NCBI RefSeq assembly: GCF_000497445.1 | Contig: NZ_CM002285.1 | Location: 2,178,091-2,242,090, forward strand | DNA: 64,000 nt | Direction of reading: 5' to 3' | Origin: Streptomyces roseochromogenus subsp. oscitans DS 12.976 | Lineage (GTDB): Bacteria; Actinomycetota; Actinomycetes; Streptomycetales; Streptomycetaceae | Shown here: positions 1 to 64,000 of the stretch, one piece after another | Position numbering within the stretch: the stretch's first letter is position 1 | Layout of the letters: each line of letters opens with the position of its first letter | Translations under genes and position numbers: made by a program | Notes under the pieces: generated by a model | The model's database searches: none | The model's input: the letters and a program-made list of their open reading frames with translations, nothing else | What the model was told of the DNA's origin: nothing

Positions 1-1018
1 CGGTCCAGCGGGCCAGGTCGCGCACCCGGGCGGCCGCGTCGGCGAGCCGTTCCTCGGGCAGTTCGCCGGAGCGTACGGCGGCCACGAGCGCGTCCCTGAG
101 CCCCAGGACCGTACCCTCGTCGCACAGTCCGCCGCCGACGCAGATGGCATCGGCGCCGGCCGCGATCGCGAGGACCACGCCGTGCTCCAGGCCGTAGGTG
201 CCGGAGATCGCGCGCATCTCCATGCCGTCGGTGACGATCAGGCCCTGGTAGCCGAGTTCGTCACGCAGCAGCTCGGTGAGGATGCGGCGGGAGAGGGTGC
301 CGGGGCGGTCCGGGTCGAGGGCGGGCACGAGGATGTGCGCGCTCATGATCGCCCGGGTGCCGGCGGCGATGGCCGCACGGAACGGGGGCAGCTCACGGGC
401 GTAGAGGGTGTCGGCGTCGACGTCGATGCGGGGTACGGCGTGGTGGGAGTCGACGTTGGTGTCGCCGTGGCCAGGGAAGTGCTTGGTGCAGGCGGCCACG
501 CCGGTGGACTGGAGGCCCTCCACCCAGGCGGCGGTGTGCCGGGCGACCAGGTCGGTGCTCGCGCCGAAGGAGCGGACGCCGATGACGGGGTTGTCGGGGT
601 TGGCGTTGACGTCGGCGGAGGGCGCCCAGTCGAAGTTGACGCCGCAGGCGGCCAGGCGCCGGCCCAGCTCGCGGGAGACGGCCCGGGTGAGGCCGGGGTC
701 GTCCACGGCTCCGAGGGCGTGGTTGCCGGGGAAGGAGGAGCCGGTGCGCACGTCGAGGCGGGTGACGTCGCCGCTCTCCTCGTCGATGGCGACCAGCAGG
801 TCGTCCCGCTCGGCCCTCAACTGGGCGGTGAGGGCGGCGACTTGGTCCTCGGTGACGACGTTGCGGCCGAACAGGGCGACGGAGGCGAGGCCCTCACCGA
901 GACGGCGGCGCACCCAGTCGGGCGCGGTGGTGCCGTCGAACCCCGGCTGGAGGACGGCGAGGGCGTCCCGGGTGAGGGTGTCAGGGCCGGTGGCGAGTGT
1001 GGTCATCGGCGGGGTCAT
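1..1018 (-). CDS. dasD: Glycoside hydrolase family 3 beta-N-acetylglucosaminidase, DasD-like (partial, runs off the left edge)
   Basis: The protein should remove terminal N-acetylglucosamine from chitobiose or muropeptides. About 339 codons are visible and the C-terminus lies outside the window. The family motif KHFPGHG, followed by DTNVDSHH, and the nucleophile-like segment IVTDGMEM are present, together with GHG/AIDEE-type barrel motifs near the N-terminus. No signal peptide is seen, so a cytoplasmic enzyme is likely. The start is set at an ATG that overlaps the stop of the permease gene in an ATGA arrangement; a second ATG lies four codons further in. It is the last visible gene of the dasABC operon, the position held by dasD in Streptomyces coelicolor. 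The family call is firm; the name dasD rests on synteny. Confidence 0.85.
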   Translation of the reverse strand, partial: MTPPMTTLATGPDTLTRDALAVLQPGFDGTTAPDWVRRRLGEGLASVALFGRNVVTEDQVAALTAQLRAERDDLLVAIDEESGDVTRLDVRTGSSFPGNHALGAVDDPGLTRAVSRELGRRLAACGVNFDWAPSADVNANPDNPVIGVRSFGASTDLVARHTAAWVEGLQSTGVAACTKHFPGHGDTNVDSHHAVPRIDVDADTLYARELPPFRAAIAAGTRAIMSAHILVPALDPDRPGTLSRRILTELLRDELGYQGLIVTDGMEMRAISGTYGLEHGVVLAIAAGADAICVGGGLCDEGTVLGLRDALVAAVRSGELPEERLADAAARVRDLARWT

Positions 1019-1845
1019 CCCTTCACGGCGCCGTCGGTCAGGCCGCTGACGGCCTTGCGTTGCAGGAAGATGAAGAGGATCAGGATGGGCAGCGCGAACA
1101 GCGACGAGGCGGCCATCGTGGCGCCCCAGTCGTCGCCGAAGGCGGTCTGGAACTGCGACAGCCACAGCGGCAGCGTCTGCTTCTCGATGTCCTTGTTGAG
1201 GATCAGGGCGAGCGGGAACTCGTTCCAGGCGGTGATGAACCCGAACAGCGAGGTGGCCATGAGGCCGGGCGCCAGCAGCGGGAAGATCACCTTGCGGAAG
1301 GCCTGCATCCGGGTGCAGCCGTCGACCATCGCCGACTCCTCCAGCTCCTTCGGCACGGCGGCGACGTAGCCGCGCAGCGTCAGGATGGTGAGGGGCAGCA
1401 CCATCATCGTGTAGAAGACGGTGAGCGGGACCAGGCTGTTGAGCATGTCGTCATCGCGGACGATCATGTAGATGGCGATGATCATGACCTCCCAGGGGGC
1501 CATCTGCGCCAGCATGAAGGTCACGATGAGCCCGCGTCGCCCCCGGAACCGCATCCGCGCCAGGGCGAACGCGGCGAACAGGGCGATGACGAGCGAGCAC
1601 AGCACCGAACAGACCGTGACGGTGACGGAGTTGAGGACCAGCGTCCAGAAGTGGTCGGCGTGGACGGCCTTCGTGAAGTGGCTGAAGGTGACGTTCGTCG
1701 GGAACCACACCGGGTTCTCGGAGATGATGTCGCCCGTGGGCTTGAAGGCCGTCGCGAACATCCAGTAGACGGGGAACACGAAGCCGGCGAAGAGGATGAC
1801 GGCGGTCGCGTTGGGCCAGATACGGCCGAAGAGCGAGCGCTTCAC
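1015..1845 (-). CDS. dasC: ABC transporter inner-membrane permease DasC
   Basis: This is a 276-residue MalG-type permease, the second membrane subunit of the DasABC importer for chitobiose and N-acetylglucosamine oligomers. Six hydrophobic segments can be seen. The cytoplasmic EAA loop is recognisable as the segment around ELEESAMVDGCTRMQAFRKV, which contacts the ATPase subunit. No ATPase is encoded here; in Streptomyces the shared MsiK ATPase usually serves such transporters. The GTG start overlaps the dasB stop as GTGA, and the stop overlaps the next start as ATGA, so translation is probably coupled. A longer open frame upstream was rejected because it only shadows dasB. Confidence 0.92.
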   Translation of the reverse strand: MKRSLFGRIWPNATAVILFAGFVFPVYWMFATAFKPTGDIISENPVWFPTNVTFSHFTKAVHADHFWTLVLNSVTVTVCSVLCSLVIALFAAFALARMRFRGRRGLIVTFMLAQMAPWEVMIIAIYMIVRDDDMLNSLVPLTVFYTMMVLPLTILTLRGYVAAVPKELEESAMVDGCTRMQAFRKVIFPLLAPGLMATSLFGFITAWNEFPLALILNKDIEKQTLPLWLSQFQTAFGDDWGATMAASSLFALPILILFIFLQRKAVSGLTDGAVKG

Positions 1846-2840
1846 AGCTCGTCCTCCTCTTGCTTGAGCACCATGCGCAGGTAGTACGAGGTGATGACGA
1901 GCAGCGCCAGGATGGTCAGGAAGGAGATCGCCGCGCCGACTCCGAAGTGCTGGTTGCCGACGCCCTCGACATAGGCGTAGATCGGCAGGGTCTCGGTGAG
2001 GCGGTCGGGGCCGCCCTCGTTGATGGCGAAGACCTGCGGGAACGCCTTGAAGACCCAGATGACCTCCAGGAAGGTCGTGGAGTAGAGGAACGGCCGCAGG
2101 AAGGGCAGGGTCACGGAGGTGAAGCTCTGCCAGGCGCCGGCGCCGTCCAGGGCGGCGGCCTCGTACAGCTCCTTGGGGATGGTGGTGGTGGCGGCGTACA
2201 GGTTGATCGCGACGAACGGGACCGACTGCCACACGATGAGCAGGATGATCACGGAGAAGGTGGAGAACTGGCTGCCCATCCAGTTGTAGTCGGCCATGGA
2301 GTGCCAGCCGAGCTTGTCCAGGACCCAGTTGACGACGCCGAAGCGCTGGGCGAACAGCCACTGGTAGACGGTGGTGGCCGCGATGTAGGGCATGGCCCAG
2401 GCGAGGACGAGGCCCACCAGGAGCGTGAGCCGCATCTTCTTGCCGAGGCGGGCCAGCAGCAGCCCGATCAGGGTGCCGAACACCATGATCAGGACGACGT
2501 TGGCGGCGGTGAAGAAGACCGAGCGCTCGACGACCTTCCAGAAGTCCGAACCGGTCAGGACTTTCCTGTAGTTGTCGACGCCGTTCCACTCGGTGAGGTG
2601 CTGGATGAGCTGCCGCGGGTTGAGGTTCTGGAACGACAGCATGCCGTTCTTGACCAGGGGCCAGCCGAGCAGGACCACTGTGGCCAGCAGTGCGGGCAGC
2701 AGGAGCAGGTAGGGGGCGGCTACGCCGCGGCGGGACGGGGACCCGGAGTCACGGTCCGCACCCCGCGGCGGCCCCGGTATCCGGGCCTTGCGGACAGCGG
2801 GCTCCCCGGCCGTGTCCGTGCCTTCGGTCTGCACTGACAT
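1842..2840 (-). CDS. dasB: ABC transporter inner-membrane permease DasB
   Basis: This 332-residue MalF-type permease has a long charged N-terminal tail, then six or so membrane spans. The EAA motif is visible around LYEAAALDGAGAWQSF. It pairs with DasC to form the channel of the chito-oligosaccharide importer. The start chosen is the ATG giving MSVQTEGTD, because a GGAAGAG stretch lies about ten bases upstream; the longer frame runs into the intergenic hairpins. It lies about 100 bases after dasA and a strong stem-loop separates the two, which probably lowers permease levels relative to the binding protein. Confidence 0.92.
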   Translation of the reverse strand: MSVQTEGTDTAGEPAVRKARIPGPPRGADRDSGSPSRRGVAAPYLLLLPALLATVVLLGWPLVKNGMLSFQNLNPRQLIQHLTEWNGVDNYRKVLTGSDFWKVVERSVFFTAANVVLIMVFGTLIGLLLARLGKKMRLTLLVGLVLAWAMPYIAATTVYQWLFAQRFGVVNWVLDKLGWHSMADYNWMGSQFSTFSVIILLIVWQSVPFVAINLYAATTTIPKELYEAAALDGAGAWQSFTSVTLPFLRPFLYSTTFLEVIWVFKAFPQVFAINEGGPDRLTETLPIYAYVEGVGNQHFGVGAAISFLTILALLVITSYYLRMVLKQEEDEL

Positions 2841-2870
2841 GAATTGCCATCTCTTCCGTGGCCGTACGAA

Positions 2871-2932
2871 CTCCGTGTGCCGTACGTGCGGACGGCACAC
2901 GGAGCCGGGGGCGCCCGTCGTGGCACCCCCGG
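2871..2932 (-). terminator. Intergenic hairpin pair between dasA and dasB (attenuator or mRNA stabiliser)
   Basis: A perfect 13-bp stem is formed by CTCCGTGTGCCGT (2871-2883) and ACGGCACACGGAG (2892-2904) with an 8-nt loop. A second stem follows directly, CCGGGGG (2905-2911) with CCCCCGG (2926-2932). No U-run follows. Such elements after binding-protein genes commonly cause partial termination or protect the upstream mRNA; that role is inferred here. Confidence 0.7.
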
Positions 2933-2939
2933 CGGGTCA

Positions 2940-4220
2940 TCAGTTCTGCTGGGCCAGGCGCTTGTTGATCTCGCCCTCGACGTCCTTGGCGGCCGCCGCC
3001 GGGTCCTTGCCGGTGAGCACCGCGGTCATGTAGGACTTGATCGGGTTCGGGGTGTTCTCCACCGCGGCCCACGCGGGGATCAGCGGAGTGGTGCCACCCC
3101 CCGCGGCGGCGGGCGCGGCGGCCTCGGCGGCGGGGTTGCCCTTGACGTTGCCCTCCAGGGACGTCTTGTTCGGGACGATGCCGCTGAGCTTGGCCAGTTC
3201 GCCCTCGTACTGGTCGGACAGGGCGACCTTCAGGAACTCCTTGGCCAGGGACTGCTTCTTGCTGTTCTGGGCGACGGCGAGGTTGGAGCCGCCGAGGAAG
3301 ACACCCTCGGGCTTGTCGGCGGTGGCGCCGGGGATGGTGAAGTAGCCGAGGTCCTTCTCGATGGACTTGTCGGCCTGGATGGCGGTGGCGGCCTCCCAGC
3401 CCATGCCGATGAACGCGCCGGTCTTGCCCTTGGCGAAGATCGTGGCCTGCTGCGGGGTGGCCTCGTCCTTGTCCTTGGGTGCCTTGGAGTAGGAGGCGTA
3501 CTTCTTGTAGGTCTCCATGGCCGCGGCGACCTTCGGGTCGGCGAGGTTGGAGACGTACTTGTCGCCCTGCTTCTTCACCAGGTCGCCGCCCTGGCCGATG
3601 ATCAGGCCGTCGAGGAAGTACCAGTTCTGGCCCGGCAGGTAGAGCGGCTCGGCGTCGGTCTTCTTGCCGATGGTGTCGAGGTCCTTGAAGAACTCGTCGC
3701 GGGTCTTCGGGGTGGACGTGATGCCGGCCTTCGCCCAGATCGCCTTGTTGTAGATGACGACGCGGTTGGCGAAGTACCAGGGCGCGGCGTACTGCTTGCC
3801 CTCGTACACGGAGGACTGGGAGACCGACGGCGTCCAGTCGGCGCCGATGTCCTTCTTGACGTCGGCGAGGTCGGCGAGGCCGCCGGTGGCCGCGTAGGCG
3901 GGGGTCTGGGTGTTGCCGACCTCCAGGACGTCCGGCGGGTTGTCCTCGGAGAGGGCGGTGGTGATCTTCTGCTGGATCCCGTCCCACTTCTGGATCTCGA
4001 ACTTCACCTTCGCGCCGGTCTTCTTCTCGAAGGCGGCCTGGACGTCCTTCGTCCACTGCGGCGGCGCGGAGCCGTCCATGGTCCAGACCGTCAGCGTCTG
4101 GCCCTTCCAGCTGTCCGGTCCCGCGTCCTTGCCGCTGTCCTTGCCGCTGTTTCCGCCACACGCCGCAACGGAGACCATCATGCCCGCGATCGTGATCGCG
4201 GCAGCGAGCTTGCGCTTCAC
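2940..4220 (-). CDS. dasA: Chitobiose/N-acetylglucosamine-binding lipoprotein DasA
   Basis: This 426-residue solute-binding protein starts with a lipoprotein signal peptide: positive residues MKRK, a hydrophobic stretch, then the lipobox VAAC at about residues 18-21. The mature part follows the family-1 extracellular binding protein pattern, with GQTLTVWTMDGS near the start and GNTQTPAYAATGGLADL in the first lobe. The N-terminus and ligand-site segments closely resemble S. coelicolor DasA as remembered. The gene is divergent from dasR and shares its operator-rich upstream region, so DasR repression relieved by glucosamine-6-phosphate is expected. A C-terminal Ala/Gly-rich stretch is a local oddity. 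Confidence 0.93.
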   Translation of the reverse strand: MKRKLAAAITIAGMMVSVAACGGNSGKDSGKDAGPDSWKGQTLTVWTMDGSAPPQWTKDVQAAFEKKTGAKVKFEIQKWDGIQQKITTALSEDNPPDVLEVGNTQTPAYAATGGLADLADVKKDIGADWTPSVSQSSVYEGKQYAAPWYFANRVVIYNKAIWAKAGITSTPKTRDEFFKDLDTIGKKTDAEPLYLPGQNWYFLDGLIIGQGGDLVKKQGDKYVSNLADPKVAAAMETYKKYASYSKAPKDKDEATPQQATIFAKGKTGAFIGMGWEAATAIQADKSIEKDLGYFTIPGATADKPEGVFLGGSNLAVAQNSKKQSLAKEFLKVALSDQYEGELAKLSGIVPNKTSLEGNVKGNPAAEAAAPAAAGGGTTPLIPAWAAVENTPNPIKSYMTAVLTGKDPAAAAKDVEGEINKRLAQQN

Positions 4221-4313
4221 GCCACCCTCCTCAGGGATGCCTCTAACCCCCCACGCCCTCGGCGGTGACCTGCGTACGACGCTGTTGCACGTAGGGCTCG
4301 GGACCTGGCCACT

Positions 4314-4329
4314 AATGGTGTAGACCAGT
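4314..4329. promoter_or_regulatory. DasR operator (dre) 1
   Basis: The 16-mer AATGGTGTAGACCAGT matches the known dre consensus ACTGGTCTAGACCAGT at 14 of 16 positions. It lies about 94 bases upstream of the dasA start and is the best of three sites in this intergenic region. Confidence 0.85.
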
Positions 4330-4338
4330 ACGGTGGAG

Positions 4339-4354
4339 CTTGGCCTAGACCTTT
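4339..4354. promoter_or_regulatory. DasR operator (dre) 2, weaker
   Basis: CTTGGCCTAGACCTTT keeps the TGG.CTAGACC core and matches the dre consensus at 11 of 16 positions. It starts 25 bases after dre 1, close enough for both to act on the dasA promoter. Confidence 0.65.
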
Positions 4355-4476
4355 CAGGGTGTCAAGGGTGGTCCTGGACGGCGATTGCGGCCGTTACGAG
4401 AACGTCACCGGAGCGCGTCCGTCCGGATCCGCCCCTTTCGCCCGGGCGTCCGGCTGGACCGTACCCGCGGCAGCGA

Positions 4477-4492
4477 GTTGGACTAGACCATA
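4477..4492. promoter_or_regulatory. DasR operator (dre) 3, next to dasR
   Basis: GTTGGACTAGACCATA keeps the TGG.CTAGACCA core and matches 11 of 16 consensus positions. It lies about 52 bases before the dasR start, a position that suits autoregulation. Confidence 0.7.
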
Positions 4493-4544
4493 GAGCAGTT
4501 GGTCGCTATAACGGGAGACCGTCGACACAGCCGGGAAGGCAGGC

Positions 4545-5330
4545 ATGACCACCGACGTCAGCAGCGCCCAGCCGCACAGAGGGGCGTCCGGCCGCACCGC
4601 GCGCGTGCCGAAGTACTACCGGATCAAACAGCGACTGCTCGCCATGGCCGAGGAGCTGCAGCCCGGCTCGGCCATGCCGGCCGAGCGGCTGCTCGCCGTC
4701 CGCTTCGACACCTCCCGGACCACCATCCGGCAGGCGCTGCAGGAACTGGTCGGCGAGGGCCGCCTCGACCGGATCCAGGGCAAGGGCACCTTCGTCGCCC
4801 AGCCCAAGCTGTACCGCACGCTCCAGCTCACCTCGCACACCGAGGACATGCGCGCGCAGGGGCTCACGCCCGCCTCACAGGTGCTGGACGTCGGGGAGGT
4901 ACCGGCCGACGAGCGGCTCGCGGGCCTGCTCGGCATCGGGATCGGCGAACGGGTGCTGCGCATCGAGCGGCTGCGGCTGGCCAGCGGCGACCCCATGGCG
5001 ATCGAGACGACCCATCTCTCCACGCGCCGCTTTCCCGGTCTGCGTGCTTCCCTGGCCACGTACCCCTCGCTGTACACCGCGCTCGCCGAGGTGTACGGCG
5101 TCCATCTCGCGGAGGCCGACGAGACCATCGAGACCTCGCTGTCGACGCCGCGCGAGGCGCAGCTGCTCGCCACGGACGTGGGGTTGCCGATGCTGTTGCT
5201 GTCCCGGCATTCGCGGGACGCGGAGGGGAGGCCGGTGGAGTGGGTACGGTCGGTGTACCGGGGGTCGCGCTACAAGTTCGTGGCCGCGTTGCGCCGTCCG
5301 GCGGGGGGAGCGGTGGTACGGCGGGGGTAG
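4545..5330 (+). CDS. dasR: GntR/HutC-family regulator DasR
   Basis: This 261-residue protein has an N-terminal winged helix-turn-helix (about residues 25-90; [17 protein letters not shown] is the recognition region, followed by the GKGTFV wing) and a C-terminal UTRA effector domain (about residues 100-250). The segment [17 protein letters not shown] near the end is typical of DasR. In Streptomyces, DasR represses GlcNAc uptake, chitinase and antibiotic genes and is released by glucosamine-6-phosphate. Its position divergent from dasA, with dre sites between, supports the name. The start ATG follows GGGAAGGCAGG. The extreme C-terminus (Gly/Arg-rich) is slightly longer than I expect for the family. 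Confidence 0.92.
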
Positions 5331-5588
5331 TGCCGTCAGCCCGGGACCGCCGTCTCCACCCAGCTCTATCCAGCGGCGTACCGCGCGAGCAGTCCGTCGT
5401 CGAGCAGTGAGCCGGGCAGACGACGTGGGCGAGGACCGTGGGGCCCTCGTGCACCACGCCGCCGTCGACGGTGACTGTTCCGGCTCTTCTGCTTCCTGTG
5501 GCTCACCGTGCTCACCTCTGCCTGGCGCCCGTCACCGGGAACGCCACCCACGCAGGAGGCTGCACAACTACCGGAGCTGCGCTGTCTG
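5331..5588. other. Gene-free stretch after dasR
   Basis: Only short open frames with no recognisable family are present. It may be decayed coding DNA joined to the broken thioesterase that follows, but nothing can be assigned. Confidence 0.5.
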
Positions 5589-5795
5589 TCATGGCGGGCG
5601 GCCGGGCGGGGTGACGGTCCGCGGGGCGATGTCCGGCGGCAGCAGCCGTTCCCAGTCGCGGTGGATGATGGCGCCGCTGCCCGCGTGGGGCAGCGGGAAC
5701 AGCCGGATCGAGGTGTCGGGCGCGGGCTCCACGGGGTGGAACCAGTGCCCCTCGCCGGGCATCTGACTGTCCGGAGTGCCGATGGCGGTGGTCAC
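5589..5795 (-). pseudogene. Truncated type II thioesterase (N-terminal fragment)
   Basis: The 68-codon frame keeps the start of an RifR-like alpha/beta-hydrolase: TSIRLFPLPHAGSGA corresponds to the first strand and oxyanion region of type II thioesterases, followed by a segment ending near the PPGRPP that normally lies around residue 60. It then hits a stop, so the Ser-His-Asp catalytic residues are missing. The GTG start overlaps the stop of the oxidoreductase gene as GTGA, so the two were once a translationally coupled pair. Type II thioesterases edit PKS or NRPS lines, which fits the other fragments nearby. Confidence 0.65.
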
Positions 5796-6805
5796 GGTTG
5801 ATTGCTCCCGACGGTGGTGGACGGGCCGAGGGCGCGTACCGCGGGCAGCAGCACCTCGGCGATCTCCTTCAACTGGGGCTCGGATTCGAGGGATCCGATC
5901 CGTACGACCAGGTGCCGGGCGCCGGCCCGGACGTAGCCGCCGAGCCACTCGGCGCACTTCTCGGCGCTGCCCCAGGCGTAGGCCTGGATGCCGCTCATCT
6001 GCTCCAGGGAGCGGCCGTAGTAGTGGCTGATGTAGTGCTCCAGTTCGGCCTTGGCGGCCGATTCACTGCTGTTCACGGTGACCGTGGCGTACAGCGCGGG
6101 GGTCACCGTGCGGCCCGCCTCCGCGGCGAGTTCGGCGATACGGCGGCGGGCGCGGGCGTAGGCGTCGACGTCCGGGAGGAAGGGGAGCCAGCCGTCGTAG
6201 CGGGTCGCCGCGCGGGCGAGGACCTTGGGGGTGTCGCTGCCGGCCAGCCAGAGCGGGGGGCCGCCGGGCACCGCCGGTACGGGGAGCCGGTCCAGGTGTT
6301 CCGCCTGCCAGAACTTTCCCTCGAACCCGGTGGGCTCGCCGTCCTCGCCCGAGCGCCAGGCCGTGCGCCACAGTGCGGTGATCTCGTCCAGGCGGCCGAC
6401 GCGCCCCTGGAAGGGGGCGCCGACCGACGCGAACTCCTCCTCGGTCTCGGCCAAGGGGAAGCCCGAGCCGAGGCCCAGGATCAGCCTGTCGGCGGCGACA
6501 TGGCTGAGGCTCGTGATCATGTTGGCGCCGATGAGGGGGTGGCGCAGGGCCGGGGTGAGGGCGGCCGTGCCGACGGTGATGCGGCGGGTGGCCGCCGCCG
6601 CGGCCGACAGGACGATCAGGGGGTCCAGGCGGGGGCGGGCGGTGAGGGAGTCTCCGGCCCACAGGGAGTCGAACCCGAGGGCTTCGGCCTGGCGGGCGAA
6701 GTCGAGCAGGGGGCGCGCCGCGTAGCTGCCCTTGATCGCCTGTTCGCGGGTGGGCAGCTGGATTCCGATACGCAGGGCCTCCGCGTTCACGGTCAAGCCG
6801 TTCAT
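5792..6805 (-). CDS. LLM-class (luciferase-like) flavin- or F420-dependent oxidoreductase
   Basis: The 337-residue protein has a luciferase-like TIM barrel: an N-terminal RIGIQLPTREQ strand, GFDSLWAGDSL, the RITVGTAALTPALRHP segment, and LILGLGSGFPLAETEEEF, which is the cofactor-binding region. The family reduces or oxygenates diverse substrates using FMN or F420; the substrate is unknown. The ATG start, two bases after the stop of a broken ligase frame and preceded by GGGAAGAG, is preferred over a TTG two codons upstream. It is the only intact gene among thioesterase, ligase and ketoreductase fragments, so it is probably the survivor of a biosynthetic cluster. Confidence 0.8.
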   Translation of the reverse strand: MNGLTVNAEALRIGIQLPTREQAIKGSYAARPLLDFARQAEALGFDSLWAGDSLTARPRLDPLIVLSAAAAATRRITVGTAALTPALRHPLIGANMITSLSHVAADRLILGLGSGFPLAETEEEFASVGAPFQGRVGRLDEITALWRTAWRSGEDGEPTGFEGKFWQAEHLDRLPVPAVPGGPPLWLAGSDTPKVLARAATRYDGWLPFLPDVDAYARARRRIAELAAEAGRTVTPALYATVTVNSSESAAKAELEHYISHYYGRSLEQMSGIQAYAWGSAEKCAEWLGGYVRAGARHLVVRIGSLESEPQLKEIAEVLLPAVRALGPSTTVGSNQP

Positions 6806-6807
6806 GA

Positions 6808-7030
6808 TCAAATCTCTTCCCCTGGGTGACTTTGATGCACCGTCATAATGCGTGGCCCAGCGGCTCCCTGGGGGGTGTTGTCAGTACCCCGCACCGCGCG
6901 GCGCAGGATCTTGCCGGGCGGGTTGCGGGGCAGGGAGTCCGTGAAGTGGTACGTGCCCGGGATCTTGTGGTCGGCGATACGGCCGCGCGGAGAGAGCAGG
7001 AGTTCCCGGGGCCTGGCCGACGTGCCGGGG
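6808..7030 (-). pseudogene. C-terminal fragment of an acyl-CoA/AMP ligase
   Basis: The reading frame ends with GRIADHKIPGTYHFTDSLPR, then NPPGKILRR. This is the C-terminal subdomain of ANL adenylating enzymes, including the catalytic lysine in the GK motif. The large N-terminal domain is absent, and the sequence upstream changes frame into unrelated residues. It is therefore a remnant; its stop lies two bases from the oxidoreductase start, which suggests a former operon. Confidence 0.7.
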
Positions 7031-7059
7031 CGGAGGACAGATGTTCTGCCCGAGCGGCG

Positions 7060-7240
7060 CGGAGACCTCATCGGTGGCCCGGCCGCTCCGGCTGGCCGGG
7101 GTCAGGTGCCGGGCGCCGGGGGCGGCCGGCCTGCGGGCGGTGACCAGGCCGAGGGCGCCGAGCCCGCCGGTGACCAGGTAGGTGTGGTCGGCGCGGAGTC
7201 CGCTGGGCCCTGTCGTCACACTCGCGTCGTCCGCCCGGAG
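7060..7240 (-). pseudogene. Ketoreductase (KR) domain fragment of a modular polyketide synthase
   Basis: One minus-strand frame reads HTYLVTGGLGALGLVTARR and then GARHLTPASRSG. This is the NADPH-binding TGGxGxLG strand and the adjacent strand typical of PKS KR domains. Nothing before or after continues as a PKS, so this is a short relic. It lies just upstream of the ligase fragment. Confidence 0.65.
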
Positions 7241-7263
7241 GACGGCTGCGTGCCCGCCGCGAT

Positions 7264-7306
7264 GGGGTGCCCCCGCGCGAGCCCTGTTCGAGCGTGGGGG
7301 AGGCTC
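7264..7306. repeat. Streptomyces-type interspersed GC-rich repeat, copy 1
   Basis: The element starts GGGGTGCCCCCGCGCGAG and ends CGAGCGTGGGGGAGG. Such G-run/C-run elements are scattered in Streptomyces intergenic DNA. A second related copy begins 23 bases later. Confidence 0.6.
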
Positions 7307-7328
7307 ATGTCTCTGTAGGTGCGTGCTC

Positions 7329-7380
7329 TGGGGGTCCCCCCGGCCGAAGGCCGGCGGCGAGTGGGGGCACCTCCCACACC
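7329..7380. repeat. Streptomyces-type interspersed GC-rich repeat, copy 2
   Basis: GGGGGTCCCCCCGGCC pairs with the following GGCCGG and leads to GAGTGGGGGCACCTCCC. The same opening and closing blocks recur at 53911-53950 inside a coding region. A hairpin is likely. Confidence 0.65.
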
Positions 7381-7467
7381 CTTGAGGAAGTGGGAGAGGG
7401 AGTTTGACGACAGGGCCTGGCGGCCCGGCGCGGGCGTGTGTTCGGCCGCTCGGCGGGGAACCGTCCC

Positions 7468-7983
<516 letters not shown>

Positions 7984-8127
7984 TCATGGAAGCGTCCGGG
8001 AGTTGTCCGGGTGTTGTCACGCTTCACGACGCGCGGTTCCGGGGCGTTCACGGCGAGAGCATGGTCTGGGTATGACGGGCGGCGGCCGCACCCGCCGGCC
8101 CCTCACATCCCGCTGTGGAGGTGCGCC

Positions 8128-8322
8128 ATGTGCTCCAACCAGTCCTCGTGCCCCGCGTCCGGCCCCGCCCCGCGGCACCCGGTGGCCGCCCATCCCGAGC
8201 AGGGCTGGACCTTGCTGTGCGACGGCTCGATCGTCTTCGACGACAGCGGCGAACTGCACCCGGACGGCAGCGTGATCCCGCCGTGCCGGGTACCGGCGGA
8301 CCGGCCCGCGCTGGCGGTCTGA
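8128..8322 (+). CDS. Small DUF5999-family protein
   Basis: The 64-residue protein has the family layout: MCSNQSSCPASG at the start with two cysteines, a central HPEQGWTLLCDGSIVFDDSGE, then LHPDGSVIPPCR. DUF5999 proteins are short actinobacterial proteins of unknown role; the conserved cysteines might bind metal, which is a guess. The ATG is preceded by GGAGGTGCGCC. The longer open frame upstream does not look coding. Confidence 0.8.
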   Translation: MCSNQSSCPASGPAPRHPVAAHPEQGWTLLCDGSIVFDDSGELHPDGSVIPPCRVPADRPALAV

Positions 8323-8391
8323 CCGCCGCCGCCCACGACGGCGGTACGGCGAGCCCGCGGCGCCCAGCACGGTACGACGAACGCGCTCGGC

Positions 8392-8790
8392 CTACGGCAG
8401 CACCGCGAAACCGTCCAGCTCCACCAGTGCCTGCTGGTCCCACAGCCGTACGACCTCCAGGACCGCCATCGCCGGATAGTTACGTCCCGCCGACTCCCGC
8501 CAGATGCGGCCGAGTTGTCCGGCGTGGGTGCGGTACGCGGCGACGTCCGTGGCGTAGACGGTGACCCGGGCGAGGTCGGCGGGGGTGCCGCCGGCCGCGC
8601 GCAGGGCCGCGAGGAGGTTGCCGAGGGCCCGCTCGAACTGCTCGGGGAGCGTGTCGCCGACAACCTTGCCGTCGGCGTCGAGGGCGGTCTGCCCGGCGAG
8701 GAACACCACGCGGGAGCCGGAGGCGACGACGGCGTGCGAGAAGCCCGTGGGCGGGGACAGCTCGGGCGGGTTGACGCGCTCGGTCGTCAT
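8392..8790 (-). CDS. RidA family (YjgF/YER057c) reactive-imine deaminase
   Basis: This 132-residue RidA-like protein shows VVFLAGQTALDADGKVV near the start, the central FERALGNLLAALRAAGGTPADLARVTVY, and AVLEVVRLWDQQALVELDGFAVL at the end. The family hydrolyses enamine/imine intermediates to ketones plus ammonia. The start overlaps the stop of the acyl-CoA dehydrogenase gene as ATGA, so they are co-translated. In a 2-aminobenzoyl-CoA pathway an enamine is formed after ring reduction, so a dedicated deaminase fits well; RidA-like genes accompany this pathway in Azoarcus. The substrate is inferred from context. Confidence 0.85.
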   Translation of the reverse strand: MTTERVNPPELSPPTGFSHAVVASGSRVVFLAGQTALDADGKVVGDTLPEQFERALGNLLAALRAAGGTPADLARVTVYATDVAAYRTHAGQLGRIWRESAGRNYPAMAVLEVVRLWDQQALVELDGFAVLP

Positions 8791-9917
8791 CGGGACCCCT
8801 CCTCGGTCTTCGCGTACAACTCCTTGGCGATGATGCCCCGTTGGACCTCGCTCGCGCCCTCGTAGATGCGCGGGGCCCGCACCTCGCGGTAGAGGTGTTC
8901 GAGGAGGTGGCCCCGGCGCAGGGCGCGGGCGCCGTGCAGCTGGACCGCGGTGTCGACGACGTACTGCGCGGTCTCGGTCGCGAGCAGCTTGGCCATCGCC
9001 GCGCGCCCCGGCACATCGGCGGCGCCCGCGTCGTACGCCGTCGCCGCCGCGTACACCATCAGCCGGGCCGCCTCCGTGCGCAGCGCCATCTCGGCGACCT
9101 GGTGGGAGACGGTCTGCAGGTCCCGCAGGGGGCCGCCGAAAGCCTCGCGGCGGCGGGTGTGGCCGAGGGTGGCCTCCAGCGCGGCCTGGGCCATGCCGAC
9201 CGCGAAGGCGCCGACGCTGGGGCGGAACAGGTTCAGGGTGCCCATGGCGACGGCGAAGCCGCGGTCGGTCTCGCCGAGAACGTCGGCGGCGGTGACCGGT
9301 ACGGCGTCGAAGTCCAGGGCGCCGATGGGGTGCGGCGAGAGCATCTCCAGCGCGCTGCCGGTGAGCCCGGGCCGGTCGGCCGGGACGAGGAAGGCGGTCA
9401 CGCCACGGGCGCCGGCGCCAGGGGTGGTGCGGGCGAAGACGGTGTAGAAGTCGGCTTCGGGGGCGTTGGAGATCCAGCACTTCTCGCCGGTGAGCCGCCA
9501 GCCGTCACCGTCCGCCTCCGCCGCGAGGGCGAGCGCGGCCGCGTCCGAACCGGCGCCCGGCTCGCTCAGTGCGAAGGCGGCGACCGCGCTGCCCTCGGTG
9601 ACAGCGGGCAGCCAGCGCTCGCGCTGGGCGGGGCTGCCGTGGGCGTGCACCGGATGGGCGCCCAGGCCCTGAAGGGCGAGGGCGGTCTCGGCCTCGGTGC
9701 AGGCCTGGGCGAGGGACTCCCGCATCAGGCACAGGTCCAGGGCACCGGAGGTGAACAGCCGCTCCAGGAGGCCCAGTCGGCCGAGTTCGGCGAGGAGCGG
9801 CCGGTTGACGTGTCCTGGTTCGCCCTTGTCGGCGAGCGGCCGCAGCCGCTGCGCGGCCAGGGAGCGCAGCTCGGCACACCAGGCGGTTTGCTCCGGTTCG
9901 AGCGAGAATGCGGGCAC
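8787..9917 (-). CDS. Acyl-CoA dehydrogenase of an aromatic-CoA degradation operon
   Basis: The 376-residue flavoprotein has the acyl-CoA dehydrogenase core: FALSEPGAGSDAAALAL and CWISNAPEADFYTVFART around the FAD and substrate site, LFRPSVGAFAVGMAQAALE, and RIYEGASEVQRGIIAKELY near the end, where the E of YEGASE-type motifs is the usual catalytic region. It would introduce a double bond in a CoA-bound intermediate. The GTG start (VPAFSLEPEQ) has GGAGGGAGGA at good spacing; the longer frame crosses the divergent promoter region. It is co-transcribed with ridA and divergent from the CoA ligase. Confidence 0.87.
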   Translation of the reverse strand: MPAFSLEPEQTAWCAELRSLAAQRLRPLADKGEPGHVNRPLLAELGRLGLLERLFTSGALDLCLMRESLAQACTEAETALALQGLGAHPVHAHGSPAQRERWLPAVTEGSAVAAFALSEPGAGSDAAALALAAEADGDGWRLTGEKCWISNAPEADFYTVFARTTPGAGARGVTAFLVPADRPGLTGSALEMLSPHPIGALDFDAVPVTAADVLGETDRGFAVAMGTLNLFRPSVGAFAVGMAQAALEATLGHTRRREAFGGPLRDLQTVSHQVAEMALRTEAARLMVYAAATAYDAGAADVPGRAAMAKLLATETAQYVVDTAVQLHGARALRRGHLLEHLYREVRAPRIYEGASEVQRGIIAKELYAKTEEGSR

Positions 9918-10002
9918 TGCCGGTCCTCCCTCCGGGACGGGCCGCCACGACCCCTCCCGTCGCCGTCCGGGGACCTCGGGCATGCCCCCGTCACCGCCTG
10001 AC

Positions 10003-10029
10003 GTTATCGCGAAAGGTTGACTGCCGTCA
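10003..10029. promoter_or_regulatory. Candidate operator of the 2-aminobenzoyl-CoA genes (probable PaaX site), copy 1
   Basis: The block GTTATCGC, six variable bases, then TTGACTGCCGTCA lies between the divergent dehydrogenase and ligase genes. The same layout with the same spacing occurs at 16299-16325 before the enoyl-CoA hydratase operon. Assignment to the nearby PaaX regulator is inference. Confidence 0.55.
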
Positions 10030-10061
10030 CCAAGGCGATACGCTCGATCCGCGAGCCCACC

Positions 10062-10133
10062 AGGACGCGGGTGCCTGCCGGGACACGGGTGCCCGTCAGG
10101 ACGCCGGTGCCCACCACGACGCCCGTCTCGACG
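10062..10133. repeat. Imperfect 18-bp tandem repeat, four units
   Basis: Units begin at 10062, 10080, 10098 and 10116 and follow the pattern RGGACRCSGGTGCCYRYC; the fourth is more diverged. They lie just before the CoA ligase start, downstream of the candidate operator. They could be read in frame with the ligase gene but are more likely 5' leader DNA. Confidence 0.7.
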
Positions 10134-10160
10134 TTTGTCACGGCAAGGGGGCGAACCGCC

Positions 10161-11753
10161 ATGCATCGCTCGGCCCACGTCGACACCTTCGCGCGCGACC
10201 ATCTGCCGCCGCCGGACGAGTGGCCCGAGCTGCGGTTCGACCTGCCGGAGCTGCGCTACCCCGACCGGCTGAACTGCGCCGCCGAGCTGCTGGACCACGC
10301 GGACCCGGCCCGCCCGGTCTTCCACACCCCGGACGGCCCCACCTGGACGTACGGCGAGCTGCGCGCGCAGGTCGACCGGATCGCGCACGTCCTCACCGGC
10401 GACCTGGGCGTGGTCCCCGGCAACCGGGTGCTGCTGCGCGGCCCGACCACGCCCTGGCTCGCGGCCTGCTGGCTGGCCGTGCTGAAGGCGGGCGCGGTCG
10501 CGGTCACGGTGCTGGCCCAGCAGCGCCCGCACGAGCTGGCCACGCTGTGCGAGATCGCGCTGGTGCGGCACGCCCTGTGCGACATCCGGGCGGTGGACGA
10601 CCTGGCGAAGGCCGACATCCCGGGGCTGCGGATCACGACGTACGGCGGGGACGGCCCGGACGACCTCCTCGGCCGCCCCGGTCCCGGCACGCCGTACCCG
10701 GCGGTCGACACCGCGGCCGACGACGTTGCCCTGATCGCGTTCACCTCGGGGACGACGGGTCGCCCGAAAGGGTGCATGCACTTCCACCGGGATGTGCTGG
10801 CCATAGCCGACACCTTCTCGCGGCATGTGCTGCGGCCCCGGGCGGACGACGTGTTCGCGGGCAGTCCCCCGCTCGGGTTCACTTTTGGCCTGGGCGGGCT
10901 TGTGATCTTCCCGATGCGGGCCGGCGCCAGCTCCCTGCTCCTGGAGCAGGCGGGCGCCCGCCAGCTGCTGCCCGCGATCGCCGAGCACCGTGTCTCGGTC
11001 CTCTTCACCGCCCCGACCGCCTACCGCGCCATGCTGGAGGAGCTGGACGGCCACGACGTCTCGTCGCTGCGGCGCTGTGTGTCGGCCGGCGAGAACCTGC
11101 CCGCGGCCACCTGGCGGGCCTGGCACGAGCGCACCGGCGTGCGCGTCATCAACGGCATCGGCGCCACCGAGCTGCTGCACATCTTCGTCTCCGCCGCCGA
11201 CGACGCCATCAGACCGGGCACCACGGGCGTGGCGGTGCCGGGCTGGCAGGCGCGGGTGCAGGACGCGCACGGCGCACCGGTGCCCGACGGGGAACCCGGG
11301 CTGCTCGCCGTGCGCGGCCCCGTCGGCTGCCGCTATCTCGCCGATCCGCGCCAGCGCGCGTATGTGCGCGGCGGCTGGAACATCACCGGTGACACCTATG
11401 TCCGCGAGCCCGACGGCTACTTCCGCTATGTGGCCCGCGCCGACGACATGATCATCTCTGCCGGGTACAACATCGCCGGACCGGAGGTGGAGGATGCGCT
11501 GCTGCGCCACCCGGATGTGGTGGAGGCGGCGGTCGTGGGCCGGCCCGACGAGGCGCGCGGACAGGTGGCCGTGGCCTACACGGTGCTGCGCGAGGGAGTT
11601 CCGCGCGACCCCGAGCCGCTGCGGGCCTTCCTCAAGGCGGAGCTGGCGCCGTACAAATGTCCGCGCGAGTTCGTCTTCCTGGACGCCCTGCCCCGCACGG
11701 CCACCGGCAAACTGCAGCGGTTCCGGCTACGCGGCGAAGGTGACCGGCAGTGA
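10161..11753 (+). CDS. 2-aminobenzoate(benzoate)-CoA ligase, ANL superfamily
   Basis: The 530-residue protein has the full adenylating enzyme fold. The ATP-binding motif AFTSGTTGRPKGCMHFHRD lies near residue 200, NGIGATELLHIF near 330, GGWNITGDTYVRE is the A7-type Asp motif, and the A10 lysine is in RTATGKLQRF. The segment FHRDVLAIADTFSRHVL and the early PELRFDLPELRYPDRLN are typical of benzoate- and 2-aminobenzoate-CoA ligases. It would commit anthranilate to the CoA pathway. The ATG giving MHRSAHVD was chosen because the longer frame translates an 18-bp repeat. A paaX gene follows 15 bases later. Confidence 0.85.
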   Translation: MHRSAHVDTFARDHLPPPDEWPELRFDLPELRYPDRLNCAAELLDHADPARPVFHTPDGPTWTYGELRAQVDRIAHVLTGDLGVVPGNRVLLRGPTTPWLAACWLAVLKAGAVAVTVLAQQRPHELATLCEIALVRHALCDIRAVDDLAKADIPGLRITTYGGDGPDDLLGRPGPGTPYPAVDTAADDVALIAFTSGTTGRPKGCMHFHRDVLAIADTFSRHVLRPRADDVFAGSPPLGFTFGLGGLVIFPMRAGASSLLLEQAGARQLLPAIAEHRVSVLFTAPTAYRAMLEELDGHDVSSLRRCVSAGENLPAATWRAWHERTGVRVINGIGATELLHIFVSAADDAIRPGTTGVAVPGWQARVQDAHGAPVPDGEPGLLAVRGPVGCRYLADPRQRAYVRGGWNITGDTYVREPDGYFRYVARADDMIISAGYNIAGPEVEDALLRHPDVVEAAVVGRPDEARGQVAVAYTVLREGVPRDPEPLRAFLKAELAPYKCPREFVFLDALPRTATGKLQRFRLRGEGDRQ

Positions 11754-11768
11754 CGCCGACGACCTAAA

Positions 11769-12581
11769 ATGATCAACGTGTCCGAGCAGCACGCCCCCAG
11801 GTCCCTCATCGTCACGCTCTATGGCGCGTACGGCCGCTACATGCCGGGCCCGATGCCCGTCGCCGAGCTGATCCGGCTCCTGGCCGCGGTCGGCGTGGAC
11901 GCGCCCTCCGTGCGTTCCTCGGTGTCCCGGCTCAAACGGCGCGGCCTGCTGCGGCCGGCCCGTACGGAGCAGGGCGCGGCCGGCTATGAACTCTCTCCGG
12001 AGGCACGCCAGTTGCTGGAGGACGGCGACCGGCGGATCTACGCGACCGCGCCCGTGGCGGACTCGGGCTGGGTGCTCGCGGTGTTCTCGGTGCCCGAGTC
12101 GGAGCGGCAGAAGCGGCATGTGCTGCGCTCCCGGCTGGCGGGCCTGGGCTTCGGCACGGCGGCCCCCGGGGTGTGGATCGCCCCGGCCCGCCTCTACGAG
12201 GAGACACAGCACACCCTGCGCCGGCTGCGCCTGGACCCGTACGTCGACTTCTTCCGTGGCGAGCACCTGGGCTTCGCGCCGACGGCCGAGGCGGTGGCCC
12301 GCTGGTGGGACCTGGCCGCGATCGCCAAGGAACACGAGCGCTTCCTGGACGCGCACGCCCCGGTGCTGCGCGCCTGGGAGCGCCGTACGGGCACCCCGCC
12401 CGAGGAGGCCTACCGGGACTACCTCCTCGCCCTCGACTCCTGGCGCCATCTGCCCTATACCGACCCCGGCCTGCCCACCGAGCTGCTGCCGACGGGCTGG
12501 CCGGGCGTGCGCTCGGCGGAGGTGTTCCAGGGGCTGCACGAGCGGCTGCGGGACGCGGGGGCCGAGTTCGCCGGGGTGTGA
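11769..12581 (+). CDS. paaX: PaaX-family transcriptional repressor
   Basis: The 270-residue protein matches PaaX: an N-terminal winged helix (about residues 10-75, with VRSSVSRLKRRGLL as recognition helix), a central ferredoxin-like domain beginning VLAVFSVPESERQKRHVLRS, and a C-terminal helical domain with YRDYLLALDSWRHLPYTDPGLP. PaaX proteins bind aryl-CoA thioesters, such as phenylacetyl-CoA, and release DNA. Placed right after the ligase that makes the aryl-CoA, it is probably the pathway-specific repressor responding to 2-aminobenzoyl-CoA. No Shine-Dalgarno site is obvious; a GTG three codons further on is an alternative start. Confidence 0.87.
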   Translation: MINVSEQHAPRSLIVTLYGAYGRYMPGPMPVAELIRLLAAVGVDAPSVRSSVSRLKRRGLLRPARTEQGAAGYELSPEARQLLEDGDRRIYATAPVADSGWVLAVFSVPESERQKRHVLRSRLAGLGFGTAAPGVWIAPARLYEETQHTLRRLRLDPYVDFFRGEHLGFAPTAEAVARWWDLAAIAKEHERFLDAHAPVLRAWERRTGTPPEEAYRDYLLALDSWRHLPYTDPGLPTELLPTGWPGVRSAEVFQGLHERLRDAGAEFAGV

Positions 12582-12606
12582 GGGGTGGCGCGGCTCGCAC
12601 GATGGC

Positions 12607-13011
12607 TCAGAAGCGGCGCAGCCGCATGGCGATGCCGTGCCCGACCGCGAGGTAGAGCACCGCGGGCAGCCCGTAGTTGAGCAGGACCCGGAGGTTCTCG
12701 GTGTCCATCGTGAAGATGTCCCGCGACCACCAGGACAGTGCGTCGGCCACGTCCTCCACGAACCCGACGAAGACGTTGGCCTGATTGGCCTTGAGCAGGT
12801 ACAGCAGGATCCACAGCCCCAGGAAGGCCGCGGCGACGTCGGCGATCGTGTGGATGACCAGCGCGGTGCGCCGGGTGCCCGAGCCGTCCCGGGGCCGCCG
12901 CCGGGCGGGCGCGGCGGGCTGGGCCACGGGTCCCGGGTACTGAGGGCCGGGCGCCGGAGCATGGCCGTATCCGTATCCGGGCTGCTCGGGCAGCGGCCTG
13001 GTGTCAGTCAT
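12607..13011 (-). CDS. Small membrane protein with Pro-rich N-terminus
   Basis: The 134-residue protein begins with a Pro/Gly/Tyr-rich cytoplasmic tail of about 45 residues, then two hydrophobic helices (VIHTIADVAAAFLGLWILLYLL and NYGLPAVLYLAVGHGIAMRL). Between them is a short loop with SWWSRDIFTMDTEN. This layout is common in Streptomyces membrane proteins of unknown role. It converges with paaX, 25 bases away. No function can be given. Confidence 0.8.
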   Translation of the reverse strand: MTDTRPLPEQPGYGYGHAPAPGPQYPGPVAQPAAPARRRPRDGSGTRRTALVIHTIADVAAAFLGLWILLYLLKANQANVFVGFVEDVADALSWWSRDIFTMDTENLRVLLNYGLPAVLYLAVGHGIAMRLRRF

Positions 13012-13149
13012 CGCAGTCTCGATCCCTGTCCGTCTTCCGAATGGCTCGGAAGAACCTAGACAGCGGCCGATAACAGGTCGGTTCAGGAACGGTGCGGATC
13101 GCGTGGAAGGCCTGTGACCGGACCCCGGGCGCCCCTTCCGGCGGGTCGT

Positions 13150-15414
13150 TCAGCTGAGCGACAGCCGGGGCTTCGGGGCGTCCGTGCGTCCGGTCTGCGG
13201 GCGCCTGCTGCCCGCCTGGTACGGTGCGGGCCAGCCGACGCCCGGTCCCTCGTACCCCTGCTCGGCCGCCGCGTGCAGCGTCCAGTGCGGGTCGTACAGA
13301 TGCGGACGGGCCAGCGCGCACAGGTCCGTACGCCCGGCGAGGATCAGGGAGTTGACGTCGTCCCAGGAGGAGATCGCGCCGACGGCGATCACCGGGACCC
13401 CCGCCTCGTGCCGGATGCGGTCGGCGAACGGCGTCTGATACGACCGCCCGAACTCCGGCCGTTCCTCCGCCACGACCTGCCCGGTGGAGACATCGATCGC
13501 ATCCGCCCCGTGCGCGGCGAAGGCGCGGGCGATCCGCACCGCGTCCTCGGCGGTCGTACCGCCCTCGGCCCAGTCCGTGGCCGAGATACGGACCGTCATG
13601 GGCCGCTCGGCCGGCCACACCGCGCGTACGGCGTCGAAGACCTCCAGCGGGAACCTCAGGCGCCGCTCCGGCGAGCCGCCGTAGGCGTCGGTGCGCCGGT
13701 TGGTGAGCGGGGAGAGGAAGCCGGAGAGCAGATAGCCGTGCGCGCAGTGCAGTTCCAGCAGATCGAAGCCGGCCCGCGCGGCCCGCCAGGCGGCGGCGGT
13801 GAACTGCTCGCGGATGTCGGTGAGTTGGGCCCGGGAGAGCTGGCGCGGAGTCTGGCTGCCGGGTTTGTACGGCAGCGGGGAGGCGGCGACGAGGGGCCAG
13901 TTGCCGTGGGGCAGCGGCTCGTCGATGCCCTCCCACATCAGTTTCGTGGAGCCCTTGCGGCCGGAGTGGCCGAGCTGTACGCCGATCGCGGTGCCGGGCG
14001 CCTGGGTGTGCACGAAGTCGGTGACGCGCCGCCATGCCTCGGCCTGCCGGCCGGTGTAGAGACCGGCGCAGCCCGGCGTGATGCGGCCCTCCTCGCTGAC
14101 GCACACCATCTCGGTCATGACGAGCCCGGCCCCGCCGAGGGCGCGGGCGCCGAGATGCACGAGATGGAAGTCACCGGGGAGGCCGTCGGTCGCGGAGTAC
14201 ATGTCCATCGGCGACACCACGACCCGGTTGCGCAGGGTCAGGCCGCGCAGCCGGAACGGGGTGAACATCGGGGGTGTGCCGGGCGGGCAGCCGAACTCGC
14301 GCTCGACCGCCTCGGTGAAGTGGGCGTCGCGCAGCCGGAGGTTGTCGTGGGTGACGCGGCGGCTGCGGGTGAGCAGGTTGAAGGCGAACTGGCGGGACGG
14401 CTGGTGGAGGTAGAGGGGGAGGTTCTCGAACCATTCGAGGCTGGCCCGGGCGGCGCGCTGGGTGGAGGCGACGACGGGTTTGCGTTCCTCCTCGTAGGCC
14501 GCCAGCGCGCTCGGCACGTCCGGCTGTTCCTGAAGACACGCGGCCAGGGCCAGCGCGTCCTCCACGGCGAGCTTGGTGCCGGAGCCGATGGAGAAGTGGG
14601 CGGTGTGGGCGGCGTCGCCGAGGAGGACGACGTTGCGTTGCGACCAGCGGTCGTTGACCACCGTACGGAAGGTGGTCCACGTCGAGTTGTTGGAGCGCAG
14701 CGGGCGGCCGCGGAGGGCTTCGGCGAAGATCTTGGCGCAGCGTTCGATCGATTCCAGCGGGGTGACTTCGTCGAATCCCGCTGCCTTCCAGACCTCCTCA
14801 CGCATCTCGACGATCACGGTGGAGGCGTCGGCCGCGTAGGGATAGCCGTGCAGCTGCATCACGCCGTGCTCGGTCTCGGCGATCTCGAAGCGGAAGGCGT
14901 CGAAGGGGAAGTCGGCGGCGAGCCAGATGTAGCGGCAACGGTGCTCGGCGATGTGCGGGCGGAGCACCTCGGCGTAGGTCTCGCGGGTGGTGCTGCGCAC
15001 CCCGTCGGCGGCGATGACGAGGTCGTACTCGGCGGCGAGGGTGTCCGGGTGGGGGGCCTCGGTACGGAACCCGATCTCCACGCCGAGGGAACGGCAGCGG
15101 TCGTGCAGGATCTCCAGGAGCCGGCGGCGGCCGAGCGCGGCGAACCCATGGCCGCCGGAGCGGTGTGTGACACCCCGGTGCACGATGTCGATGTCGTCCC
15201 AGCGGACGAAGTGCCGCTGCAGCGCGTCGTAGACGACGGGGTCGGCGTGTTCGATGCCGCCCAGTGTTTCGTCGGAGAGGACGACTCCGAAGCCGAAGGT
15301 CTCGTCGGGGGCGTTGCGTTCCCAGACCGTGATCTCACGGGTCGGGTCGAGTCGCTTCAGCAGCGCCGCCGCGTACAGGCCACCCGGACCGCCACCGATG
15401 ATCGCCACACGCAT
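13150..15414 (-). CDS. Bifunctional 2-aminobenzoyl-CoA (or salicylyl-CoA) monooxygenase/reductase
   Basis: This 754-residue fusion joins two enzymes. Residues 1-370 are a flavoprotein hydroxylase with the dinucleotide motif IIGGGPGGLYAA at the N-terminus, the DVRSTTR-type segment AADGVRSTTRETYAEVL, and NVVLLGDAAHTAHFSIGSG, the second FAD motif. Residues 385-735 are an old-yellow-enzyme barrel (LTLRNRVVVSPMDMYSA, HCAHGYLLSGFLSPLTNRR, DAYGGS). The same fusion is known in Azoarcus 2-aminobenzoyl-CoA monooxygenase/reductase, which hydroxylates and dearomatises the ring. Databases often label it salicylyl-CoA 5-hydroxylase. With the ligase, RidA and no gentisate dioxygenase nearby, the anthranilate reading is favoured. 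It follows the hydratase by six bases. Confidence 0.85.
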   Translation of the reverse strand: MRVAIIGGGPGGLYAAALLKRLDPTREITVWERNAPDETFGFGVVLSDETLGGIEHADPVVYDALQRHFVRWDDIDIVHRGVTHRSGGHGFAALGRRRLLEILHDRCRSLGVEIGFRTEAPHPDTLAAEYDLVIAADGVRSTTRETYAEVLRPHIAEHRCRYIWLAADFPFDAFRFEIAETEHGVMQLHGYPYAADASTVIVEMREEVWKAAGFDEVTPLESIERCAKIFAEALRGRPLRSNNSTWTTFRTVVNDRWSQRNVVLLGDAAHTAHFSIGSGTKLAVEDALALAACLQEQPDVPSALAAYEEERKPVVASTQRAARASLEWFENLPLYLHQPSRQFAFNLLTRSRRVTHDNLRLRDAHFTEAVEREFGCPPGTPPMFTPFRLRGLTLRNRVVVSPMDMYSATDGLPGDFHLVHLGARALGGAGLVMTEMVCVSEEGRITPGCAGLYTGRQAEAWRRVTDFVHTQAPGTAIGVQLGHSGRKGSTKLMWEGIDEPLPHGNWPLVAASPLPYKPGSQTPRQLSRAQLTDIREQFTAAAWRAARAGFDLLELHCAHGYLLSGFLSPLTNRRTDAYGGSPERRLRFPLEVFDAVRAVWPAERPMTVRISATDWAEGGTTAEDAVRIARAFAAHGADAIDVSTGQVVAEERPEFGRSYQTPFADRIRHEAGVPVIAVGAISSWDDVNSLILAGRTDLCALARPHLYDPHWTLHAAAEQGYEGPGVGWPAPYQAGSRRPQTGRTDAPKPRLSLS

Positions 15415-15420
15415 GAAGGC

Positions 15421-16248
15421 TCACCTCCCCCGCCACTTCGGCTGGCGCTTCTCCGTGAACGCCGCATGGAACTCCGCGTAGTCCTCGCCGTTCATCAGCA
15501 GGGCCTGGGTCGAGGCGTCCAGTTCCACCGCCGCCGCCAGAGGCATGTCCAGCTCGGCCGTCAGCAATGCCTTCGTCTGGGCGTACGCCAGGGCGGGGCC
15601 GTCGGCCAGGCGGCGGGCCAGGGACGCCGCCGCCTCGTCCGCGCGGCCCTCCTCCGTCAGCTCGCTGATCAGGCCGATCCGCTCGGCCTCGGGGGCCCGG
15701 ACCGGTTCGCCCAGCATGAGCAGGCGAGTGGCGTGGCCGAGGCCGACGACCCGGGGCAGCAGATAGGCCGCGCCCATGTCACCGCCGGACAGGCCCACGC
15801 GGGTGAAGAGGAAGGCGAAGCGGGCGCTCGGGTCCGCCACGCGGAAGTCGGCCGCCAACGCCAGGACCGCTCCGGCGCCCGCCGCCACTCCGTGCAATGC
15901 GGCGATCACCGGGAACGGGCACTCGCGGATCGCCCGTACGACCTGGCCCGTCATCCGGTTGAAGTCGAGCAGCTGGGCCGTGTCCATGGCGAGGGTGGCG
16001 CCGATGATCTCGTCGACGTCGCCGCCGGAGCAGAAGCCCCGTCCCTCACCGGCCAGCACCAGGGCGCGTACGGCGCGCTCCCGGGACAGCTCGGCGAGCA
16101 GGTCGCGCAGGTCGGCGTAGGCGCCGAAGGTGAGCGCGTTGAGTTTGTCGGGGCGGGCGAGGGTGACGGTGACGACCCCGTCGGCGAGCTGGACCCGTAG
16201 GTGCTCCCAGTGGGAGGTGCGGGCGGCGGAGCCGGTGAAGGGACTCAT
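15421..16248 (-). CDS. Enoyl-CoA hydratase/isomerase family protein
   Basis: The 275-residue crotonase-fold protein has the CoA-binding and oxyanion-hole segments: RPDKLNALTFGAYADL, GRGFCSGGDVDEI, and ALHGVAAGAGAVLALAADFRVA. After the second oxyanion glycine the segment reads FAFLFTRVGLSGGDMGAAYLLPR; the residue in place of the second catalytic Glu is G/D-like, so hydratase versus other crotonase chemistry is uncertain. It is the first gene of an operon with the 2-aminobenzoyl-CoA hydroxylase/reductase and probably hydrates or cleaves the ring-reduced CoA ester. Its promoter region contains the second copy of the shared operator motif. Confidence 0.85.
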   Translation of the reverse strand: MSPFTGSAARTSHWEHLRVQLADGVVTVTLARPDKLNALTFGAYADLRDLLAELSRERAVRALVLAGEGRGFCSGGDVDEIIGATLAMDTAQLLDFNRMTGQVVRAIRECPFPVIAALHGVAAGAGAVLALAADFRVADPSARFAFLFTRVGLSGGDMGAAYLLPRVVGLGHATRLLMLGEPVRAPEAERIGLISELTEEGRADEAAASLARRLADGPALAYAQTKALLTAELDMPLAAAVELDASTQALLMNGEDYAEFHAAFTEKRQPKWRGR

Positions 16249-16298
16249 GACGTGCGGCCTCCTAGGGGGCGATGCCGTACGTTGCGCTGTCCCATGAA

Positions 16299-16325
16299 GT
16301 TATCACTTATTTGTGACTGTCGTCA
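16299..16325. promoter_or_regulatory. Candidate operator of the 2-aminobenzoyl-CoA genes (probable PaaX site), copy 2
   Basis: GTTATCAC, six variable bases, then GTGACTGTCGTCA lies 51 bases before the hydratase start. It includes the inverted repeat TCAC-N6-GTGA. It agrees with the 10003-10029 copy at all but three bases outside the spacer. Confidence 0.6.
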
Positions 16326-16543
16326 TGAGAGCGCGACATACCTCGGCTGGACCGGCCGGGTCAGGTCACGTGCGTCACCGGTTCTCGACAGCGCCGTAAC
16401 AGTGGGCACGGGCCGGCTAGGCGCGTCGTTCGCCGGGGTAAGCCGCCCGGTACCGGGGCCGAAGGTCCCGGGCGAAGCCCGTCCATGGCCTCTGTGGCCG
16501 GGCCCGTACCATTCCTACAGTCGAAAGCAGGACAGCCTGCTCC

Positions 16544-16999
16544 ATGAACGGACTCACCTTGCACCAACGCTCCGCCGAATCGGCCTCCTGGCGCATCGCG
16601 CTGCCGCACGACGCAGCGGCGGTGCCCGTGGCCCGCGCCCTGGTGCGCACGGCCCTGGCCGAGGTGGAGCACACCGCCGACTGCGACACCGCGGAGCTGC
16701 TCACGGCGGAGCTGGTGGCCAACGCGGTGGAGCACACCGGCGGGCGTGGCCCGATAGAGCTGGTGGTGGAGCTGCTGCCGACCGGCTGCCAGGTCGAGGT
16801 GCACGACCCGGACCCGGCGCCGCCCGGCCATCTGGCCCGCCCGGTGATCGAGCAGCCCGACCCCTGGCAGGAGGGCGGGCGCGGACTGCTGCTGATCCGC
16901 GCCCTCAGCTCGTCGTGCGGTCACCGCCCCACCCCGTCGGGCAAGGCGGTGTGGTTCAGACTGCCTGCGGTTCCCGCTCAGCGGCGGCGCTCGGCGTGA
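16544..16999 (+). CDS. Anti-sigma-factor-like ATP-binding protein (HATPase, RsbW type)
   Basis: The 151-residue protein is a single GHKL ATPase domain. The N box is seen in LLTAELVANAVEHTGG, the G1 box is the HDPDPAPP region, and the G2 box is EGGRGLLLIRALSSSCG. Streptomyces encode dozens of such serine-kinase-like proteins that modulate sigma factors or anti-anti-sigma factors. No cognate sigma gene is adjacent. The gene overlaps the end of the convergent permease gene by 44 bases, so one of the two C-termini is read from shared DNA. Confidence 0.82.
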   Translation: MNGLTLHQRSAESASWRIALPHDAAAVPVARALVRTALAEVEHTADCDTAELLTAELVANAVEHTGGRGPIELVVELLPTGCQVEVHDPDPAPPGHLARPVIEQPDPWQEGGRGLLLIRALSSSCGHRPTPSGKAVWFRLPAVPAQRRRSA

Positions 17000-18407
17000 C
17001 CTCGGGGACGGCTGTCCGCGCCAGCGTGGAGTGCCGACGGCCGTAGACGGCGTAGATCGCGAGGCCCACCGCGAGGAACACGGCGAACTGGATCCAGGTC
17101 TGCCAGCCGGTCTCGTACATCAGGTACAGGCAGAAGGCGACGCCGAGCAGCGGGCCCACGGGGTAGAGGGGCACGCGGAAGCTGCGGGTGAGGCCCGGCT
17201 CGCGGCGGCGCAGCGCGATGACCACGATGTTGACGACGGCCATGATGGCGAGCGTGCCGATGGTGCACAGGTTCATCACCGCGTCGAGGGAGGCGAAGGC
17301 TGCCGGGAGCGCGAAGACGACGGCGACGATCAGGGTGCCGGCGACCGGGGTGGAGGTCTTCGGGTTGACCTTCTCGAAGACGCGCGGGATCAGGCCGTCG
17401 CGGGACATCGACATCAGGATGCGGGTCTGGCCGTACATCACGGCGAGGACGACCGAGGCGATGGCGACGACCGCGCCGAAGGCGATGACACCGCCGCCGA
17501 CGGTGGAGCCGGTGACCTCGTTGACGACGTAGGACAGAGCCGCCGGGCGGCCGGCGACCTGCTTGCCGCCGATGGCGCCGATCGCGGCGACCGCGACCGC
17601 GCAGTACAGCAGGGTCACCAGGCCCATGCAGACCATGATCGCGATCGGGATGTCCCGGCGCGGGTTCTTCGCCTCCTCGCCGGCCGTGGTGATCGCGTCG
17701 AAGCCGATGTACGAGAAGAACGCGGCGGTCGTGCCCGCGCCGATGCCGCCGAGACCGGCCGGCGAGAACGGGGTGAGGTTGCCGTGCTTGAAGGCGCTGT
17801 AGCCGATGGCGCAGAAGGCCAGCAGGATGACCAGCTTCACGGCGGCCATGGCGGCCGTCGCCCGGGCACTCTCGCGCACCCCGCGCACCAGCAGCACGGA
17901 GGCCATGGCGATGACGATCACGGCGGGGAGGTTCACGATCCCGCCGTCGCCCGGACCGGCGGACAGCACGGCCGGGAGCTGCCAGCCGGTGAGGCTGTGC
18001 AGCAGTTCGTTGACGTACTGGCTCCAGCCGACGGCTACGGCCGAGATGGAGATGCCGTACTCCAGCAGCAGGCACCAGCCGACCAGGAAGGCGGTGGACT
18101 CACCGAGTCCGGCGTAGGCGAAGGAGTACGAGGAGCCGGAGACCGGGATCGCGCCGCCCAGCTCCGCGAAGGAGAACGCGGTGAAGACGCAGGTGATCGC
18201 GGCGAGGACGAAGGAGACGACGACGGCCGGACCGGCCTGGGCGACGGAGTCGGAGAGGCCGACGAAGATGCCGGTGCCGACGATGGCGCCGACGCCGAAG
18301 CAGATGAGCTGGAAGAGGCCCATGGTGCGCTTCAGGCCGTGTCCCTCGCGGTCGGCGCCGGATTCGGCGACCAGCAGATGCGGGGACTTGATGCGGGGAG
18401 CGGGCAT
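16956..18407 (-). CDS. APC-family basic amino acid permease
   Basis: The 483-residue protein has about 12-14 hydrophobic segments and the APC signature GLFQLICFGVGAIVGTGIFVG at residues 30-50, plus AFFSYIGFDAITTAGEEAKNPRRDIP in the middle, both typical of the cationic amino acid transporter branch. It would import arginine or related amino acids, or exchange them. It is the third gene after arginine deiminase and ornithine carbamoyltransferase on the same strand, which supports a role in arginine use; the ornithine-arginine exchanger role is inferred. Start context is reasonable. The C-terminus overlaps the convergent HATPase gene. Confidence 0.87.
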   Translation of the reverse strand: MPAPRIKSPHLLVAESGADREGHGLKRTMGLFQLICFGVGAIVGTGIFVGLSDSVAQAGPAVVVSFVLAAITCVFTAFSFAELGGAIPVSGSSYSFAYAGLGESTAFLVGWCLLLEYGISISAVAVGWSQYVNELLHSLTGWQLPAVLSAGPGDGGIVNLPAVIVIAMASVLLVRGVRESARATAAMAAVKLVILLAFCAIGYSAFKHGNLTPFSPAGLGGIGAGTTAAFFSYIGFDAITTAGEEAKNPRRDIPIAIMVCMGLVTLLYCAVAVAAIGAIGGKQVAGRPAALSYVVNEVTGSTVGGGVIAFGAVVAIASVVLAVMYGQTRILMSMSRDGLIPRVFEKVNPKTSTPVAGTLIVAVVFALPAAFASLDAVMNLCTIGTLAIMAVVNIVVIALRRREPGLTRSFRVPLYPVGPLLGVAFCLYLMYETGWQTWIQFAVFLAVGLAIYAVYGRRHSTLARTAVPEVTPSAAAEREPQAV

Positions 18408-18519
18408 GCGGGTGGTGCTCGTTTCTGGGTGGTGCGGGCGACCGGATGAGGTCGCGGCGGCGGCCCGGGACTAGGGGTGATGCCGGGCCGCCGGTCAGGA
18501 TAAGGCCTGGTGGCGTGGG

Positions 18520-19548
18520 TCAGGCAACGCTGTGTGACGCACCAGCCAGGGTGGCCACGAGGACCGCCTTGATCGTGTGCATCCGGTTCTCGGCCTCGTC
18601 GAAGACGACGGAGTGCTCGGACTCGAACACCTCGTCGGTGACCTCCAGCTCGGTGAGCCCGTGCCGCTCGTGGATCTCGCGGCCGACGGCGGTACCGAGG
18701 TCGTGGAAGGCCGGCAGACAGTGCAGGAACTTCACGTCCGGATTGCCGGTGGCGGCGAGGATGTCCATGGTCACGGCGTACGGGCCGAGCAGCGCGATGC
18801 GCTCGTCCCAGACCTCCTTGGGCTCCCCCATCGACACCCACACGTCGGTGGCGATGAAGTCGACCCCGCGCACGCCCTCCTTCACATCGTCGGTGAGCGC
18901 GATCCGGGCACCGGAGGCGGCGGCGAGCTGCCGGGCCAGCTCGATGATCGTCTCGTCCGGCCACAGCAGCCTGGGCGCGACGATCCGCACGTCCATGCCG
19001 AGGAGGGCGCCGGTGACCAGGTAGGAGTTGCCCATGTTGTAGCGGGCGTCGCCGAGGTAGGCGAAGGCGACCTGGGTCAGCGGCTTGTCGGTGTGCTCGG
19101 TCATGGTGAGCACGTCGGCGAGCATCTGGGTGGGGTGCCACTCGTCGGTCAGGCCGTTGTAGACGGGGACCCCGGCGTAGGTGGCCAGCTCCTCGATGAC
19201 GCCCTGTCCGTGCCCGCGGTACTCGATGGCGTCGAACATCCGGCCGAGGACCCGGGCGGTGTCCTTCACGGACTCCTTGTGCCCGATCTGCGAGCCGGCC
19301 GGGTCGAGGTAGGTGGTGTGGGCGCCCTGGTCCGCGGCGGCGACCTCGAACGCGCAGCGGGTGCGGGTCGAGGTCTTCTCGAAGATCAGCGCGATGTTCT
19401 TGCCGCGCAGGTGCTGTGTCTCGGCCCCGGCCTGCTTGGCGGCCTTCAGTTCCGCGGCCAGCTCGACCAGGCCGCGGAACTCCTCGTCGGTGAAGTCCAG
19501 CTCCTTGAGGAAGTGGCGGCCGGCGAGGGCGGTCGGGACTGTCGCCAT
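18520..19548 (-). CDS. Ornithine carbamoyltransferase (catabolic context)
   Basis: The 342-residue enzyme has the carbamoyl-phosphate motif [13 protein letters not shown], the [15 protein letters not shown] segment, the ornithine-binding DVWVSMGE, and the HCLPAFHD motif. It interconverts citrulline plus phosphate with ornithine plus carbamoyl phosphate. Lying directly after arginine deiminase, it probably runs in the citrulline-splitting direction (arcB), although no carbamate kinase gene is seen nearby. The start MATVPTAL has a GGAG site; the longer frame extends into AT-rich intergenic DNA. Whether the gene is argF or arcB cannot be settled by sequence. Confidence 0.9.
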
Positions 19549-19587
19549 GGGGGGCTCCAGATGTGCTACGACTACAGGACCCTGGAA

Positions 19588-19620
19588 GTCTATACGAACT
19601 TTCACATTTTTATACGGCGT
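19588..19620. promoter_or_regulatory. AT-rich patch before ornithine carbamoyltransferase (possible promoter/ArgR region)
   Basis: TATACG occurs at 19591 and again at 19611, with TTTCACATTTTTA between, a very AT-rich island here. TATACG also lies at 20931 upstream of arcA. It may hold a promoter and an arginine-repressor site, but the match to known ARG boxes is weak. Confidence 0.3.
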
Positions 19621-20833
19621 CTCGCTCCACGGGACAGCTCATGCACCGAGGGCCGCCGCGCCCCCGGCCCAGCTCGCTCCCCGGGATCTCGATCACCTCG
19701 ATGCCCTGCTTGCGCAGGTGTGTGTTGGTTGTCGAGTTGCGCTCGTAGGCGACGACGACGCCCGGCTCGACGGCGAGCACATTGCAGCCGTCGTCCCACT
19801 GCTCGCGCTCGGCGGCGTGCACGTCCTGGGTGGCGGTCAGCACCCGGATCTCGCCGAGGCCGAGGGCGGCGGCGATCGCGCGGTGCATGTGCTCCGGCGG
19901 ATGGTCGGTGACCTTCAGCTCCTTCTCGCCGACCCCCGGTTCGATGGTGTACGAGCGCAGCATGCCGAGCCCGGCGTACTGGGTGAAGGTGTCGCCGTCG
20001 ACCATGGTCATCACGGTGTCGAGATGCATGAAGGCGCGCCGCTTGGGCATGTCGAGCGCGACGATGGTGCGGGCCGAGCCGGCCGCGAACAGCTTGTGGG
20101 CGAGCATCTCCACGGCCTGCGGGGTGGTGCGTTCGCTCATGCCGACCAGGACCGCGCCGTTGCCGATCACCAGCACGTCGCCGCCCTCGATGGTGGAGGG
20201 GTGGTCGGCCTGCCCCTGGGACCAGACGTGGAACGTCTCGTGGCGGAACAGCGGGTGGTGGCGGTAGATCGCCTCGAAGTGGACGGTCTCGCGCTGGCGG
20301 GCGGGCAGCCGCATCGCGTTGATGGCGACCCCGTCGTAGATCCAGGCGGAGGTGTCGCGGGTGAAGAGGTGGTTGGGGAGGGGCCCGAGGAGGAAGTCGT
20401 CGAGGTCCATCACATGGAAGCGCACCGAAGTCGGCTCCGCGTGCGCCTGAAGGAACTCCCGCTTGGTCATGCCGCCCACGAGCGCCTCGGCCAGCTCGGG
20501 CGCGGGCAGGGCGGCGAAGGCGGCGCGCAGATGGTCGGTGGCGAGGGGACCGTACTCCTTCTCATGGAAGACCCGGTCGAGGACCAGGGTACGGGCCTCG
20601 GGCAGTTCCAGGGTCTCGGCCAGCAGGTCGCCGAAGAGGTGGACGGCGACTCCGCGGTCCCGCAGGACGTCGGCGAACCCGTCGTGCTCGGCGCGCGCCC
20701 GGCGCACCCACAGCACGTCGTCGAAGAGGAGGGCGTCCTTGTTGCTGGGGGTGAGCCTTTTGAGCTCAAGGTCGGGCCGGTGCAGGATCACGCGGCGCAG
20801 CCGCCCGGCCTCGGAGTCGACGTGGTATGCCAT
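19610..20833 (-). CDS. arcA: Arginine deiminase
   Basis: The 407-residue protein converts arginine to citrulline and ammonia. The guanidino-modifying fold motifs are present: [40 protein letters not shown], the [10 protein letters not shown] catalytic His/Asp segment, and the nucleophile near the C-terminus in [11 protein letters not shown]. Length suits the family. The start [10 protein letters not shown] follows GGATGGAGGC, and the preceding in-frame codons lie in a terminator-like hairpin. It opens the arginine deiminase operon that continues with ornithine carbamoyltransferase and a permease. Confidence 0.93.
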
Positions 20834-20887
20834 GCCTCCATCCTGGCGGTAGCCGCCCGTCTTCACGCCCTTCTCGACCGTTTCCGC

Positions 20888-20926
20888 CCCTTCCTGTTCT
20901 CGTCTCATTGACGAGAACAGGAAGGG
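20888..20926 (-). terminator. 17-bp perfect hairpin between pnkp and arcA
   Basis: CCCTTCCTGTTCTCGTC (20888-20904) pairs perfectly with GACGAGAACAGGAAGGG (20910-20926) around the loop TCATT. It begins about 22 bases after the pnkp stop, so it is a good terminator for the pnkp transcript, and it also sits in the arcA leader. Confidence 0.75.
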
Positions 20927-20947
20927 CTCGTATACGGCCGGCCGGTC

Positions 20948-23512
20948 TCACAACCGTGGGTCCACCGGCTCCGACTCCAGGGCCAGCACCCCGAACACCG
21001 CCTCGTGCACCCGCCACAGCGGCTCCCCGTCCGCGAGCCGGTCCAGGGCCTCCAGGCCGAGGGCGTACTCGCGCAGGGCGAGGGACCGCTTGTGGTTCAG
21101 GAACCGCTGGCGGAGCCTCGCCAGGTTGTCCGGCCGGGTGTACTCGGGGCCGTAGATGATCCGCAGGTACTCGCGGCCCCGGCACTTGACGCCGGGCTGC
21201 GCCAGTCGGCCGTCCTTGTTCCGGACCAGCGCGCCGACCGGCTTGACCACCATGCCCTCGCCGCCGCGGCCGGTCATCTCCAGCCACCAGTCGACGCCCG
21301 CGCGCACCGACTCCGCCTCGCCGGTGTCGACGTACAGCCGCCGGGTGGTCTGCAGCAGTCCGGTGCCGTCGTGCTCCACCAGCCGGTCGATCAGGGCCAG
21401 TTGCTCGTCGTGCGGCAGCGCGGCGAGGCTGCGGCCCTGGACGGCCAGCAGCTGGAAGGGCGCCAGGCGCACGCCGTCCAGGCCGTCCGTGGTCCAGCAG
21501 TAGCGGCGGTAGGCGGCGGTGAACGCGGCCGCGTCGCAGGCGCGTTCCCGCTGCCGGTCCAGCAGGCCGCCCACGTCGGCGCCGCGCGCCGCCGCGGCTT
21601 CCAGGGCGGCCAGTGCACCCGGGAACACCGCGCCGGACGCGGCACCGACAGCCGCGTACTGCGACCGCAGCAGCCCGGACGCCTTCAGCGACCACGGCAT
21701 CAGCTCGGCGTCCAGCAGCAGCCAGTCGGTGCCGAGTTCGTCCCACAGGCCGGAGTCGGAGATCGCCGAGCGCAGCCGGCCGAGGATCTCCTCGGTCACC
21801 GTCTCGTCGTCGAAGAAGGGGCGCCCGGTACGGGTGTAGAGGGACCCGGTAGGGCCATCGACTCCGAAGCGCTTGCGTGCCGCCTCCGCGTCCCGGCACA
21901 CCAGGGCCACGGCTCGCGAGCCCATGTGCTTCTCCTCGCACACGACCCGCTCGACGCCGTCCGCCGCGTACTGCGCGAAGGCCTCCGCCGGGTGCTCCAA
22001 GAAGTGTCCATCAGCGGCTCCGCCGCGGGCCTCCACCTGCGAAGTCGCCGTCGGTGCCATGGTCGGCGGCAGATACGGCAGCAGGCGCGGGTCGGTCGCG
22101 AAGCGGCTCATGACCTCCAGCGCCGCCGCCGCGTTCTCCTCGCGGACCGCCACCATGCCCGCGTGCCGGGTCTCCACCGCCCTGCGGCCGTACACGTCCG
22201 CCAGGTCCAGCGGCCGGCCGTCCTGACCGCCTGGCGCCTCGGAACGCAGCGGGCGCGTCGGCTCGTACCAGACCCGCTCGGCCGGTACGTCGACCAGTTC
22301 GCGCTCCGGCCAGCGCAGCGCGGTCAGCTTGCCGCCGAAGACCGCGCCGGTGTCCAGGCAGATGGTGTTGTTCAGCCACGTCGCCTCGGGGACCGGAGTG
22401 TGGCCGTAGACCACGGCCGCCCGGCCTCGGTAGTCCTCCGCCCACGGGTAGCGCACCGGCAGCCCGAACTCGTCGGTCTCGCCGGTGGTGTCGCCGTACA
22501 GGGCGTGCGAGCGGACCCGGCCGGAGGTGCGGCCGTGGTACTTCTCGGGCAGGCCTGCGTGGCAGACGACCAGCTTGCCGCCGTCGAGGACATAGTGGCT
22601 GACGAGTCCTTCCAGGAACTTCCGGACCTGGTCCTTGAACTCCTCGCTCTCCCCCTCCATCTGCTCGATGGTCTCGGCGAGCCCGTGGGTGTGCTGGACC
22701 TTGCGGCCCTTGAGATAACGGCCGTACTTGTTCTCGTGGTTGCCGGGCACGCACAGCGCGTTGCCCGTCTCGGCCATGGTCATCACGCGGCGCAGCACGC
22801 CCGGGGTGTCCGGGCCGCGGTCGACCAGGTCTCCGACGAACACGGCGGTACGGCGCTCGGGGTGCACGCCGTCGACGTAGCCCAACTTGGCCAGCAGCGA
22901 CTCCAGTTCGGCGGCGCAGCCGTGGATGTCGCCGATGATGTCGAACGGGCCGGTGAGGTGGGTCAGGTCGTTGAAGCGCTTCTCGGTGACGACCGTGGCG
23001 CTCTCCGCCTCCTCGACCCCGCGCAGGACGTGCACCTTGCGGAAGCCCTCGCGCTCCAGGTGCCTCAGGGAGCGGCGCAGTTCGCGGATGTGCCGCTGGA
23101 TGACCCGGCGGGGCATGTCGGCACGGTCGGTGCGGGCCGCGTTGCGCTCGGCGCACACCTCCTCCGGCATGTCCAGGACGATGGCGATGGGCAGCACGTC
23201 GTACTTCTTGGCCAGCTCGATCAGCTGACGCCGGGCGTCCTGCTGCACGCTGGTGGCGTCCACGACGGTGCGGCGGCCGGCGGCCAGCCGCTTGCCGGCG
23301 ATGTAGTGCAGGACGTCGAAGGCGTCCCGGGTCGCGCTCTGGTCGTTCTCGTCGTCGGAGACGAGGCCCCGGCAGAAGTCAGAGGAGATCACCTCGGTCG
23401 GCTTGAAGTGCCGGCGGGCGAACGTCGACTTGCCGGAGCCGGAGGCGCCGACGAGGACGACGAGGGAGAGGTCGGTGACGGGGAGGGTCCGTCCCGTGCG
23501 GTTCCCGGTCAT
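20948..23512 (-). CDS. pnkp: Polynucleotide kinase-phosphatase Pnkp (RNA repair)
   Basis: The 854-residue protein has three modules. Residues about 15-170 are a 5'-kinase with the P-loop GASGSGKSTFARR. Residues about 180-440 are a metallophosphoesterase with GDIHGC, GDLVDRGPD and GNHENKYGR, which removes 2',3'-cyclic and 3'-phosphates. The C-terminal half is a ligase-like adenylyltransferase with the nucleophile lysine in CEEKHMGSRAV and the downstream motif EGMVVKP. Together with Hen1, Pnkp repairs RNAs such as tRNAs cut by ribotoxins. The ATG start overlaps the hen1 stop as ATGA. A 17-bp hairpin follows its stop. Confidence 0.94.
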   Translation of the reverse strand: MTGNRTGRTLPVTDLSLVVLVGASGSGKSTFARRHFKPTEVISSDFCRGLVSDDENDQSATRDAFDVLHYIAGKRLAAGRRTVVDATSVQQDARRQLIELAKKYDVLPIAIVLDMPEEVCAERNAARTDRADMPRRVIQRHIRELRRSLRHLEREGFRKVHVLRGVEEAESATVVTEKRFNDLTHLTGPFDIIGDIHGCAAELESLLAKLGYVDGVHPERRTAVFVGDLVDRGPDTPGVLRRVMTMAETGNALCVPGNHENKYGRYLKGRKVQHTHGLAETIEQMEGESEEFKDQVRKFLEGLVSHYVLDGGKLVVCHAGLPEKYHGRTSGRVRSHALYGDTTGETDEFGLPVRYPWAEDYRGRAAVVYGHTPVPEATWLNNTICLDTGAVFGGKLTALRWPERELVDVPAERVWYEPTRPLRSEAPGGQDGRPLDLADVYGRRAVETRHAGMVAVREENAAAALEVMSRFATDPRLLPYLPPTMAPTATSQVEARGGAADGHFLEHPAEAFAQYAADGVERVVCEEKHMGSRAVALVCRDAEAARKRFGVDGPTGSLYTRTGRPFFDDETVTEEILGRLRSAISDSGLWDELGTDWLLLDAELMPWSLKASGLLRSQYAAVGAASGAVFPGALAALEAAAARGADVGGLLDRQRERACDAAAFTAAYRRYCWTTDGLDGVRLAPFQLLAVQGRSLAALPHDEQLALIDRLVEHDGTGLLQTTRRLYVDTGEAESVRAGVDWWLEMTGRGGEGMVVKPVGALVRNKDGRLAQPGVKCRGREYLRIIYGPEYTRPDNLARLRQRFLNHKRSLALREYALGLEALDRLADGEPLWRVHEAVFGVLALESEPVDPRL

Positions 23513-25008
23513 GCTGCCTTCGCCTCCTTCTCGGTGTCGTCGCGGTGGAACAGGGCCATCTGGGTGGGCGGTCCGACCTCGGGGTCGTCGGGCCCGACGG
23601 GTACGAACTCCACGTCGTATCCATGCCGTTCGGCGACCGTAGCCGCCCACTTGCGGAACTCCTCACGGGTCCACTCGAAGCGGTGGTCGCCGTGCCGGAC
23701 GTGTCCGGCGGGCAGGGACTCCCAGCGGATGTTGTACTCGACGTTCGGGGTGGTCACCAGGACCGTACGCGGGCGGGCGTGCCCGAACACGGCGTACTCC
23801 AGGGCGGGCAGCCGGGGCAGGTCGAGGTGCTCGATCACCTCGCTGAGCACGGCGGCGTCGTAGCCCTTGAGCCGGTTGTCGGTGTAGGAGAGCGAGCCCT
23901 GGAAGAGCGTGACGCGGGCGGCCTGCCGCTCCCCCATGCGGTCCAGCTTCAGCCGCCGGGCGGCGATGGAAAGCGCCCGCACGGACACGTCGACACCGAC
24001 GATCTCGGTGAACCGCACGTCCTTGAGCAGCGCCTGCACCAACTGGCCCTGTCCGCAGCCGAGATCGAGGACACGAGCGGCGCCGGAGGCACGCAGGGCG
24101 GCGAGGATCGCCTCCCGGCGCTGGACGGCGAGCGGGGTCGCCTTCTGCTCGGCCTCCGTGTCCGCGGCCTCCTCGGCCTCCGTCTCCTCGGTGTCCTCCG
24201 GGACCGCGTTGTCGATCTGCTCGACCTCGCTGTCGTCGGCCTCGGCGAGCCTCACCAGCTCCAGCCGCTCCCTGGCCTGCCGGGTCAGCGACCAGCGGCG
24301 GGAGAGATACCGGCTGGTGATCAGATGCTGCTCCGGGTGGCCGGGCAGCCAGCCCTCGCCGGCCCGCAGCAGCTTGTCGACCTCGTCGGAGGAGACCCAG
24401 TAGTGCTTGGCGTCGTCGAGGACCGGCAGCAGTACGTACAGATGACGCAGCGCCTCGGCGAGGGTCAGTGTCTGCGACTCCAGGACGAGACGCACGTACC
24501 GCGAGTCGCCCCACTGCGGGAACTTGGCGTCGAGCGGCACGGGGTCGGCGGTCACGGTCCAGCCGAGCGGCTCGAACAGCCGTCGTACGAGGTCCTGCCC
24601 GCCGCGGGCGGGCAGCGCCGGTACCTCGATGCGCAGCGGCAGCGGGGCGGCGGCCCGGTCGGGGCGGGCGGTGCACACCCCGCGCAGGGCGCTGGAGAAG
24701 ACTCCGCTGAGCGCGACCGCGAGCAGCGAGGAGGCCGCGTACGGACGGTCGTTGACATACTGGGCGAGCGCCGCGTCGGGCGCGCCGCCGCGGCCCTTGC
24801 CCTTGCCCCGCCGGACCAGCGCGAGCGTGTCGATCTCCAGCAGCAGTGCGGCCGTGCAGCGCCGTTCGTCCACCTCGGGGTAGAAGACGTGCGCCGTGCC
24901 GTGGGACGTGGAGAACTTCTGCGCCTTGTCGGGGTGCTTGTGCAGCAGATACCCGAGATCGGTGGCCGGGTGGGCGGCGTCGCCGCGCGTGGAGATCGTC
25001 AGGAACAC
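23509..25008 (-). CDS. hen1: 3'-terminal RNA ribose 2'-O-methyltransferase Hen1
   Basis: The 499-residue protein has an N-terminal Pnkp-interacting/ligase-activating domain (MFLTISTRGDAAHPATDLG, then HKHPDKAQKFSTSHGTAHVFYPE) and a C-terminal SAM methyltransferase with VLDLGCGQGQLVQALL and the metal-binding EVIEHLDLPRLPALEYAVFG. It methylates the 3'-terminal ribose before sealing so that a repaired RNA cannot be cut again. A highly acidic linker (EDTEETEAEEAADTEAEQ) separates the domains. The GTG start is taken from the conserved N-terminus. It forms a two-gene operon with pnkp. Confidence 0.93.
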   Translation of the reverse strand: MFLTISTRGDAAHPATDLGYLLHKHPDKAQKFSTSHGTAHVFYPEVDERRCTAALLLEIDTLALVRRGKGKGRGGAPDAALAQYVNDRPYAASSLLAVALSGVFSSALRGVCTARPDRAAAPLPLRIEVPALPARGGQDLVRRLFEPLGWTVTADPVPLDAKFPQWGDSRYVRLVLESQTLTLAEALRHLYVLLPVLDDAKHYWVSSDEVDKLLRAGEGWLPGHPEQHLITSRYLSRRWSLTRQARERLELVRLAEADDSEVEQIDNAVPEDTEETEAEEAADTEAEQKATPLAVQRREAILAALRASGAARVLDLGCGQGQLVQALLKDVRFTEIVGVDVSVRALSIAARRLKLDRMGERQAARVTLFQGSLSYTDNRLKGYDAAVLSEVIEHLDLPRLPALEYAVFGHARPRTVLVTTPNVEYNIRWESLPAGHVRHGDHRFEWTREEFRKWAATVAERHGYDVEFVPVGPDDPEVGPPTQMALFHRDDTEKEAKAA

Positions 25009-25089
25009 ATGTCCGAGTCTTCCGGTATCAGTCCCCGCTGACCACCGGTTTTCCCCGCGCTCCTGCTGAAGTCGCCCCCCTGGTGCGGC

Positions 25090-26028
25090 TCATGACGCGT
25101 CGCCGATGATGGTGCGGGCCTTCCGCATCGCCCGTTCGTCGGCCGCCCGCATCGCGTCCAGCTTCTCCTTGTTCCTGCCGATGGCGCCCTTCTGGCTGCG
25201 CGCTTCGAGGGCGTGTACGGCCGGGACGTAGCCGGTGTCGAGCTTGCACCGGGCGTCGGCGGCCGCGGTCTTCCGCTCCTTGCCGGACGGCTTCTCGTGC
25301 CCGAACCAGCCGGCGTCCAGGGACGCCCTGTCCGGGTCGGAGTAGTGGAAGCCCTGCTTCCTCATGCAGTCCGACCAGGCGCGGTCGGCCTTCTTCCAGG
25401 CCGGGTCCTTGCTCGCTTCCTTGTGGGACGTGTACCACAGCTCCATGGCGAGCGAGTAATAGCCGGACAGCTTCACGCCGTTGACCTCTGCCGCGCGGGG
25501 CGGCGGGCCGTAGAGCTTCCGTGCCGCCTGGCCCAGGCAGCCGCCCTCGGGGATGGGATGGCCGTGCGCGACGTGGCTGTCTCCGGACTCGAAGGTGCCG
25601 GTGAGGGCGGCGTACTGGTCGGCGGGCCACTCCTGCGGCTGGCCGGAGCCGTCCGGTGTCCGGTTGTGGTAGCCGTGCTCGGACGCCAGGTCGGGGTCGA
25701 CGACGCCGTACGGGCTGTCGTCACCGGGCAGGTCCCGGCTCGTGAACGTGCCCTGCCGGACGGGGTAGGTCGACTCGACGGACTTGGTGTCGAGCACCGC
25801 GAAGCCGGTGAAGCCCAGCCGGACCATGCACTGCTTCCCCAGGATCCACTGAGCCCTGGTGATGGCCTTGGTGCCGTCCGACGCGGGGTCCGGGAGGTAG
25901 GCGTGCAGCGGCAGCGCCGCCATGGTGTTGAGGCGGCCGGCCTCCTCGGCGCGGTCGTCGTGGCCGGCGAACTGGCAGGCCGACAGGGCGAACAGGCCGG
26001 TGAGGGCGAGAGGAAGGACTTTGCGCAC
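25090..26028 (-). CDS. Hypothetical lipoprotein
   Basis: The 312-residue protein begins with a lipoprotein signal (RKVLPLALTGLFALSAC, lipobox LSAC). The mature part contains paired cysteines in KQCMVRLGF, EGGCLGQA, SDCMRKQGF and DARCKLDTG, a pattern seen in Streptomyces lipoproteins of unknown function. The start is a GTG after GGATGA. It is followed by an 81-base gap and hen1 on the same strand, and is divergent from the D-Ala carboxypeptidase gene. No domain is recognised. Confidence 0.75.
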   Translation of the reverse strand: MRKVLPLALTGLFALSACQFAGHDDRAEEAGRLNTMAALPLHAYLPDPASDGTKAITRAQWILGKQCMVRLGFTGFAVLDTKSVESTYPVRQGTFTSRDLPGDDSPYGVVDPDLASEHGYHNRTPDGSGQPQEWPADQYAALTGTFESGDSHVAHGHPIPEGGCLGQAARKLYGPPPRAAEVNGVKLSGYYSLAMELWYTSHKEASKDPAWKKADRAWSDCMRKQGFHYSDPDRASLDAGWFGHEKPSGKERKTAAADARCKLDTGYVPAVHALEARSQKGAIGRNKEKLDAMRAADERAMRKARTIIGDAS

Positions 26029-26200
26029 CGGGTCATCCGATCAGGCCGGGATCACGGGCGCCGTGATGGAGCCCACAGTTCCGGCACATGCTGTCCATGG
26101 AAATGACGCAATTGCTCCCTGTGATCTCCACCATGGCTCCGGCGGCCCGGACCTGGTGAAGTGAGCCACCGTCAACTGACCACTGACTGAAGGGGGAACG

Positions 26201-27118
26201 ATGACCTACGGCCATGGGGTGCGTACCCACAGGAGAACCGTCGTCGCGGCACTGGCGGGTGCCGTCCTGACCGCGGGGGTCCTCGCCGCCGCTCCCGCCC
26301 AGGCGGCCACGGCACCGCAGGTGTCGGCCCAGGGCGCGTACGCGCTGAACCCGGCCACCGGCAAGACGCTGTTCGGCAAGGCACCGGACGGACGGCTGCG
26401 CACCGGTTCCACGACGAAGATCATGACGGCGCTCGTGGCGCTGTCCCAGCCGCACCTGGACCTCAACCGCAAGGTGACGATCAAGAAGGAGTACACGGAC
26501 TACGTCATCGACCCCACCACGCACACCCAGCGCTATTCGAGCGCCCACCTGATCCTCGGCGACTCGATGAAGGTGGGCGACCTGCTGTACGGGCTGCTCC
26601 TGCCGTCGGGCTGCGACGCGGCCTACGCCCTCGCCGACACCTACGGCAGCGGGTCGACCACGGCCCAGCGGACCACGTCGTTCATCGCCAAGATGAACGC
26701 CAAGGCACGCGAACTGGGCCTGACCAACACCCACTTCGACTCCTTCGACGGGGTGTCCAACGGCGACAACTACGCCTCGCCGCGCGACCTGGCGAAGCTG
26801 GCCGGGGCCGCCCTGAAGAACTCGACGTTCAGGAAGGTCGTCGGCACCAAGGTGTACGACGCCATGCAGTCCTACCGGCCGGGCGGCGGAACGCACGCGA
26901 TGGCCCCGTGGGAGAACACCAACAAGCTGCTCAGCACCTACCAGGGCGCGATCGGCGTGAAGACCGGCTCCGGGCCGGAGGCACAGTTCTGCCTCGTGTT
27001 CGCGGCGACCCGCGGCGGCCGTACGGTCGTGGGCACGGTCCTCGCCGACACCTCGGTGGACCAGCGCTTCCAGGACGCGACGAAGATCCTGGACTACGGG
27101 TTCGCGCAGCGCGGCTGA
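26201..27118 (+). CDS. Secreted D-alanyl-D-alanine carboxypeptidase (S11 family)
   Basis: The 305-residue enzyme trims the terminal D-Ala of peptidoglycan stem peptides. It has a signal peptide (hydrophobic segment ending APAQAATAP), the active-site serine motif STTK, the second motif SGCDAAY (SxN variant with Cys), and the KTGSG motif. No C-terminal membrane anchor is seen, so it is probably secreted free. AAGGGGGAACG precedes the ATG. It is followed by a strong terminator and then by an alanyl-tRNA-synthetase-like gene. Confidence 0.9.
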   Translation: MTYGHGVRTHRRTVVAALAGAVLTAGVLAAAPAQAATAPQVSAQGAYALNPATGKTLFGKAPDGRLRTGSTTKIMTALVALSQPHLDLNRKVTIKKEYTDYVIDPTTHTQRYSSAHLILGDSMKVGDLLYGLLLPSGCDAAYALADTYGSGSTTAQRTTSFIAKMNAKARELGLTNTHFDSFDGVSNGDNYASPRDLAKLAGAALKNSTFRKVVGTKVYDAMQSYRPGGGTHAMAPWENTNKLLSTYQGAIGVKTGSGPEAQFCLVFAATRGGRTVVGTVLADTSVDQRFQDATKILDYGFAQRG

Positions 27119-27125
27119 GGTGAGC

Positions 27126-27160
27126 GGGCTGCCGCCGGCGCCGCGCACCGGCGGCAGCCC
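27126..27160 (+). terminator. Terminator after the D-Ala carboxypeptidase gene
   Basis: GGGCTGCCGCCGG (27126-27138) pairs perfectly with CCGGCGGCAGCCC (27148-27160), beginning eight bases after the stop codon and followed by CTTCTC. Confidence 0.8.
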
Positions 27161-27232
27161 CTTCTCGCACCGACGGGCGGCACGGCGGGAAATTCGTGTG
27201 CCTCCGTGGCCGCGGCGCGTTACCGTCACCTC

Positions 27233-27301
27233 ATGAACGTCACCGGCCGAAGCATCAGCGCGACCGCGCGAGCGACCAGCTCGCCGGTTGCCGCCGCCTG
27301 A
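27233..27301 (+). CDS. Possible 22-residue leader peptide before the AlaRS-like gene
   Basis: ATG at 27233 opens a frame reading MNVTGRSISATARATSSPVAAA and then stops. Six of 22 codons are alanine and three end the peptide. It sits 139 bases before the AlaRS-like gene, with a partly self-complementary stretch (CACCGGCGACCGG with the following CGGCCCGTCGGTG) between. Attenuation by alanine codons is attractive but speculative in such GC-rich DNA. No strong ribosome-binding site is seen. Confidence 0.2.
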   Translation: MNVTGRSISATARATSSPVAAA

Positions 27302-27439
27302 CGTCCCTCTCTCCACCGGCGACCGGAAAACGGCCCGTCGGTGTGACTCCGTGGCGTTCTCGCCTTCCTTCCCGGTGTGCTGCCGAGCGGTCCCGTTGTC
27401 CGGTGCCTTCCCCCGCCAAGACGCGAAGGAGCCACCCTC

Positions 27440-28606
27440 ATGGAAACGGATCGGGTAATCCGCACGTTCATCGAGTACTTCGAAGAGCGCGGTCATCGCC
27501 GGATCACCGGCTCGACCCTCCTGCCACCACCCGGTGACCCGGTGCTGTTCACCACCTCCGGCATGCATCCGCTCACTCCGTATCTGGAGGGGCGCCCTCA
27601 TCCATGGGGCAGGCGGCTGGTCAATGTGCAGCGCTGTCTGCGCACCACGGACCTGGAGGAGGTCGGCGACGCCACCCATCTGACCGTGTTCGAGATGCTC
27701 GGCACCTGGTCGCTCGGCGACTACGAGGGTCCGCAGAGTCTCGACTGGGGGTACGGGCTGCTCACCGAGGGGCTGGGGATCGATCCGGGCCTGCTGCACG
27801 CCACCGTCCATGGCGGCGACGAACACGTCGGCCCGGACACCGCTTCCCTGCGGGTGTGGCAGGACCGCGGTGTTCCCGTCGAGCTCACGGTGGAGGACAA
27901 CTGGTGGTCCAACGGCCCGGTCGGCCCGTGCGGGCCCGACTCGGAGATCTTCCTGTGGACCGGCGACACCCCGCCCCGGTCGACGCCCACGCGCGACGAC
28001 CGCTGGGTCGAGGTGTGGAACCACGTGATGATGCGGCATCGCCGGCTCGAGGACGGTTCCCTCGTGCCGCTGCCCCAGCGCAACATCGACACCGGGCTGG
28101 GCGTGGAGCGGCTGGCCTCGCTGCTCCAGGGCAGGTCGTCGGTGTTCGAGTGTGATGTCTTCGACCCCTGGCGCCGTCTCGTACCGACCCTGTGGCCCCT
28201 GGACGAACCATCGCTGCGCCTTGTCTACGACCATCTGCGCTCGGCCGTCGTGGTCATCGGCGACGGGATCCGCCCGGCCAACACCGGGAGGGGCTACGTC
28301 CTGCGCCGCCTGGTGCGCCGGGTGCTCACGGTGCTGTGGCGGGACGATCCGTCGCGCAGCCTCCACGACCTGCCGGACGAGCTGCTCACGCACACCCTCG
28401 ACCGCTTCCGGCAGGACCTGGAATCCGCCGTTGTACGCCGTCTGCTGCTCGACGAGGAGCGCCGGTTCCGCCGGCTCCTGGAGCGCGGGCGGCAGGTGCT
28501 CGCCCGGCGCCGCTTCCACGGCCCGCTGACGGACGAGGACTTCCACCACCTCCACGACACGCACGGGCTGCCCCGCGATCTGGTCATGAGCCTGCGACAG
28601 GGATGA
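27440..28606 (+). CDS. Stand-alone alanyl-tRNA synthetase-like catalytic domain protein
   Basis: The 388-residue protein is homologous to only the class II aminoacylation domain of AlaRS. Motif 2 is LVNVQRCLRTTDLEEVGDA, followed by HLTVFEMLGTWSLGDY; the SNGPVGPCGPDSEIF segment and motif 3 (QRNIDTGLGVERLA) are kept, as is DGIRPANTGRGYVLRRLVRR. It ends at the LHDTHGLPRDLV segment, where full AlaRS enters its editing domain. The editing and C-Ala domains are absent, about 880 residues being usual for AlaRS. It is therefore a paralogue, perhaps a tRNA-Ala-independent alanyl-activating enzyme, an aminoacyl-tRNA supplier or an accessory AlaRS. Confidence 0.85.
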   Translation: METDRVIRTFIEYFEERGHRRITGSTLLPPPGDPVLFTTSGMHPLTPYLEGRPHPWGRRLVNVQRCLRTTDLEEVGDATHLTVFEMLGTWSLGDYEGPQSLDWGYGLLTEGLGIDPGLLHATVHGGDEHVGPDTASLRVWQDRGVPVELTVEDNWWSNGPVGPCGPDSEIFLWTGDTPPRSTPTRDDRWVEVWNHVMMRHRRLEDGSLVPLPQRNIDTGLGVERLASLLQGRSSVFECDVFDPWRRLVPTLWPLDEPSLRLVYDHLRSAVVVIGDGIRPANTGRGYVLRRLVRRVLTVLWRDDPSRSLHDLPDELLTHTLDRFRQDLESAVVRRLLLDEERRFRRLLERGRQVLARRRFHGPLTDEDFHHLHDTHGLPRDLVMSLRQG

Positions 28607-28833
28607 CGGCGCGAGTGGCGCGGCCGTGGGTGGAACCGCCGGAGGTGGAACGGCCGGAGGCGCGCGGGGCCTTGAGGGCGACCGTGTCCCGCGCGGTCCG
28701 GCGCGCCGTGCGGGCCGGGCCGGACGGGCGGAACACGGCCATGTGCCATGCGTGCTACGACAGTTGGGACTGGACCTGGGCCGAGATCAGCTCCAGGTGG
28801 TCCAGGTCGTCGAGGTCGAGGACCTGCAGGTAG
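28603..28833 (+). CDS. Possible small ORF coupled to the AlaRS-like gene
   Basis: An ATG overlaps the AlaRS-like stop as ATGA and opens a 76-codon frame beginning MTARVARPWVEPPEVERPE and containing AMCHACYDSWDWTW. The coupling is typical of real gene pairs here, but the last 79 bases overlap the convergent oxidoreductase gene and no family is recognised. It may be chance. Confidence 0.25.
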   Translation: MTARVARPWVEPPEVERPEARGALRATVSRAVRRAVRAGPDGRNTAMCHACYDSWDWTWAEISSRWSRSSRSRTCR

Positions 28834-29678
28834 ATCCGCCGGGAGCCGATCTCGGCGTACCGGCCGATCTTGTCGACGACCTCGGCCGGGGAGCCGGCCA
28901 GGCCGTTGGCCTTCAGCTCGTCCACCTCACGGCCGATCGCGGCGGCGCGCCGGGCGACCTCCTGGTCGTCCCGGCCGACGCAGACGACGAGCGCGTTGGA
29001 GTACGTCAGCGCGTCCGCGCCGCGGCCGGCCTCCTCGGCGGCCGCGCGCACCCGGCCGAACTGCCGCTGGCTGTCCTGGACGGAGGCGAACGGGATGTTG
29101 AACTCGTCGGCGTACCGGGCGGCCAGCCGCGGTGTGCGGGTCGCACCGTGGCCGCCGATGAGGACCGGGATCTTCTGCTGGGCCGGCTTGGGCAGCGCGG
29201 GGGACTCGGTCAGGTCGTAGTAGGCGCCGTGGAAGTCGAAGGTCTTGCCGGCCTGGGTCGCCCACAGCCCGGTGACGATCGCGAGCTGCTCTTCCAGCCG
29301 CGGGAACTTCTCCTTCGGGAACGGGATGCCGTACGCCTTGTGCTCCTCCTCGAACCAGCCCGTGCCGAGGCCCAGCTCCACCCGGCCGCCGGACATCTGG
29401 TCGACCTGGGCGACCTGAATGGCGAGCACGCCGGGCAGCCGGAACGTTCCGGCAGTCATCAGCGTGCCGAGGCGGATCCGCTTGGTCTCGCGGGCCAGGC
29501 CGGCCAGCGTGATCCAGGCGTCCGTAGGCCCGGGCAGACCGTCGGAGTTGCCCATGCGGAGGTAGTGGTCGGAGCGGAAGAAGGCGTCGAAACCAAGATC
29601 CTCGGTGGCCTTCGCCACGGTGAGCAAGGTGTCGTAGGTAGCCCCCTGCTGGGGCTCGGTGAAGATTCGAAGGTCCAT
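28755..29678 (-). CDS. LLM-class F420-dependent oxidoreductase
   Basis: The 307-residue protein is a luciferase-like barrel with MDLRIFTEPQQGATYDTLL at the start, FFRSDHYLRMGN, RIRLGTLMTAGTFRLPGVLA and GRVELGLGTGWFEEEHKAYGI, all typical of the F420-dependent branch (TIGR03560-like). It probably reduces an unknown substrate with F420H2. The ATG giving MDLRIF was chosen because preceding codons lack family similarity. The gene is monocistronic and converges on the AlaRS-like gene. Confidence 0.85.
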   Translation of the reverse strand: MDLRIFTEPQQGATYDTLLTVAKATEDLGFDAFFRSDHYLRMGNSDGLPGPTDAWITLAGLARETKRIRLGTLMTAGTFRLPGVLAIQVAQVDQMSGGRVELGLGTGWFEEEHKAYGIPFPKEKFPRLEEQLAIVTGLWATQAGKTFDFHGAYYDLTESPALPKPAQQKIPVLIGGHGATRTPRLAARYADEFNIPFASVQDSQRQFGRVRAAAEEAGRGADALTYSNALVVCVGRDDQEVARRAAAIGREVDELKANGLAGSPAEVVDKIGRYAEIGSRRIYLQVLDLDDLDHLELISAQVQSQLS

Positions 29679-29913
29679 ACATCCATCCTGCACGCCGGCC
29701 ACCCCGTCAACCTCGCCGGTACCTCCCGGCACGGCCGTCCCCGGTCGGGTGAAAATCGCCTGCGGGGCCCGGGGCGGCGGCGCGGAGCAGTGACCCACTC
29801 GGGTGATGATCGTTGGGACGTCGGAGCCGGACCGACCGGCGCCCGCGCCGTACGGTGGCCGCCGTCGCGCGTCACCGCGCCGGCCCTGCGGGGCCGAGGC
29901 CGAGGAGGCCGTC

Positions 29914-30081
29914 ATGTCCGAAGAGAGTGGCTCTGCCGGTCAGCGTGCCGGATCCGCCGGTCCGCCGAAGGGGCTGCTGGAGCAGATGGAAGAGCTGATG
30001 GCGGCGTTGAACGCGGATCTGTCGGAGTTGGCTGATCTGCACGGCGGCCAGAGCGGTGCCAAGGAAAGCGAACTGGGCTGA
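29914..30081 (+). CDS. Small acidic protein of unknown function
   Basis: The 55-residue protein has a Gly/Ser/Pro-rich start and an acidic amphipathic helix LLEQMEELMAALNADLSELADLHGG. GAGGAGG lies eight or so bases before the ATG, supporting translation. It converges on the DUF6099-like gene. No function can be assigned. Confidence 0.6.
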   Translation: MSEESGSAGQRAGSAGPPKGLLEQMEELMAALNADLSELADLHGGQSGAKESELG

Positions 30082-30106
30082 CCCGCCCCTGCCGTGTCGC
30101 CCTCGC

Positions 30107-30598
30107 CTACAGGGCTCCCGACGGGCTGTTCTGATTGCCGTTCTCCTGTAAGGCCTCCTCCCGTGCCGCCAGCTTGCGCAGCATCTCCAGGACGCGGTCG
30201 CGCGACTCGTCGGCCGCGTCGATGGCCTCCATGCACTGCCAGTACGTCGTCTCGTCGGCCGCGGTGCTGGCCATGCCGACCAGGGCTATGCCGACCTCGC
30301 CGAGCAGACCCCCGAGGCAGAGCAGGGTCTCGCGGGCGTCGTCCAGCTCGGTGAGCTGGGCGGCGCGCAGATCGCCCAGGTCTATCTCGGGCGGGTCCAG
30401 GACTCCGCAGCCCCGGCCTGCCAGTTCGGTCAGGCCGAGTGCCTCACCGCGCAGCTCGGGCGGACCGGAGACGGCGAGCCTGCTGCCGATGGCCTGGGCC
30501 AGGGCCTGCGCCTGCCACACCTCCGCCATGATCTCGCCCGCGTCGGCCGCGCCCGCCAGGGCGCGCCTGCTGGTGAGGATGAGCCGAATCGCGTCCAT
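30107..30598 (-). CDS. DUF6099-like protein of unknown function
   Basis: The 163-residue, mostly helical protein starts MDAIRLILTSRRALAGAADAGEI and has QAQALAQAIGSRLAVSGPPELRGEALGLTELAGRGCGVLDPP, which I associate with the Streptomyces family DUF6099. No signal or membrane segment is present. The C-terminus is hydrophilic (QENGNQNSPSG). Its neighbours give no functional hint. Confidence 0.75.
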   Translation of the reverse strand: MDAIRLILTSRRALAGAADAGEIMAEVWQAQALAQAIGSRLAVSGPPELRGEALGLTELAGRGCGVLDPPEIDLGDLRAAQLTELDDARETLLCLGGLLGEVGIALVGMASTAADETTYWQCMEAIDAADESRDRVLEMLRKLAAREEALQENGNQNSPSGAL

Positions 30599-30764
30599 GC
30601 GTCGCCCCCGTCCTTCCGCGTGCTTCCCCGCACGCCTTCGTGAACTTCCCTGTTCACTACCCAGAGTGAAGGCGTGTAGGGCGAAAAGCCAGAGGTGAGG
30701 GGAAATTTGTGGACAACAATTCGGATTCGACGGGCGAATTGAATGCGGAGAGTAATAATGGAGT

Positions 30765-31133
30765 TCAGGATTCCGGCAGTTGACGGTCCTGCGCCCCGTC
30801 TTCCGGTCCCGGCGCCGGGAAGCGCTGTTCGTTGCGAGCGATCTTGGCGTCCAGGGCGGTCAGCGGGTCGATGCCGAGGACGTCACAGAACTGCAGGAGA
30901 TAGGCGAGGACGTCGGCGACCTCGTCCGTGACGCGGTGCGCGGTGCCGGGGTCGGCCATCACACGGGCTGACTCCTCCGGGGTCAACCACTGGAAGATCT
31001 CGACGAGTTCGGAGGCCTCCACCGAAAGGGCGGCGGCGAGGTTCTTGGGTGTGTGGTAGGGCTGCCAGTTCCGTGCGGCCGCGAACGCGGCGAGTCTGCG
31101 CTGGAGTCGGGCCAGGTCGAGAGGTTCCGTCAC
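30765..31133 (-). CDS. MazG-like nucleotide pyrophosphohydrolase
   Basis: The 122-residue protein resembles the short MazG/RS21-C6 class of house-cleaning NTP pyrophosphatases. The metal-binding EASELVEIFQW (ExxE) and TDEVADVLAYLLQFCD (ExxD) motifs are present. It would hydrolyse non-canonical or excess dNTPs to NMP plus pyrophosphate. The GTG start overlaps the stop of the AAA ATPase gene as GTGA, so the two are coupled; a GTG eight codons upstream is possible. Confidence 0.82.
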   Translation of the reverse strand: MTEPLDLARLQRRLAAFAAARNWQPYHTPKNLAAALSVEASELVEIFQWLTPEESARVMADPGTAHRVTDEVADVLAYLLQFCDVLGIDPLTALDAKIARNEQRFPAPGPEDGAQDRQLPES

Positions 31134-32326
31134 GTGTCCAGGTGTACCACTGACACGCCCCCGACCCCTGCGGCCCACGAGGCGTCGCTCACCGCGCCCA
31201 CGCACCGGATATGCCCGCGCTCGCCCATCCGGGCCGCCGTGCGCAGCAGTTCCCGGCGCTGGCACGGGTCGAGGCCGCGGTCGAATCCGTCGGCGAGGAC
31301 GGTGAGGGTGCGCAGGGCGTCGGGCACCTCGCCCGGCGCGTCCAGGGCCAGGACACCGGGTCCGGTCAGCAGCACCAGCGTCAGCGCGAGATAGCGCAGC
31401 TCGCCGTCGCCGAGCCGAGCCAGTTCGGTGCGCGGGCCCTCGCCGCGGTCGAGCAGGGCCCGTACCGTGCCGTCCGGCAGCGGTTCGGCGACCAGGTCGG
31501 TCACCGGGCCCGCGCTGCCCGCGTGCAGTGCCTCGACCAGCAGTCCGTGCCGGCGGGCGCACTCCGCGCGGGTGCGCCACAGCACGTCGGCGAGGTTGTC
31601 GCAGCCGGGCAGCAGCCGGCCGGAACCGGTGGGGACGGGCGTGCGCATGCACTCGGGGCGCGGGTCGCAGGGGAAGACCGACCGCAGCGCGACCACCATC
31701 TGCTCGGCCGCGGCGAGCACCTGGCGCTGCCCGTCCGTCTTGCCGGCCACCCGCAGCGGCAGCAGCGCGGTACCGAGGCGGTCGTCGGGGAGCGGGGCGC
31801 GGGTCACCGGGGCGGAGCCCGCGGTGTGCCAGGCGGCCTGCACGGTCCGGCGCCCGGGGTCACGCAGCGCGGTCTCCAGCAGCACGACCCCGCCTGCGGT
31901 CAGCCGCTCCCCCACGATCCTGCAGTCGGGCTCGGCCTGTACGGCGATGTCCAGCCGGACCGGCCCCTCGGCGCCATCGGCCGTACACCCGATCCGGAAA
32001 CCCCGCCGGCCGTCGGCGTCGGGGCGCGCCCGCTGCGGCACACAGGCGACCGGGTCCGGGAACGCCTCGTAGAGCGAGGCTCCGCCGCCGAGCCGGGCGA
32101 GCGCCTCGTACGCCGCGAGCGCGGTCGTCTTCCCCGCGCCGCTGCGCCCCGCGAACAAGGTGACGGACCCCAGCGGAAACCCGGCCCGCCGATGCCCGGC
32201 GAAGGCCGACAGCCGCAGCTCGGTGATCCTGGCCCGTACGTCGAGGGGGCTGCGGGACTGCGGGGGGACGGTCGCGGCGGACACGTCGGCCGCGGGAGGC
32301 TCAGCGGACACGGAGGGCACGGCCAT
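31130..32326 (-). CDS. AAA/SMC-like ATPase of unknown function
   Basis: The 398-residue protein has a Walker A motif GRSGAGKTTALAAYEAL near residue 60, a signature-like LARLGDGELRYLALTLVLLTGPGVLALDAP (Walker B about residue 320), and a long middle region, the layout of RecF/OLD-type ABC ATPases. The N-terminal 30 residues are Ala/Ser/Pro-rich and unconserved. It is co-translated with a MazG-like nucleotide hydrolase, an arrangement that hints at DNA or nucleotide quality control. No ribosome-binding site is obvious before the ATG. A long repeat array lies upstream. Confidence 0.75.
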   Translation of the reverse strand: MAVPSVSAEPPAADVSAATVPPQSRSPLDVRARITELRLSAFAGHRRAGFPLGSVTLFAGRSGAGKTTALAAYEALARLGGGASLYEAFPDPVACVPQRARPDADGRRGFRIGCTADGAEGPVRLDIAVQAEPDCRIVGERLTAGGVVLLETALRDPGRRTVQAAWHTAGSAPVTRAPLPDDRLGTALLPLRVAGKTDGQRQVLAAAEQMVVALRSVFPCDPRPECMRTPVPTGSGRLLPGCDNLADVLWRTRAECARRHGLLVEALHAGSAGPVTDLVAEPLPDGTVRALLDRGEGPRTELARLGDGELRYLALTLVLLTGPGVLALDAPGEVPDALRTLTVLADGFDRGLDPCQRRELLRTAARMGERGHIRCVGAVSDASWAAGVGGVSVVHLDT

Positions 32327-32718
32327 GTCCGGACGGTAGAACTCCGCCGACCCGACGAACCGTTTTCGCGTCGGGGCCTTCCTACGATCGGGTGGTCAGG
32401 CGGGCACCGGCGAGGCCGGGGGCACCCGGTCGAGTGACGGCGGGCGACCGACGCCTCGGCGGAGGCCACCGACCGGCGGGGCGGCCGAGAACCCGGCGGC
32501 GAGGCCGGACACGACTCCCCCGGCGCACACCACCGCACGGCCGCCGCTCCCGCCGCTGCTGCCGAATCACACCGGCCGCTTACCGGCCGACCGCCGCGGC
32601 TCCCGCCGGCCGCGGGCAACCGACCGCACGCCCAGGGAAGCCCAAGCCACCCGCTCATCCCGAACACCACGGGCACGGCCACCGCAGGCACCCGCACTCG
32701 ACCGCCAAACGCCTCCGC

Positions 32719-33176
32719 CCAGCCGCACCGGCGCACAGTCCTCTGCCCAGCCGCACCGCCGCAGGTAGCCACGCTCAACCGCCGCAGGCATCGCCCCAGC
32801 CGCACCGGCGCAGGCACCCGCACAGCCGCACCGCTCGGATGCCTCTGCCCAGCCGCACCGCCACAGGCAGTCACACTCAACCGCCGCAGGCATCGCCCCA
32901 GCCGCACCGCCTGAGGTACCCGCGCTCGACCGCCACAGGCACCCACTCAGCCGCACGCCCGGATACCTCCGCCCAGCCGCACCGCCGCAGGTAGCCACGC
33001 TCAACCGCCACCGGCATCGCCCCAGCCGCACCGACGCAGGCACCCGCACAGCCGCACCGCTCGGATGCCTCTGCCCAGCCGCACCGCCTGAGTTGCCCAC
33101 GCTCGACCGCCACAGGCACCCACTCAGCCGCACGCCCGGACACCTCCGCCCAGCCGCACCGCCGCACAGTCCTCCG
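32719..33176. repeat. Composite tandem repeat array built on CAGCCGCACCG
   Basis: The motif CAGCCGCACSG recurs 13 times at variable spacing of about 24 to 51 bases. Five unit types can be told apart, in the order A' C A B C' D E, C A B D' E' A''. The C-A-B blocks at 32748 and 32974 are 226 bases apart, which is not a multiple of three, so a coding repeat is unlikely. Nearly identical 28-base units (with GCGCACAGTCC or GCCGCACAGTCC) flank both ends. No intact gene lies between 32327 and 33312. Confidence 0.85.
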
Positions 33177-33312
33177 CCCAGCCCGCGAAGGCACCAACGC
33201 ACCCTTCGGGCAGCCGAAAGGCGTGCACCGTCTCCGCCGCTCAAGCACTCATTCACTCAGGCACTCAGCCCGACGACGCCCGCACAGCCTCGCTCCGCCC
33301 GGGGCCCCCGGT

Positions 33313-33702
33313 TCAGCCGCCGGAGGCGCCCGCGCCCTCCATCAGCCCGCTGACCTCGGTGCCGGGCGGGGTGAGAAGGAACACATTGCGGTCGACGCGG
33401 TGCATCCCGCTGCCCAGGCCGAAGACCACGCCCGTGCTGAAGTCGAGGACACGCTTGGCGACTTCGGTCTCCGCACCGGACAGATCGAGCAGGACCGGCG
33501 CGCCCGCCATCAGGGTCTCGGCGACCTCACGGGCGTCCGCGAAGACGTTGACCCGAAGGACCACGAACCGGCGCCGGGTCTCCGTCTCGGCATCCGGCAG
33601 CGAGCGGTGGTTCACCGCGGACGGCCAGGCGTCGCGCCCCCGCAACGGCACGACCTGGGCGAGCCCTTCCCACTGTTCATCGGTGACGTCGTAACGGTTC
33701 AC
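33313..33702 (-). CDS. sepF: Cell division protein SepF homologue
   Basis: The 129-residue protein has the SepF fold: RRFVVLRVNVFADAREVAETLMAGAPVLLDLSGAETEVAKRVLDFSTGVVFGLGSGMHRVDRNVFLLTPPG is contiguous here and covers the dimerisation and FtsZ-binding core. SepF anchors or organises FtsZ at the septum. The protein lacks the N-terminal membrane-binding amphipathic helix of canonical SepF, as in the extra SepF paralogues of Streptomyces. The GTG start (VNRYDVTDEQW) agrees with remembered paralogues and lies after GGGGGAG; ATG starts 10 and 15 codons upstream are possible. Confidence 0.85.
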   Translation of the reverse strand: MNRYDVTDEQWEGLAQVVPLRGRDAWPSAVNHRSLPDAETETRRRFVVLRVNVFADAREVAETLMAGAPVLLDLSGAETEVAKRVLDFSTGVVFGLGSGMHRVDRNVFLLTPPGTEVSGLMEGAGASGG

Positions 33703-33934
33703 CGGCTCCCCCCGACCTGACTCGCACTCCATGCCTGCACCAGCCAATTCTTACGCCAAGTCACCCGTTCGGCCCAACAGCGACACACTGCGCGACCGAT
33801 CCGGTGCCAAGCCGTCCGGAGTGTCAGTGACCTGCGGCACATGCGCGAATAAAGATCGCCTCTTACCTCTCTCATACCGTCCTCTTGACCCCGGGCCACT
33901 TGTCGGCCATCCGCCGCCGCTAGCGTCCGGTCCC

Positions 33935-35692
33935 GTGCACTTGGCAGAAACACAGCAGGTGACACCCGGCCGGCGGACGCAGTCGGCGGTGTCCGCCGTC
34001 CCGGTCGCCCGGGCCGAGGTTCACGGGGCTCCCGCGCAGTGGCATCGCGTACTGACGCTGCTCGCCGATGTGAGCCTGTTCATCGGCACCCGCACGGTGT
34101 GGACGCAGGCGGCCACACATCGTCTGGCCCTCGCGGCTGTCATCTCCGTCTGCTACGCGTCGATCCTGGTGACCGGCGTGCTCACGCTGACGGTCCGCCG
34201 GGCGCGCTCGCTGGCCCGGCTGGACGTGATCGTGCTCGTGACCGCGATCGCGCTCACCCTGTGCACCTGGGCGCTGAACCACACGGGCGGCGACGAGGCG
34301 GTGCTGACCACGCAGGCCGCGAAGGAGATGGTCCACGGGCACCAGGTGTACGACCACGCCTGGCCGTGGCTCTTCCGCCTCAAGGGCGTCGCACTGACGG
34401 CGACGACCACCGGCGGCTACGACTTCACCTACGGCTATCCCCCGCTGACGCCGCTGCTCACCGCGCCCTTCCTGTGGCTCGGCCACAACGGTGCCCCGGC
34501 GACGGCGGCGGTGACCGTCGTGCTGATCGTCGGCACGGTCGTCCTGTGGCGGCTGCTGCCTGCGCCGTGGCGCTCCGCGGCCACCATGCTCTGCCTGGGC
34601 TTCAGTTTTCTGCCGATGTACGCACGTCAGGGCTATCCGGCGATCGTCGGCCTGGTCCTGCTGGTGCCGGTGGTCGTGCGCTGGACGCGGTTCGGTGCCG
34701 GGGGCCGGCTGGCCGCCGCCGGGATCGCGCGGGCCGCGTGCCTCGGCGCCGCGTGCGCGGCGCAGCAGCTGCCGTGGTTCGTCACTCCGTTCCTGCTGGC
34801 CGGTATCTACGCCGTGCGCCGTGGCGAGCTGGGCGGGCGCGAGGCCGCGCGGGTGGTGCTGCGGATCGCCGGGATCGCGGTCCTCACCTGGTTGCTGATC
34901 AACGCCTACTTCGTGGTGAGCGAGCCGGGTCCGTGGCTGGAGGGCATCGCGCTGCCGCTGACGCAGGGCGCGGTGCTGCACGGCCAGGGCCTGGTGGGCA
35001 TCTCCCTGTACTTCACCGACGGCAGTGACCGGCTCGACTGGTACAGCCACGCGAGCATGCTGCTCGCCGCGGCCCTGCTGGCGCTGTTCGTGCTCTTCGT
35101 ACGGCGGCTGGGCCCGGCCGCGACCGTGCTGCCCTGGTGTGCCTTCTACCTGGCGACCCGGTCCCAGGACGGTTACTACCTGATGATGACGCCGCTGTGG
35201 CTGGCGGCGGCGATCACCGTGCCCCTGTCGGACTTCTCCCAGGCGTGGCAGCCGCGGCCCCGCCGGCTCACGGGACGGCGCCGCCGGCCCGCCCTGGTCG
35301 GGGCCGTGGCGCTGCTGGTGCTGCCCGCGCTGGTGAGTGCGACCCTCGCGGTGACGGGCAGACCGCCGCTGTCGATGGACATCACGGCGGTCCGGCACCC
35401 CTCGGCGGGCACGGTCTCCACGATGACCCTGAAGGTGACCAACACGGGCGACTCCGCGCTCACCCCGTACTACATGATCACCACCGGTCAGGGCATGAAC
35501 CGGTACTGGTCGCAGGTGCACGGCCCGGCCACGATCCCCGCGCACACCACGGCGACCGTCGAACTCCGGGCGCCGTCCGGCAAGTTCACGGTGCCGGCGA
35601 ACAAGGGAACCCGGATGCGGCTGCGCGCGTTCACGGCGGCCCCGCAGACGCTGTCCACACGGGATGTGAAGCGGGCCGAGCTCGACGGCTAG
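33935..35692 (+). CDS. Multi-span membrane protein, GT-C glycosyltransferase-like
   Basis: The 585-residue protein has about ten hydrophobic segments. An early extracytoplasmic loop contains GGDEAVLTTQAAKEMVHGHQVY and GYPPLTPLLTAPFLW, which recalls polyprenyl-phosphate-sugar-dependent GT-C transferases (acidic residues in the first loop, YPPL before the third span). The C-terminal 100 residues are soluble and beta-rich, with MTLKVTNTGDSALTPYYMIT. The GTG start, 13 bases after a TAGCGT stretch that may be a -10 box, suggests a leaderless mRNA. The specific sugar and acceptor are unknown. Confidence 0.7.
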   Translation: MHLAETQQVTPGRRTQSAVSAVPVARAEVHGAPAQWHRVLTLLADVSLFIGTRTVWTQAATHRLALAAVISVCYASILVTGVLTLTVRRARSLARLDVIVLVTAIALTLCTWALNHTGGDEAVLTTQAAKEMVHGHQVYDHAWPWLFRLKGVALTATTTGGYDFTYGYPPLTPLLTAPFLWLGHNGAPATAAVTVVLIVGTVVLWRLLPAPWRSAATMLCLGFSFLPMYARQGYPAIVGLVLLVPVVVRWTRFGAGGRLAAAGIARAACLGAACAAQQLPWFVTPFLLAGIYAVRRGELGGREAARVVLRIAGIAVLTWLLINAYFVVSEPGPWLEGIALPLTQGAVLHGQGLVGISLYFTDGSDRLDWYSHASMLLAAALLALFVLFVRRLGPAATVLPWCAFYLATRSQDGYYLMMTPLWLAAAITVPLSDFSQAWQPRPRRLTGRRRRPALVGAVALLVLPALVSATLAVTGRPPLSMDITAVRHPSAGTVSTMTLKVTNTGDSALTPYYMITTGQGMNRYWSQVHGPATIPAHTTATVELRAPSGKFTVPANKGTRMRLRAFTAAPQTLSTRDVKRAELDG

Positions 35693-35726
35693 CCATGGCT
35701 GACGTGAGGCCTAGCCAGGGCTGACG

Positions 35727-36242
35727 TCAGGCTTTCGTACGGGTGAAGCGCAGCGCGGCCGTCACGGTGGTCAGGCCGCGCATCATGCCCAGCTGGTTCC
35801 AGCCCATGCCGAACTGCTCGCGGTCCACGCTGAACTCGGCTTCCAGGGTGAGCGCGTCGGCGGTCGCGCCGGTCAGGCGCGCGGTGAGGGTCACCGGCCT
35901 GCTGATGCCGCGGACGGTCAGCTGACCGGTGACGCGGACACCGTCGCCGTCGAGGCGGTCGGCACCGCGGACGGCGAAGGTGATCTCCGGGTGGTTGTCG
36001 GCGTCGAAGAAGTCGGCCGAGCGCAGATGGGTGTCCCGCTTGGCGTGCTTCGTGTCCAGGGAGGCGGCGTCCAGGGTCACCGTGCCGATGGCCGAGCCGT
36101 CGGGCCTGACCTCGCCCGTGCCGGTGACGGTGGTGAACGCGCCCTTCACGGTGACCAGGCCCCACATGGTCTTGTGCCGCAGCCCCACGGTGGACGCGGT
36201 CGGGTCGAGCTGCCAGGTGCCTGTTTCCACGGCGACGGTCAT
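35727..36242 (-). CDS. YceI-family lipid-binding protein
   Basis: The 171-residue protein is a single lipocalin-like YceI domain: WQLDPTASTVGLRHKTMWGLVTVKG at the start, SIDTKHAKRDTHLRSADFFDADNHPEITF-like central motif, and the FGMGWNQLGMMRGLTTVTAALRF end. YceI proteins bind isoprenoid-type lipids. No signal peptide is present, so it is cytoplasmic, as usual in actinobacteria. It is divergent from a marR gene and shares four palindromic boxes with it, so it is probably that regulator's target. GGGAGT precedes the ATG. Confidence 0.9.
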   Translation of the reverse strand: MTVAVETGTWQLDPTASTVGLRHKTMWGLVTVKGAFTTVTGTGEVRPDGSAIGTVTLDAASLDTKHAKRDTHLRSADFFDADNHPEITFAVRGADRLDGDGVRVTGQLTVRGISRPVTLTARLTGATADALTLEAEFSVDREQFGMGWNQLGMMRGLTTVTAALRFTRTKA

Positions 36243-36265
36243 GGTCGTACTCCCGGATCGAGTGA

Positions 36266-36366
36266 TTCAAATTTGGATGACCTCATCCGGGCCCACGCTA
36301 GCCCCTCATCCAAATTTGAACAACCCGCTTATCCAAACTTGAACAATTATCTCGTCCAAATTTGGA
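36266..36366. promoter_or_regulatory. Four palindromic MarR-type operator boxes
   Basis: Twelve-base boxes TTCAAATTTGGA (36266), TCCAAATTTGAA (36309), TCCAAACTTGAA (36332) and the perfect palindrome TCCAAATTTGGA (36355) fill the 143-base gap between yceI and marR. The last three start exactly 23 bases apart. They are strikingly AT-rich for this genome. Confidence 0.85.
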
Positions 36367-36385
36367 CCACAGGTAGACTCGACGC

Positions 36386-36919
36386 ATGTCCGCACCCGAC
36401 ACGCACCCCGCCGACCAGTTCGTCTGCCCCGCCGCGGGGAGCGGGCTGCTGCCCGCCGAGCTGCGCGCGTGGATGGTCCTGCTGGCCGCGACGGGCGCCG
36501 TCGAACAGCGGCTGCGCTCGGTCGTGAAGGAGACCCTCGACGTCTCCCACGACGAGTTCCTGATCCTGTGCCTGCTGGCGGAACAGCCCCGCACCGGACT
36601 GCGCATGACCCAGGTCGCCGACCTCCTCGGCCGCCCCAAGACCCGGCTCACCTACCAGATCGCCTGCCTCCAGCGGTCCGGTCTCGTCACCCGCACCTCC
36701 GTGTGCGGCGACAAGCGCGGCGTGCAGGTCGCCCTCACCGACAAGGCACGCGAGCTGCTGGGCGAGACCTCCGCCCTGCTCGCCACAACCGTCCGGCAGG
36801 CACTCGCCGACTCGATGGGCGACGAACAGCGCGCCGCCATGTGCGCGCTGCTGCCGGACCTGGAGACCGAGCCCGCCGGCGACCGACCGGACCTGGAAAC
36901 AGAGCCGTCCGGCGACTGA
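36386..36919 (+). CDS. MarR-family transcriptional regulator
   Basis: The 177-residue protein has a MarR winged helix-turn-helix: DEFLILCLLAEQPRTGLRMTQVADLLGRPKTRLTYQIACLQRSGLVTR with the wing SVCGDKRGVQVALT. It probably represses itself and the divergent yceI gene through the boxes upstream. The C-terminus ends in an 11-residue tandem duplication (PDLETEPAGDR, then PDLETEPSGD), matching a 33-base direct repeat at 36854-36919. This tail looks recent and non-essential. Confidence 0.9.
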   Translation: MSAPDTHPADQFVCPAAGSGLLPAELRAWMVLLAATGAVEQRLRSVVKETLDVSHDEFLILCLLAEQPRTGLRMTQVADLLGRPKTRLTYQIACLQRSGLVTRTSVCGDKRGVQVALTDKARELLGETSALLATTVRQALADSMGDEQRAAMCALLPDLETEPAGDRPDLETEPSGD

Positions 36920-37004
36920 GCGGCGCAGATCACAAGCGCAAGTGGAGAAACCTCACAGGCGATTGTCATGACCGGCTTAACCGGCCTGCCCTAGCATCCG
37001 AGCC

Positions 37005-38803
37005 ATGACGGTCCTGCCTGACGACGGGCTCTCACTGGCCGCCGAGTTCCCTGACACGACGCATGAGCAGTGGCAACGCCTGGTCGAGGGTGTGCTGCGC
37101 AAGTCGGGCAAGGAAGTCTCGGGCTCGGCAGCTGAGGACGCCCTGTCCACGACGCTGGAGGACGGGCTGCGCACCCGGCCCCTCTACACAGCGCGCGATG
37201 ACGCACCCGACCCCGGCCTGCCCGGCTTCGCCCCGTATGTGCGCGGCGGCCGCCCCGAGGGCAACACCGCGGGCGGCTGGGACGTACGGCAGCGGCACAC
37301 CGCCCTCGCCGACGGCGCCGTGCTGGCCGACCTGGAGAACGGCGGCACCTCGCTGTGGCTCGTGCTGGGCGAGGGCGGCTTCCCGGTCGAGGGGCTGGGC
37401 CGGGCGCTGGAGGGCGTCTATCTCGACCTGGCGCCGGTCGTCCTGGACGCGGGCCGGGACACCGAGCGGGCCGCCGAGGCGCTGTTGCGGCTGTACGCCG
37501 ACAAGGGCGTGGACGCCACAGCCGTACGCGGCAATCTGGGCGGCGACCCACTGGGGTACGAGGCCCGTACCGGCACCGCCCTGGACTTCGCGCCGTACGC
37601 CGCGCTGGCCGCGAGCTGCGCCGAGCGGTACCCGGGTCTGCGCGCCCTCACCGTCGACGCGCTGCCGTACCACGAGGCGGGCGGCTCGGCCGCGCAGGAG
37701 CTGGGCGCCTCGCTCGCCACCGGTGTGGCGTATCTGCGCGAGCTGACCGAGGCGGGGCTGAGCGTCGAACAGGCCGCCGCGCAGCTGGAGTTCCGCTACG
37801 CGGCCACCGCCGACCAGTTCCTGACCGTCGCCAAGCTGCGCGCCGCGCGCCGGCTGTGGGCCCGCGTCGCCGAGGTCTGCGGGGCCCCGGGTGCGCAGGT
37901 GCAGCACGCGGTGACCTCGCCGGTGATGATGAGCCGCCGCGACCCGTGGGTGAACATGCTCCGCACGACGGTGGCCACGCTCGCCGCCGGGGTCGGCGGT
38001 GCCGACTCCGTGACCGTGCTGCCGTTCGACCACGCGCTGGGCCTGCCCGACGCGTTCGCCCGCCGTATCGCGCGCAACACCTCCACGATCCTCATCGAGG
38101 AGTCCCACCTGGCCCGGGTCATCGACCCCGCGGGCGGCTCCTGGTACGTCGAGCGGCTCACCGACGAACTCTCCCAGGCCGCCTGGGAGTTCTTCCGGTC
38201 GATCGAGCGCGACGGCGGCCAGGCGGCCGCCCTGCGCTCCGGCCGGCTGCGCACCGACCTCGCGACGACCTGGGCGGAGCGCTCCAAGAAGCTCGCCAAG
38301 CGGCGTGAACCCATCACCGGTGTCAGTGAGTTCCCGCTGCTCGCCGAGAAGCCGGTGGAGCGTGCGCCCGCGCCCGAGCCGCCGTCCGGCGGGCTGCCGC
38401 GGGTGCGCCGGGACGAGGCGTACGAGGAGTTGCGCGCCCGCTCCGACGCCCACCTCGCGGCGACCGGCTCCCGCCCCCGGATCTTCCTCGCCACGCTGGG
38501 CTCGGCCGCCGACTACACCGCGCGCGCCACGTTCGCCGCCAACCTCTTCCAGGCGGGCGGCATCGAGCCGGTCACCGAGGGGAGCTTCGCGGACAGCGGT
38601 GCCACCGAAGCCGTGCTGTGCTCCAGCGACGCCCTGTACGCCGAACAGGCCACGCAGACCGCCGAGTCGCTGCGCGCGGCGGGCGCCCGCCATGTGTCCC
38701 TCGCGGGCCGGGGCGACTACGCCGGCATCGACTCGTACGTCTTCGCGGGTTGCGACGCCACAGACGTCCTGTCCGCGACCCTCGACCGCATGGGAGTGTC
38801 CTG

Positions 38804-38804
<1 letters not shown>
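37005..38804 (+). CDS. mutA: Methylmalonyl-CoA mutase small subunit
   Basis: The 599-residue protein is the non-catalytic partner subunit of the B12-dependent mutase that interconverts succinyl-CoA and methylmalonyl-CoA. It keeps the barrel ([39 protein letters not shown]) and a degenerate C-terminal B12-like domain that lacks the DxHxxG cobalamin histidine. The stop overlaps the mutB start as TGATG, so the two are coupled and probably made in equal amount. In Streptomyces the product supplies polyketide extender units and propionate metabolism. Confidence 0.94.
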
Positions 38805-40978
<2,174 letters not shown>

Positions 40979-40985
40979 GGCGCCG

Positions 40986-41990
40986 ATGGCAGCGATCGAT
41001 CTCGACGCCTATGTGAAGGGTGTGCTCGACGGAAAGCGGGCGATCGTGGCCCGCGCGATCACGCTCGTCGAGTCCACCCGCGCCCAGCACCGGGCGCTGG
41101 CACAGGAGTTGCTGACACAGCTCCTGCCGCACAGCGGCCGGGCGCGGCGGATCGGCGTGAGCGGGGTGCCGGGTGTCGGCAAGTCGACGTTCATCGACGC
41201 GTTCGGCACGCTGCTGACCTCGCTGGGCCACCGGGTCGCCGTCCTCGCCGTGGACCCGTCCTCGACCCGTACCGGCGGCTCCATCCTGGGCGACAAGACG
41301 AGGATGGAACGCCTGTCGGTGGACCCGGCGGCCTTCGTGCGCCCCTCCCCCAGCGCGGGCACGCTCGGCGGGGTCGCGAAGGCGACGCGCGAGTCGATGG
41401 TGGTCATGGAGGCGGCGGGCTACGACGTGGTCCTCGTGGAGACCGTCGGCGTGGGCCAGTCGGAGACCGCGGTGGCCGACATGGTCGACTCCTTCCTCCT
41501 GCTGACCCTGGCCCGCACCGGCGACCAGCTGCAGGGCATCAAGAAGGGCGTCCTGGAGCTGGCCGACGTGATCGCCGTCAACAAGGCGGACGGCCCGCAC
41601 GAGCGGGACGCGAAGGCGGCCGCCCGCGAACTGGCGGGCGCGCTGCGGCTGATGCACGGCAAGGACGCCTTCTGGACTGCGCCGGTGCTCAGTTGCAGCG
41701 CCCGGGACTCGACCGGCCTGGAACTGGTCTGGGAGCGCCTCGAACAGCACCGTGCGCTGCTCGACTCCGCCGGCCGGCTGACCGCCAAGCGGCGCGACCA
41801 GCAGGTCGGCTGGACCTGGGCGATGGTCCGCGACGAACTCCTCGACCGCCTGCACACCGCCCCGGCGGTACGTGAGGTGGCCCCGGACCTCGAACGGCAG
41901 GTCAGGCAGGGGGAGTTGACCGCGACGCTGGCTGCGGAACGCATCCTGGCGGCGTTCGAGGGACGTACACCTCCTGGGGCCGGGGCTTGA
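40986..41990 (+). CDS. meaB: Methylmalonyl-CoA mutase-associated GTPase MeaB
   Basis: The 334-residue G3E GTPase protects and reloads methylmalonyl-CoA mutase. The P-loop GVPGVGKSTFIDAFG, the VDPSSTRTGGSILGDKTRM switch region, ETVGVGQSE (Walker B/switch II) and NKADGPHERDAK base-recognition motif are all present. It directly follows mutB, as in most genomes. The C-terminus is followed at once by degenerate DNA that reads as a broken helicase gene on the other strand. Confidence 0.94.
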   Translation: MAAIDLDAYVKGVLDGKRAIVARAITLVESTRAQHRALAQELLTQLLPHSGRARRIGVSGVPGVGKSTFIDAFGTLLTSLGHRVAVLAVDPSSTRTGGSILGDKTRMERLSVDPAAFVRPSPSAGTLGGVAKATRESMVVMEAAGYDVVLVETVGVGQSETAVADMVDSFLLLTLARTGDQLQGIKKGVLELADVIAVNKADGPHERDAKAAARELAGALRLMHGKDAFWTAPVLSCSARDSTGLELVWERLEQHRALLDSAGRLTAKRRDQQVGWTWAMVRDELLDRLHTAPAVREVAPDLERQVRQGELTATLAAERILAAFEGRTPPGAGA

Positions 41991-42465
41991 AAGAGGCGAG
42001 GCCCCGGCCCTTGATGACACGGTCGGTCTCCTCGCGCCAGTAGCTCGGCGAGGGATCGATCTCTGCGAGGAGGCTGCCGCGACCAGTGCGTTTCCACGCC
42101 AGGCTGAAGGCGGTCTCCGCCTTGTCGCCATGGAGGCGGACCTCGCGCCGTGCTCGCGGTGGTCTTCAGGAAGGTGCCCTGCACACGAGGCAGGTTGTCG
42201 GCGAACGTGACGTACAGGATGCGCCTGGTGGTGCGCTCGGCCAGATATACCGCGCGATGCAGGCCGACCACCGTCTTGCCGGTTCCCGCCGGCCCGCTGA
42301 TGCGCGCCGGTCCCGACCAGCTGCGACGCACGAGCGCCACCTGGCCGGGGCGCAGGAAGGTCATCTGGCGTCTCGTACCCGGGGAAGACCCGCTCCAGGA
42401 GGTCTGCTCCTCACGGTTCTCGCCTCCGGCACTGAGACAGCCGCCCGAAGTCTCCGGGGGCCGCA
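41990..42465 (-). pseudogene. Broken UvrD/Rep-type DNA helicase gene
   Basis: Minus-strand frames carry helicase pieces: GPARISGPAGTGKTVVGLHRA is the Walker A region, RRILYVTFADNLPRVQGTF follows, and in another frame GRGSLLAEIDPSPSYWREE and DRVIKGRGL. In intact homologues these parts lie more than 100 residues apart, so there is an internal deletion and at least one or two frameshifts. An N-terminal piece (DLLERVFPGYETPDD) is in yet another frame. It abuts meaB. Confidence 0.7.
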
Positions 42466-42474
42466 CGCCGGTTC

Positions 42475-42650
42475 TTGACGTCCAGGCGGACGGGCTGGAA
42501 TGGCTGGAGTGGGCCGATGAGCATGCGGCACGGCTCGACCCGCTCCACGGCCCGTTGAGTACTCCACCGGATCCGCCGGCCGGACGCGAGGCTCTGCGTG
42601 AGTTGTCGAAGGTCGATCCCTACGCCTGTCCGGTGGCCGTTCGACGCCGA
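42475..42650 (+). pseudogene. C-terminal fragment of a hypothetical protein
   Basis: The frame reads ADGLEWLEWADEHAARLDPL, then GPLSTPPDPPAGREALREL. This resembles the tail of coiled-coil hypothetical proteins often found near mobile DNA in Streptomyces, but no start or upstream coding part exists. It is opposite in strand to the helicase remnant. Confidence 0.35.
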
Positions 42651-43224
42651 CGGCCACCGGACACTTCCCGAGGACCAGCCGACCGGCCGACCATGCTGGT
42701 ACCGAGCGTCGGCCCCGGCAGGTCCGGCCGCACCCACGAGCCCAGCACCGAGGGCTGCCCCGGGTCCGGTCCCGAAGGCGCAGCCGGAGGCCGAGGAGCG
42801 GCCGCCGCAGCCGCCCGCCGAGCCTGAGGCTCTCCTTGGTTTGGAACCGTGACGGACGTGCCCGCCGTGTCCATGAAGACGACCTGTCGTACCGCGACGT
42901 CGCACGCCGGCCAGCGCGCGAGCACGTCGGCGCGGGACCGGTGGTCGACGCCGACGACCGGGCGGTCGGCGGGAGTGTCCGAGTCAGACTAGTGGTGCAT
43001 GCGGCCGATGGCGGAGTGCTGCGACGCAGGTCCCGGAAACAGGGCCCGGATGGCCCCTTGGGACAGGGACGGCACCGGACCGAAGGTGGAGCCGTGACAC
43101 CCGTATCTGCGCGTCGGTACCCCGTAGCCAGGGTCAGTCTGTCGGTGCGTGTCGGCCTCTCGGGGCCGGGCGCGGCGTGGGCGCGGCCCGCTGTGGGAGC
43201 GGACAGGGACACGAGAGGCGGTCG
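42651..43224. other. Degenerate gene-free DNA before the MgtA-type gene
   Basis: No intact gene is seen. One minus-strand frame contains QVVFMDTAGTSV, which recalls a STAS anti-sigma-antagonist core, but nothing around it supports a gene. No recognised magnesium riboswitch was found before the ATPase start. Confidence 0.4.
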
Positions 43225-45915
43225 GTGATCGTGACCACTGTCGCGGCGCGGCCGGTGACTGCGGGGTGTGCCGCCACAGCCGCGGCCCGGCCCACTGCGG
43301 GGGTGCTTCGCGATCTGGGGGTGACCGGCGACGGTCTGTCGTCGGACGAGGCGGAACAGCGGCTGAGGCGCTGGGGGCCCAACGCGGTTCACTCGCACCG
43401 GGCCCGGGCCTGGCTCGTCGTGTGGCACCAGCTACGGTCCCCGCTTCTGGGCCTGCTGCTGGCCGCCGCCGTCATCTCCTACTTCGCCGGTGAGCGCAGC
43501 GATGCCCTGATCATCGGGGTGATCGTGGCGCTGTCCGTCGGCCTCGGCTTCCTCAACGAGTACCGGGCAGAGAAGACCGCCCAGTCACTGCACGCGAAGA
43601 TCCGCCACCGGGCGGTCGTGCTGCGCGACGGCCGTCCGCAGGAGGTGGAGGTCACCCGCCTGGTTCCGGGCGATGTGGTGGAGTTGCGGCTGGGCGACAT
43701 CGTCCCCGCCGATCTGCGGCTGCTTCAGGCCACGGGACTGGAGTGCAGCGAGTCGGTACTGACCGGCGAGTCGCTGCCGGTCGCCAAAGACACCGCCCCT
43801 GTGCCGGCCGGCACGGCGCTCGCGGAGCTGTCCGGATGCGCCCTGATGGGTACCGTGGTGCACTCTGGAAGCGGGCGTGGGGTGGTGGTCGCCACCGGTG
43901 CCGAGGCCGAATTCGGAAAAATCGCCGCCGGGCTGAGCGGCCACCAGCTGGAGACCGAGTTCCAGGTGGGGCTGCGCCGGTTCTCGATGCTGCTGGTGTA
44001 CGTCGCCGGGGCACTGACCACGTCGATCTTCGTCATCAACGTCGCACTGCACAAACCGCTGATCGACGCGCTGCTGTTCTCCCTGGCCATCGCGGTCGGC
44101 ATCACTCCGCAGCTGCTGCCCGCCGTGGTCTCGACCAGCCTGGCCGCGGGCTCCCGGCGAATGAGCCGACGCAAGGTGCTGGTCAAGCGCCTGGTGTGCA
44201 TTGAGGACCTCGGCGACGTCGACGTGCTGTTCACCGACAAGACCGGGACGCTGACGCATGGCCGCATCGACTTCATGCGCGCCGTGCCCGTCGGCGGCAC
44301 GTCGCCGGAGGAGGCGCTGCACCTCGGGCTGCTGTGCACCGAGACGCAGGTGGACGACCAGGGCCGGCCGGTGGGCGGCAACCCGCTCGACGAGGCCCTG
44401 TGGGACTCCCCCGCCGCCTTCCAGCGCTCGGCACTCTGCGGCTTCAAGCGCATCGGCGTCCTGCCCTTCGACCACGACCGGCGGATGGTCTCCGTCATGG
44501 TCACCGACCCCGACGGCGCGACCACGCTGATCACCAAAGGCGCCCCCGAGGCGGTGCTGGAACGCTGCGTGGAGGTGCCCGAGGCGGCACGTCAGGCGTT
44601 GGATGCCGAGTTCGCCGCCGCCAACCGCGTCGTGGCCGTGGCGACCCGTCCCGCCCAGGCCACCCCCACCCTCACAGCCGCCGACGAGCACGACCTCCGC
44701 CTGGCCGGTCTGCTGGTCTTCCTCGATCCGCCCAAACCCGACGCCGCCGAGGCACTGGGACGGCTGGACGCGCTGGGCATCACGGTGAAGATCGTCACCG
44801 GGGACAACCCCGCGGTGGCCGCCAAGGTCTGCCACGACCTGGGGCTGAATGACGTCGGCATCCTGACCGGGACCGACCTGGACACCATGGACGACGAGCA
44901 GCTCACCGCCGCCCTCCGGCACACCACCGTGTTCGCCCGGGTCAGCCCGGAGCACAAGGCCCGCATCGTCCGCAGCCAGCGGCGGACCGGCGGCGATGTC
45001 GCCTTCCTCGGCGACGGCGTCAACGACGCCCTCGCACTCCACGCCGCCGACGTGGGAATCTCGGTGGATTCAGCCACCGACGTGGCCAAGGACGCGGCCG
45101 ACGTGATCCTTCTGGAGAAGGACCTCGGGGTCCTGGCGGACGGCGTCGCCGAGGGGCGGCGGATCTTCGCCAACACCATCAAGTACGTGCTGATGGGTAC
45201 GTCCAGCAACTTCGGCAACATGTTCAGCGCGGCCGGCGCCTCCCTGTTCCTGCCGTTCCTGCCGATGCTGCCCTCTCAGATCCTGCTCAACAACCTTCTG
45301 TACGACAGCAGCCAGCTCACCATCCCCACCGACGAGGTCGACGAGGAGCAGGTGCGCCGCCCGGCGCACTGGGACATCGCCTTCATCCGGCGCTTCATGG
45401 TGTGCTTCGGACCGATCAGCTCGCTGTTCGACTTCGTGACCTTCGCGGTGATGCTGTGGGTCTTCCACGCCGGCCCGGCACAGTTCCACACCGGCTGGTT
45501 CGTGGAGTCCCTCGCCACGCAGACCCTGGTGATCTTCGCCATCCGGACCCGCCGCATCCCCTTCTGGCGCAGCCACCCCAGCCTTCCGCTGGCGTCGACC
45601 GCGCTGGGAGTCGTCGCCCTCGGCACCGTCCTTCCGGCCACTCCACTGGCCCATGTCCTCGGCTTCCGGCTCCTTCCGACCGGTTTCTTCGCCGCAGTGG
45701 CCGCCATGGTCGCCGTCTACCTTGTCCTCGTCGAGATCGGCAAGCGGATCTTCTACCGGACCGCGCGTGCACCGGCCCGGCCCCGACCAGCCCTCGGCCA
45801 CCGGCACCTGCGCCGCCGCGCAGCCCGGTTCAGCACCACCACCCGACTGCGGCAACCGAGATCCATCGGTCGTCTGCCCGCGAGCAGACCGCACACGACC
45901 GGCGGGGTCGGGTGA
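43225..45915 (+). CDS. mgtA: Magnesium-translocating P-type ATPase (MgtA/MgtB type)
   Basis: The 896-residue P3B-type ATPase has the phosphorylation motif DKTGTLTHGRID, the TGES dephosphorylation motif in VLTGESLPVAKD, the KGAPEAVLERC nucleotide region, the GDGVNDALALHAADVGISVDSA hinge, and about ten membrane spans. The segment NNLLYDSSQLTIPTDEVD is characteristic of Mg2+ transporters. It imports Mg2+ at the expense of ATP. The GTG start has GAGAGG six bases upstream. The C-terminal 45 residues are Arg/Pro-rich and unlike the family. A hairpin follows the stop. Confidence 0.92.
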   Translation: MIVTTVAARPVTAGCAATAAARPTAGVLRDLGVTGDGLSSDEAEQRLRRWGPNAVHSHRARAWLVVWHQLRSPLLGLLLAAAVISYFAGERSDALIIGVIVALSVGLGFLNEYRAEKTAQSLHAKIRHRAVVLRDGRPQEVEVTRLVPGDVVELRLGDIVPADLRLLQATGLECSESVLTGESLPVAKDTAPVPAGTALAELSGCALMGTVVHSGSGRGVVVATGAEAEFGKIAAGLSGHQLETEFQVGLRRFSMLLVYVAGALTTSIFVINVALHKPLIDALLFSLAIAVGITPQLLPAVVSTSLAAGSRRMSRRKVLVKRLVCIEDLGDVDVLFTDKTGTLTHGRIDFMRAVPVGGTSPEEALHLGLLCTETQVDDQGRPVGGNPLDEALWDSPAAFQRSALCGFKRIGVLPFDHDRRMVSVMVTDPDGATTLITKGAPEAVLERCVEVPEAARQALDAEFAAANRVVAVATRPAQATPTLTAADEHDLRLAGLLVFLDPPKPDAAEALGRLDALGITVKIVTGDNPAVAAKVCHDLGLNDVGILTGTDLDTMDDEQLTAALRHTTVFARVSPEHKARIVRSQRRTGGDVAFLGDGVNDALALHAADVGISVDSATDVAKDAADVILLEKDLGVLADGVAEGRRIFANTIKYVLMGTSSNFGNMFSAAGASLFLPFLPMLPSQILLNNLLYDSSQLTIPTDEVDEEQVRRPAHWDIAFIRRFMVCFGPISSLFDFVTFAVMLWVFHAGPAQFHTGWFVESLATQTLVIFAIRTRRIPFWRSHPSLPLASTALGVVALGTVLPATPLAHVLGFRLLPTGFFAAVAAMVAVYLVLVEIGKRIFYRTARAPARPRPALGHRHLRRRAARFSTTTRLRQPRSIGRLPASRPHTTGGVG

Positions 45916-45952
45916 GCTGCCCGGGCGTAGCGTTCCGCCTCCCCCAGTGCTG

Positions 45953-45976
45953 CCTGACGCTATGCGTCGCGTCAGG
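45953..45976 (+). terminator. Hairpin after mgtA
   Basis: CCTGACGC (45953-45960) pairs perfectly with GCGTCAGG (45969-45976), 38 bases after the stop. It is a modest terminator candidate. The rest of the 324-base gap before the DUF4956 gene shows nothing else recognisable. Confidence 0.5.
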
Positions 45977-46239
45977 TGATGCGGGTTGCGAGTTCGGCGG
46001 CGGAACACTGCACCGTCGTTGGCTTCTCTTGCCCGGCGGTGGAGCGTCGGAGCCGGTCGGCAAGAGGGGCGAATGCGACAGGAGGTATGTGCTTCCGGTC
46101 AGTTAGGGCCGGGGGCCATCAAGGAGGCGCATCGTTTCTCCACAAGCGAAAGCACGTTCGCCATGCGTTTACCTATCGTCTGTCTCTCGTTCCGGTTCTT
46201 CGGGGCCTTCCAGCGTCCGTACCTACAGGGAGTGCAGTC

Positions 46240-46875
46240 ATGGAGTCGTTACGGCATCTCGCCGCCCACTTCGGGCTCGACCTCGCCGCCGTCGGCGTGC
46301 TGACCTTCGCCATCTACTATCCGCGCCACCGTCGGCGCGACCTCGTGCCGGCCTATCTCGCCCTGAACACCGGCCTCTTCACCGTCGTCACCGCCCTCGC
46401 CGAGGTGCGCGGCGGCGGGGGAGCGGCCCTGGGCTTCGGTCTCTTCGGCGTGCTCTCGATCGTCAGACTCCGCTCCGACGCCGTGCAACACCAAGAAGTC
46501 GCCTACTACTTCACCACCCTGGTCCTCGGCCTGCTCTGCGGACTGCCGAGGCTGCCGTTCGCGCTCACCGCCGGGCTGTGTGCCACCCTGCTCCTCATCG
46601 TCTGGGCAGCCGACAGCCCCCGCCTCCTCGCCGGCACCCGGCGCGCCGTCGTCACCCTCGACGCCGTCCACGAGGACCCGGCCGTCCTCCACGCCGACCT
46701 CGTACGGCGCCTGGGTGAGCCCCTCCACTGGACAGTCATGGAAGTCGACTTCGTCCGGGACCTCACCGTCGTCGACGTCCGCTACCGCGAGAGCGCAGCG
46801 GCCCCGGCCGGCCGGGGCTCCGCGCCCGCCGCCGGACCCGCCCCCCGGACCACGCCCGCCTGGGAAACCGCATGA
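46240..46875 (+). CDS. DUF4956 membrane protein
   Basis: The 211-residue protein has about four hydrophobic segments and the DUF4956 hallmarks IYYPRHRRRDLVPAYLALNTGLF and GFGLFGVLSIVRLRSDAVQHQEVAYYF, followed by a cytoplasmic domain. Such proteins are almost always paired with a VTC polyphosphate polymerase, as here, and may form its membrane partner or channel. The ATG (MESLRHL) has AGGGAG upstream; an in-frame ATG 152 bases earlier sits too close to its AGGAGG and gives unconserved residues. The stop overlaps the next start as ATGA. Confidence 0.85.
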   Translation: MESLRHLAAHFGLDLAAVGVLTFAIYYPRHRRRDLVPAYLALNTGLFTVVTALAEVRGGGGAALGFGLFGVLSIVRLRSDAVQHQEVAYYFTTLVLGLLCGLPRLPFALTAGLCATLLLIVWAADSPRLLAGTRRAVVTLDAVHEDPAVLHADLVRRLGEPLHWTVMEVDFVRDLTVVDVRYRESAAAPAGRGSAPAAGPAPRTTPAWETA

Positions 46876-47702
46876 CCACCGCACCGGTCCGCGCCGCCGC
46901 CGCGGTCCGCGCCATCGGCGACGCCGCCCACGGCGCCGGCCCCGTCTCGCTCGACGAGCTCAACGAACGGGCATCCCTCCTCGCCCGCTTCGACCACAGC
47001 TACCTCGTGCCCGCGGACACCTTCCTGCGCGTCGTCGGCCGGCTCACCCACCCGCACCGGCCCGGGGGCCCCTACCGCGCCCTCGCCATCGACGGCCGGC
47101 GTGCCTTCCGCTACCACTCCGTCTACTACGACACCCCCGAGCTCCGCTCCTTCCACGACCACCGGCAGGGCCGCCGACGCCGCTTCAAGATCCGGGAACG
47201 GGTCTACGAGGACACAGGAGAGCGGCAGTTCGAGATCAAGCTCAAGGGGCCGCGCGGCGACACCGTCAAACGCCGATGCCCGCTGACCGGAGCTGACACC
47301 CCGCTCGGCCCCGACTGCCGGGGATTCCTCACCGACACCCTGCGTACCGCGTACGGCATCGGTGCTCCGGCGGCCCTTGAACCGTCCTTGAGTACCGACT
47401 ACATGCGCGCCACCTTCGTGGCCGACGGCGAGCGCATCACCTGCGACGCAGCACTGGTCTGCCACGACCTGCGCATCGGACGCACCGTGCGGTGTACGGA
47501 CGACCTCGTGCTCGTCGAGACCAAGACCACCGGGCATCTCACCGAAGCGGACCGCCTGTTGCACGCCCACGGGATACGCCCCGCCGTCTTCACCAAGTAC
47601 TGCAGCGCCTTCGCCGCATTGCGTCCCGCACTACCCGCCAACCGATGGCGTCGCACCGCCCGCCGCGCTTTCGGTGCGGCGGCTCCGGAGCCGACGTGCT
47701 GA
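46872..47702 (+). CDS. VTC-domain polyphosphate polymerase
   Basis: The 276-residue protein is a single VTC (CYTH-like tunnel) domain. Basic phosphate-binding strands are visible in HSVYYDTPELRSFHDHRQG, RRRRFKIRERVY and FEIKLKGPRGDTVKRR, and the metal-binding glutamate in VLVETKT. Eukaryotic Vtc4 makes polyphosphate from ATP; bacterial homologues paired with DUF4956 are expected to do similar chemistry, though products are little studied. It is translationally coupled to the DUF4956 gene and ends in a double terminator. Its place after an Mg2+ ATPase gene may be functional. Confidence 0.85.
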   Translation: MTTAPVRAAAAVRAIGDAAHGAGPVSLDELNERASLLARFDHSYLVPADTFLRVVGRLTHPHRPGGPYRALAIDGRRAFRYHSVYYDTPELRSFHDHRQGRRRRFKIRERVYEDTGERQFEIKLKGPRGDTVKRRCPLTGADTPLGPDCRGFLTDTLRTAYGIGAPAALEPSLSTDYMRATFVADGERITCDAALVCHDLRIGRTVRCTDDLVLVETKTTGHLTEADRLLHAHGIRPAVFTKYCSAFAALRPALPANRWRRTARRAFGAAAPEPTC

Positions 47703-47716
47703 ACGGCCGGTGGAAG

Positions 47717-47745
47717 CCCGGCGGCGGGAAACGCCCGCCGCCGGG
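47717..47745 (+). terminator. Terminator after the VTC gene, first hairpin
   Basis: CCCGGCGGCGGG (47717-47728) pairs perfectly with CCCGCCGCCGGG (47734-47745) around AAACG, 14 bases after the stop. Confidence 0.8.
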
Positions 47746-47754
47746 ATAGCCCTG

Positions 47755-47786
47755 CGGCCGGGAGGCGATGTGCGTCCTCCCGGCCG
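47755..47786 (+). terminator. Terminator after the VTC gene, second hairpin
   Basis: CGGCCGGGAGG (47755-47765) pairs perfectly with CCTCCCGGCCG (47776-47786). Together with the preceding hairpin it insulates the riboswitch-controlled gene downstream. Confidence 0.75.
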
Positions 47787-47949
47787 GACACCGGGGCCCT
47801 GCCGGGCGGATCTTCGCTCGTGGGTGCGCCCGGTGTGGCATGGCTGACGCCGGTGAGGGGCGCGGGGCTATTGCATCACGATTGGGGAGTTTCCACCTCA
47901 ATTTCCGATCGGTTATGCAGCCTTGCAGCTGATACTCGCCGCCTTCTAG

Positions 47950-48125
47950 GGTAGGCAGGCCGTGGTGTTCGGGAAGACCGGTGACAGCCCCAGGGGCTCA
48001 GTCCGGAGCGGCCCTCGCCACTGTGATCGGGGAGTTCCCGCCCCATGCATTGCCACTGGCCTCACGGCCGGGAAGGCAGGGGCGGGCGCGATGACCCGTC
48101 AGCCAGGAGACCGGCCACGGCAGCA
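47950..48125 (+). ncRNA. Cobalamin riboswitch upstream of the Ni/Co permease
   Basis: Conserved blocks appear in order: GGTAGGCAGGCCGTGGTGTT at the 5' side, GGGAAGACCGGTGACAGCCC, CCTCGCCACTGTGATCGGG, TTGCCACTGG with GGGAAGGCAGG, and the B12 box as CAGCCAGGAGACCGGCC at 48100-48116. The permease start lies 43 bases after the box. B12 binding would shut off cobalt uptake by hiding the ribosome site or ending transcription. Boundaries are approximate. Confidence 0.9.
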
Positions 48126-48159
48126 CGAAGCTGATCCACGAGGTGCTGGAGCGAACCGT

Positions 48160-49269
48160 ATGACCGTGTCCCCTGGCGTGCCCGAAACCGCCGCCGTCCC
48201 GTCCTTTCGCTGGCGCCGCGAGGACACCGTCCGAACCGCGGGCCTGCTGGCCGTGATCGTCGCTCTGCACGTGGTCGCCTTCGGGATTCTGTTCCTCCTC
48301 GTGGTCCCGCGTCACTATGAGGTCGGGTCCAAGGCGTTCGGGGTCGGCTTGGGCATCACGGCCTACACCCTCGGCATGCGGCACGCCTTCGACGCCGACC
48401 ACATCGCCGCGATCGACAACACCACCCGCAAGCTCATGGCCGACGGCAAGCGGCCCGTGTCGGTGGGCTTCTGGTTCGCGCTCGGGCACTCCAGCGTGGT
48501 GGTCGTCATGGCCGTGCTGGTGGCCGGGGGCGCCAAGCTGGCCGGCACCCTGATGAACGACGGCTCCCGGACCCACCAGGTCCTCGGCACCGTCGGCACC
48601 ACGGTCTCCGGCGGCTTCCTGTACCTCATCGCCGCTCTCAACCTCGTCGCCCTGTTCGGCATCCGGCGCGTCTTCAAGGCCATGCGCGCCGGACGCTACG
48701 ACGAGGCGGAACTGGAAGCCCACCTGGACTCGCGCGGCTTCATGAACCGCATCCTGGGCCGGCTCACCAAGTCGATCCGCCGACCGGGCCAGATGTTCCC
48801 TCTCGGCTTCGTCTTCGGCATCGGCTTCGACACCACGACCGAGGTCCTGCTCCTCGCCCTGGCCGGCAACGGCGCCGCAGCCGGCCTCCCCTGGTACGCG
48901 GTCCTGTGCCTGCCCCTCCTCTTCGCGGCCGGCATGAGCCTGTTCGACACCCTCGACGGCACGTTCATGAACTTCGCCTACCAGTGGGCGTTCTCGAACC
49001 CCGTTCGCAAGGTGTTCTACAACCTCACGATCACCGGGCTGTCCATCGCGGTGGCCTTCTTCGTCGGGACGATCGAACTGGTCGGCGTTCTGCATGACAA
49101 GCTCGGCTTGAGTGATGACATCACCGGCTGGATCGCGAGCCTGGACCTGGACAACGTCGGCTATGTGATCGTCGGCCTGTTCGTTGTCGTCTGGGCCGTG
49201 GCCATCGCCTACTGGCGTCTGGCCAAGGTGGAGGAGCGCTGGAGCGCCCGCGCCGCGGACGCCGGCTGA
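48160..49269 (+). CDS. Nickel/cobalt permease (NiCoT/HoxN family)
   Basis: The 369-residue protein has eight or so membrane spans and the NiCoT signatures: RHAFDADHIAAIDNTTRKL in the second span, FALGHSSVVV, FGIGFDTTTEVLLL and the LFDTLDGTFMNFAYQWAF segment. It imports Co2+ and/or Ni2+. A cobalamin riboswitch upstream makes cobalt for B12 synthesis the likely cargo. The ATG giving MTVSPGVPE follows GGAG; the much longer frame runs through the riboswitch and is not coding. Confidence 0.92.
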   Translation: MTVSPGVPETAAVPSFRWRREDTVRTAGLLAVIVALHVVAFGILFLLVVPRHYEVGSKAFGVGLGITAYTLGMRHAFDADHIAAIDNTTRKLMADGKRPVSVGFWFALGHSSVVVVMAVLVAGGAKLAGTLMNDGSRTHQVLGTVGTTVSGGFLYLIAALNLVALFGIRRVFKAMRAGRYDEAELEAHLDSRGFMNRILGRLTKSIRRPGQMFPLGFVFGIGFDTTTEVLLLALAGNGAAAGLPWYAVLCLPLLFAAGMSLFDTLDGTFMNFAYQWAFSNPVRKVFYNLTITGLSIAVAFFVGTIELVGVLHDKLGLSDDITGWIASLDLDNVGYVIVGLFVVVWAVAIAYWRLAKVEERWSARAADAG

Positions 49270-49302
49270 CGGCTCGTGGCCGTCGCTGCGACGCCCGCCT
49301 GA

Positions 49303-50241
49303 TCAGTTGTGCTCGAAGTGGCTGGGCCTGCCGTCGCGTTGGACAAGCCGGCCCAGCCGAGCCGCCGTCGCCCGGGGCACGAGCGTCCAGGTGCCGTCGG
49401 CGCGGTGGAGTGCGGCGGAGTGCCAGGGGGTGGTCCAGGCGTCGGGGGCGTCAAGGAGGCGGATACCGAATTTCGGTGCGCCGACGGGTTGCGGGTGGAT
49501 CGAGAGGCGCACGGCGTGGGGGTGGTGCTCGGCGATCAGGTCGCCCCAGGCGCGGCTGCGCTGGATGACGCCGTAGGCGCGTTGTCGGCAGGCGCGCTGC
49601 AGGGCGGAGCGGGTGCCGGTCCAGTCGGCGGTGTCCTCGACGAGGAAGCGCGTGATGCCCCGGTAGAGGGCGAGGGTCTGGTCGTCGGTACGGGCCTCGG
49701 CACGCAGAGCGTCCAGCGTGGGGGCGTGGCGGTCGTGGACGTGGGCGCGTTTCGTGTCGTGCGGGAGGTCGCCGAGGATGTCGCGCAGGTCGAAGACGGA
49801 CAGTCTGTCCAGGCCCAGTTGAGCTATCTGTATGCGTAGGTCGTCGGCGTACGCGTCGATGTGGTGGTCGGGGACGTGGATGAGGTCACCGAAGACGTGG
49901 CCGTCGGAGCAGATGATCACCCGGGCGCCGGGCGGGTAGATCCGCTCGATCTCGGTGCACAGGGTGTTCAGGAACGTCAGGGAGAGGCGTTCGCCCTGGT
50001 CGGGGAGGTGACCGAGGACCTTGGCGGGGTTGGGGGACTTACAGGGGAAGGCGGGCAGGGTGAGGACGACCGGGGCGCCCTCGTGTACGAAGTCGGCGAT
50101 GCGGCGCAGCTGATGGGGGAACGCTTCCGCAGGGGCGGGAACGGGAGCCGGATCGGTCGTGCGGTGATGCGGCAGGAGCAGGTTGAGGATCTCGGTGCCG
50201 ATGCGGGTGGGGAGGGCGTCTGACGCGGTCGTCAGGTGCAT
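49303..50241 (-). CDS. isnA: Isonitrile (isocyanide) synthase, PvcA/IsnA family
   Basis: The 312-residue protein matches the PvcA/DIT1 family: VVLTLPAFPCKSPNPAKVLGHLPD is the hallmark segment, followed by LTFLNTLCTEIERIYPPGARVIICSDGHVFGDLIHV and, late, VRLSIHPQPVGAPKFGIRLL. Known members turn the amino group of tyrosine or tryptophan into an isonitrile using the C2 carbon of ribulose-5-phosphate. The start ATG has AGGAGG six bases upstream. It is the last gene of an operon with a P450, an amidotransferase and an exporter. No PvcB-type Fe/2-oxoglutarate partner is present, which sets this locus apart from pvc and rhabduscin clusters. Confidence 0.9.
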   Translation of the reverse strand: MHLTTASDALPTRIGTEILNLLLPHHRTTDPAPVPAPAEAFPHQLRRIADFVHEGAPVVLTLPAFPCKSPNPAKVLGHLPDQGERLSLTFLNTLCTEIERIYPPGARVIICSDGHVFGDLIHVPDHHIDAYADDLRIQIAQLGLDRLSVFDLRDILGDLPHDTKRAHVHDRHAPTLDALRAEARTDDQTLALYRGITRFLVEDTADWTGTRSALQRACRQRAYGVIQRSRAWGDLIAEHHPHAVRLSIHPQPVGAPKFGIRLLDAPDAWTTPWHSAALHRADGTWTLVPRATAARLGRLVQRDGRPSHFEHN

Positions 50242-50381
50242 GTCGTTCCTCCTGGAGTACGAGGGCATGTCGACATGGCGCCGTGGCGGGAGTGCACGCC
50301 AGGCGCCAGTGGTCAGCGGGTGTGGGTCAGCCGAGGCCGGTCCGGCCGGTGTGGCCGGGCCCGGTCAGCGATACGTCGATG

Positions 50382-51632
50382 TCAGAAGCGTCGGTCGTAG
50401 CCCACGGGCAGGCTGTTCGTCCCGCGACCGAGGACGGCGGGGATCCACTCGATGTCCTCGACCCTGATGGCGAGATGCAGGCCGGGCAGCCTCGTGAGCA
50501 GGGTGCCCAGGGCGATCTGGAGTTCGGCGCGGGCGAGGGCTGCGCCGGGGCAGAAGTGGATGCCGTGGCCGAAGGCGAGGTGGGGGTTCGGGCTCCGGTC
50601 GAGGTCGAGGGTGTCGGGGTCGGGGAAGCGGCGCGGGTCACGGTTGGCGGCGCACAGGGACACGATCACGGAGTCGCCGGCCGGGACCTCGGTACCGTGC
50701 AGGTCGCTGTCCTTGTCGAAGAAGCGCCAGGTGGTCAGCTCGAAGGCACTGTCGTAACGGAGGAGTTCCTCGACCGCGCGCGGCAGCAGGTCCGGTTCGT
50801 CGCGGAGCCGGGCCAGTTGGTCCGGGTTACGGAAGAGCGCGATCAGAGCCGTGGTGATCTGGTTGGTGACCGGTTCCTGGCCCGCGACGAGGAGCTGGAA
50901 GATCATCGAGTCCAGCTCTTCCTGGGACAGTTCACGGCGGGCGTGGGCCATGACGAGGCGGCTGAGCAGGTCGTCGTCCCAGTGTTCGCGTTTGTGGGCG
51001 ACGACGTCGGCGATGTAGCTCTGCAGGCCTTGCAACCGCGCCTCGTACAGCGGGCGTCCCGGGTCGGTGGGGCCGACCGGCTGGACGACCTTGCCCCAGT
51101 CGCGGTCGAAGCGAGCCGCCAGATCCTGGGGAAGCCCGATGACCTCCGCGAGTACCTGGAAGGGGAAGTGGGCGGCGAAGCCGGTGACGAGGTCGGCCGG
51201 GCCGGTTTCGGGCAGGGTGTCGATCAGCGCATCCGCCAGTTCCTGGAACCGAGGGCGCAGGCTCTCGATACGACGTGGAGTGAAGGCGTCGGTGACGAAG
51301 CGCCGCATACGCGTGTGCTTGGGCGGGTCCTGGTGGAGCAGGTGCATCTGGAGCTGCGAGTGCTGCGGCTCGGGCATGATCGAGGCACGGGCGCGCCAGC
51401 GGTCGTTGCCGCGGTCGTGGTTCTTGCCCAGGCGCTCGTCGTTCAGCGCGGCGTGGGCGGCGTCGTAGCCGGTAACGAGCCAGGCTTGCACGCCGCTGGG
51501 GAAGAGGACGCGGTGGACCGGGCCGGCCTCGCGCATCTGCTCGTACAGGGGGTAGGGGTCGGCCTTGTAGGGGCAGCCCATCAGCGGGACCGGGTCGGGC
51601 AGCAGCTCGGCCGGCGGCTCTTGGACGGTCAT
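50382..51632 (-). CDS. Cytochrome P450 of the isonitrile cluster
   Basis: The 416-residue class I bacterial P450 has the heme motif FGHGIHFCPGAALAR with the ligand Cys at residue 361, and the EELLRYDSAFELTTWRF (ExxR region follows the K helix) segments. The I-helix reads LLVAGQEPVTNQI, where the usual acid/alcohol pair is E-P-V-T. It lies between the amidotransferase (12 bases) and isonitrile synthase genes. A role in oxidative tailoring, perhaps phenol coupling or desaturation of an isonitrile-bearing tyrosine amide, is inferred from context. Confidence 0.9.
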   Translation of the reverse strand: MTVQEPPAELLPDPVPLMGCPYKADPYPLYEQMREAGPVHRVLFPSGVQAWLVTGYDAAHAALNDERLGKNHDRGNDRWRARASIMPEPQHSQLQMHLLHQDPPKHTRMRRFVTDAFTPRRIESLRPRFQELADALIDTLPETGPADLVTGFAAHFPFQVLAEVIGLPQDLAARFDRDWGKVVQPVGPTDPGRPLYEARLQGLQSYIADVVAHKREHWDDDLLSRLVMAHARRELSQEELDSMIFQLLVAGQEPVTNQITTALIALFRNPDQLARLRDEPDLLPRAVEELLRYDSAFELTTWRFFDKDSDLHGTEVPAGDSVIVSLCAANRDPRRFPDPDTLDLDRSPNPHLAFGHGIHFCPGAALARAELQIALGTLLTRLPGLHLAIRVEDIEWIPAVLGRGTNSLPVGYDRRF

Positions 51633-51644
51633 GAACGGGGCTCC

Positions 51645-53471
51645 TCAGAGGGCGAGTTCGGGGCGGTGGTGGTCCAGCCACAGGGCGAGGTCGACGACGC
51701 GTTCGAGGCGCAGGCGGTGGCCCCACTCCAGCCGGTCGGGCGGGGTGTCCAGGCAGGGCTTGATCCGGGTCTCGTCGGCCAGGGCGCGGACCTGTTCGAG
51801 GGCGAGCGCGTCGCGGGCCATGTCCTGCAGGCCGCGGTTGTAGTCGGGGTGGTGGGTGGCCGGGTAGTGGTTCTTGGGCCGGTACAGGACCGAGTCCGGG
51901 GCGAGGCTCGTGCCGACGGCGCGCAACAGGCTTTTCTCGCGGCCGTCGAAGCTCTTCAGCGCCCAGGGCGTGGAGAAGGCGTACTCGACGAGCCGGTGGT
52001 CGCAGTACGGAACGCGCACCTCCAGCCCTTGGGCCATGCTCAGCCGGTCCTTGCGGTGGAGGAGTTGGCGCAGCCAGCGGGTGAGGGACAGGTGCTGCAT
52101 CTCGCGCTGCCGGTGCTCGGCGGGGCTCTCGCCGTCGATGTGCGGTACGGCGGCCAGCGCGCTGCGGTAGGTGTCGTCGCGGAACTCACCGATGCGCAGG
52201 TCGAGTTCGGGGTTGAGGGGCATGGCGGCCTCGTCGCCGGTGACCAGCAGCCAGGGGAAGGTCTGCGCGGCGAGCGCCTTGGGGTTGTGGAACCAGGGGT
52301 AGCCGCCGAACACCTCGTCGGCCGCCTCGCCGGACAGGGCGACGGTGGAGTGCCGCCGTATCTCGCCGAACAGCAGATAAAGAGAGGTGTCCATGTCGCC
52401 CACCCCGATCGGCGAGTCGCGCGCCACGACGACCGCCTTGCGGTGCTCGGGGTCGAGCAGAGCACGCGGGTCGAGGACGACGGTGCTGTGGTCGGTGCCG
52501 ATGAAGGCTCCGGCCTCGGTGGCGTACGGGGTGTCGTGGCCGGTACGCAGGACGTCGCCGGTGAACTGTTCGGCCTGGTCGCTGTAGTCGACGGCGTACG
52601 AACGGATCCTCGCCTCCGCGCCCTCCCGCAGCCGTAGTTCGTCGGCGAGCAGCGCGGTCAGGACGGTGGAGTCGATGCCGCCGGAGAGCAGGCTGCACAG
52701 GGGGACGTCGGCCTCCAGCTGGCTGCGGGCCGCCGCGCCGACCAGCGCACGGATCCGCTCCACCGTCGTTTCCCGGTCGTCGCCGTGGTCCCTGGCCTCA
52801 AGCTGCCAGTAGCGGCGTTCGCGGATGCCGTCCCGGTCCAGGACCAGCAGCCCCCCGGGTTCAACCTCCCGTACCCCGGACCACACGGTCGGCCCGGTGT
52901 TGAACAGCAGGCTGTACGCCTCCCGCAGCCCGTCGGCAGCCACCCGGGGCCGGATCTCAGGGTGGGCGAACAGTGCCTTGGGCTCGGAGGCGAAGGCCAG
53001 GCCGCCGTCGACGAGCGCCCAGAACAACGGCTTCACGCCGAGCCGGTCACGCACCAGCAGCAGCCGCTGCGCCCGCTCGTCCCAGACGGCGAAGGCGAAC
53101 ATGCCCTCCAGGTGCTCGGCGACGTCCTCGCCCCACTCCGCGTAGGCCCGCAGCACCACCTCGGTGTCGCTGCGCGTGCGGAACACATGGCCCCGGCCAC
53201 ACAGCTCGGCCCGGAGTGCGTGGTGGTTGTAGACCTCGCCGCTGTAGGTGAGCACGATGTCCGGCTGCTCGGGACGATCCGGCATCGGCTGTACGCCGCC
53301 TTCGAGGTCGATGACGGCCAGGCGGCGATGGCCGATCGCTGCGCGTTCGCCGAGCCAGATCCCTCCGGCGTCGGGGCCGCGGGGCGTGAGGGTGGCGGTC
53401 ATGGCCTCGATGACCGGGGCCTGGGTGCGGGCGTCGTGGTGGAAGCTCGCCCAGCCGGTGATTCCGCACAT
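51645..53471 (-). CDS. Asparagine synthetase-like glutamine amidotransferase
   Basis: The 608-residue protein has both AsnB domains. Cys2 in MCGITGW is the glutaminase nucleophile, with GHRRLAVIDLEGG, SGEVYNHHALR and RSDTEVVLRAY of the N-terminal domain. The synthetase domain has the PP-loop SLLSGGIDST and SGEAADEVFGGYPWF. Such enzymes activate a carboxylate with ATP and convert it to an amide. Family changes (SGEVYN for NGEIYN, GEAADE for GEGADE) and cluster context suggest a natural-product amide rather than asparagine. AAGGAG precedes the ATG. An upstream extension was rejected as a shadow of the MFS gene. Confidence 0.88.
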   Translation of the reverse strand: MCGITGWASFHHDARTQAPVIEAMTATLTPRGPDAGGIWLGERAAIGHRRLAVIDLEGGVQPMPDRPEQPDIVLTYSGEVYNHHALRAELCGRGHVFRTRSDTEVVLRAYAEWGEDVAEHLEGMFAFAVWDERAQRLLLVRDRLGVKPLFWALVDGGLAFASEPKALFAHPEIRPRVAADGLREAYSLLFNTGPTVWSGVREVEPGGLLVLDRDGIRERRYWQLEARDHGDDRETTVERIRALVGAAARSQLEADVPLCSLLSGGIDSTVLTALLADELRLREGAEARIRSYAVDYSDQAEQFTGDVLRTGHDTPYATEAGAFIGTDHSTVVLDPRALLDPEHRKAVVVARDSPIGVGDMDTSLYLLFGEIRRHSTVALSGEAADEVFGGYPWFHNPKALAAQTFPWLLVTGDEAAMPLNPELDLRIGEFRDDTYRSALAAVPHIDGESPAEHRQREMQHLSLTRWLRQLLHRKDRLSMAQGLEVRVPYCDHRLVEYAFSTPWALKSFDGREKSLLRAVGTSLAPDSVLYRPKNHYPATHHPDYNRGLQDMARDALALEQVRALADETRIKPCLDTPPDRLEWGHRLRLERVVDLALWLDHHRPELAL

Positions 53472-53487
53472 ACGGGTGACTCCTTGC

Positions 53488-54942
53488 TCAACGATGGGCG
53501 GCGGACGCCGCGTCGGTGGTCTTCTCCGGCCCGGCGGCCGGGCGTCGGGCGGGCACTGCCAGCAGAGGTACGGCGAGGCAAGCGGCGGTGGCGGCCACGG
53601 CGAGCCCGGCGTGCACGCCGTCGGCAGGTCCGGCAAGGCCCCAGGCGGCGGTGGCCAGGGCTGGGCCCAGGGTGAAGCCGAGGCTGCGGGCGAGCTGGAC
53701 GGTCGAGCCGACAGTCGCGGTCCGCTCCGGCGGGGCGGCACCCATGACCAGGACCTGGGTCGGGCCGCCGTTCAGGCCCATGCCGATACCGGCCAGCGCC
53801 AGCCGCCAGGCGACGTCCAGCGGTGACCAGTCGCCGCCCAGCGGAACGAGGAGGAGCAGGCCGGCGGCGGTGAGCGCGGCGCCGGTGACCGCTGTCAGCC
53901 GGGCGCCGACGGGGGTCCCCCCGCTCGAGCGGAGCCGGGAGTGGGGGAGGTCGGCGAGACGTCCGCCGAGCGGTCCGGCCAGGCCCATGCCGAGCGGGAA
54001 GGCGAGCACGGTGAGCCCGGTGGTCGTGGCGCTGACGCCGTCGTCGCGCTGGAGGTGCAGGGCGACGACGTAGTGCATGGCGGCGAAACCGGCCGCAAGC
54101 GCCAGTACCGCCGCGTGTGCCCGCAACAGCCCCGGGACACCCAGCACGCTGGTCACCGGACGCCCGCCCGGACCGCGCAGCCACCACCACAGCGGCGGTG
54201 CTGCTGCGAGCGCGAGCACCAGCCACGCCGGACGGTCCGAGGCCAGGGTCAGCGCCAGCAGCAGCGCCGTCACACCGGCGGCCACCAGGAGGGCGTCTGC
54301 TGCCGAGCGCCGGTCGGGCCGGCGCAGGGCGCCGTCCGGCGGCATCGCACGCCAGGCCACCACCAGGGCGAGCACGCAGAAGGGGATCTTGACGAGGAAG
54401 ACGGCGTGCCAGCCCAGATGGTCCAGGAGCAGCCCGCCCACGGCCGGCCCGGTCACCGCCCCCAGCGGGCCCAGGGTCGCGGGCACGCTCATCGCCCGCC
54501 CTCGCTTTCCGGGCCGTACAGAACGCAGCGCGAGGACCGGCATCAGCACGAACAGCGCCGCCCCGAACGCGCCCTGCGCAATGCGGGCGGCTATCAGCCA
54601 GGCAGCCCAGGGAGCGGCGGCCGCCAGAGCGCTGCACAGGGCGAAGCCGGCGGTCGCGGCGAGTACGGCGGAGCGCGTCCCCACGCCGTCCAGCCAGCGT
54701 CCGACGGGCAACAGCAGTGCGACGACGGGAAGCTGGTAGCCCAGCACGGCCCACTGGGCGGTCGCTGCAGAGACGTGCAGGCCATCGGCGATGTCCGCCA
54801 GAGCCACGTTGACGATGTTCATGTCGAGCATCGCCACGAACGACAGCATGCCCGCCACGGCCACCAGCAGCCAGCGGTCCTCGCCGGCAGCGCCGTCGGG
54901 TATGTGCCCGGGCTGTTCCGCGCCGGGTCTGTGGTCTGTCAC
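53488..54942 (-). CDS. MFS efflux transporter (DHA2-like) of the isonitrile cluster
   Basis: The 484-residue protein has about 14 spans and DHA2 motifs: MLSFVAMLDMNIVNVALADIA at the first span, GYQLPVVALLLPVGRWLD after it, and ARIAQGAFGAALFVLMPVLAL. It probably exports the cluster product. The GTG giving VTDHRPG has AGGGG at good distance; a GTG five codons earlier is the alternative. A 40-base interspersed repeat is embedded in frame and encodes the loop peptide PHSRLRSSGGTP. It is the first gene of the biosynthetic operon, 54 bases after a SigC-type promoter. Confidence 0.87.
   Translation of the reverse strand: MTDHRPGAEQPGHIPDGAAGEDRWLLVAVAGMLSFVAMLDMNIVNVALADIADGLHVSAATAQWAVLGYQLPVVALLLPVGRWLDGVGTRSAVLAATAGFALCSALAAAAPWAAWLIAARIAQGAFGAALFVLMPVLALRSVRPGKRGRAMSVPATLGPLGAVTGPAVGGLLLDHLGWHAVFLVKIPFCVLALVVAWRAMPPDGALRRPDRRSAADALLVAAGVTALLLALTLASDRPAWLVLALAAAPPLWWWLRGPGGRPVTSVLGVPGLLRAHAAVLALAAGFAAMHYVVALHLQRDDGVSATTTGLTVLAFPLGMGLAGPLGGRLADLPHSRLRSSGGTPVGARLTAVTGAALTAAGLLLLVPLGGDWSPLDVAWRLALAGIGMGLNGGPTQVLVMGAAPPERTATVGSTVQLARSLGFTLGPALATAAWGLAGPADGVHAGLAVAATAACLAVPLLAVPARRPAAGPEKTTDAASAAHR
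53911..53950. repeat. Interspersed GC-rich repeat inside the MFS gene
   Basis: GGGGGTCCCCCCGCTCGAG, then GGGAGTGGGGGAGG, shares its opening and closing blocks with the intergenic copy at 7329-7380. In the MFS frame it adds about 13 residues in a cytoplasmic loop without breaking the gene. Confidence 0.7.
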
Positions 54943-54995
54943 CTTTCCGCCCCTCACCTTCGTGGGCGGGCTGCCGGAAGGCAGCCTCGTCCCAC

Positions 54996-55024
54996 AAGTC
55001 GGGAGGGATCGCGCGTGAGTTCCC
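54996..55024 (-). promoter_or_regulatory. ECF (SigC-type) promoter of the isonitrile operon
   Basis: On the minus strand GGGAAC (55024-55019), a 17-base spacer and CGACTT (55001-54996) form an ECF-like promoter. The -10 ends 54 bases before the MFS start. The same elements and spacing occur upstream of the ABC importer and copper operons. Confidence 0.7.
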
Positions 55025-55074
55025 GGACCTGTCCCAAAAAGCGTGACGGAAAGGCTGGAAGTTCCCCACCGTGT

Positions 55075-55890
55075 TCACGCGCCGGTGTGCGTCTCCACTG
55101 CCGCAGCCGGCTCCGCGTCGGCGGGTGCCCGGTGGTCGAAGGCGATCAAGGGATCCCCGGTGAGGGGGTGGTCGACCACGGCCGCGCGCACCCCGAACAC
55201 CGCCGCCATCAGGGCGGGCGTGAGGACCCCGCGCGGCCGGCCGGAGGCGACGACGGATCCGGCGTGCAGGACGTGGAGGCGGTCGCAGACGGAGGCAGCC
55301 GCGTTGAGGTCGTGCAGCGACACCAGCGTGGTACGGCGCTGGGTACGCAGCAGGGCGAGCAGTTCGACCTGGTGGCGGATGTCGAGGTGATTGGTCGGCT
55401 CGTCGAGGACCAGGACGTCGGGGTCCTGGGCGAAGGCCCTGGCGAGCAGGACGCGTTGGCGTTCCCCTCCGGACAGGGCCGTGAACCGGCGACCCGCTTG
55501 GTCGTCCATGCCGACGTCGGCCAAGGCGCGGGCGACGATGTCCCGGTCGGCGGCGTCCTCACCGGCGAAGGCTCGCTTGTAGGGGGTGCGGCCCATGGCG
55601 ACGACCTCGCGCACGCTCAGCTCGAAGTCGCTCCCGCGCTCCTGCGGGAGGGCCGCCACGTGTCGCGCTGACTGGACCGCGCTCAGCTCGCGCAGATCGG
55701 TGCCGGCCAGAAGTACTCGCCCGGCGGTGGGCTTCAGATGCCGGTAGACGGTGCGCAGGAGCGTGGACTTGCCGCTGCCGTTCGGCCCGACCAGTCCGGT
55801 GATCTCGCCCTCGGCGGCGATCAGGTGGGCGCCCGCGACGACCGTACGGCCGGCGTAGGCGACGTGCAGGTCCTCGATGTCGATCCTCAA
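55075..55890 (-). CDS. Metallophore/B12-type ABC transporter ATPase
   Basis: The 271-residue FecE/BtuD-type ATPase has Walker A GPNGSGKSTLLRTVYRHLKP, the signature LSGGERQRVLLARAFAQ, Walker B VLVLDEPTNHLD and the SLHDLNAA switch. It powers uptake of the ligand captured by the binding protein two genes upstream. The start overlaps the permease stop as ATGA. The C-terminal 20 residues are Ala/Glu-rich. Confidence 0.92.
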   Translation of the reverse strand: MRIDIEDLHVAYAGRTVVAGAHLIAAEGEITGLVGPNGSGKSTLLRTVYRHLKPTAGRVLLAGTDLRELSAVQSARHVAALPQERGSDFELSVREVVAMGRTPYKRAFAGEDAADRDIVARALADVGMDDQAGRRFTALSGGERQRVLLARAFAQDPDVLVLDEPTNHLDIRHQVELLALLRTQRRTTLVSLHDLNAAASVCDRLHVLHAGSVVASGRPRGVLTPALMAAVFGVRAAVVDHPLTGDPLIAFDHRAPADAEPAAAVETHTGA

Positions 55891-56957
55891 CTGCCGCTCC
55901 CCAGACGCCGGTCCAGCAGATACAGCAGGGCCGGAGCCCCGAGCAGCGAAGTGACCACGCCCACCGGCAGCTCCTGCGTGTCCATGGCCGTACGGCAGAC
56001 GATGTCGACCACCACCAGCAGCACCGCCCCGAACAGGGCCGAGACCGGCAACAGGCGCCGGTGGTCACCGCCGACGACCAGGCGGCAGACGTGCGGCACC
56101 ATCAGCGCGACAAAGGCGATCGCGCCGGAGACGGCGACCAGGACGCCGGTCAGCACGCTGGTGACGGTGAACAGTTCGCGGCGCAGCCGGGTGACGTCGA
56201 TGCCGAGGCCGGCCGCCGTCTCGTCGCCCATCAGCAGGGCGTTCAGTGCGCGGGCGCGCGCCTGCAGCCAGAGCAGAGCGATGGGCACGGCGACGGCGGG
56301 GACCGCGAGCATCTGCCAGTTCGCTCCGCTGAGGCTGCCCATGAGCCAGAACAGCACGCTGTGCGTCTGCTGCTCGTCACCGGCCTGCAGCACCAGGTAG
56401 CTGGTGAAGCCGGAGAGGAACTGGCCGATCGCCACCCCGGCCAGCACCAGCCTGAGCGGTGCGAAGCCCCCGCCGCGCCGAGCGACCGCCCACACCAGCG
56501 CGAAGGTGGCCAGGGCCCCGGCGAAGGCCGCGCCGGACAGGCCAAGACCCAGCGCCCCGCCCGCCCCGACACCGAGCACGATCGCGGCGACCGCACCGAG
56601 GGAGGCTCCGTTGGAGATCCCCAGCAGATACGGGTCCGCCAGCGGGTTGCGCACCAGCGCCTGTACGGCCGTACCGACGACACCGAGCCCGGCGCCGACG
56701 AGAGCGGCGAGCAGGGCGCGCGGAACGCGAAGTTGCCAGATGATCAAGTCGTTCGTGCCGGGCCGCGGCGCCTCACCGGACAGTCTGCGCCACACCACGC
56801 CCCACACCTCGCCGGGCGGAATGGACGTCGAGCCCCAGGCCACCGCGGCCGTCAGCGCGGCCAGCAGCGCCACCGCGAGGACCACCGCCAGCGGTGTCGC
56901 GGGCAGACTGCGCTCTTCCGAAGCCGACGCTTTCCGGCGCACCAGCGTGGAGGGCAT
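55887..56957 (-). CDS. FecCD-family ABC transporter permease
   Basis: The 356-residue permease has about ten spans and FecCD motifs: IIWQLRVPRALLAALVGAGLGVVGTAVQALVRNPLADPYLLGISNGASLGA is present in sequence, and the coupling GDETAAGLGIDVTRLRRE loop contacts the ATPase. FecCD permeases import siderophores, heme, B12 or other metal complexes as homodimers. The ATG lies two bases after the binding-protein stop. The longer frame upstream is a shadow. Confidence 0.92.
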   Translation of the reverse strand: MPSTLVRRKASASEERSLPATPLAVVLAVALLAALTAAVAWGSTSIPPGEVWGVVWRRLSGEAPRPGTNDLIIWQLRVPRALLAALVGAGLGVVGTAVQALVRNPLADPYLLGISNGASLGAVAAIVLGVGAGGALGLGLSGAAFAGALATFALVWAVARRGGGFAPLRLVLAGVAIGQFLSGFTSYLVLQAGDEQQTHSVLFWLMGSLSGANWQMLAVPAVAVPIALLWLQARARALNALLMGDETAAGLGIDVTRLRRELFTVTSVLTGVLVAVSGAIAFVALMVPHVCRLVVGGDHRRLLPVSALFGAVLLVVVDIVCRTAMDTQELPVGVVTSLLGAPALLYLLDRRLGSGS

Positions 56958-56959
56958 GG

Positions 56960-58039
56960 TCAGCCGACCTTGCCCGGGTAGAGAGCCTTGGCGATCTCCT
57001 CGACCGTGTCGGCGTTCTCGACTCCCGCGATGGTCGTCCGTTCGGAGCCGACGCGCAGGAGGTGGCCTTCCTTCACTGCCTTGAGGCCCTTGGTCGCCGC
57101 GTTGGACTTCAGCCACTGTTCGGCCTCGTCGAACGCCTTCTTGTTCGCCGCCTCGCTGCCCCGGTCGCGGACCCCGAGCTGGATCCAGTCGGGGTTCTTG
57201 GCGATCACGTCCTCCCAGCCGACCTGCTTGTAGTCGCCGTCGCAGTCCGCGAAGACGTTGCGGGCCCCGGCCAAGGTGATCACCGCGTTGGCGACCTGGC
57301 GGTTGCAAGTGACGGAGGGCTGCTTGGTGCCGGCGTCGTAGTCGAAGAAGAAGTACGTCGGCCGCTTGTTCTCCGCCGTGCCGCCGACCGCCTTCTGGAC
57401 GGCGTCCACCTTCTCCTTCATCGCGGTGACGAGTTCCTTCGCCCGCGCGCTCGTGCCGGTGACCGCGCCGAGGGAGGTGATGTCGGCCTCGACGGCGGAC
57501 AGGTCGGTGACGGGGTTCTTGCTCTGTGCGGCGCAGGCGGTGGACTTGAGGTAGATGTGCCTGATTCCGGCGGCCTGGAACTCCTCCGCCGTCGGCGCTT
57601 CCCCCATTCCTCCGCCGCCCATGCCGCCCATGGAGGCGAAGGTGTCGATGTACAGGTCGGCGCCGGAGCCGAGCAGCTTCTCCTTGGGGATGACGCTCTG
57701 GCTGAGTACCTTCACCTCCTGCGCCTGCGTGTCGAGCGTGCCGGGCAGGGTGCCCTTGCCCGGCGGAAAGCCGGTGCCGATCACCTTGTCGCCGGCGCCG
57801 AGGCGCAGCAGCAGTTCGAGGCTGGAGGCGTTGCTGGTGACGATCTTCTTCGGGGCGGCGGAGAAAGTGGTCTTGGCGCCCATGCAGTCGGTGACGGAGA
57901 CCGGGTAGGCGCCCGAGACGGAGTCCTCGGCCTTCCCCGCGCCCTCGCTCGCCGTGTTCCTCTCCCCGGCGCCGCAGCCCGCCGCCAGCAAGCCGCCGAG
58001 CACAACGGCCGCCGCAGAGCCCCACACACGAGAACGCAT
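56960..58039 (-). CDS. Metal-complex-binding lipoprotein (FepB/BtuF type)
   Basis: The 359-residue protein has a lipoprotein signal (RSRVWGSAAAVVLGGLLAAGC) and a TroA-like helical-backbone receptor fold, beginning VSVTDCMGAKTTFSAAPKKIVTSNASSLELLLRLGAGDKVIG. A Met/Gly-rich insert SMGGMGGGGMGEAP lies near residue 160 and could face the ligand. It has extra cysteines (CMGAK, TACAAQ, TCNRQ, ADCDGD). It is the first gene of the importer operon. The ligand may be the metal-loaded isonitrile made by the neighbouring operon; that is inferred. GGGAG precedes the ATG. Confidence 0.88.
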   Translation of the reverse strand: MRSRVWGSAAAVVLGGLLAAGCGAGERNTASEGAGKAEDSVSGAYPVSVTDCMGAKTTFSAAPKKIVTSNASSLELLLRLGAGDKVIGTGFPPGKGTLPGTLDTQAQEVKVLSQSVIPKEKLLGSGADLYIDTFASMGGMGGGGMGEAPTAEEFQAAGIRHIYLKSTACAAQSKNPVTDLSAVEADITSLGAVTGTSARAKELVTAMKEKVDAVQKAVGGTAENKRPTYFFFDYDAGTKQPSVTCNRQVANAVITLAGARNVFADCDGDYKQVGWEDVIAKNPDWIQLGVRDRGSEAANKKAFDEAEQWLKSNAATKGLKAVKEGHLLRVGSERTTIAGVENADTVEEIAKALYPGKVG

Positions 58040-58094
58040 CGAACAACTCCCGGATCCACTCGGTACGCGGGCGAACCTCCGTCACCCGCTCCAG

Positions 58095-58123
58095 AAGTCG
58101 GAGCGAACGCCACGCGAGTTCCC
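58095..58123 (-). promoter_or_regulatory. ECF (SigC-type) promoter of the ABC importer operon
   Basis: GGGAAC (58123-58118), 17 bases, then CGACTT (58100-58095) on the minus strand; the -10 ends 56 bases before the binding-protein start. A second GGGAAC lies ten bases further upstream. Confidence 0.7.
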
Positions 58124-58177
58124 GTGAGTTCCCGGAAAGTCGGCGGCACGTCTCAGGAGAGCCGTTCCCAGGTGCTG

Positions 58178-58226
58178 ACGAGGGTGTCGGTGCCGGGGTC
58201 TTCCCGGTCGGCACCGGCACCCTCGT
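58178..58226 (-). terminator. Strong terminator after the ECF sigma gene
   Basis: ACGAGGGTGTCGGTGCCG (58178-58195) pairs with CGGCACCGGCACCCTCGT (58209-58226) through 18 positions with a single G-U wobble. It starts 46 bases past the sigma gene stop and separates it from the importer promoter. Confidence 0.85.
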
Positions 58227-58271
58227 GGAGCATCAGGCCGCCAGCGCGGCGGGCCGCTCCTCCCTCACTGC

Positions 58272-58880
58272 CTAATCGGCGTGGGAGGTGCCCCCACCGT
58301 CGAGCAGGTCCATCAGGGTCGCCCGGGCGCGGGCCACGCGGGAGCGGACCGCGCCGACCGGGCAGTCGCTGACCTCGGCGGCCTCCGCATAGGGCAGGCC
58401 GAGCAGCTGCGTGAGGACGAACGCCTCCCGCCGGTCATCGGGCAGTGAGGCCAGCAGATCGAGCAGGGCGATGCCGTCGTCGAAACCGGGCAGGTCGCAC
58501 GGCTGGGCCAGCTCGATGGCCACACGCCAGTCCGGTACGTCGGACTGACGTGGCCGGGCTGCGGCGTACCGGTAGCTGTCGATCACCGCGCGGCGGGCGA
58601 TGGACAGCAGCCAGGCCCGGGCCGAGGAACGCCCCTCGAACCGGTGCAGGCTGCCGAGTGCCCGCAGGAACGTGTCCTGTGCCAGATCGTCCGCAGCCTG
58701 GGGATCGCCGCACAGGTGGGTGACGTAGCGCTGGACGTCGCGGTGCAGGGCGCCCACGAACTGCTCGACCGCGTCCGCGTCACCGCTTCGGGCGGCCAGC
58801 GCCCATGCGGTGATCGATTCGTCGAGTGCTGCCGCTTTGTCGCTTTTGGCGCGCGAGGCGGGCAGGGCAGAGGTAATCAC
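58272..58880 (-). CDS. sigC: ECF sigma factor, SigC-like
   Basis: The 202-residue sigma factor has region 2 (QRYVTHLCGDPQAADDLAQDTFLRALGSLHRFEGRSSARAWLLSIARR) and region 4 (LPDDRREAFVLTQLLGLPYAEAAEVSDCPVGAVRSRVARAR). These closely resemble Mycobacterium tuberculosis SigC, which is linked to copper acquisition. Like SigC it has no adjacent anti-sigma gene. The GTG start has AGAAGGA six bases upstream; a TTG seven codons earlier is less likely. The last codons (GGGTSHAD) come from a GTGGGGGCACCTCCCACG stretch that resembles an interspersed repeat. It sits between the importer and copper operons, whose promoters share an ECF-type motif. Confidence 0.85.
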   Translation of the reverse strand: MITSALPASRAKSDKAAALDESITAWALAARSGDADAVEQFVGALHRDVQRYVTHLCGDPQAADDLAQDTFLRALGSLHRFEGRSSARAWLLSIARRAVIDSYRYAAARPRQSDVPDWRVAIELAQPCDLPGFDDGIALLDLLASLPDDRREAFVLTQLLGLPYAEAAEVSDCPVGAVRSRVARARATLMDLLDGGGTSHAD

Positions 58881-59051
58881 CTGGAGTCCTTCTAGGGTCA
58901 ACCGTGATCCGGGCCAGGGCGCGCCGAAGCGCGCGGTCCGGTGAAAGTGGGAGAGACGGCCCTACGTCGTCGCTGTGGCGCTACAGCGCCTGTGCGGTCG
59001 TACGGCCGTGGCCCGAGGCGCAGACGGGCAGCCTCGGGAAACCAGCTGTCC

Positions 59052-59702
59052 TCAGACGACAGCCGTCCCCGCGGGCGGACCCCGAGAAGTGATCGCGTGG
59101 CCGAGAAGGAGCAGACGCGGCGCCCGGTCCGAGCGACGGCGCCGCAGGTGGACGCGCGGGCGGTCCGGGGTGACGGGCGAAGCGAACAGGAGTCGCAGTG
59201 GCGCCGCCAGCCATCCGGCCACCGCCCGCAGGATCCGGAAGGCGGCCTTCTCGCCGTACGCCAGCCACAACCCGCACAGCAGCGCGGCGAGCAGGTGAGC
59301 GGCGAGCATGCCGAACGACGACGAGCCGCCGTCCATGGAGTGCCCCATGTGTCCCGCGTGGTCCATGTGGCTCATGCCCGTGTGCCCCATGCCCATGGAG
59401 CCCATGGAGCCCATGCCGCTCGCGTCCACGGAGGCCGAACCGCCGGATGCCGACTGCGCGTAGGAGAACGCCTCGTGCAGCACGGCCTGGGCGGCGACCA
59501 CGGCCGTCACGATCAACGGCAGCCCGCGCTCACGCACCGCCAGACACCAGCCGACGGCACCGGTCACGGCCACGCCTGCGGCCAACGCCCACGCGGGCAC
59601 GTCGCTCCCGGACATCAGGACGTGGCCCAGGGCGGCGAGCAGCACACAGACGGCCGCGAACACCGCAGCCCGTATCGTGCGAGCACACCACCCTGCAGTC
59701 AT
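59052..59702 (-). CDS. Met/His-rich membrane protein, probable copper-related
   Basis: The 216-residue protein has four or five hydrophobic helices. Between the third and fourth is an extracytoplasmic loop GMGSMGSMGMGHTGMSHMDH, continuing AGHMGHSMDGG, which is a classic methionine/histidine copper-binding segment. The C-terminal 45 residues are Arg-rich. It lies after the PCu(A)C-like and CopA genes on the same strand. A role in copper binding or transfer across the membrane is inferred. ATG is preceded by GGATGAGG. Confidence 0.78.
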   Translation of the reverse strand: MTAGWCARTIRAAVFAAVCVLLAALGHVLMSGSDVPAWALAAGVAVTGAVGWCLAVRERGLPLIVTAVVAAQAVLHEAFSYAQSASGGSASVDASGMGSMGSMGMGHTGMSHMDHAGHMGHSMDGGSSSFGMLAAHLLAALLCGLWLAYGEKAAFRILRAVAGWLAAPLRLLFASPVTPDRPRVHLRRRRSDRAPRLLLLGHAITSRGPPAGTAVV

Positions 59703-59808
59703 GGCGCCTCATCCTCGCATCCGGGCTTCGGCCGTCATGCGTGGGTACGGAAATCCACCGGGCACCACACTCAATACCCAGCCTGTGATCCAGACCACGA
59801 CGCCACAC

Positions 59809-59837
59809 CGGAACTGACGAGGGTTCCTGCCCGACAT
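59809..59837 (+). promoter_or_regulatory. Possible fourth SigC-type promoter, plus strand (antisense)
   Basis: CGGAAC (59809-59814), 17 bases, then CGACAT (59832-59837) matches the shared promoter pattern but points into the 3' end of the PCu(A)C-like gene from the opposite strand. It could give an antisense RNA or be chance. Confidence 0.3.
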
Positions 59838-59855
59838 CTCTTCGGGGGCAGCTGA

Positions 59856-60377
59856 TCAGGAGACTCCGTCGCCGGAGCGGATCACCACCGCGATCGTCCT
59901 GACCGGCGCGCTGCGCTCGAAGTGCAGCGTGAACGGCACCAGGTCACCCGCCTGCCACCCCGCCCGCGCCCGCAGGGTCAGGTCCACACCGTGCGGGGAC
60001 ATGGACAGCTCGCCACCGGCGGGGACGGTGACCGATTTCACGTCGGCCTTGTACGCGGCCCCGCTGCCGGTGGTGCCGTGACGGCTGAGGGTGATCTCGC
60101 CGCGCGTGTCGGTGGACGTCACCTTCACCAGCCGGTCGTCCGCGCCGCCGAGGTTGGAGACGTCGAAGAACGCCGCGGTCTCCGTGCTGCCGCCGTAGGG
60201 CAGGAAGACCCGTCCGGACGTGACGGCGATCCGCGCCGGGCTACCCGCCTTCCCGGCCCCGACCCAGGTGGTCAGGCCACCCAGGGCGAGACTGCACGCG
60301 GCCACGGGCACGGCCGCGGCGAGCAGCGCGTCGGTCAGCCGGCGGCGCGACGGCCGCCAGAGGTTCTGCACGGTCAT
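59856..60377 (-). CDS. PCu(A)C-like periplasmic copper chaperone, diverged
   Basis: The 173-residue protein has an N-terminal membrane anchor or signal (LTDALLAAAVPVAACSLALGGL) and a PCu(A)C beta-barrel: VFLPYGGSTETAAFFDVSNLGGADDRLVKVTSTDTRGEITLSRHG and VTVPAGGELSMSPHGVDLTLRA. In classic members several Met and His ligands bind Cu(I); here only isolated His and Met remain (SRHG, LSMSPHG), so copper affinity may be changed. The ATG overlaps the CopA stop as ATGA, placing it firmly in the copper operon. Confidence 0.82.
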   Translation of the reverse strand: MTVQNLWRPSRRRLTDALLAAAVPVAACSLALGGLTTWVGAGKAGSPARIAVTSGRVFLPYGGSTETAAFFDVSNLGGADDRLVKVTSTDTRGEITLSRHGTTGSGAAYKADVKSVTVPAGGELSMSPHGVDLTLRARAGWQAGDLVPFTLHFERSAPVRTIAVVIRSGDGVS

Positions 60378-62629
60378 CGGGTACGCCTCCGGGCGGACGA
60401 GGGCTGCCAGGCGCGCAGCCGCAGGCTGTTGCCGACCACCAGCAGCGAGCTGGCCGACATCGCGGCCGCGGCGAGCATCGGGTTGAGCAGGCCGACCATG
60501 GCGAGCGGCACGGTGACGGCGTTGTAGCCGAACGCCCACACCAGGTTGGAGCGGATGGTGCCCAGCGTGCGCCGGGCCAGCCGGACCGCGTCCGCGAGGG
60601 CCTCGATGTCGCCGCGCACCAGCGTCACGTCGGCGGCTCCGATGGCCACGTCGGTGCCGCTGCCCATGGCGATGCCGAGGTCGGCACCGGCGAGGGCGGC
60701 GGCGTCGTTGACACCGTCGCCGATGACCGCGACCCGGTAGCCCTGCTCCTGCAACTCCCGTACGAGGCCGGCCTTTCCCTCGGGGGTGCAGCGGGCACGC
60801 ACCTCGTCGATGCCCAGGCCCGACGCCACGGCCCGCGCGGGCGCTTCCCGGTCACCCGTGGCGAGCACCGGTCGGACGCCGAGCCGCCGCAGGCGGTCCA
60901 CGGCACGGTAGCTTCCGGGGCGTACGACGTCACCGACCTCGATCAGGGCCTCGGCCACGCCGTCGACGCGGACCAGGACGGGTGTGTGGGCGGCGGCCTC
61001 AGCCCTGGACATGGCGTCCGCGAGGACCGCGGGCAAGTCATCGTCCGGCACGAGGACTTCGACCAGGCGGCCTTCGACCCGACCGCGAACCCCCTGCCCC
61101 GGTGTGGCGCCGAACCCGGTCACGTCCGGCGTCGGCTGTCCCTGCGCGGCCCGCCCGGCATACGCGGCGATGGCCCGGCCCAGCGGATGCTCCGAGCCCC
61201 GCTCGACCGCGCCCGCCAGCCGCAACGCCGCTTCCTTCCCGAGCCCGCCGGGCACAGCGGTGACCCGGGCGACGCTCATGCGGCCGGACGTGAGGGTGCC
61301 GGTCTTGTCCAATACGACCGCGTCGATGTGCTGCAGCCCCTCCAGAGCCTGCGGTCCGCTGACCAGAACGCCCAACTGGGCGCCCCGGCCGGTCGCGGCC
61401 ATCAGCGCGGTCGGGGTCGCCAGGCCGAGCGCGCAGGGACAGGCGACGACGAGGACCGCCACGCACGCGGTGACGGCCGCCTGCGGGTCGGCTCCCGCAC
61501 CGAGCCAGAAGCCGAGCGCCGTGACGGCCAGCGCCAGCACGACGGGTACGAAGACACCGGCCACCGAGTCGGCCAGCCGCTGCGCCCGCGCCTTGCCCGC
61601 CTGCGCCTCGGTGACCAGGCGGGTGATCCGGGCGAGCTGGGTGTCGGCGCCGACGGCGGTGGCCCGTACGAGCAACAGGCCGCCGGTGTTGACGGCCCCG
61701 CCGACCACGGCCGAACCCGCACCCACCTCAACCGGCTCGCTCTCACCGGTAACCAGGGACAGGTCCACGGCTGAGGTGCCCTCCACGACCTCGCCGTCGG
61801 TGGCGACCCTCTCTCCGGGCCGTACGACGAAGACCTGTCCGGCACCCAACTGCTCGATAGGAAGCAGCCGTTCGGTGCCGTCCTCGCGGACGGAGACTTC
61901 CTTGGCGGCGAGCTGGGCGAGCGACCTCAGCGCCGCCCCCGTCCCGCGCCGGGCACGCGCTTCCAGGAAGCGGCCGGCCAGGACGAACAGCGGTACGCCC
62001 ACAGCCGCTTCGAGGTAGATGTGCGCGGCGCCGTCCGAGGCCGAGGGCACGAGGGTGAACGGCATCCGCATCCCGGGCTCACCGGCACCGCCGAGCAAGA
62101 GCGCGTACACCGACCAGGAGAAAGAGGCCACCACGCCCAGCGACACCAGGGTGTCCATGGTCGCCGCCGAGTGCCGCAGCCCGCGTACCGCCCGTAGATG
62201 GAAGGGAAGGGCACCCCACACCGCGACGGGCGCCGCGAGCATGAAGCACAGCCACTGCCAGTTCCGGAACTGAAGGCCGGGCACCATCGACAGCACCAGC
62301 ACGGGCAGCGCGAGCAGCGCGGTGATCACCAGCCGGTCGCGCTCCTGCCGGGCGCCCTCGCCCTCGGCGTCGTCCTCGCGCTTCTGCTTCTTGGGCGGCT
62401 CAGGCAGGGCAGCCGTATAACCCGCCTTCTCGACGGCCGCGACGAGGTCCGCCGGACTGATCTCCGCCGGATGGCTCACCCGGGCGCGGCCGGTGGCCAG
62501 ATTGACGGTCGCCGTGACCCCGTCCAGCTTGCCGAGCTTCTTCTCGACCCGCCTCACGCAGGCCGCACAGGTCATACCGCCGACGGTCAGGTCGGTCGCG
62601 ACGAGGGTGCCTACGGATTCCGCTCCCAT
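60374..62629 (-). CDS. copA: Copper-translocating P1B-type ATPase CopA
   Basis: The 751-residue ATPase begins with one HMA domain carrying the CxxC motif GGMTCAACVRRVE, then eight membrane spans with the metal-selective CPC motif in VACPCALGLATP. The phosphorylation site DKTGTLTSGR, the TGES motif in SLVTGESEPVEVG, the HP motif SEHPLGRAI and the hinge GDGVNDAAALAGADLGIAMG are all present. It exports Cu(I) from the cytoplasm. Its ATG overlaps the stop of the small upstream gene by one base (TGATG), and its stop overlaps the PCu(A)C-like start. Confidence 0.94.
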   Translation of the reverse strand: MGAESVGTLVATDLTVGGMTCAACVRRVEKKLGKLDGVTATVNLATGRARVSHPAEISPADLVAAVEKAGYTAALPEPPKKQKREDDAEGEGARQERDRLVITALLALPVLVLSMVPGLQFRNWQWLCFMLAAPVAVWGALPFHLRAVRGLRHSAATMDTLVSLGVVASFSWSVYALLLGGAGEPGMRMPFTLVPSASDGAAHIYLEAAVGVPLFVLAGRFLEARARRGTGAALRSLAQLAAKEVSVREDGTERLLPIEQLGAGQVFVVRPGERVATDGEVVEGTSAVDLSLVTGESEPVEVGAGSAVVGGAVNTGGLLLVRATAVGADTQLARITRLVTEAQAGKARAQRLADSVAGVFVPVVLALAVTALGFWLGAGADPQAAVTACVAVLVVACPCALGLATPTALMAATGRGAQLGVLVSGPQALEGLQHIDAVVLDKTGTLTSGRMSVARVTAVPGGLGKEAALRLAGAVERGSEHPLGRAIAAYAGRAAQGQPTPDVTGFGATPGQGVRGRVEGRLVEVLVPDDDLPAVLADAMSRAEAAAHTPVLVRVDGVAEALIEVGDVVRPGSYRAVDRLRRLGVRPVLATGDREAPARAVASGLGIDEVRARCTPEGKAGLVRELQEQGYRVAVIGDGVNDAAALAGADLGIAMGSGTDVAIGAADVTLVRGDIEALADAVRLARRTLGTIRSNLVWAFGYNAVTVPLAMVGLLNPMLAAAAMSASSLLVVGNSLRLRAWQPSSARRRTR

Positions 62630-62871
62630 CAGTGGCCTCCCCCGTGCATGTCGCCCATGTCGTCGACGCCTCCGCCTGCACTGCCGTCGCCGCCAGGCCG
62701 TACGCCGGTGCCGTGCATACCGGGGGCGACGGGTCCGGCGGCGGCACCGACGGCGTACGACACCGCGAACATCAGCGCCAGCAGGAGAAGGAACCCGCAG
62801 AGGGCAGGTGGTGGGATCAGCTTCGGCAGCACCGCACCCGCGTTGGAGGAGGATTGCCGGGATTCGTCCAT
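62629..62871 (-). CDS. Small membrane protein with Met/His tail, first gene of the copper operon
   Basis: The 80-residue protein has one hydrophobic helix (ALCGFLLLLALMFAVSYAVGAAAG) and a C-terminal tail with GMHGTG and DDMGDMHGGGH, which can bind copper outside the membrane. It is translationally coupled to copA. Such small proteins often precede copper ATPases in Streptomyces. It starts 59 bases after a SigC-type promoter. Confidence 0.78.
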   Translation of the reverse strand: MDESRQSSSNAGAVLPKLIPPPALCGFLLLLALMFAVSYAVGAAAGPVAPGMHGTGVRPGGDGSAGGGVDDMGDMHGGGH

Positions 62872-62929
62872 CAGCCGCGTCTCCGATCACGTCGTACGGC
62901 GCCGGTCTGATCGAGCCGTACCGCTTCAG

Positions 62930-62958
62930 GAGTCGGGCCACCGGACGCCCGAGTTCCG
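62930..62958 (-). promoter_or_regulatory. ECF (SigC-type) promoter of the copper operon
   Basis: CGGAAC (62958-62953), 17 bases, then CGACTC (62935-62930) on the minus strand; the -10 ends 59 bases before the first gene. It agrees with the two other promoters in the GGAAC and CGACT cores and in spacing. Confidence 0.65.
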
Positions 62959-63144
62959 GAGCACACCCATGGCACACGTCACATAACAAACAGCCATTCT
63001 TCGCGCGCCGACGGACAGGGCATCACCTGACAGAGGCAGCCAAGTGCGCCAAGTCTCGCCGTCAACGCGGAACTCACCACTCCGCTCATCCGACCGCTGG
63101 CATCACACCCGTACGCCGCCTCGGTGCGCTCAGGAGCAGCCGCC

Positions 63145-63589
63145 ATGTCCATCGAACCGCCCATCACGACGGATCGACGCGGTCCACCGCGATCTGCACC
63201 CGAGCGGAACCGGCCGCCTGTACAGCGAGTTCGCCGCGAGCTGGCTGTGGGTGATCACGGGCGGAGGACTGGTGCCGTTGTTCAGCCGGCGGCGCGCCCC
63301 GCCGAACGGTGCGCGGCACCACGGGACGACGGCGCGCCCTGACCCTGCACGGCACGGTGGGCGCGTGGGCGGCAGCCACGGGGACACGGCTCCATGACGG
63401 GCATGGACATGGGCGGCAAGCGGCATCGGCGCACACCCCGGCATCCTGTTCGGCCTCGCCCCGCAGATCGCGCTGGCCGTCCTCGCCTACTGCGTCCCGT
63501 TGCTCGGCATCCCGCTCGCCGCCTCCCTCGCCATGGGCATCCTCATCGGCGCCATCGCCCGCCGCCGCACCGGACGCCCACCCGCCTGA
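63145..63589 (+). pseudogene. Broken PepSY-domain membrane protein gene
   Basis: Pieces of a PepSY-associated (iron/copper-regulated) membrane protein appear in different plus-strand frames. RIDAVHRDLHPSGTGRLYSE with FAASWLWVITGGGLV is the first, LTLHGTVGAWAAATG the second, and AHPGILFGLAPQIALAVLA up to the stop is the C-terminal span. At least two frameshifts and a large internal deletion separate them. It is divergent from the copper operon, where such genes are common. Confidence 0.7.
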
Positions 63590-63958
63590 ACCTCGATCCG
63601 CGAGGGCACATCCATGCAGTGCCTGGCGTAACCGTGAGTCGAGCGTCCGTGCCGCCTCAAAGGAAAAGCCGACTGATCCGAGCCCGCCTCCTGATAGGCG
63701 CCCACCACCTGCACCGCAGACCGCCTGACACCCCATCAGAATACGCGTCAAATGAGCGTCATTTCGGCGTCAGGATCTCGCCGGTAACGTCCACACCGCA
63801 CATCATGCACACGAGCAAAACCTGGACCAGGATCCGGTCGGCCTCCTGGCCGATGTTGCCGCCCCGTCCCGGCGGATGAGGACGGCTCTTCCCGGATGAC
63901 GAGGGCGGAGTCCCCCTCGGGGGGAAGGGAGGCTCACGAAGGCCGAAGTTGGTCGAAG
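63590..63958. other. Gene-free stretch before the right edge
   Basis: No gene is recognised. It contains a three-fold direct repeat at 63745-63772 and a short C-run/G-run stretch near 63911. Confidence 0.5.
63745..63772. repeat. Three GCGTCA direct repeats with 11-bp period
   Basis: GCGTCA starts at 63745, 63756 and 63767, exactly one helical turn apart (TGACGC on the minus strand). This is a layout used by OmpR-type response regulators. The target gene would lie outside or at the right edge. Confidence 0.5.
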
Positions 63959-64000
63959 CTAGAGGTCAAGCCCCAGCTGATCGGCGAAGAAGGCCAGCAT
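63959..64000 (-). CDS. C-terminal end of an unknown gene at the right edge (partial)
   Basis: The minus strand reads MLAFFADQLGLDL and then TAG. It looks like the last codons of a gene continuing beyond the window, but 13 codons are too few to identify it. Confidence 0.3.
   Translation of the reverse strand: MLAFFADQLGLDL

Follow-up and report, generated by a model that had tools for sequence, protein, structure and literature searches.

The locus and its genes

The window, which is the whole 64-kb stretch of Streptomyces DNA that was analysed, carries three minus-strand operons, for an isonitrile, for FecCD-type import and for a copper ATPase. All features described below lie on the minus strand. 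The isonitrile operon opens with mfs (53488..54942), encoding a major facilitator type exporter (PF07690), which is followed by genes for an asnB-like glutamine-dependent amidotransferase (51645..53471; PF00733, PF13537) and a cytochrome P450 (50382..51632; PF00067). The last gene, pvcA (49303..50241), encodes an isonitrile synthase (PF05141, 1.4e-76) that matches PvcA in the PDB (3e59, 1.5e-80), and the expectation of a PvcA-type rather than an NRPS pathway is borne out.

The importer operon consists of abcS, a substrate-binding lipoprotein gene (56960..58039; PF01497), abcP, encoding a FecCD-type permease (55887..56957; PF01032), and abcA, encoding the importer ATPase (55075..55890; PF00005). 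The copper operon begins with a gene for a small protein of 80 amino acids (62629..62871) that contains a single hydrophobic segment and is rich in Met/His at one end; similar small proteins are found behind the same promoter-like motif in loci L059 and L072. It continues with copA, a copper-type P1B ATPase gene (60374..62629; TIGR01511, 496 bits, cut-off 397), and a gene for a PCuAC-type copper chaperone (59856..60377; PF04314, 7.5e-17).

Among the three operons, as originally predicted, is a gene for an ECF sigma factor, sigC (58272..58880), which has a GTG start, with TTG 58901 as a possible alternative. Directly upstream of it lies a gene for a membrane protein (59052..59702) with about four helices, a Met/His-rich stretch and an RGPP tail, here termed the RGPP protein. 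A strong hairpin (58170..58245; RNA fold −43.3 kcal/mol, z −4.52) is present between sigC and the importer promoter.

The best NCBIfam model for the window sigma factor is SigC. In the PDB it matches 2o7g and 2o8x best, and both are solved domains of Mycobacterium tuberculosis SigC. The resemblance to mycobacterial SigC noted at the outset therefore stands, and the protein is closer to M. tuberculosis SigC than to other ECF sigma factors. It scores 167.9 bits against the SigC equivalog NF007231, below the cut-off of 219, and by this model's score is placed as a sister lineage of SigC, not an ortholog. In a class-wide search, matches from the SigC clade outside Streptomyces had E values of 1.9e-41 or better, and the rest 3.4e-29 or worse.

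A shared promoter-like motif

The sequence GGAAC-N17-CGACT has three exact minus-strand matches in the window, at 54997-55023, 58096-58122 and 62931-62957, and none elsewhere in it. In dinucleotide-shuffled versions of the window the mean is 0.15 matches, and none of 100 shuffles reaches three. The spacer is 17 at all three sites, and the last −10 base lies 54 bases before the first start codon of the isonitrile operon (GTG 54942), 56 before that of the importer operon (ATG 58039) and 59 before that of the copper operon (ATG 62871). The three sites are thereby confirmed, and the spacer and distances are those first reported.

The original prediction would have fallen if the motif were equally common at random genomic sites. 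For the bare sequence this is literally the case: the host genome has 25 matches to GGAAC-N17-CGACT and 43 to the reversed pattern, so there is no genome-wide enrichment, and the bare count was discarded as evidence. A GC-position test over all 25 genome sites, inside genes or not, did not cleanly set the window sites apart and was also left unused. Support for the motif is found instead in position, in extended sequence and in comparison across genomes.

Over the 80 named records of related loci, a spacer of 17 gives 137 sites, and each of the other lengths between 8 and 26 gives 0-10. In this same set an exact site precedes abcS in 61 of 64 evaluable loci; by comparison, 323 of 20000 random 400-bp windows hold one. 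The distance to abcS is nearly fixed, as 58 of the 82 sites assigned to this gene fall 55-59 bases before its start, a count that includes duplicate records (for example L095/L143, L097/L151, L098/L160 and L101/L171). Within 400 bp of copA an exact site is present in 13 of 20 evaluable loci, and neither an exact nor a relaxed site is found ahead of it in four. Where a second gene order occurs, one of nine loci shows an exact site for copA in the same orientation as the gene. The biosynthetic operon is preceded by an exact site in only 36 of the 80 loci, and by neither an exact nor a relaxed site in 38.

Counts of the extended motif follow the presence of SigC. The mean per genome is 3.79 with SigC and 1.54 without it (best E above 1e-25), the reversed control giving 4.00 and 3.54, respectively. 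Taken over every SigC-positive genome, the reversed control is found no less often than the extended motif (4.00 versus 3.79). Fifteen hand-chosen clade-A PvcA genomes alone exceed the control, 6.13 versus 3.93, with relatedness among them uncorrected. Of the 28 PvcA-bearing genomes in a set of 101, 20 have sigC close to pvcA.

The same spacing extends beyond Streptomyces. At 40 non-Streptomyces SigC loci a spacer of 17 gives 21 CGACT sites and other spacers 0-6. Among 15 hand-picked sites, genes for PCuAC, DUF1775, CopC, PepSY_TM, HMA and zf-HC2 proteins lie behind the motif. Among mycobacteria, an exact site is found in three of four loci (L224, L227 and L228) before the ATPase gene adjoining sigC, 34-35 bases before its ATG; a reading of these as antisense matches inside sigC was rejected given this placement. 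The fourth locus (L277/L226) lacks the exact site before the ATPase gene and shows a CGACC variant ahead of a nearby HMA-domain gene.

The comparison supports GGAAC-N17-CGACT as a putative SigC promoter. The proposed SigC-type control of the three operons is likewise supported, because of the spacer peak, the abcS distance, the SigC-linked counts, the motif ahead of copper genes at SigC loci of other families and the mycobacterial ATPase sites; this holds less strongly for the biosynthetic operon in relatives.

The RGPP protein beside sigC

It had been stated that sigC has no anti-sigma gene. This is correct for recognised families, but overlooks the conserved membrane-protein gene directly upstream. 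An alignment shows the RGPP gene to be conserved in relatives, and it is upstream of sigC at 61 of 66 sigC matches; this count leaves out 25 of 91 matches with less than 1500 bases upstream, holds duplicate records of the kind named above, and includes four partial matches 1.0-1.5 kb upstream (L188, L193, L195 and L197). At the other five (L185, L189, L191, L200 and L201) the gene was not found upstream of sigC. It is also upstream of sigC in the 18 retrieved loci (L114-L131) whose fetched stretch lacks pvcA, and extra copies away from sigC are found in L144, L150, L162 and L184. The survey describes the spread among fetched loci, with eight odd partner matches set aside.

The RGPP protein has no Pfam match, hence no recognised anti-sigma domain, and by domains is not a zf-HC2/DUF2275 anti-sigma factor. 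An AF2 model has a mean pLDDT of 71.7, and a Foldseek search with it against the PDB gave nothing at E <= 10. In other SigC lineages a zf-HC2 partner takes the place that the RGPP protein has at these loci. Homology between the two was rejected (hhalign probability 0.4%). In the SigC tree, a single clade unites the zf-HC2-partnered, fused and partnerless sequences and contains none of those partnered by RGPP, two Kitasatospora-type sequences (L191 and L194) being labelled as RGPP-partnered though none was found beside their sigC. To look for docking, a naturally fused zf-HC2-SigC protein was modelled, but the result was unreadable (mean pLDDT 49.7).

The proposed regulon and its alternatives

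The locus is interpreted, with considerable confidence, as a compact regulon for copper starvation under the control of a SigC-type ECF sigma factor. RNA polymerase with SigC would read GGAAC-N17-CGACT before all three operons, a step supported by the comparison: mfs-asnB-P450-pvcA, the binding protein/FecCD/ATPase importer, and the small Met/His protein with the copper ATPase and PCuAC. PvcA would form a tyrosine isonitrile, from which the amidotransferase and P450 may make a hazimycin-like, copper-binding di-isonitrile. The MFS protein would export this compound and the ABC system take up its copper complex again; the ATPase and PCuAC would then hand copper to cuproproteins. SigC may thus direct copper-acquisition genes, the motif being in agreement with the gene content. 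The nature of the small product and the sense in which copper regulates the system are predictions.

The least certain step concerns the RGPP protein, a candidate copper sensor and anti-sigma factor of SigC and as such the likely copper switch: its Met/His stretch would sense copper and its tail keep SigC inactive when copper is plentiful. Taken further, RGPP proteins may be a new family of copper sensors, unrelated to zf-HC2/DUF2275, in which the outside Met/His stretch reads copper and the cytoplasmic RGPP tail holds SigC, the regulon being old in actinomycetes and the SigC of tuberculosis bacteria, which has no known partner, a derived form; this wider view is tentative, its chances falling a little short of even.

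A prospect just under even is also given to the RGPP protein being a copper-binding membrane protein of the same pathway with no anti-sigma role, SigC being controlled by its own conformation, by proteolysis or by transcription. The missing anti-sigma domain, the dissimilarity to the zf-HC2 partner and the copies away from sigC fit this explanation, and in M. tuberculosis the conformation of SigC has been put forward as its means of control (PMC8999054). Against it stand the position of the gene upstream of most sigC matches, including loci with no pvcA in the stretch, and its replacement of the zf-HC2 partner outside the zf-HC2/fused/partnerless clade.

The remaining alternatives question the regulon itself. 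CopA-type ATPases are usually exporters, and the first NCBIfam models of copA are copper-exporting ATPases, which would suit a response to copper excess with the isonitrile as a copper buffer; this is unlikely given the FecCD-type import system and PCuAC in the regulon and the action of M. tuberculosis SigC in copper starvation (PMC7924339, PMC9600254). Isonitriles are antimicrobial (PMC11290450), and the product might be an antibiotic with a secondary link to copper genes, a slightly less probable reading against which stand the promoter that its operon shares with importer and copper genes and the publication of hazimycins as chalkophores (Matsuda et al., 2024). It is very improbable that another ECF sigma factor reads the shared sites and that the nearby sigC is incidental. 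Other ECF sigma factors do use GGAA-type −35 elements, and the host genome encodes many of them, a search with the window sigma giving 31 matches there, but motif counts track SigC and sites cluster at the 40 non-Streptomyces SigC loci and beside mycobacterial sigC.

Because 14 kb of one Streptomyces genome holds the sigma factor, its candidate sensor and its putative targets, the proposed copper-starvation regulon is directly testable. If true, its promoter code could be used to locate copper-acquisition genes and isonitrile clusters in actinomycetes, and copper starvation would be the condition predicted to wake such clusters. A single code over sensor, sigma factor and chalkophore synthesis, export, import and delivery would be the copper counterpart of siderophore regulons.

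Comparison with known systems

By Pfam, the window has a PvcA-type synthase, a P450 and an amidotransferase, which we take to be the defining hazimycin-type gene set; these enzymes presumably fit the hazimycin structure. The isonitrile operon, matched by gene types to that structure, looks like the hazimycin chalkophore class, and its product is predicted to be a copper-binding tyrosine di-isonitrile. Relatives are present in Kitasatospora. Hazimycins have been published as chalkophores (Matsuda et al. 2024, J. Antibiot. 77:228), so that the isonitrile chalkophore class is known; what is new here is the proposed shared SigC control and the RGPP gene beside sigC. The diisonitrile chalkophore SF2768 of S. 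thioluteus, described as mediating copper uptake (PMC9600254), is a Streptomyces copper-uptake isonitrile as proposed here, but is formed by an NRPS pathway.

Fusions of ECF36 sigma factors with DUF2275 anti-sigma factors are reported to occur (PMC8999054). They resemble the window in that a membrane protein of about four helices is paired with or fused to SigC; the RGPP protein differs in having no zinc finger, no homology to that partner and a conserved tail that is C-terminal.

A close parallel is the regulon of M. tuberculosis SigC (ECF36), a sigma factor reported to drive the nrp isonitrile operon as well as ctpB and to give protection against copper starvation (PMC7924339). The two systems share a related sigma factor and isonitrile synthesis and copper ATPase targets, and an ATPase gene next to sigC is preceded by GGAAC-N17-CGACT in three further mycobacterial genomes. 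They differ in that the M. tuberculosis product is an NRPS lipopeptide and the window pathway is PvcA-type. Mycobacterial SigC sequences fall in the zf-HC2 clade of the tree and the window sequence outside it, and whereas no dedicated partner is known for M. tuberculosis SigC, the window sigC is accompanied by the RGPP protein.

Gene layout and promoter sites

The chromosome is of the Streptomyces type (genome 9.78 Mb), and the gene groups in question are all on the minus strand. In order of transcription, group 1 comprises genes for a small Met/His protein, a copper-type P1B ATPase (copA) and the copper chaperone PCuAC; group 2, a membrane-protein gene and sigC; group 3, an ABC importer made up of a binding protein (abcS), a FecCD permease and an ATPase; and group 4, mfs-asnB-P450-pvcA, where mfs encodes an exporter and pvcA an isonitrile synthase. 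An exact-motif search finds exactly three GGAAC-N17-CGACT sites in the window, ahead of groups 1, 3 and 4. Shuffles of the window contain a mean of 0.15 matches, and three were reached in 0 of 100. The gaps of 54, 56 and 59 bases between motif and start codon agree with the original prediction. A strong hairpin (z -4.52) is found between sigC and the importer promoter.

Two neighbouring features are also present. A gene convergent to pvcA, at 47962-49269 (+), is nickel/cobalt permease-like by eye, judged by a motif. A PepSY_TM-like gene fragment at 63161-63298 (+), the sole match in this genome, has 50% identity over 47 residues to a protein of locus L225; other Streptomyces have an apparent PepSY_TM gene behind the motif.

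Chance or signal

The motif that the original prediction took for a shared promoter does not stand out in a genome-wide search, where bare GGAAC-N17-CGACT is not enriched (25 matches, vs 43 for the reversed pattern). Comparison between loci points in the opposite direction and, at the level of sequence, decides for a signal. Among the best 80 of 92 loci encoding a PvcA relative, there are 137 GGAAC-Nn-CGACT occurrences at a spacer of n = 17, and 0-10 for any of the other spacer lengths between 8 and 26. In these 80 loci the 400 bp preceding a gene were examined for an exact site: abcS has one in 61 of 64 evaluable loci (gene present in 66), copA in 13 of 20 (gene present in 23) and the leading gene of the biosynthetic operon in 36 of 80; random 400-bp windows of the same loci have one in 323 of 20000 cases. 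The importer promoter is thus nearly universal, whereas the biosynthetic operon of relatives is often without an exact site. Such operons may have a variant site or be read through from the importer operon.

In a set of 120 loci, duplicates included, 201 motif sites were assigned: 82 to abcS, 45 to mfs, 12 to copA, 16 to other homologues of window genes and 46 to none of them. Of the abcS sites, 58 are 55-59 bases before the start, 36 of them at 57, and for mfs distances of 51-53 are commonest. Eleven of the 46 unassigned sites are on the opposite strand near mfs, ahead of a short open frame (∼71-76 codons). Translation of one of these frames, that of locus L094, gives a protein that looks like the copper chaperone CopZ. 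The wider consensus, from 136 distinct sites, is cgGGAACTC-N14-cCGACTnCTGG.

The isonitrile operon

The window PvcA resembles solved isonitrile synthases. Together, PvcA, the amidotransferase and the P450 presumably fit a hazimycin, a di-isonitrile built from tyrosine that carries carboxamides and a biaryl bond. A chalkophore role for this type of cluster is treated as already known. PvcA is present in 28 of 101 Streptomyces genomes, and in 20 of the 28, the window genome counted, sigC accompanies it on one stretch no longer than 20 kb. Two gene orders are found. Where the second applies (L104-L112), the site of abcS flips with the gene wherever the stretch includes abcS, and copA has an own-strand exact site in only one of nine loci.

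In part of the relatives (L096-L098, L151, L154, L155, L160, L170, L174, L204 and L211), a second FecCD-type ABC set, its permease and ATPase about 50-55% identical, closely follows pvcA on the other strand. Two myxobacterial loci of Archangium (L148, L153) carry pvcA (79%) and P450 (86-87%) genes close to those of Streptomyces, with sigC and the exact motif absent from the stretch; a transfer between phyla is possible.

The sigma factor beyond the window

The top NCBIfam model for the window ECF gene is SigC, with a score under that model's cut-off, and the best PDB matches of its protein are both solved domains of M. tuberculosis SigC. A SigC-clade gene is present in 73 of 101 Streptomyces genomes and absent in 28. 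As raw means per genome, GGAACT-N15-CCGACT occurs 3.79 times with the gene vs 1.54 without, and the reversed control 4.00 vs 3.54; for the 15 genomes whose PvcA belongs to clade A, the raw means, uncorrected for relatedness or genome size, are 6.13 for the extended motif vs 3.93 for the reversed control.

A class-wide search of 246 genomes set 40 non-Streptomyces SigC-clade matches apart from other ECFs. All 40 loci were fetched; with CGACT there are 21 matches at n = 17 and 0-6 at other spacers, and with CGACC 23 vs 1-10. Gene context was read for 15 sites of the first 20 loci, with some products scanned. Behind the sites with scanned products are PCuAC, DUF1775/YcnI, CopC, PepSY_TM, HMA and zf-HC2 proteins; one site, in L230, is ahead of sigC itself, and some sites are without a recognisable copper gene downstream. 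In 30 Streptomyces loci, five sites precede a protein resembling, by eye, the same PepSY_TM family. An ATPase gene, searched with copA, adjoins sigC in four of 10 mycobacterial genomes, and in three of the four GGAAC-N17-CGACT is 34-35 bases upstream of the ATPase ATG.

A candidate membrane partner

It had been proposed that an anti-sigma gene for sigC is absent. The adjoining upstream gene, at 59052-59702 (-), indeed gave no match in a Pfam scan of its protein, but it encodes a conserved membrane protein, a candidate partner of SigC, and this claim stands only in part. The protein, named RGPP here, or a relative is encoded ahead of sigC and in the same orientation for 61 of the 66 sigC matches that have 1500 or more bases of sequence before them; these include all 18 Streptomyces loci that were fetched with sigC but no pvcA in the stretch (L114-L131). 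Members have four predicted helices plus one at the C-terminus (AF2, mean pLDDT 71.7); the segment linking helices 3 and 4 varies and is usually Met/His-rich. Residues invariant in 29 aligned members include H27, H136 and the tail R207-G-P-P, the alignment admitting only members with RGPP within the last 45 residues. A relative set aside from it, in L129, has RAPP instead; four relatives beside non-Streptomyces sigC, found without this filter, have the RGPP ending too.

Extra RGPP-family genes apart from sigC are found in the same stretches in L144, L150, L162 and L184. The window genome also has a decayed copy of the regulon (L113, C1 9003000-9022999, and L022), in which a paralogue of sigC (83% identical), an RGPP gene and an N17 motif are followed only by abcS fragments and preceded by a copA fragment.

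At the 40 non-Streptomyces loci, an RGPP protein adjoins sigC in 10, a zf-HC2-type membrane protein is within about 2.5 kb in 15, such a protein and SigC share one open frame in six, all mycobacterial, and neither partner is found in nine (four mycobacterial; some contigs are short). In L242 a gene divergent from sigC (2630-5023, -) encodes CopC and CopD in fusion with a zf-HC2 membrane domain, and an N17 motif lies 8 bases upstream of its start. In a midpoint-rooted FastTree tree built from 48 SigC sequences, those with a zf-HC2 partner, those fused to one and those lacking any partner fall in a single apparent clade; outside it are the 16 RGPP-partnered sequences and those of L191 and L194 (no partner detected). 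No homology between the two partner families was found when they were compared. Our reading is that SigC sigmas are usually paired with a membrane protein whose identity changed in evolution, the RGPP protein being the Streptomyces version, which may sense copper and inhibit SigC.

A model and known systems

The promoter, sigma factor and gene set of the regulon are supported by the comparisons of sequence; the product, the regulatory direction, uptake of the copper complex and the partner's function we infer. When copper drops, the Met/His stretch of the partner would lose copper, and SigC would be released to fire the three promoters. The isonitrile would be made, exported and bind copper, the ABC system would re-import the isonitrile-copper complex, and the ATPase and PCuAC would deliver the copper.

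Among the titles listed by the literature searches, none deals with regulation of a PvcA-type cluster by SigC, with GGAAC-N17-CGACT as a promoter in actinomycetes at large or with the RGPP protein; as these searches cover open literature only, with the hazimycin paper outside that scope, priority is not established. The tie of SigC to copper, chalkophore isonitriles and DUF2275 fusions are already known. In some mycobacterial sequences (L229, L244-L248; P0001-P0120), SigC is the C-terminal part of a frame with a zf-HC2/DUF2275 membrane domain, some frames carrying the database name SigC, and PMC8999054 already describes this fusion. According to two further reports, M. tuberculosis sigC mutants and chalkophore mutants are impaired under copper starvation (PMC7924339; PMC9600254), and SigC targets there, ctpB and the nrp operon, have promoter elements almost identical by description (PMC7924339).
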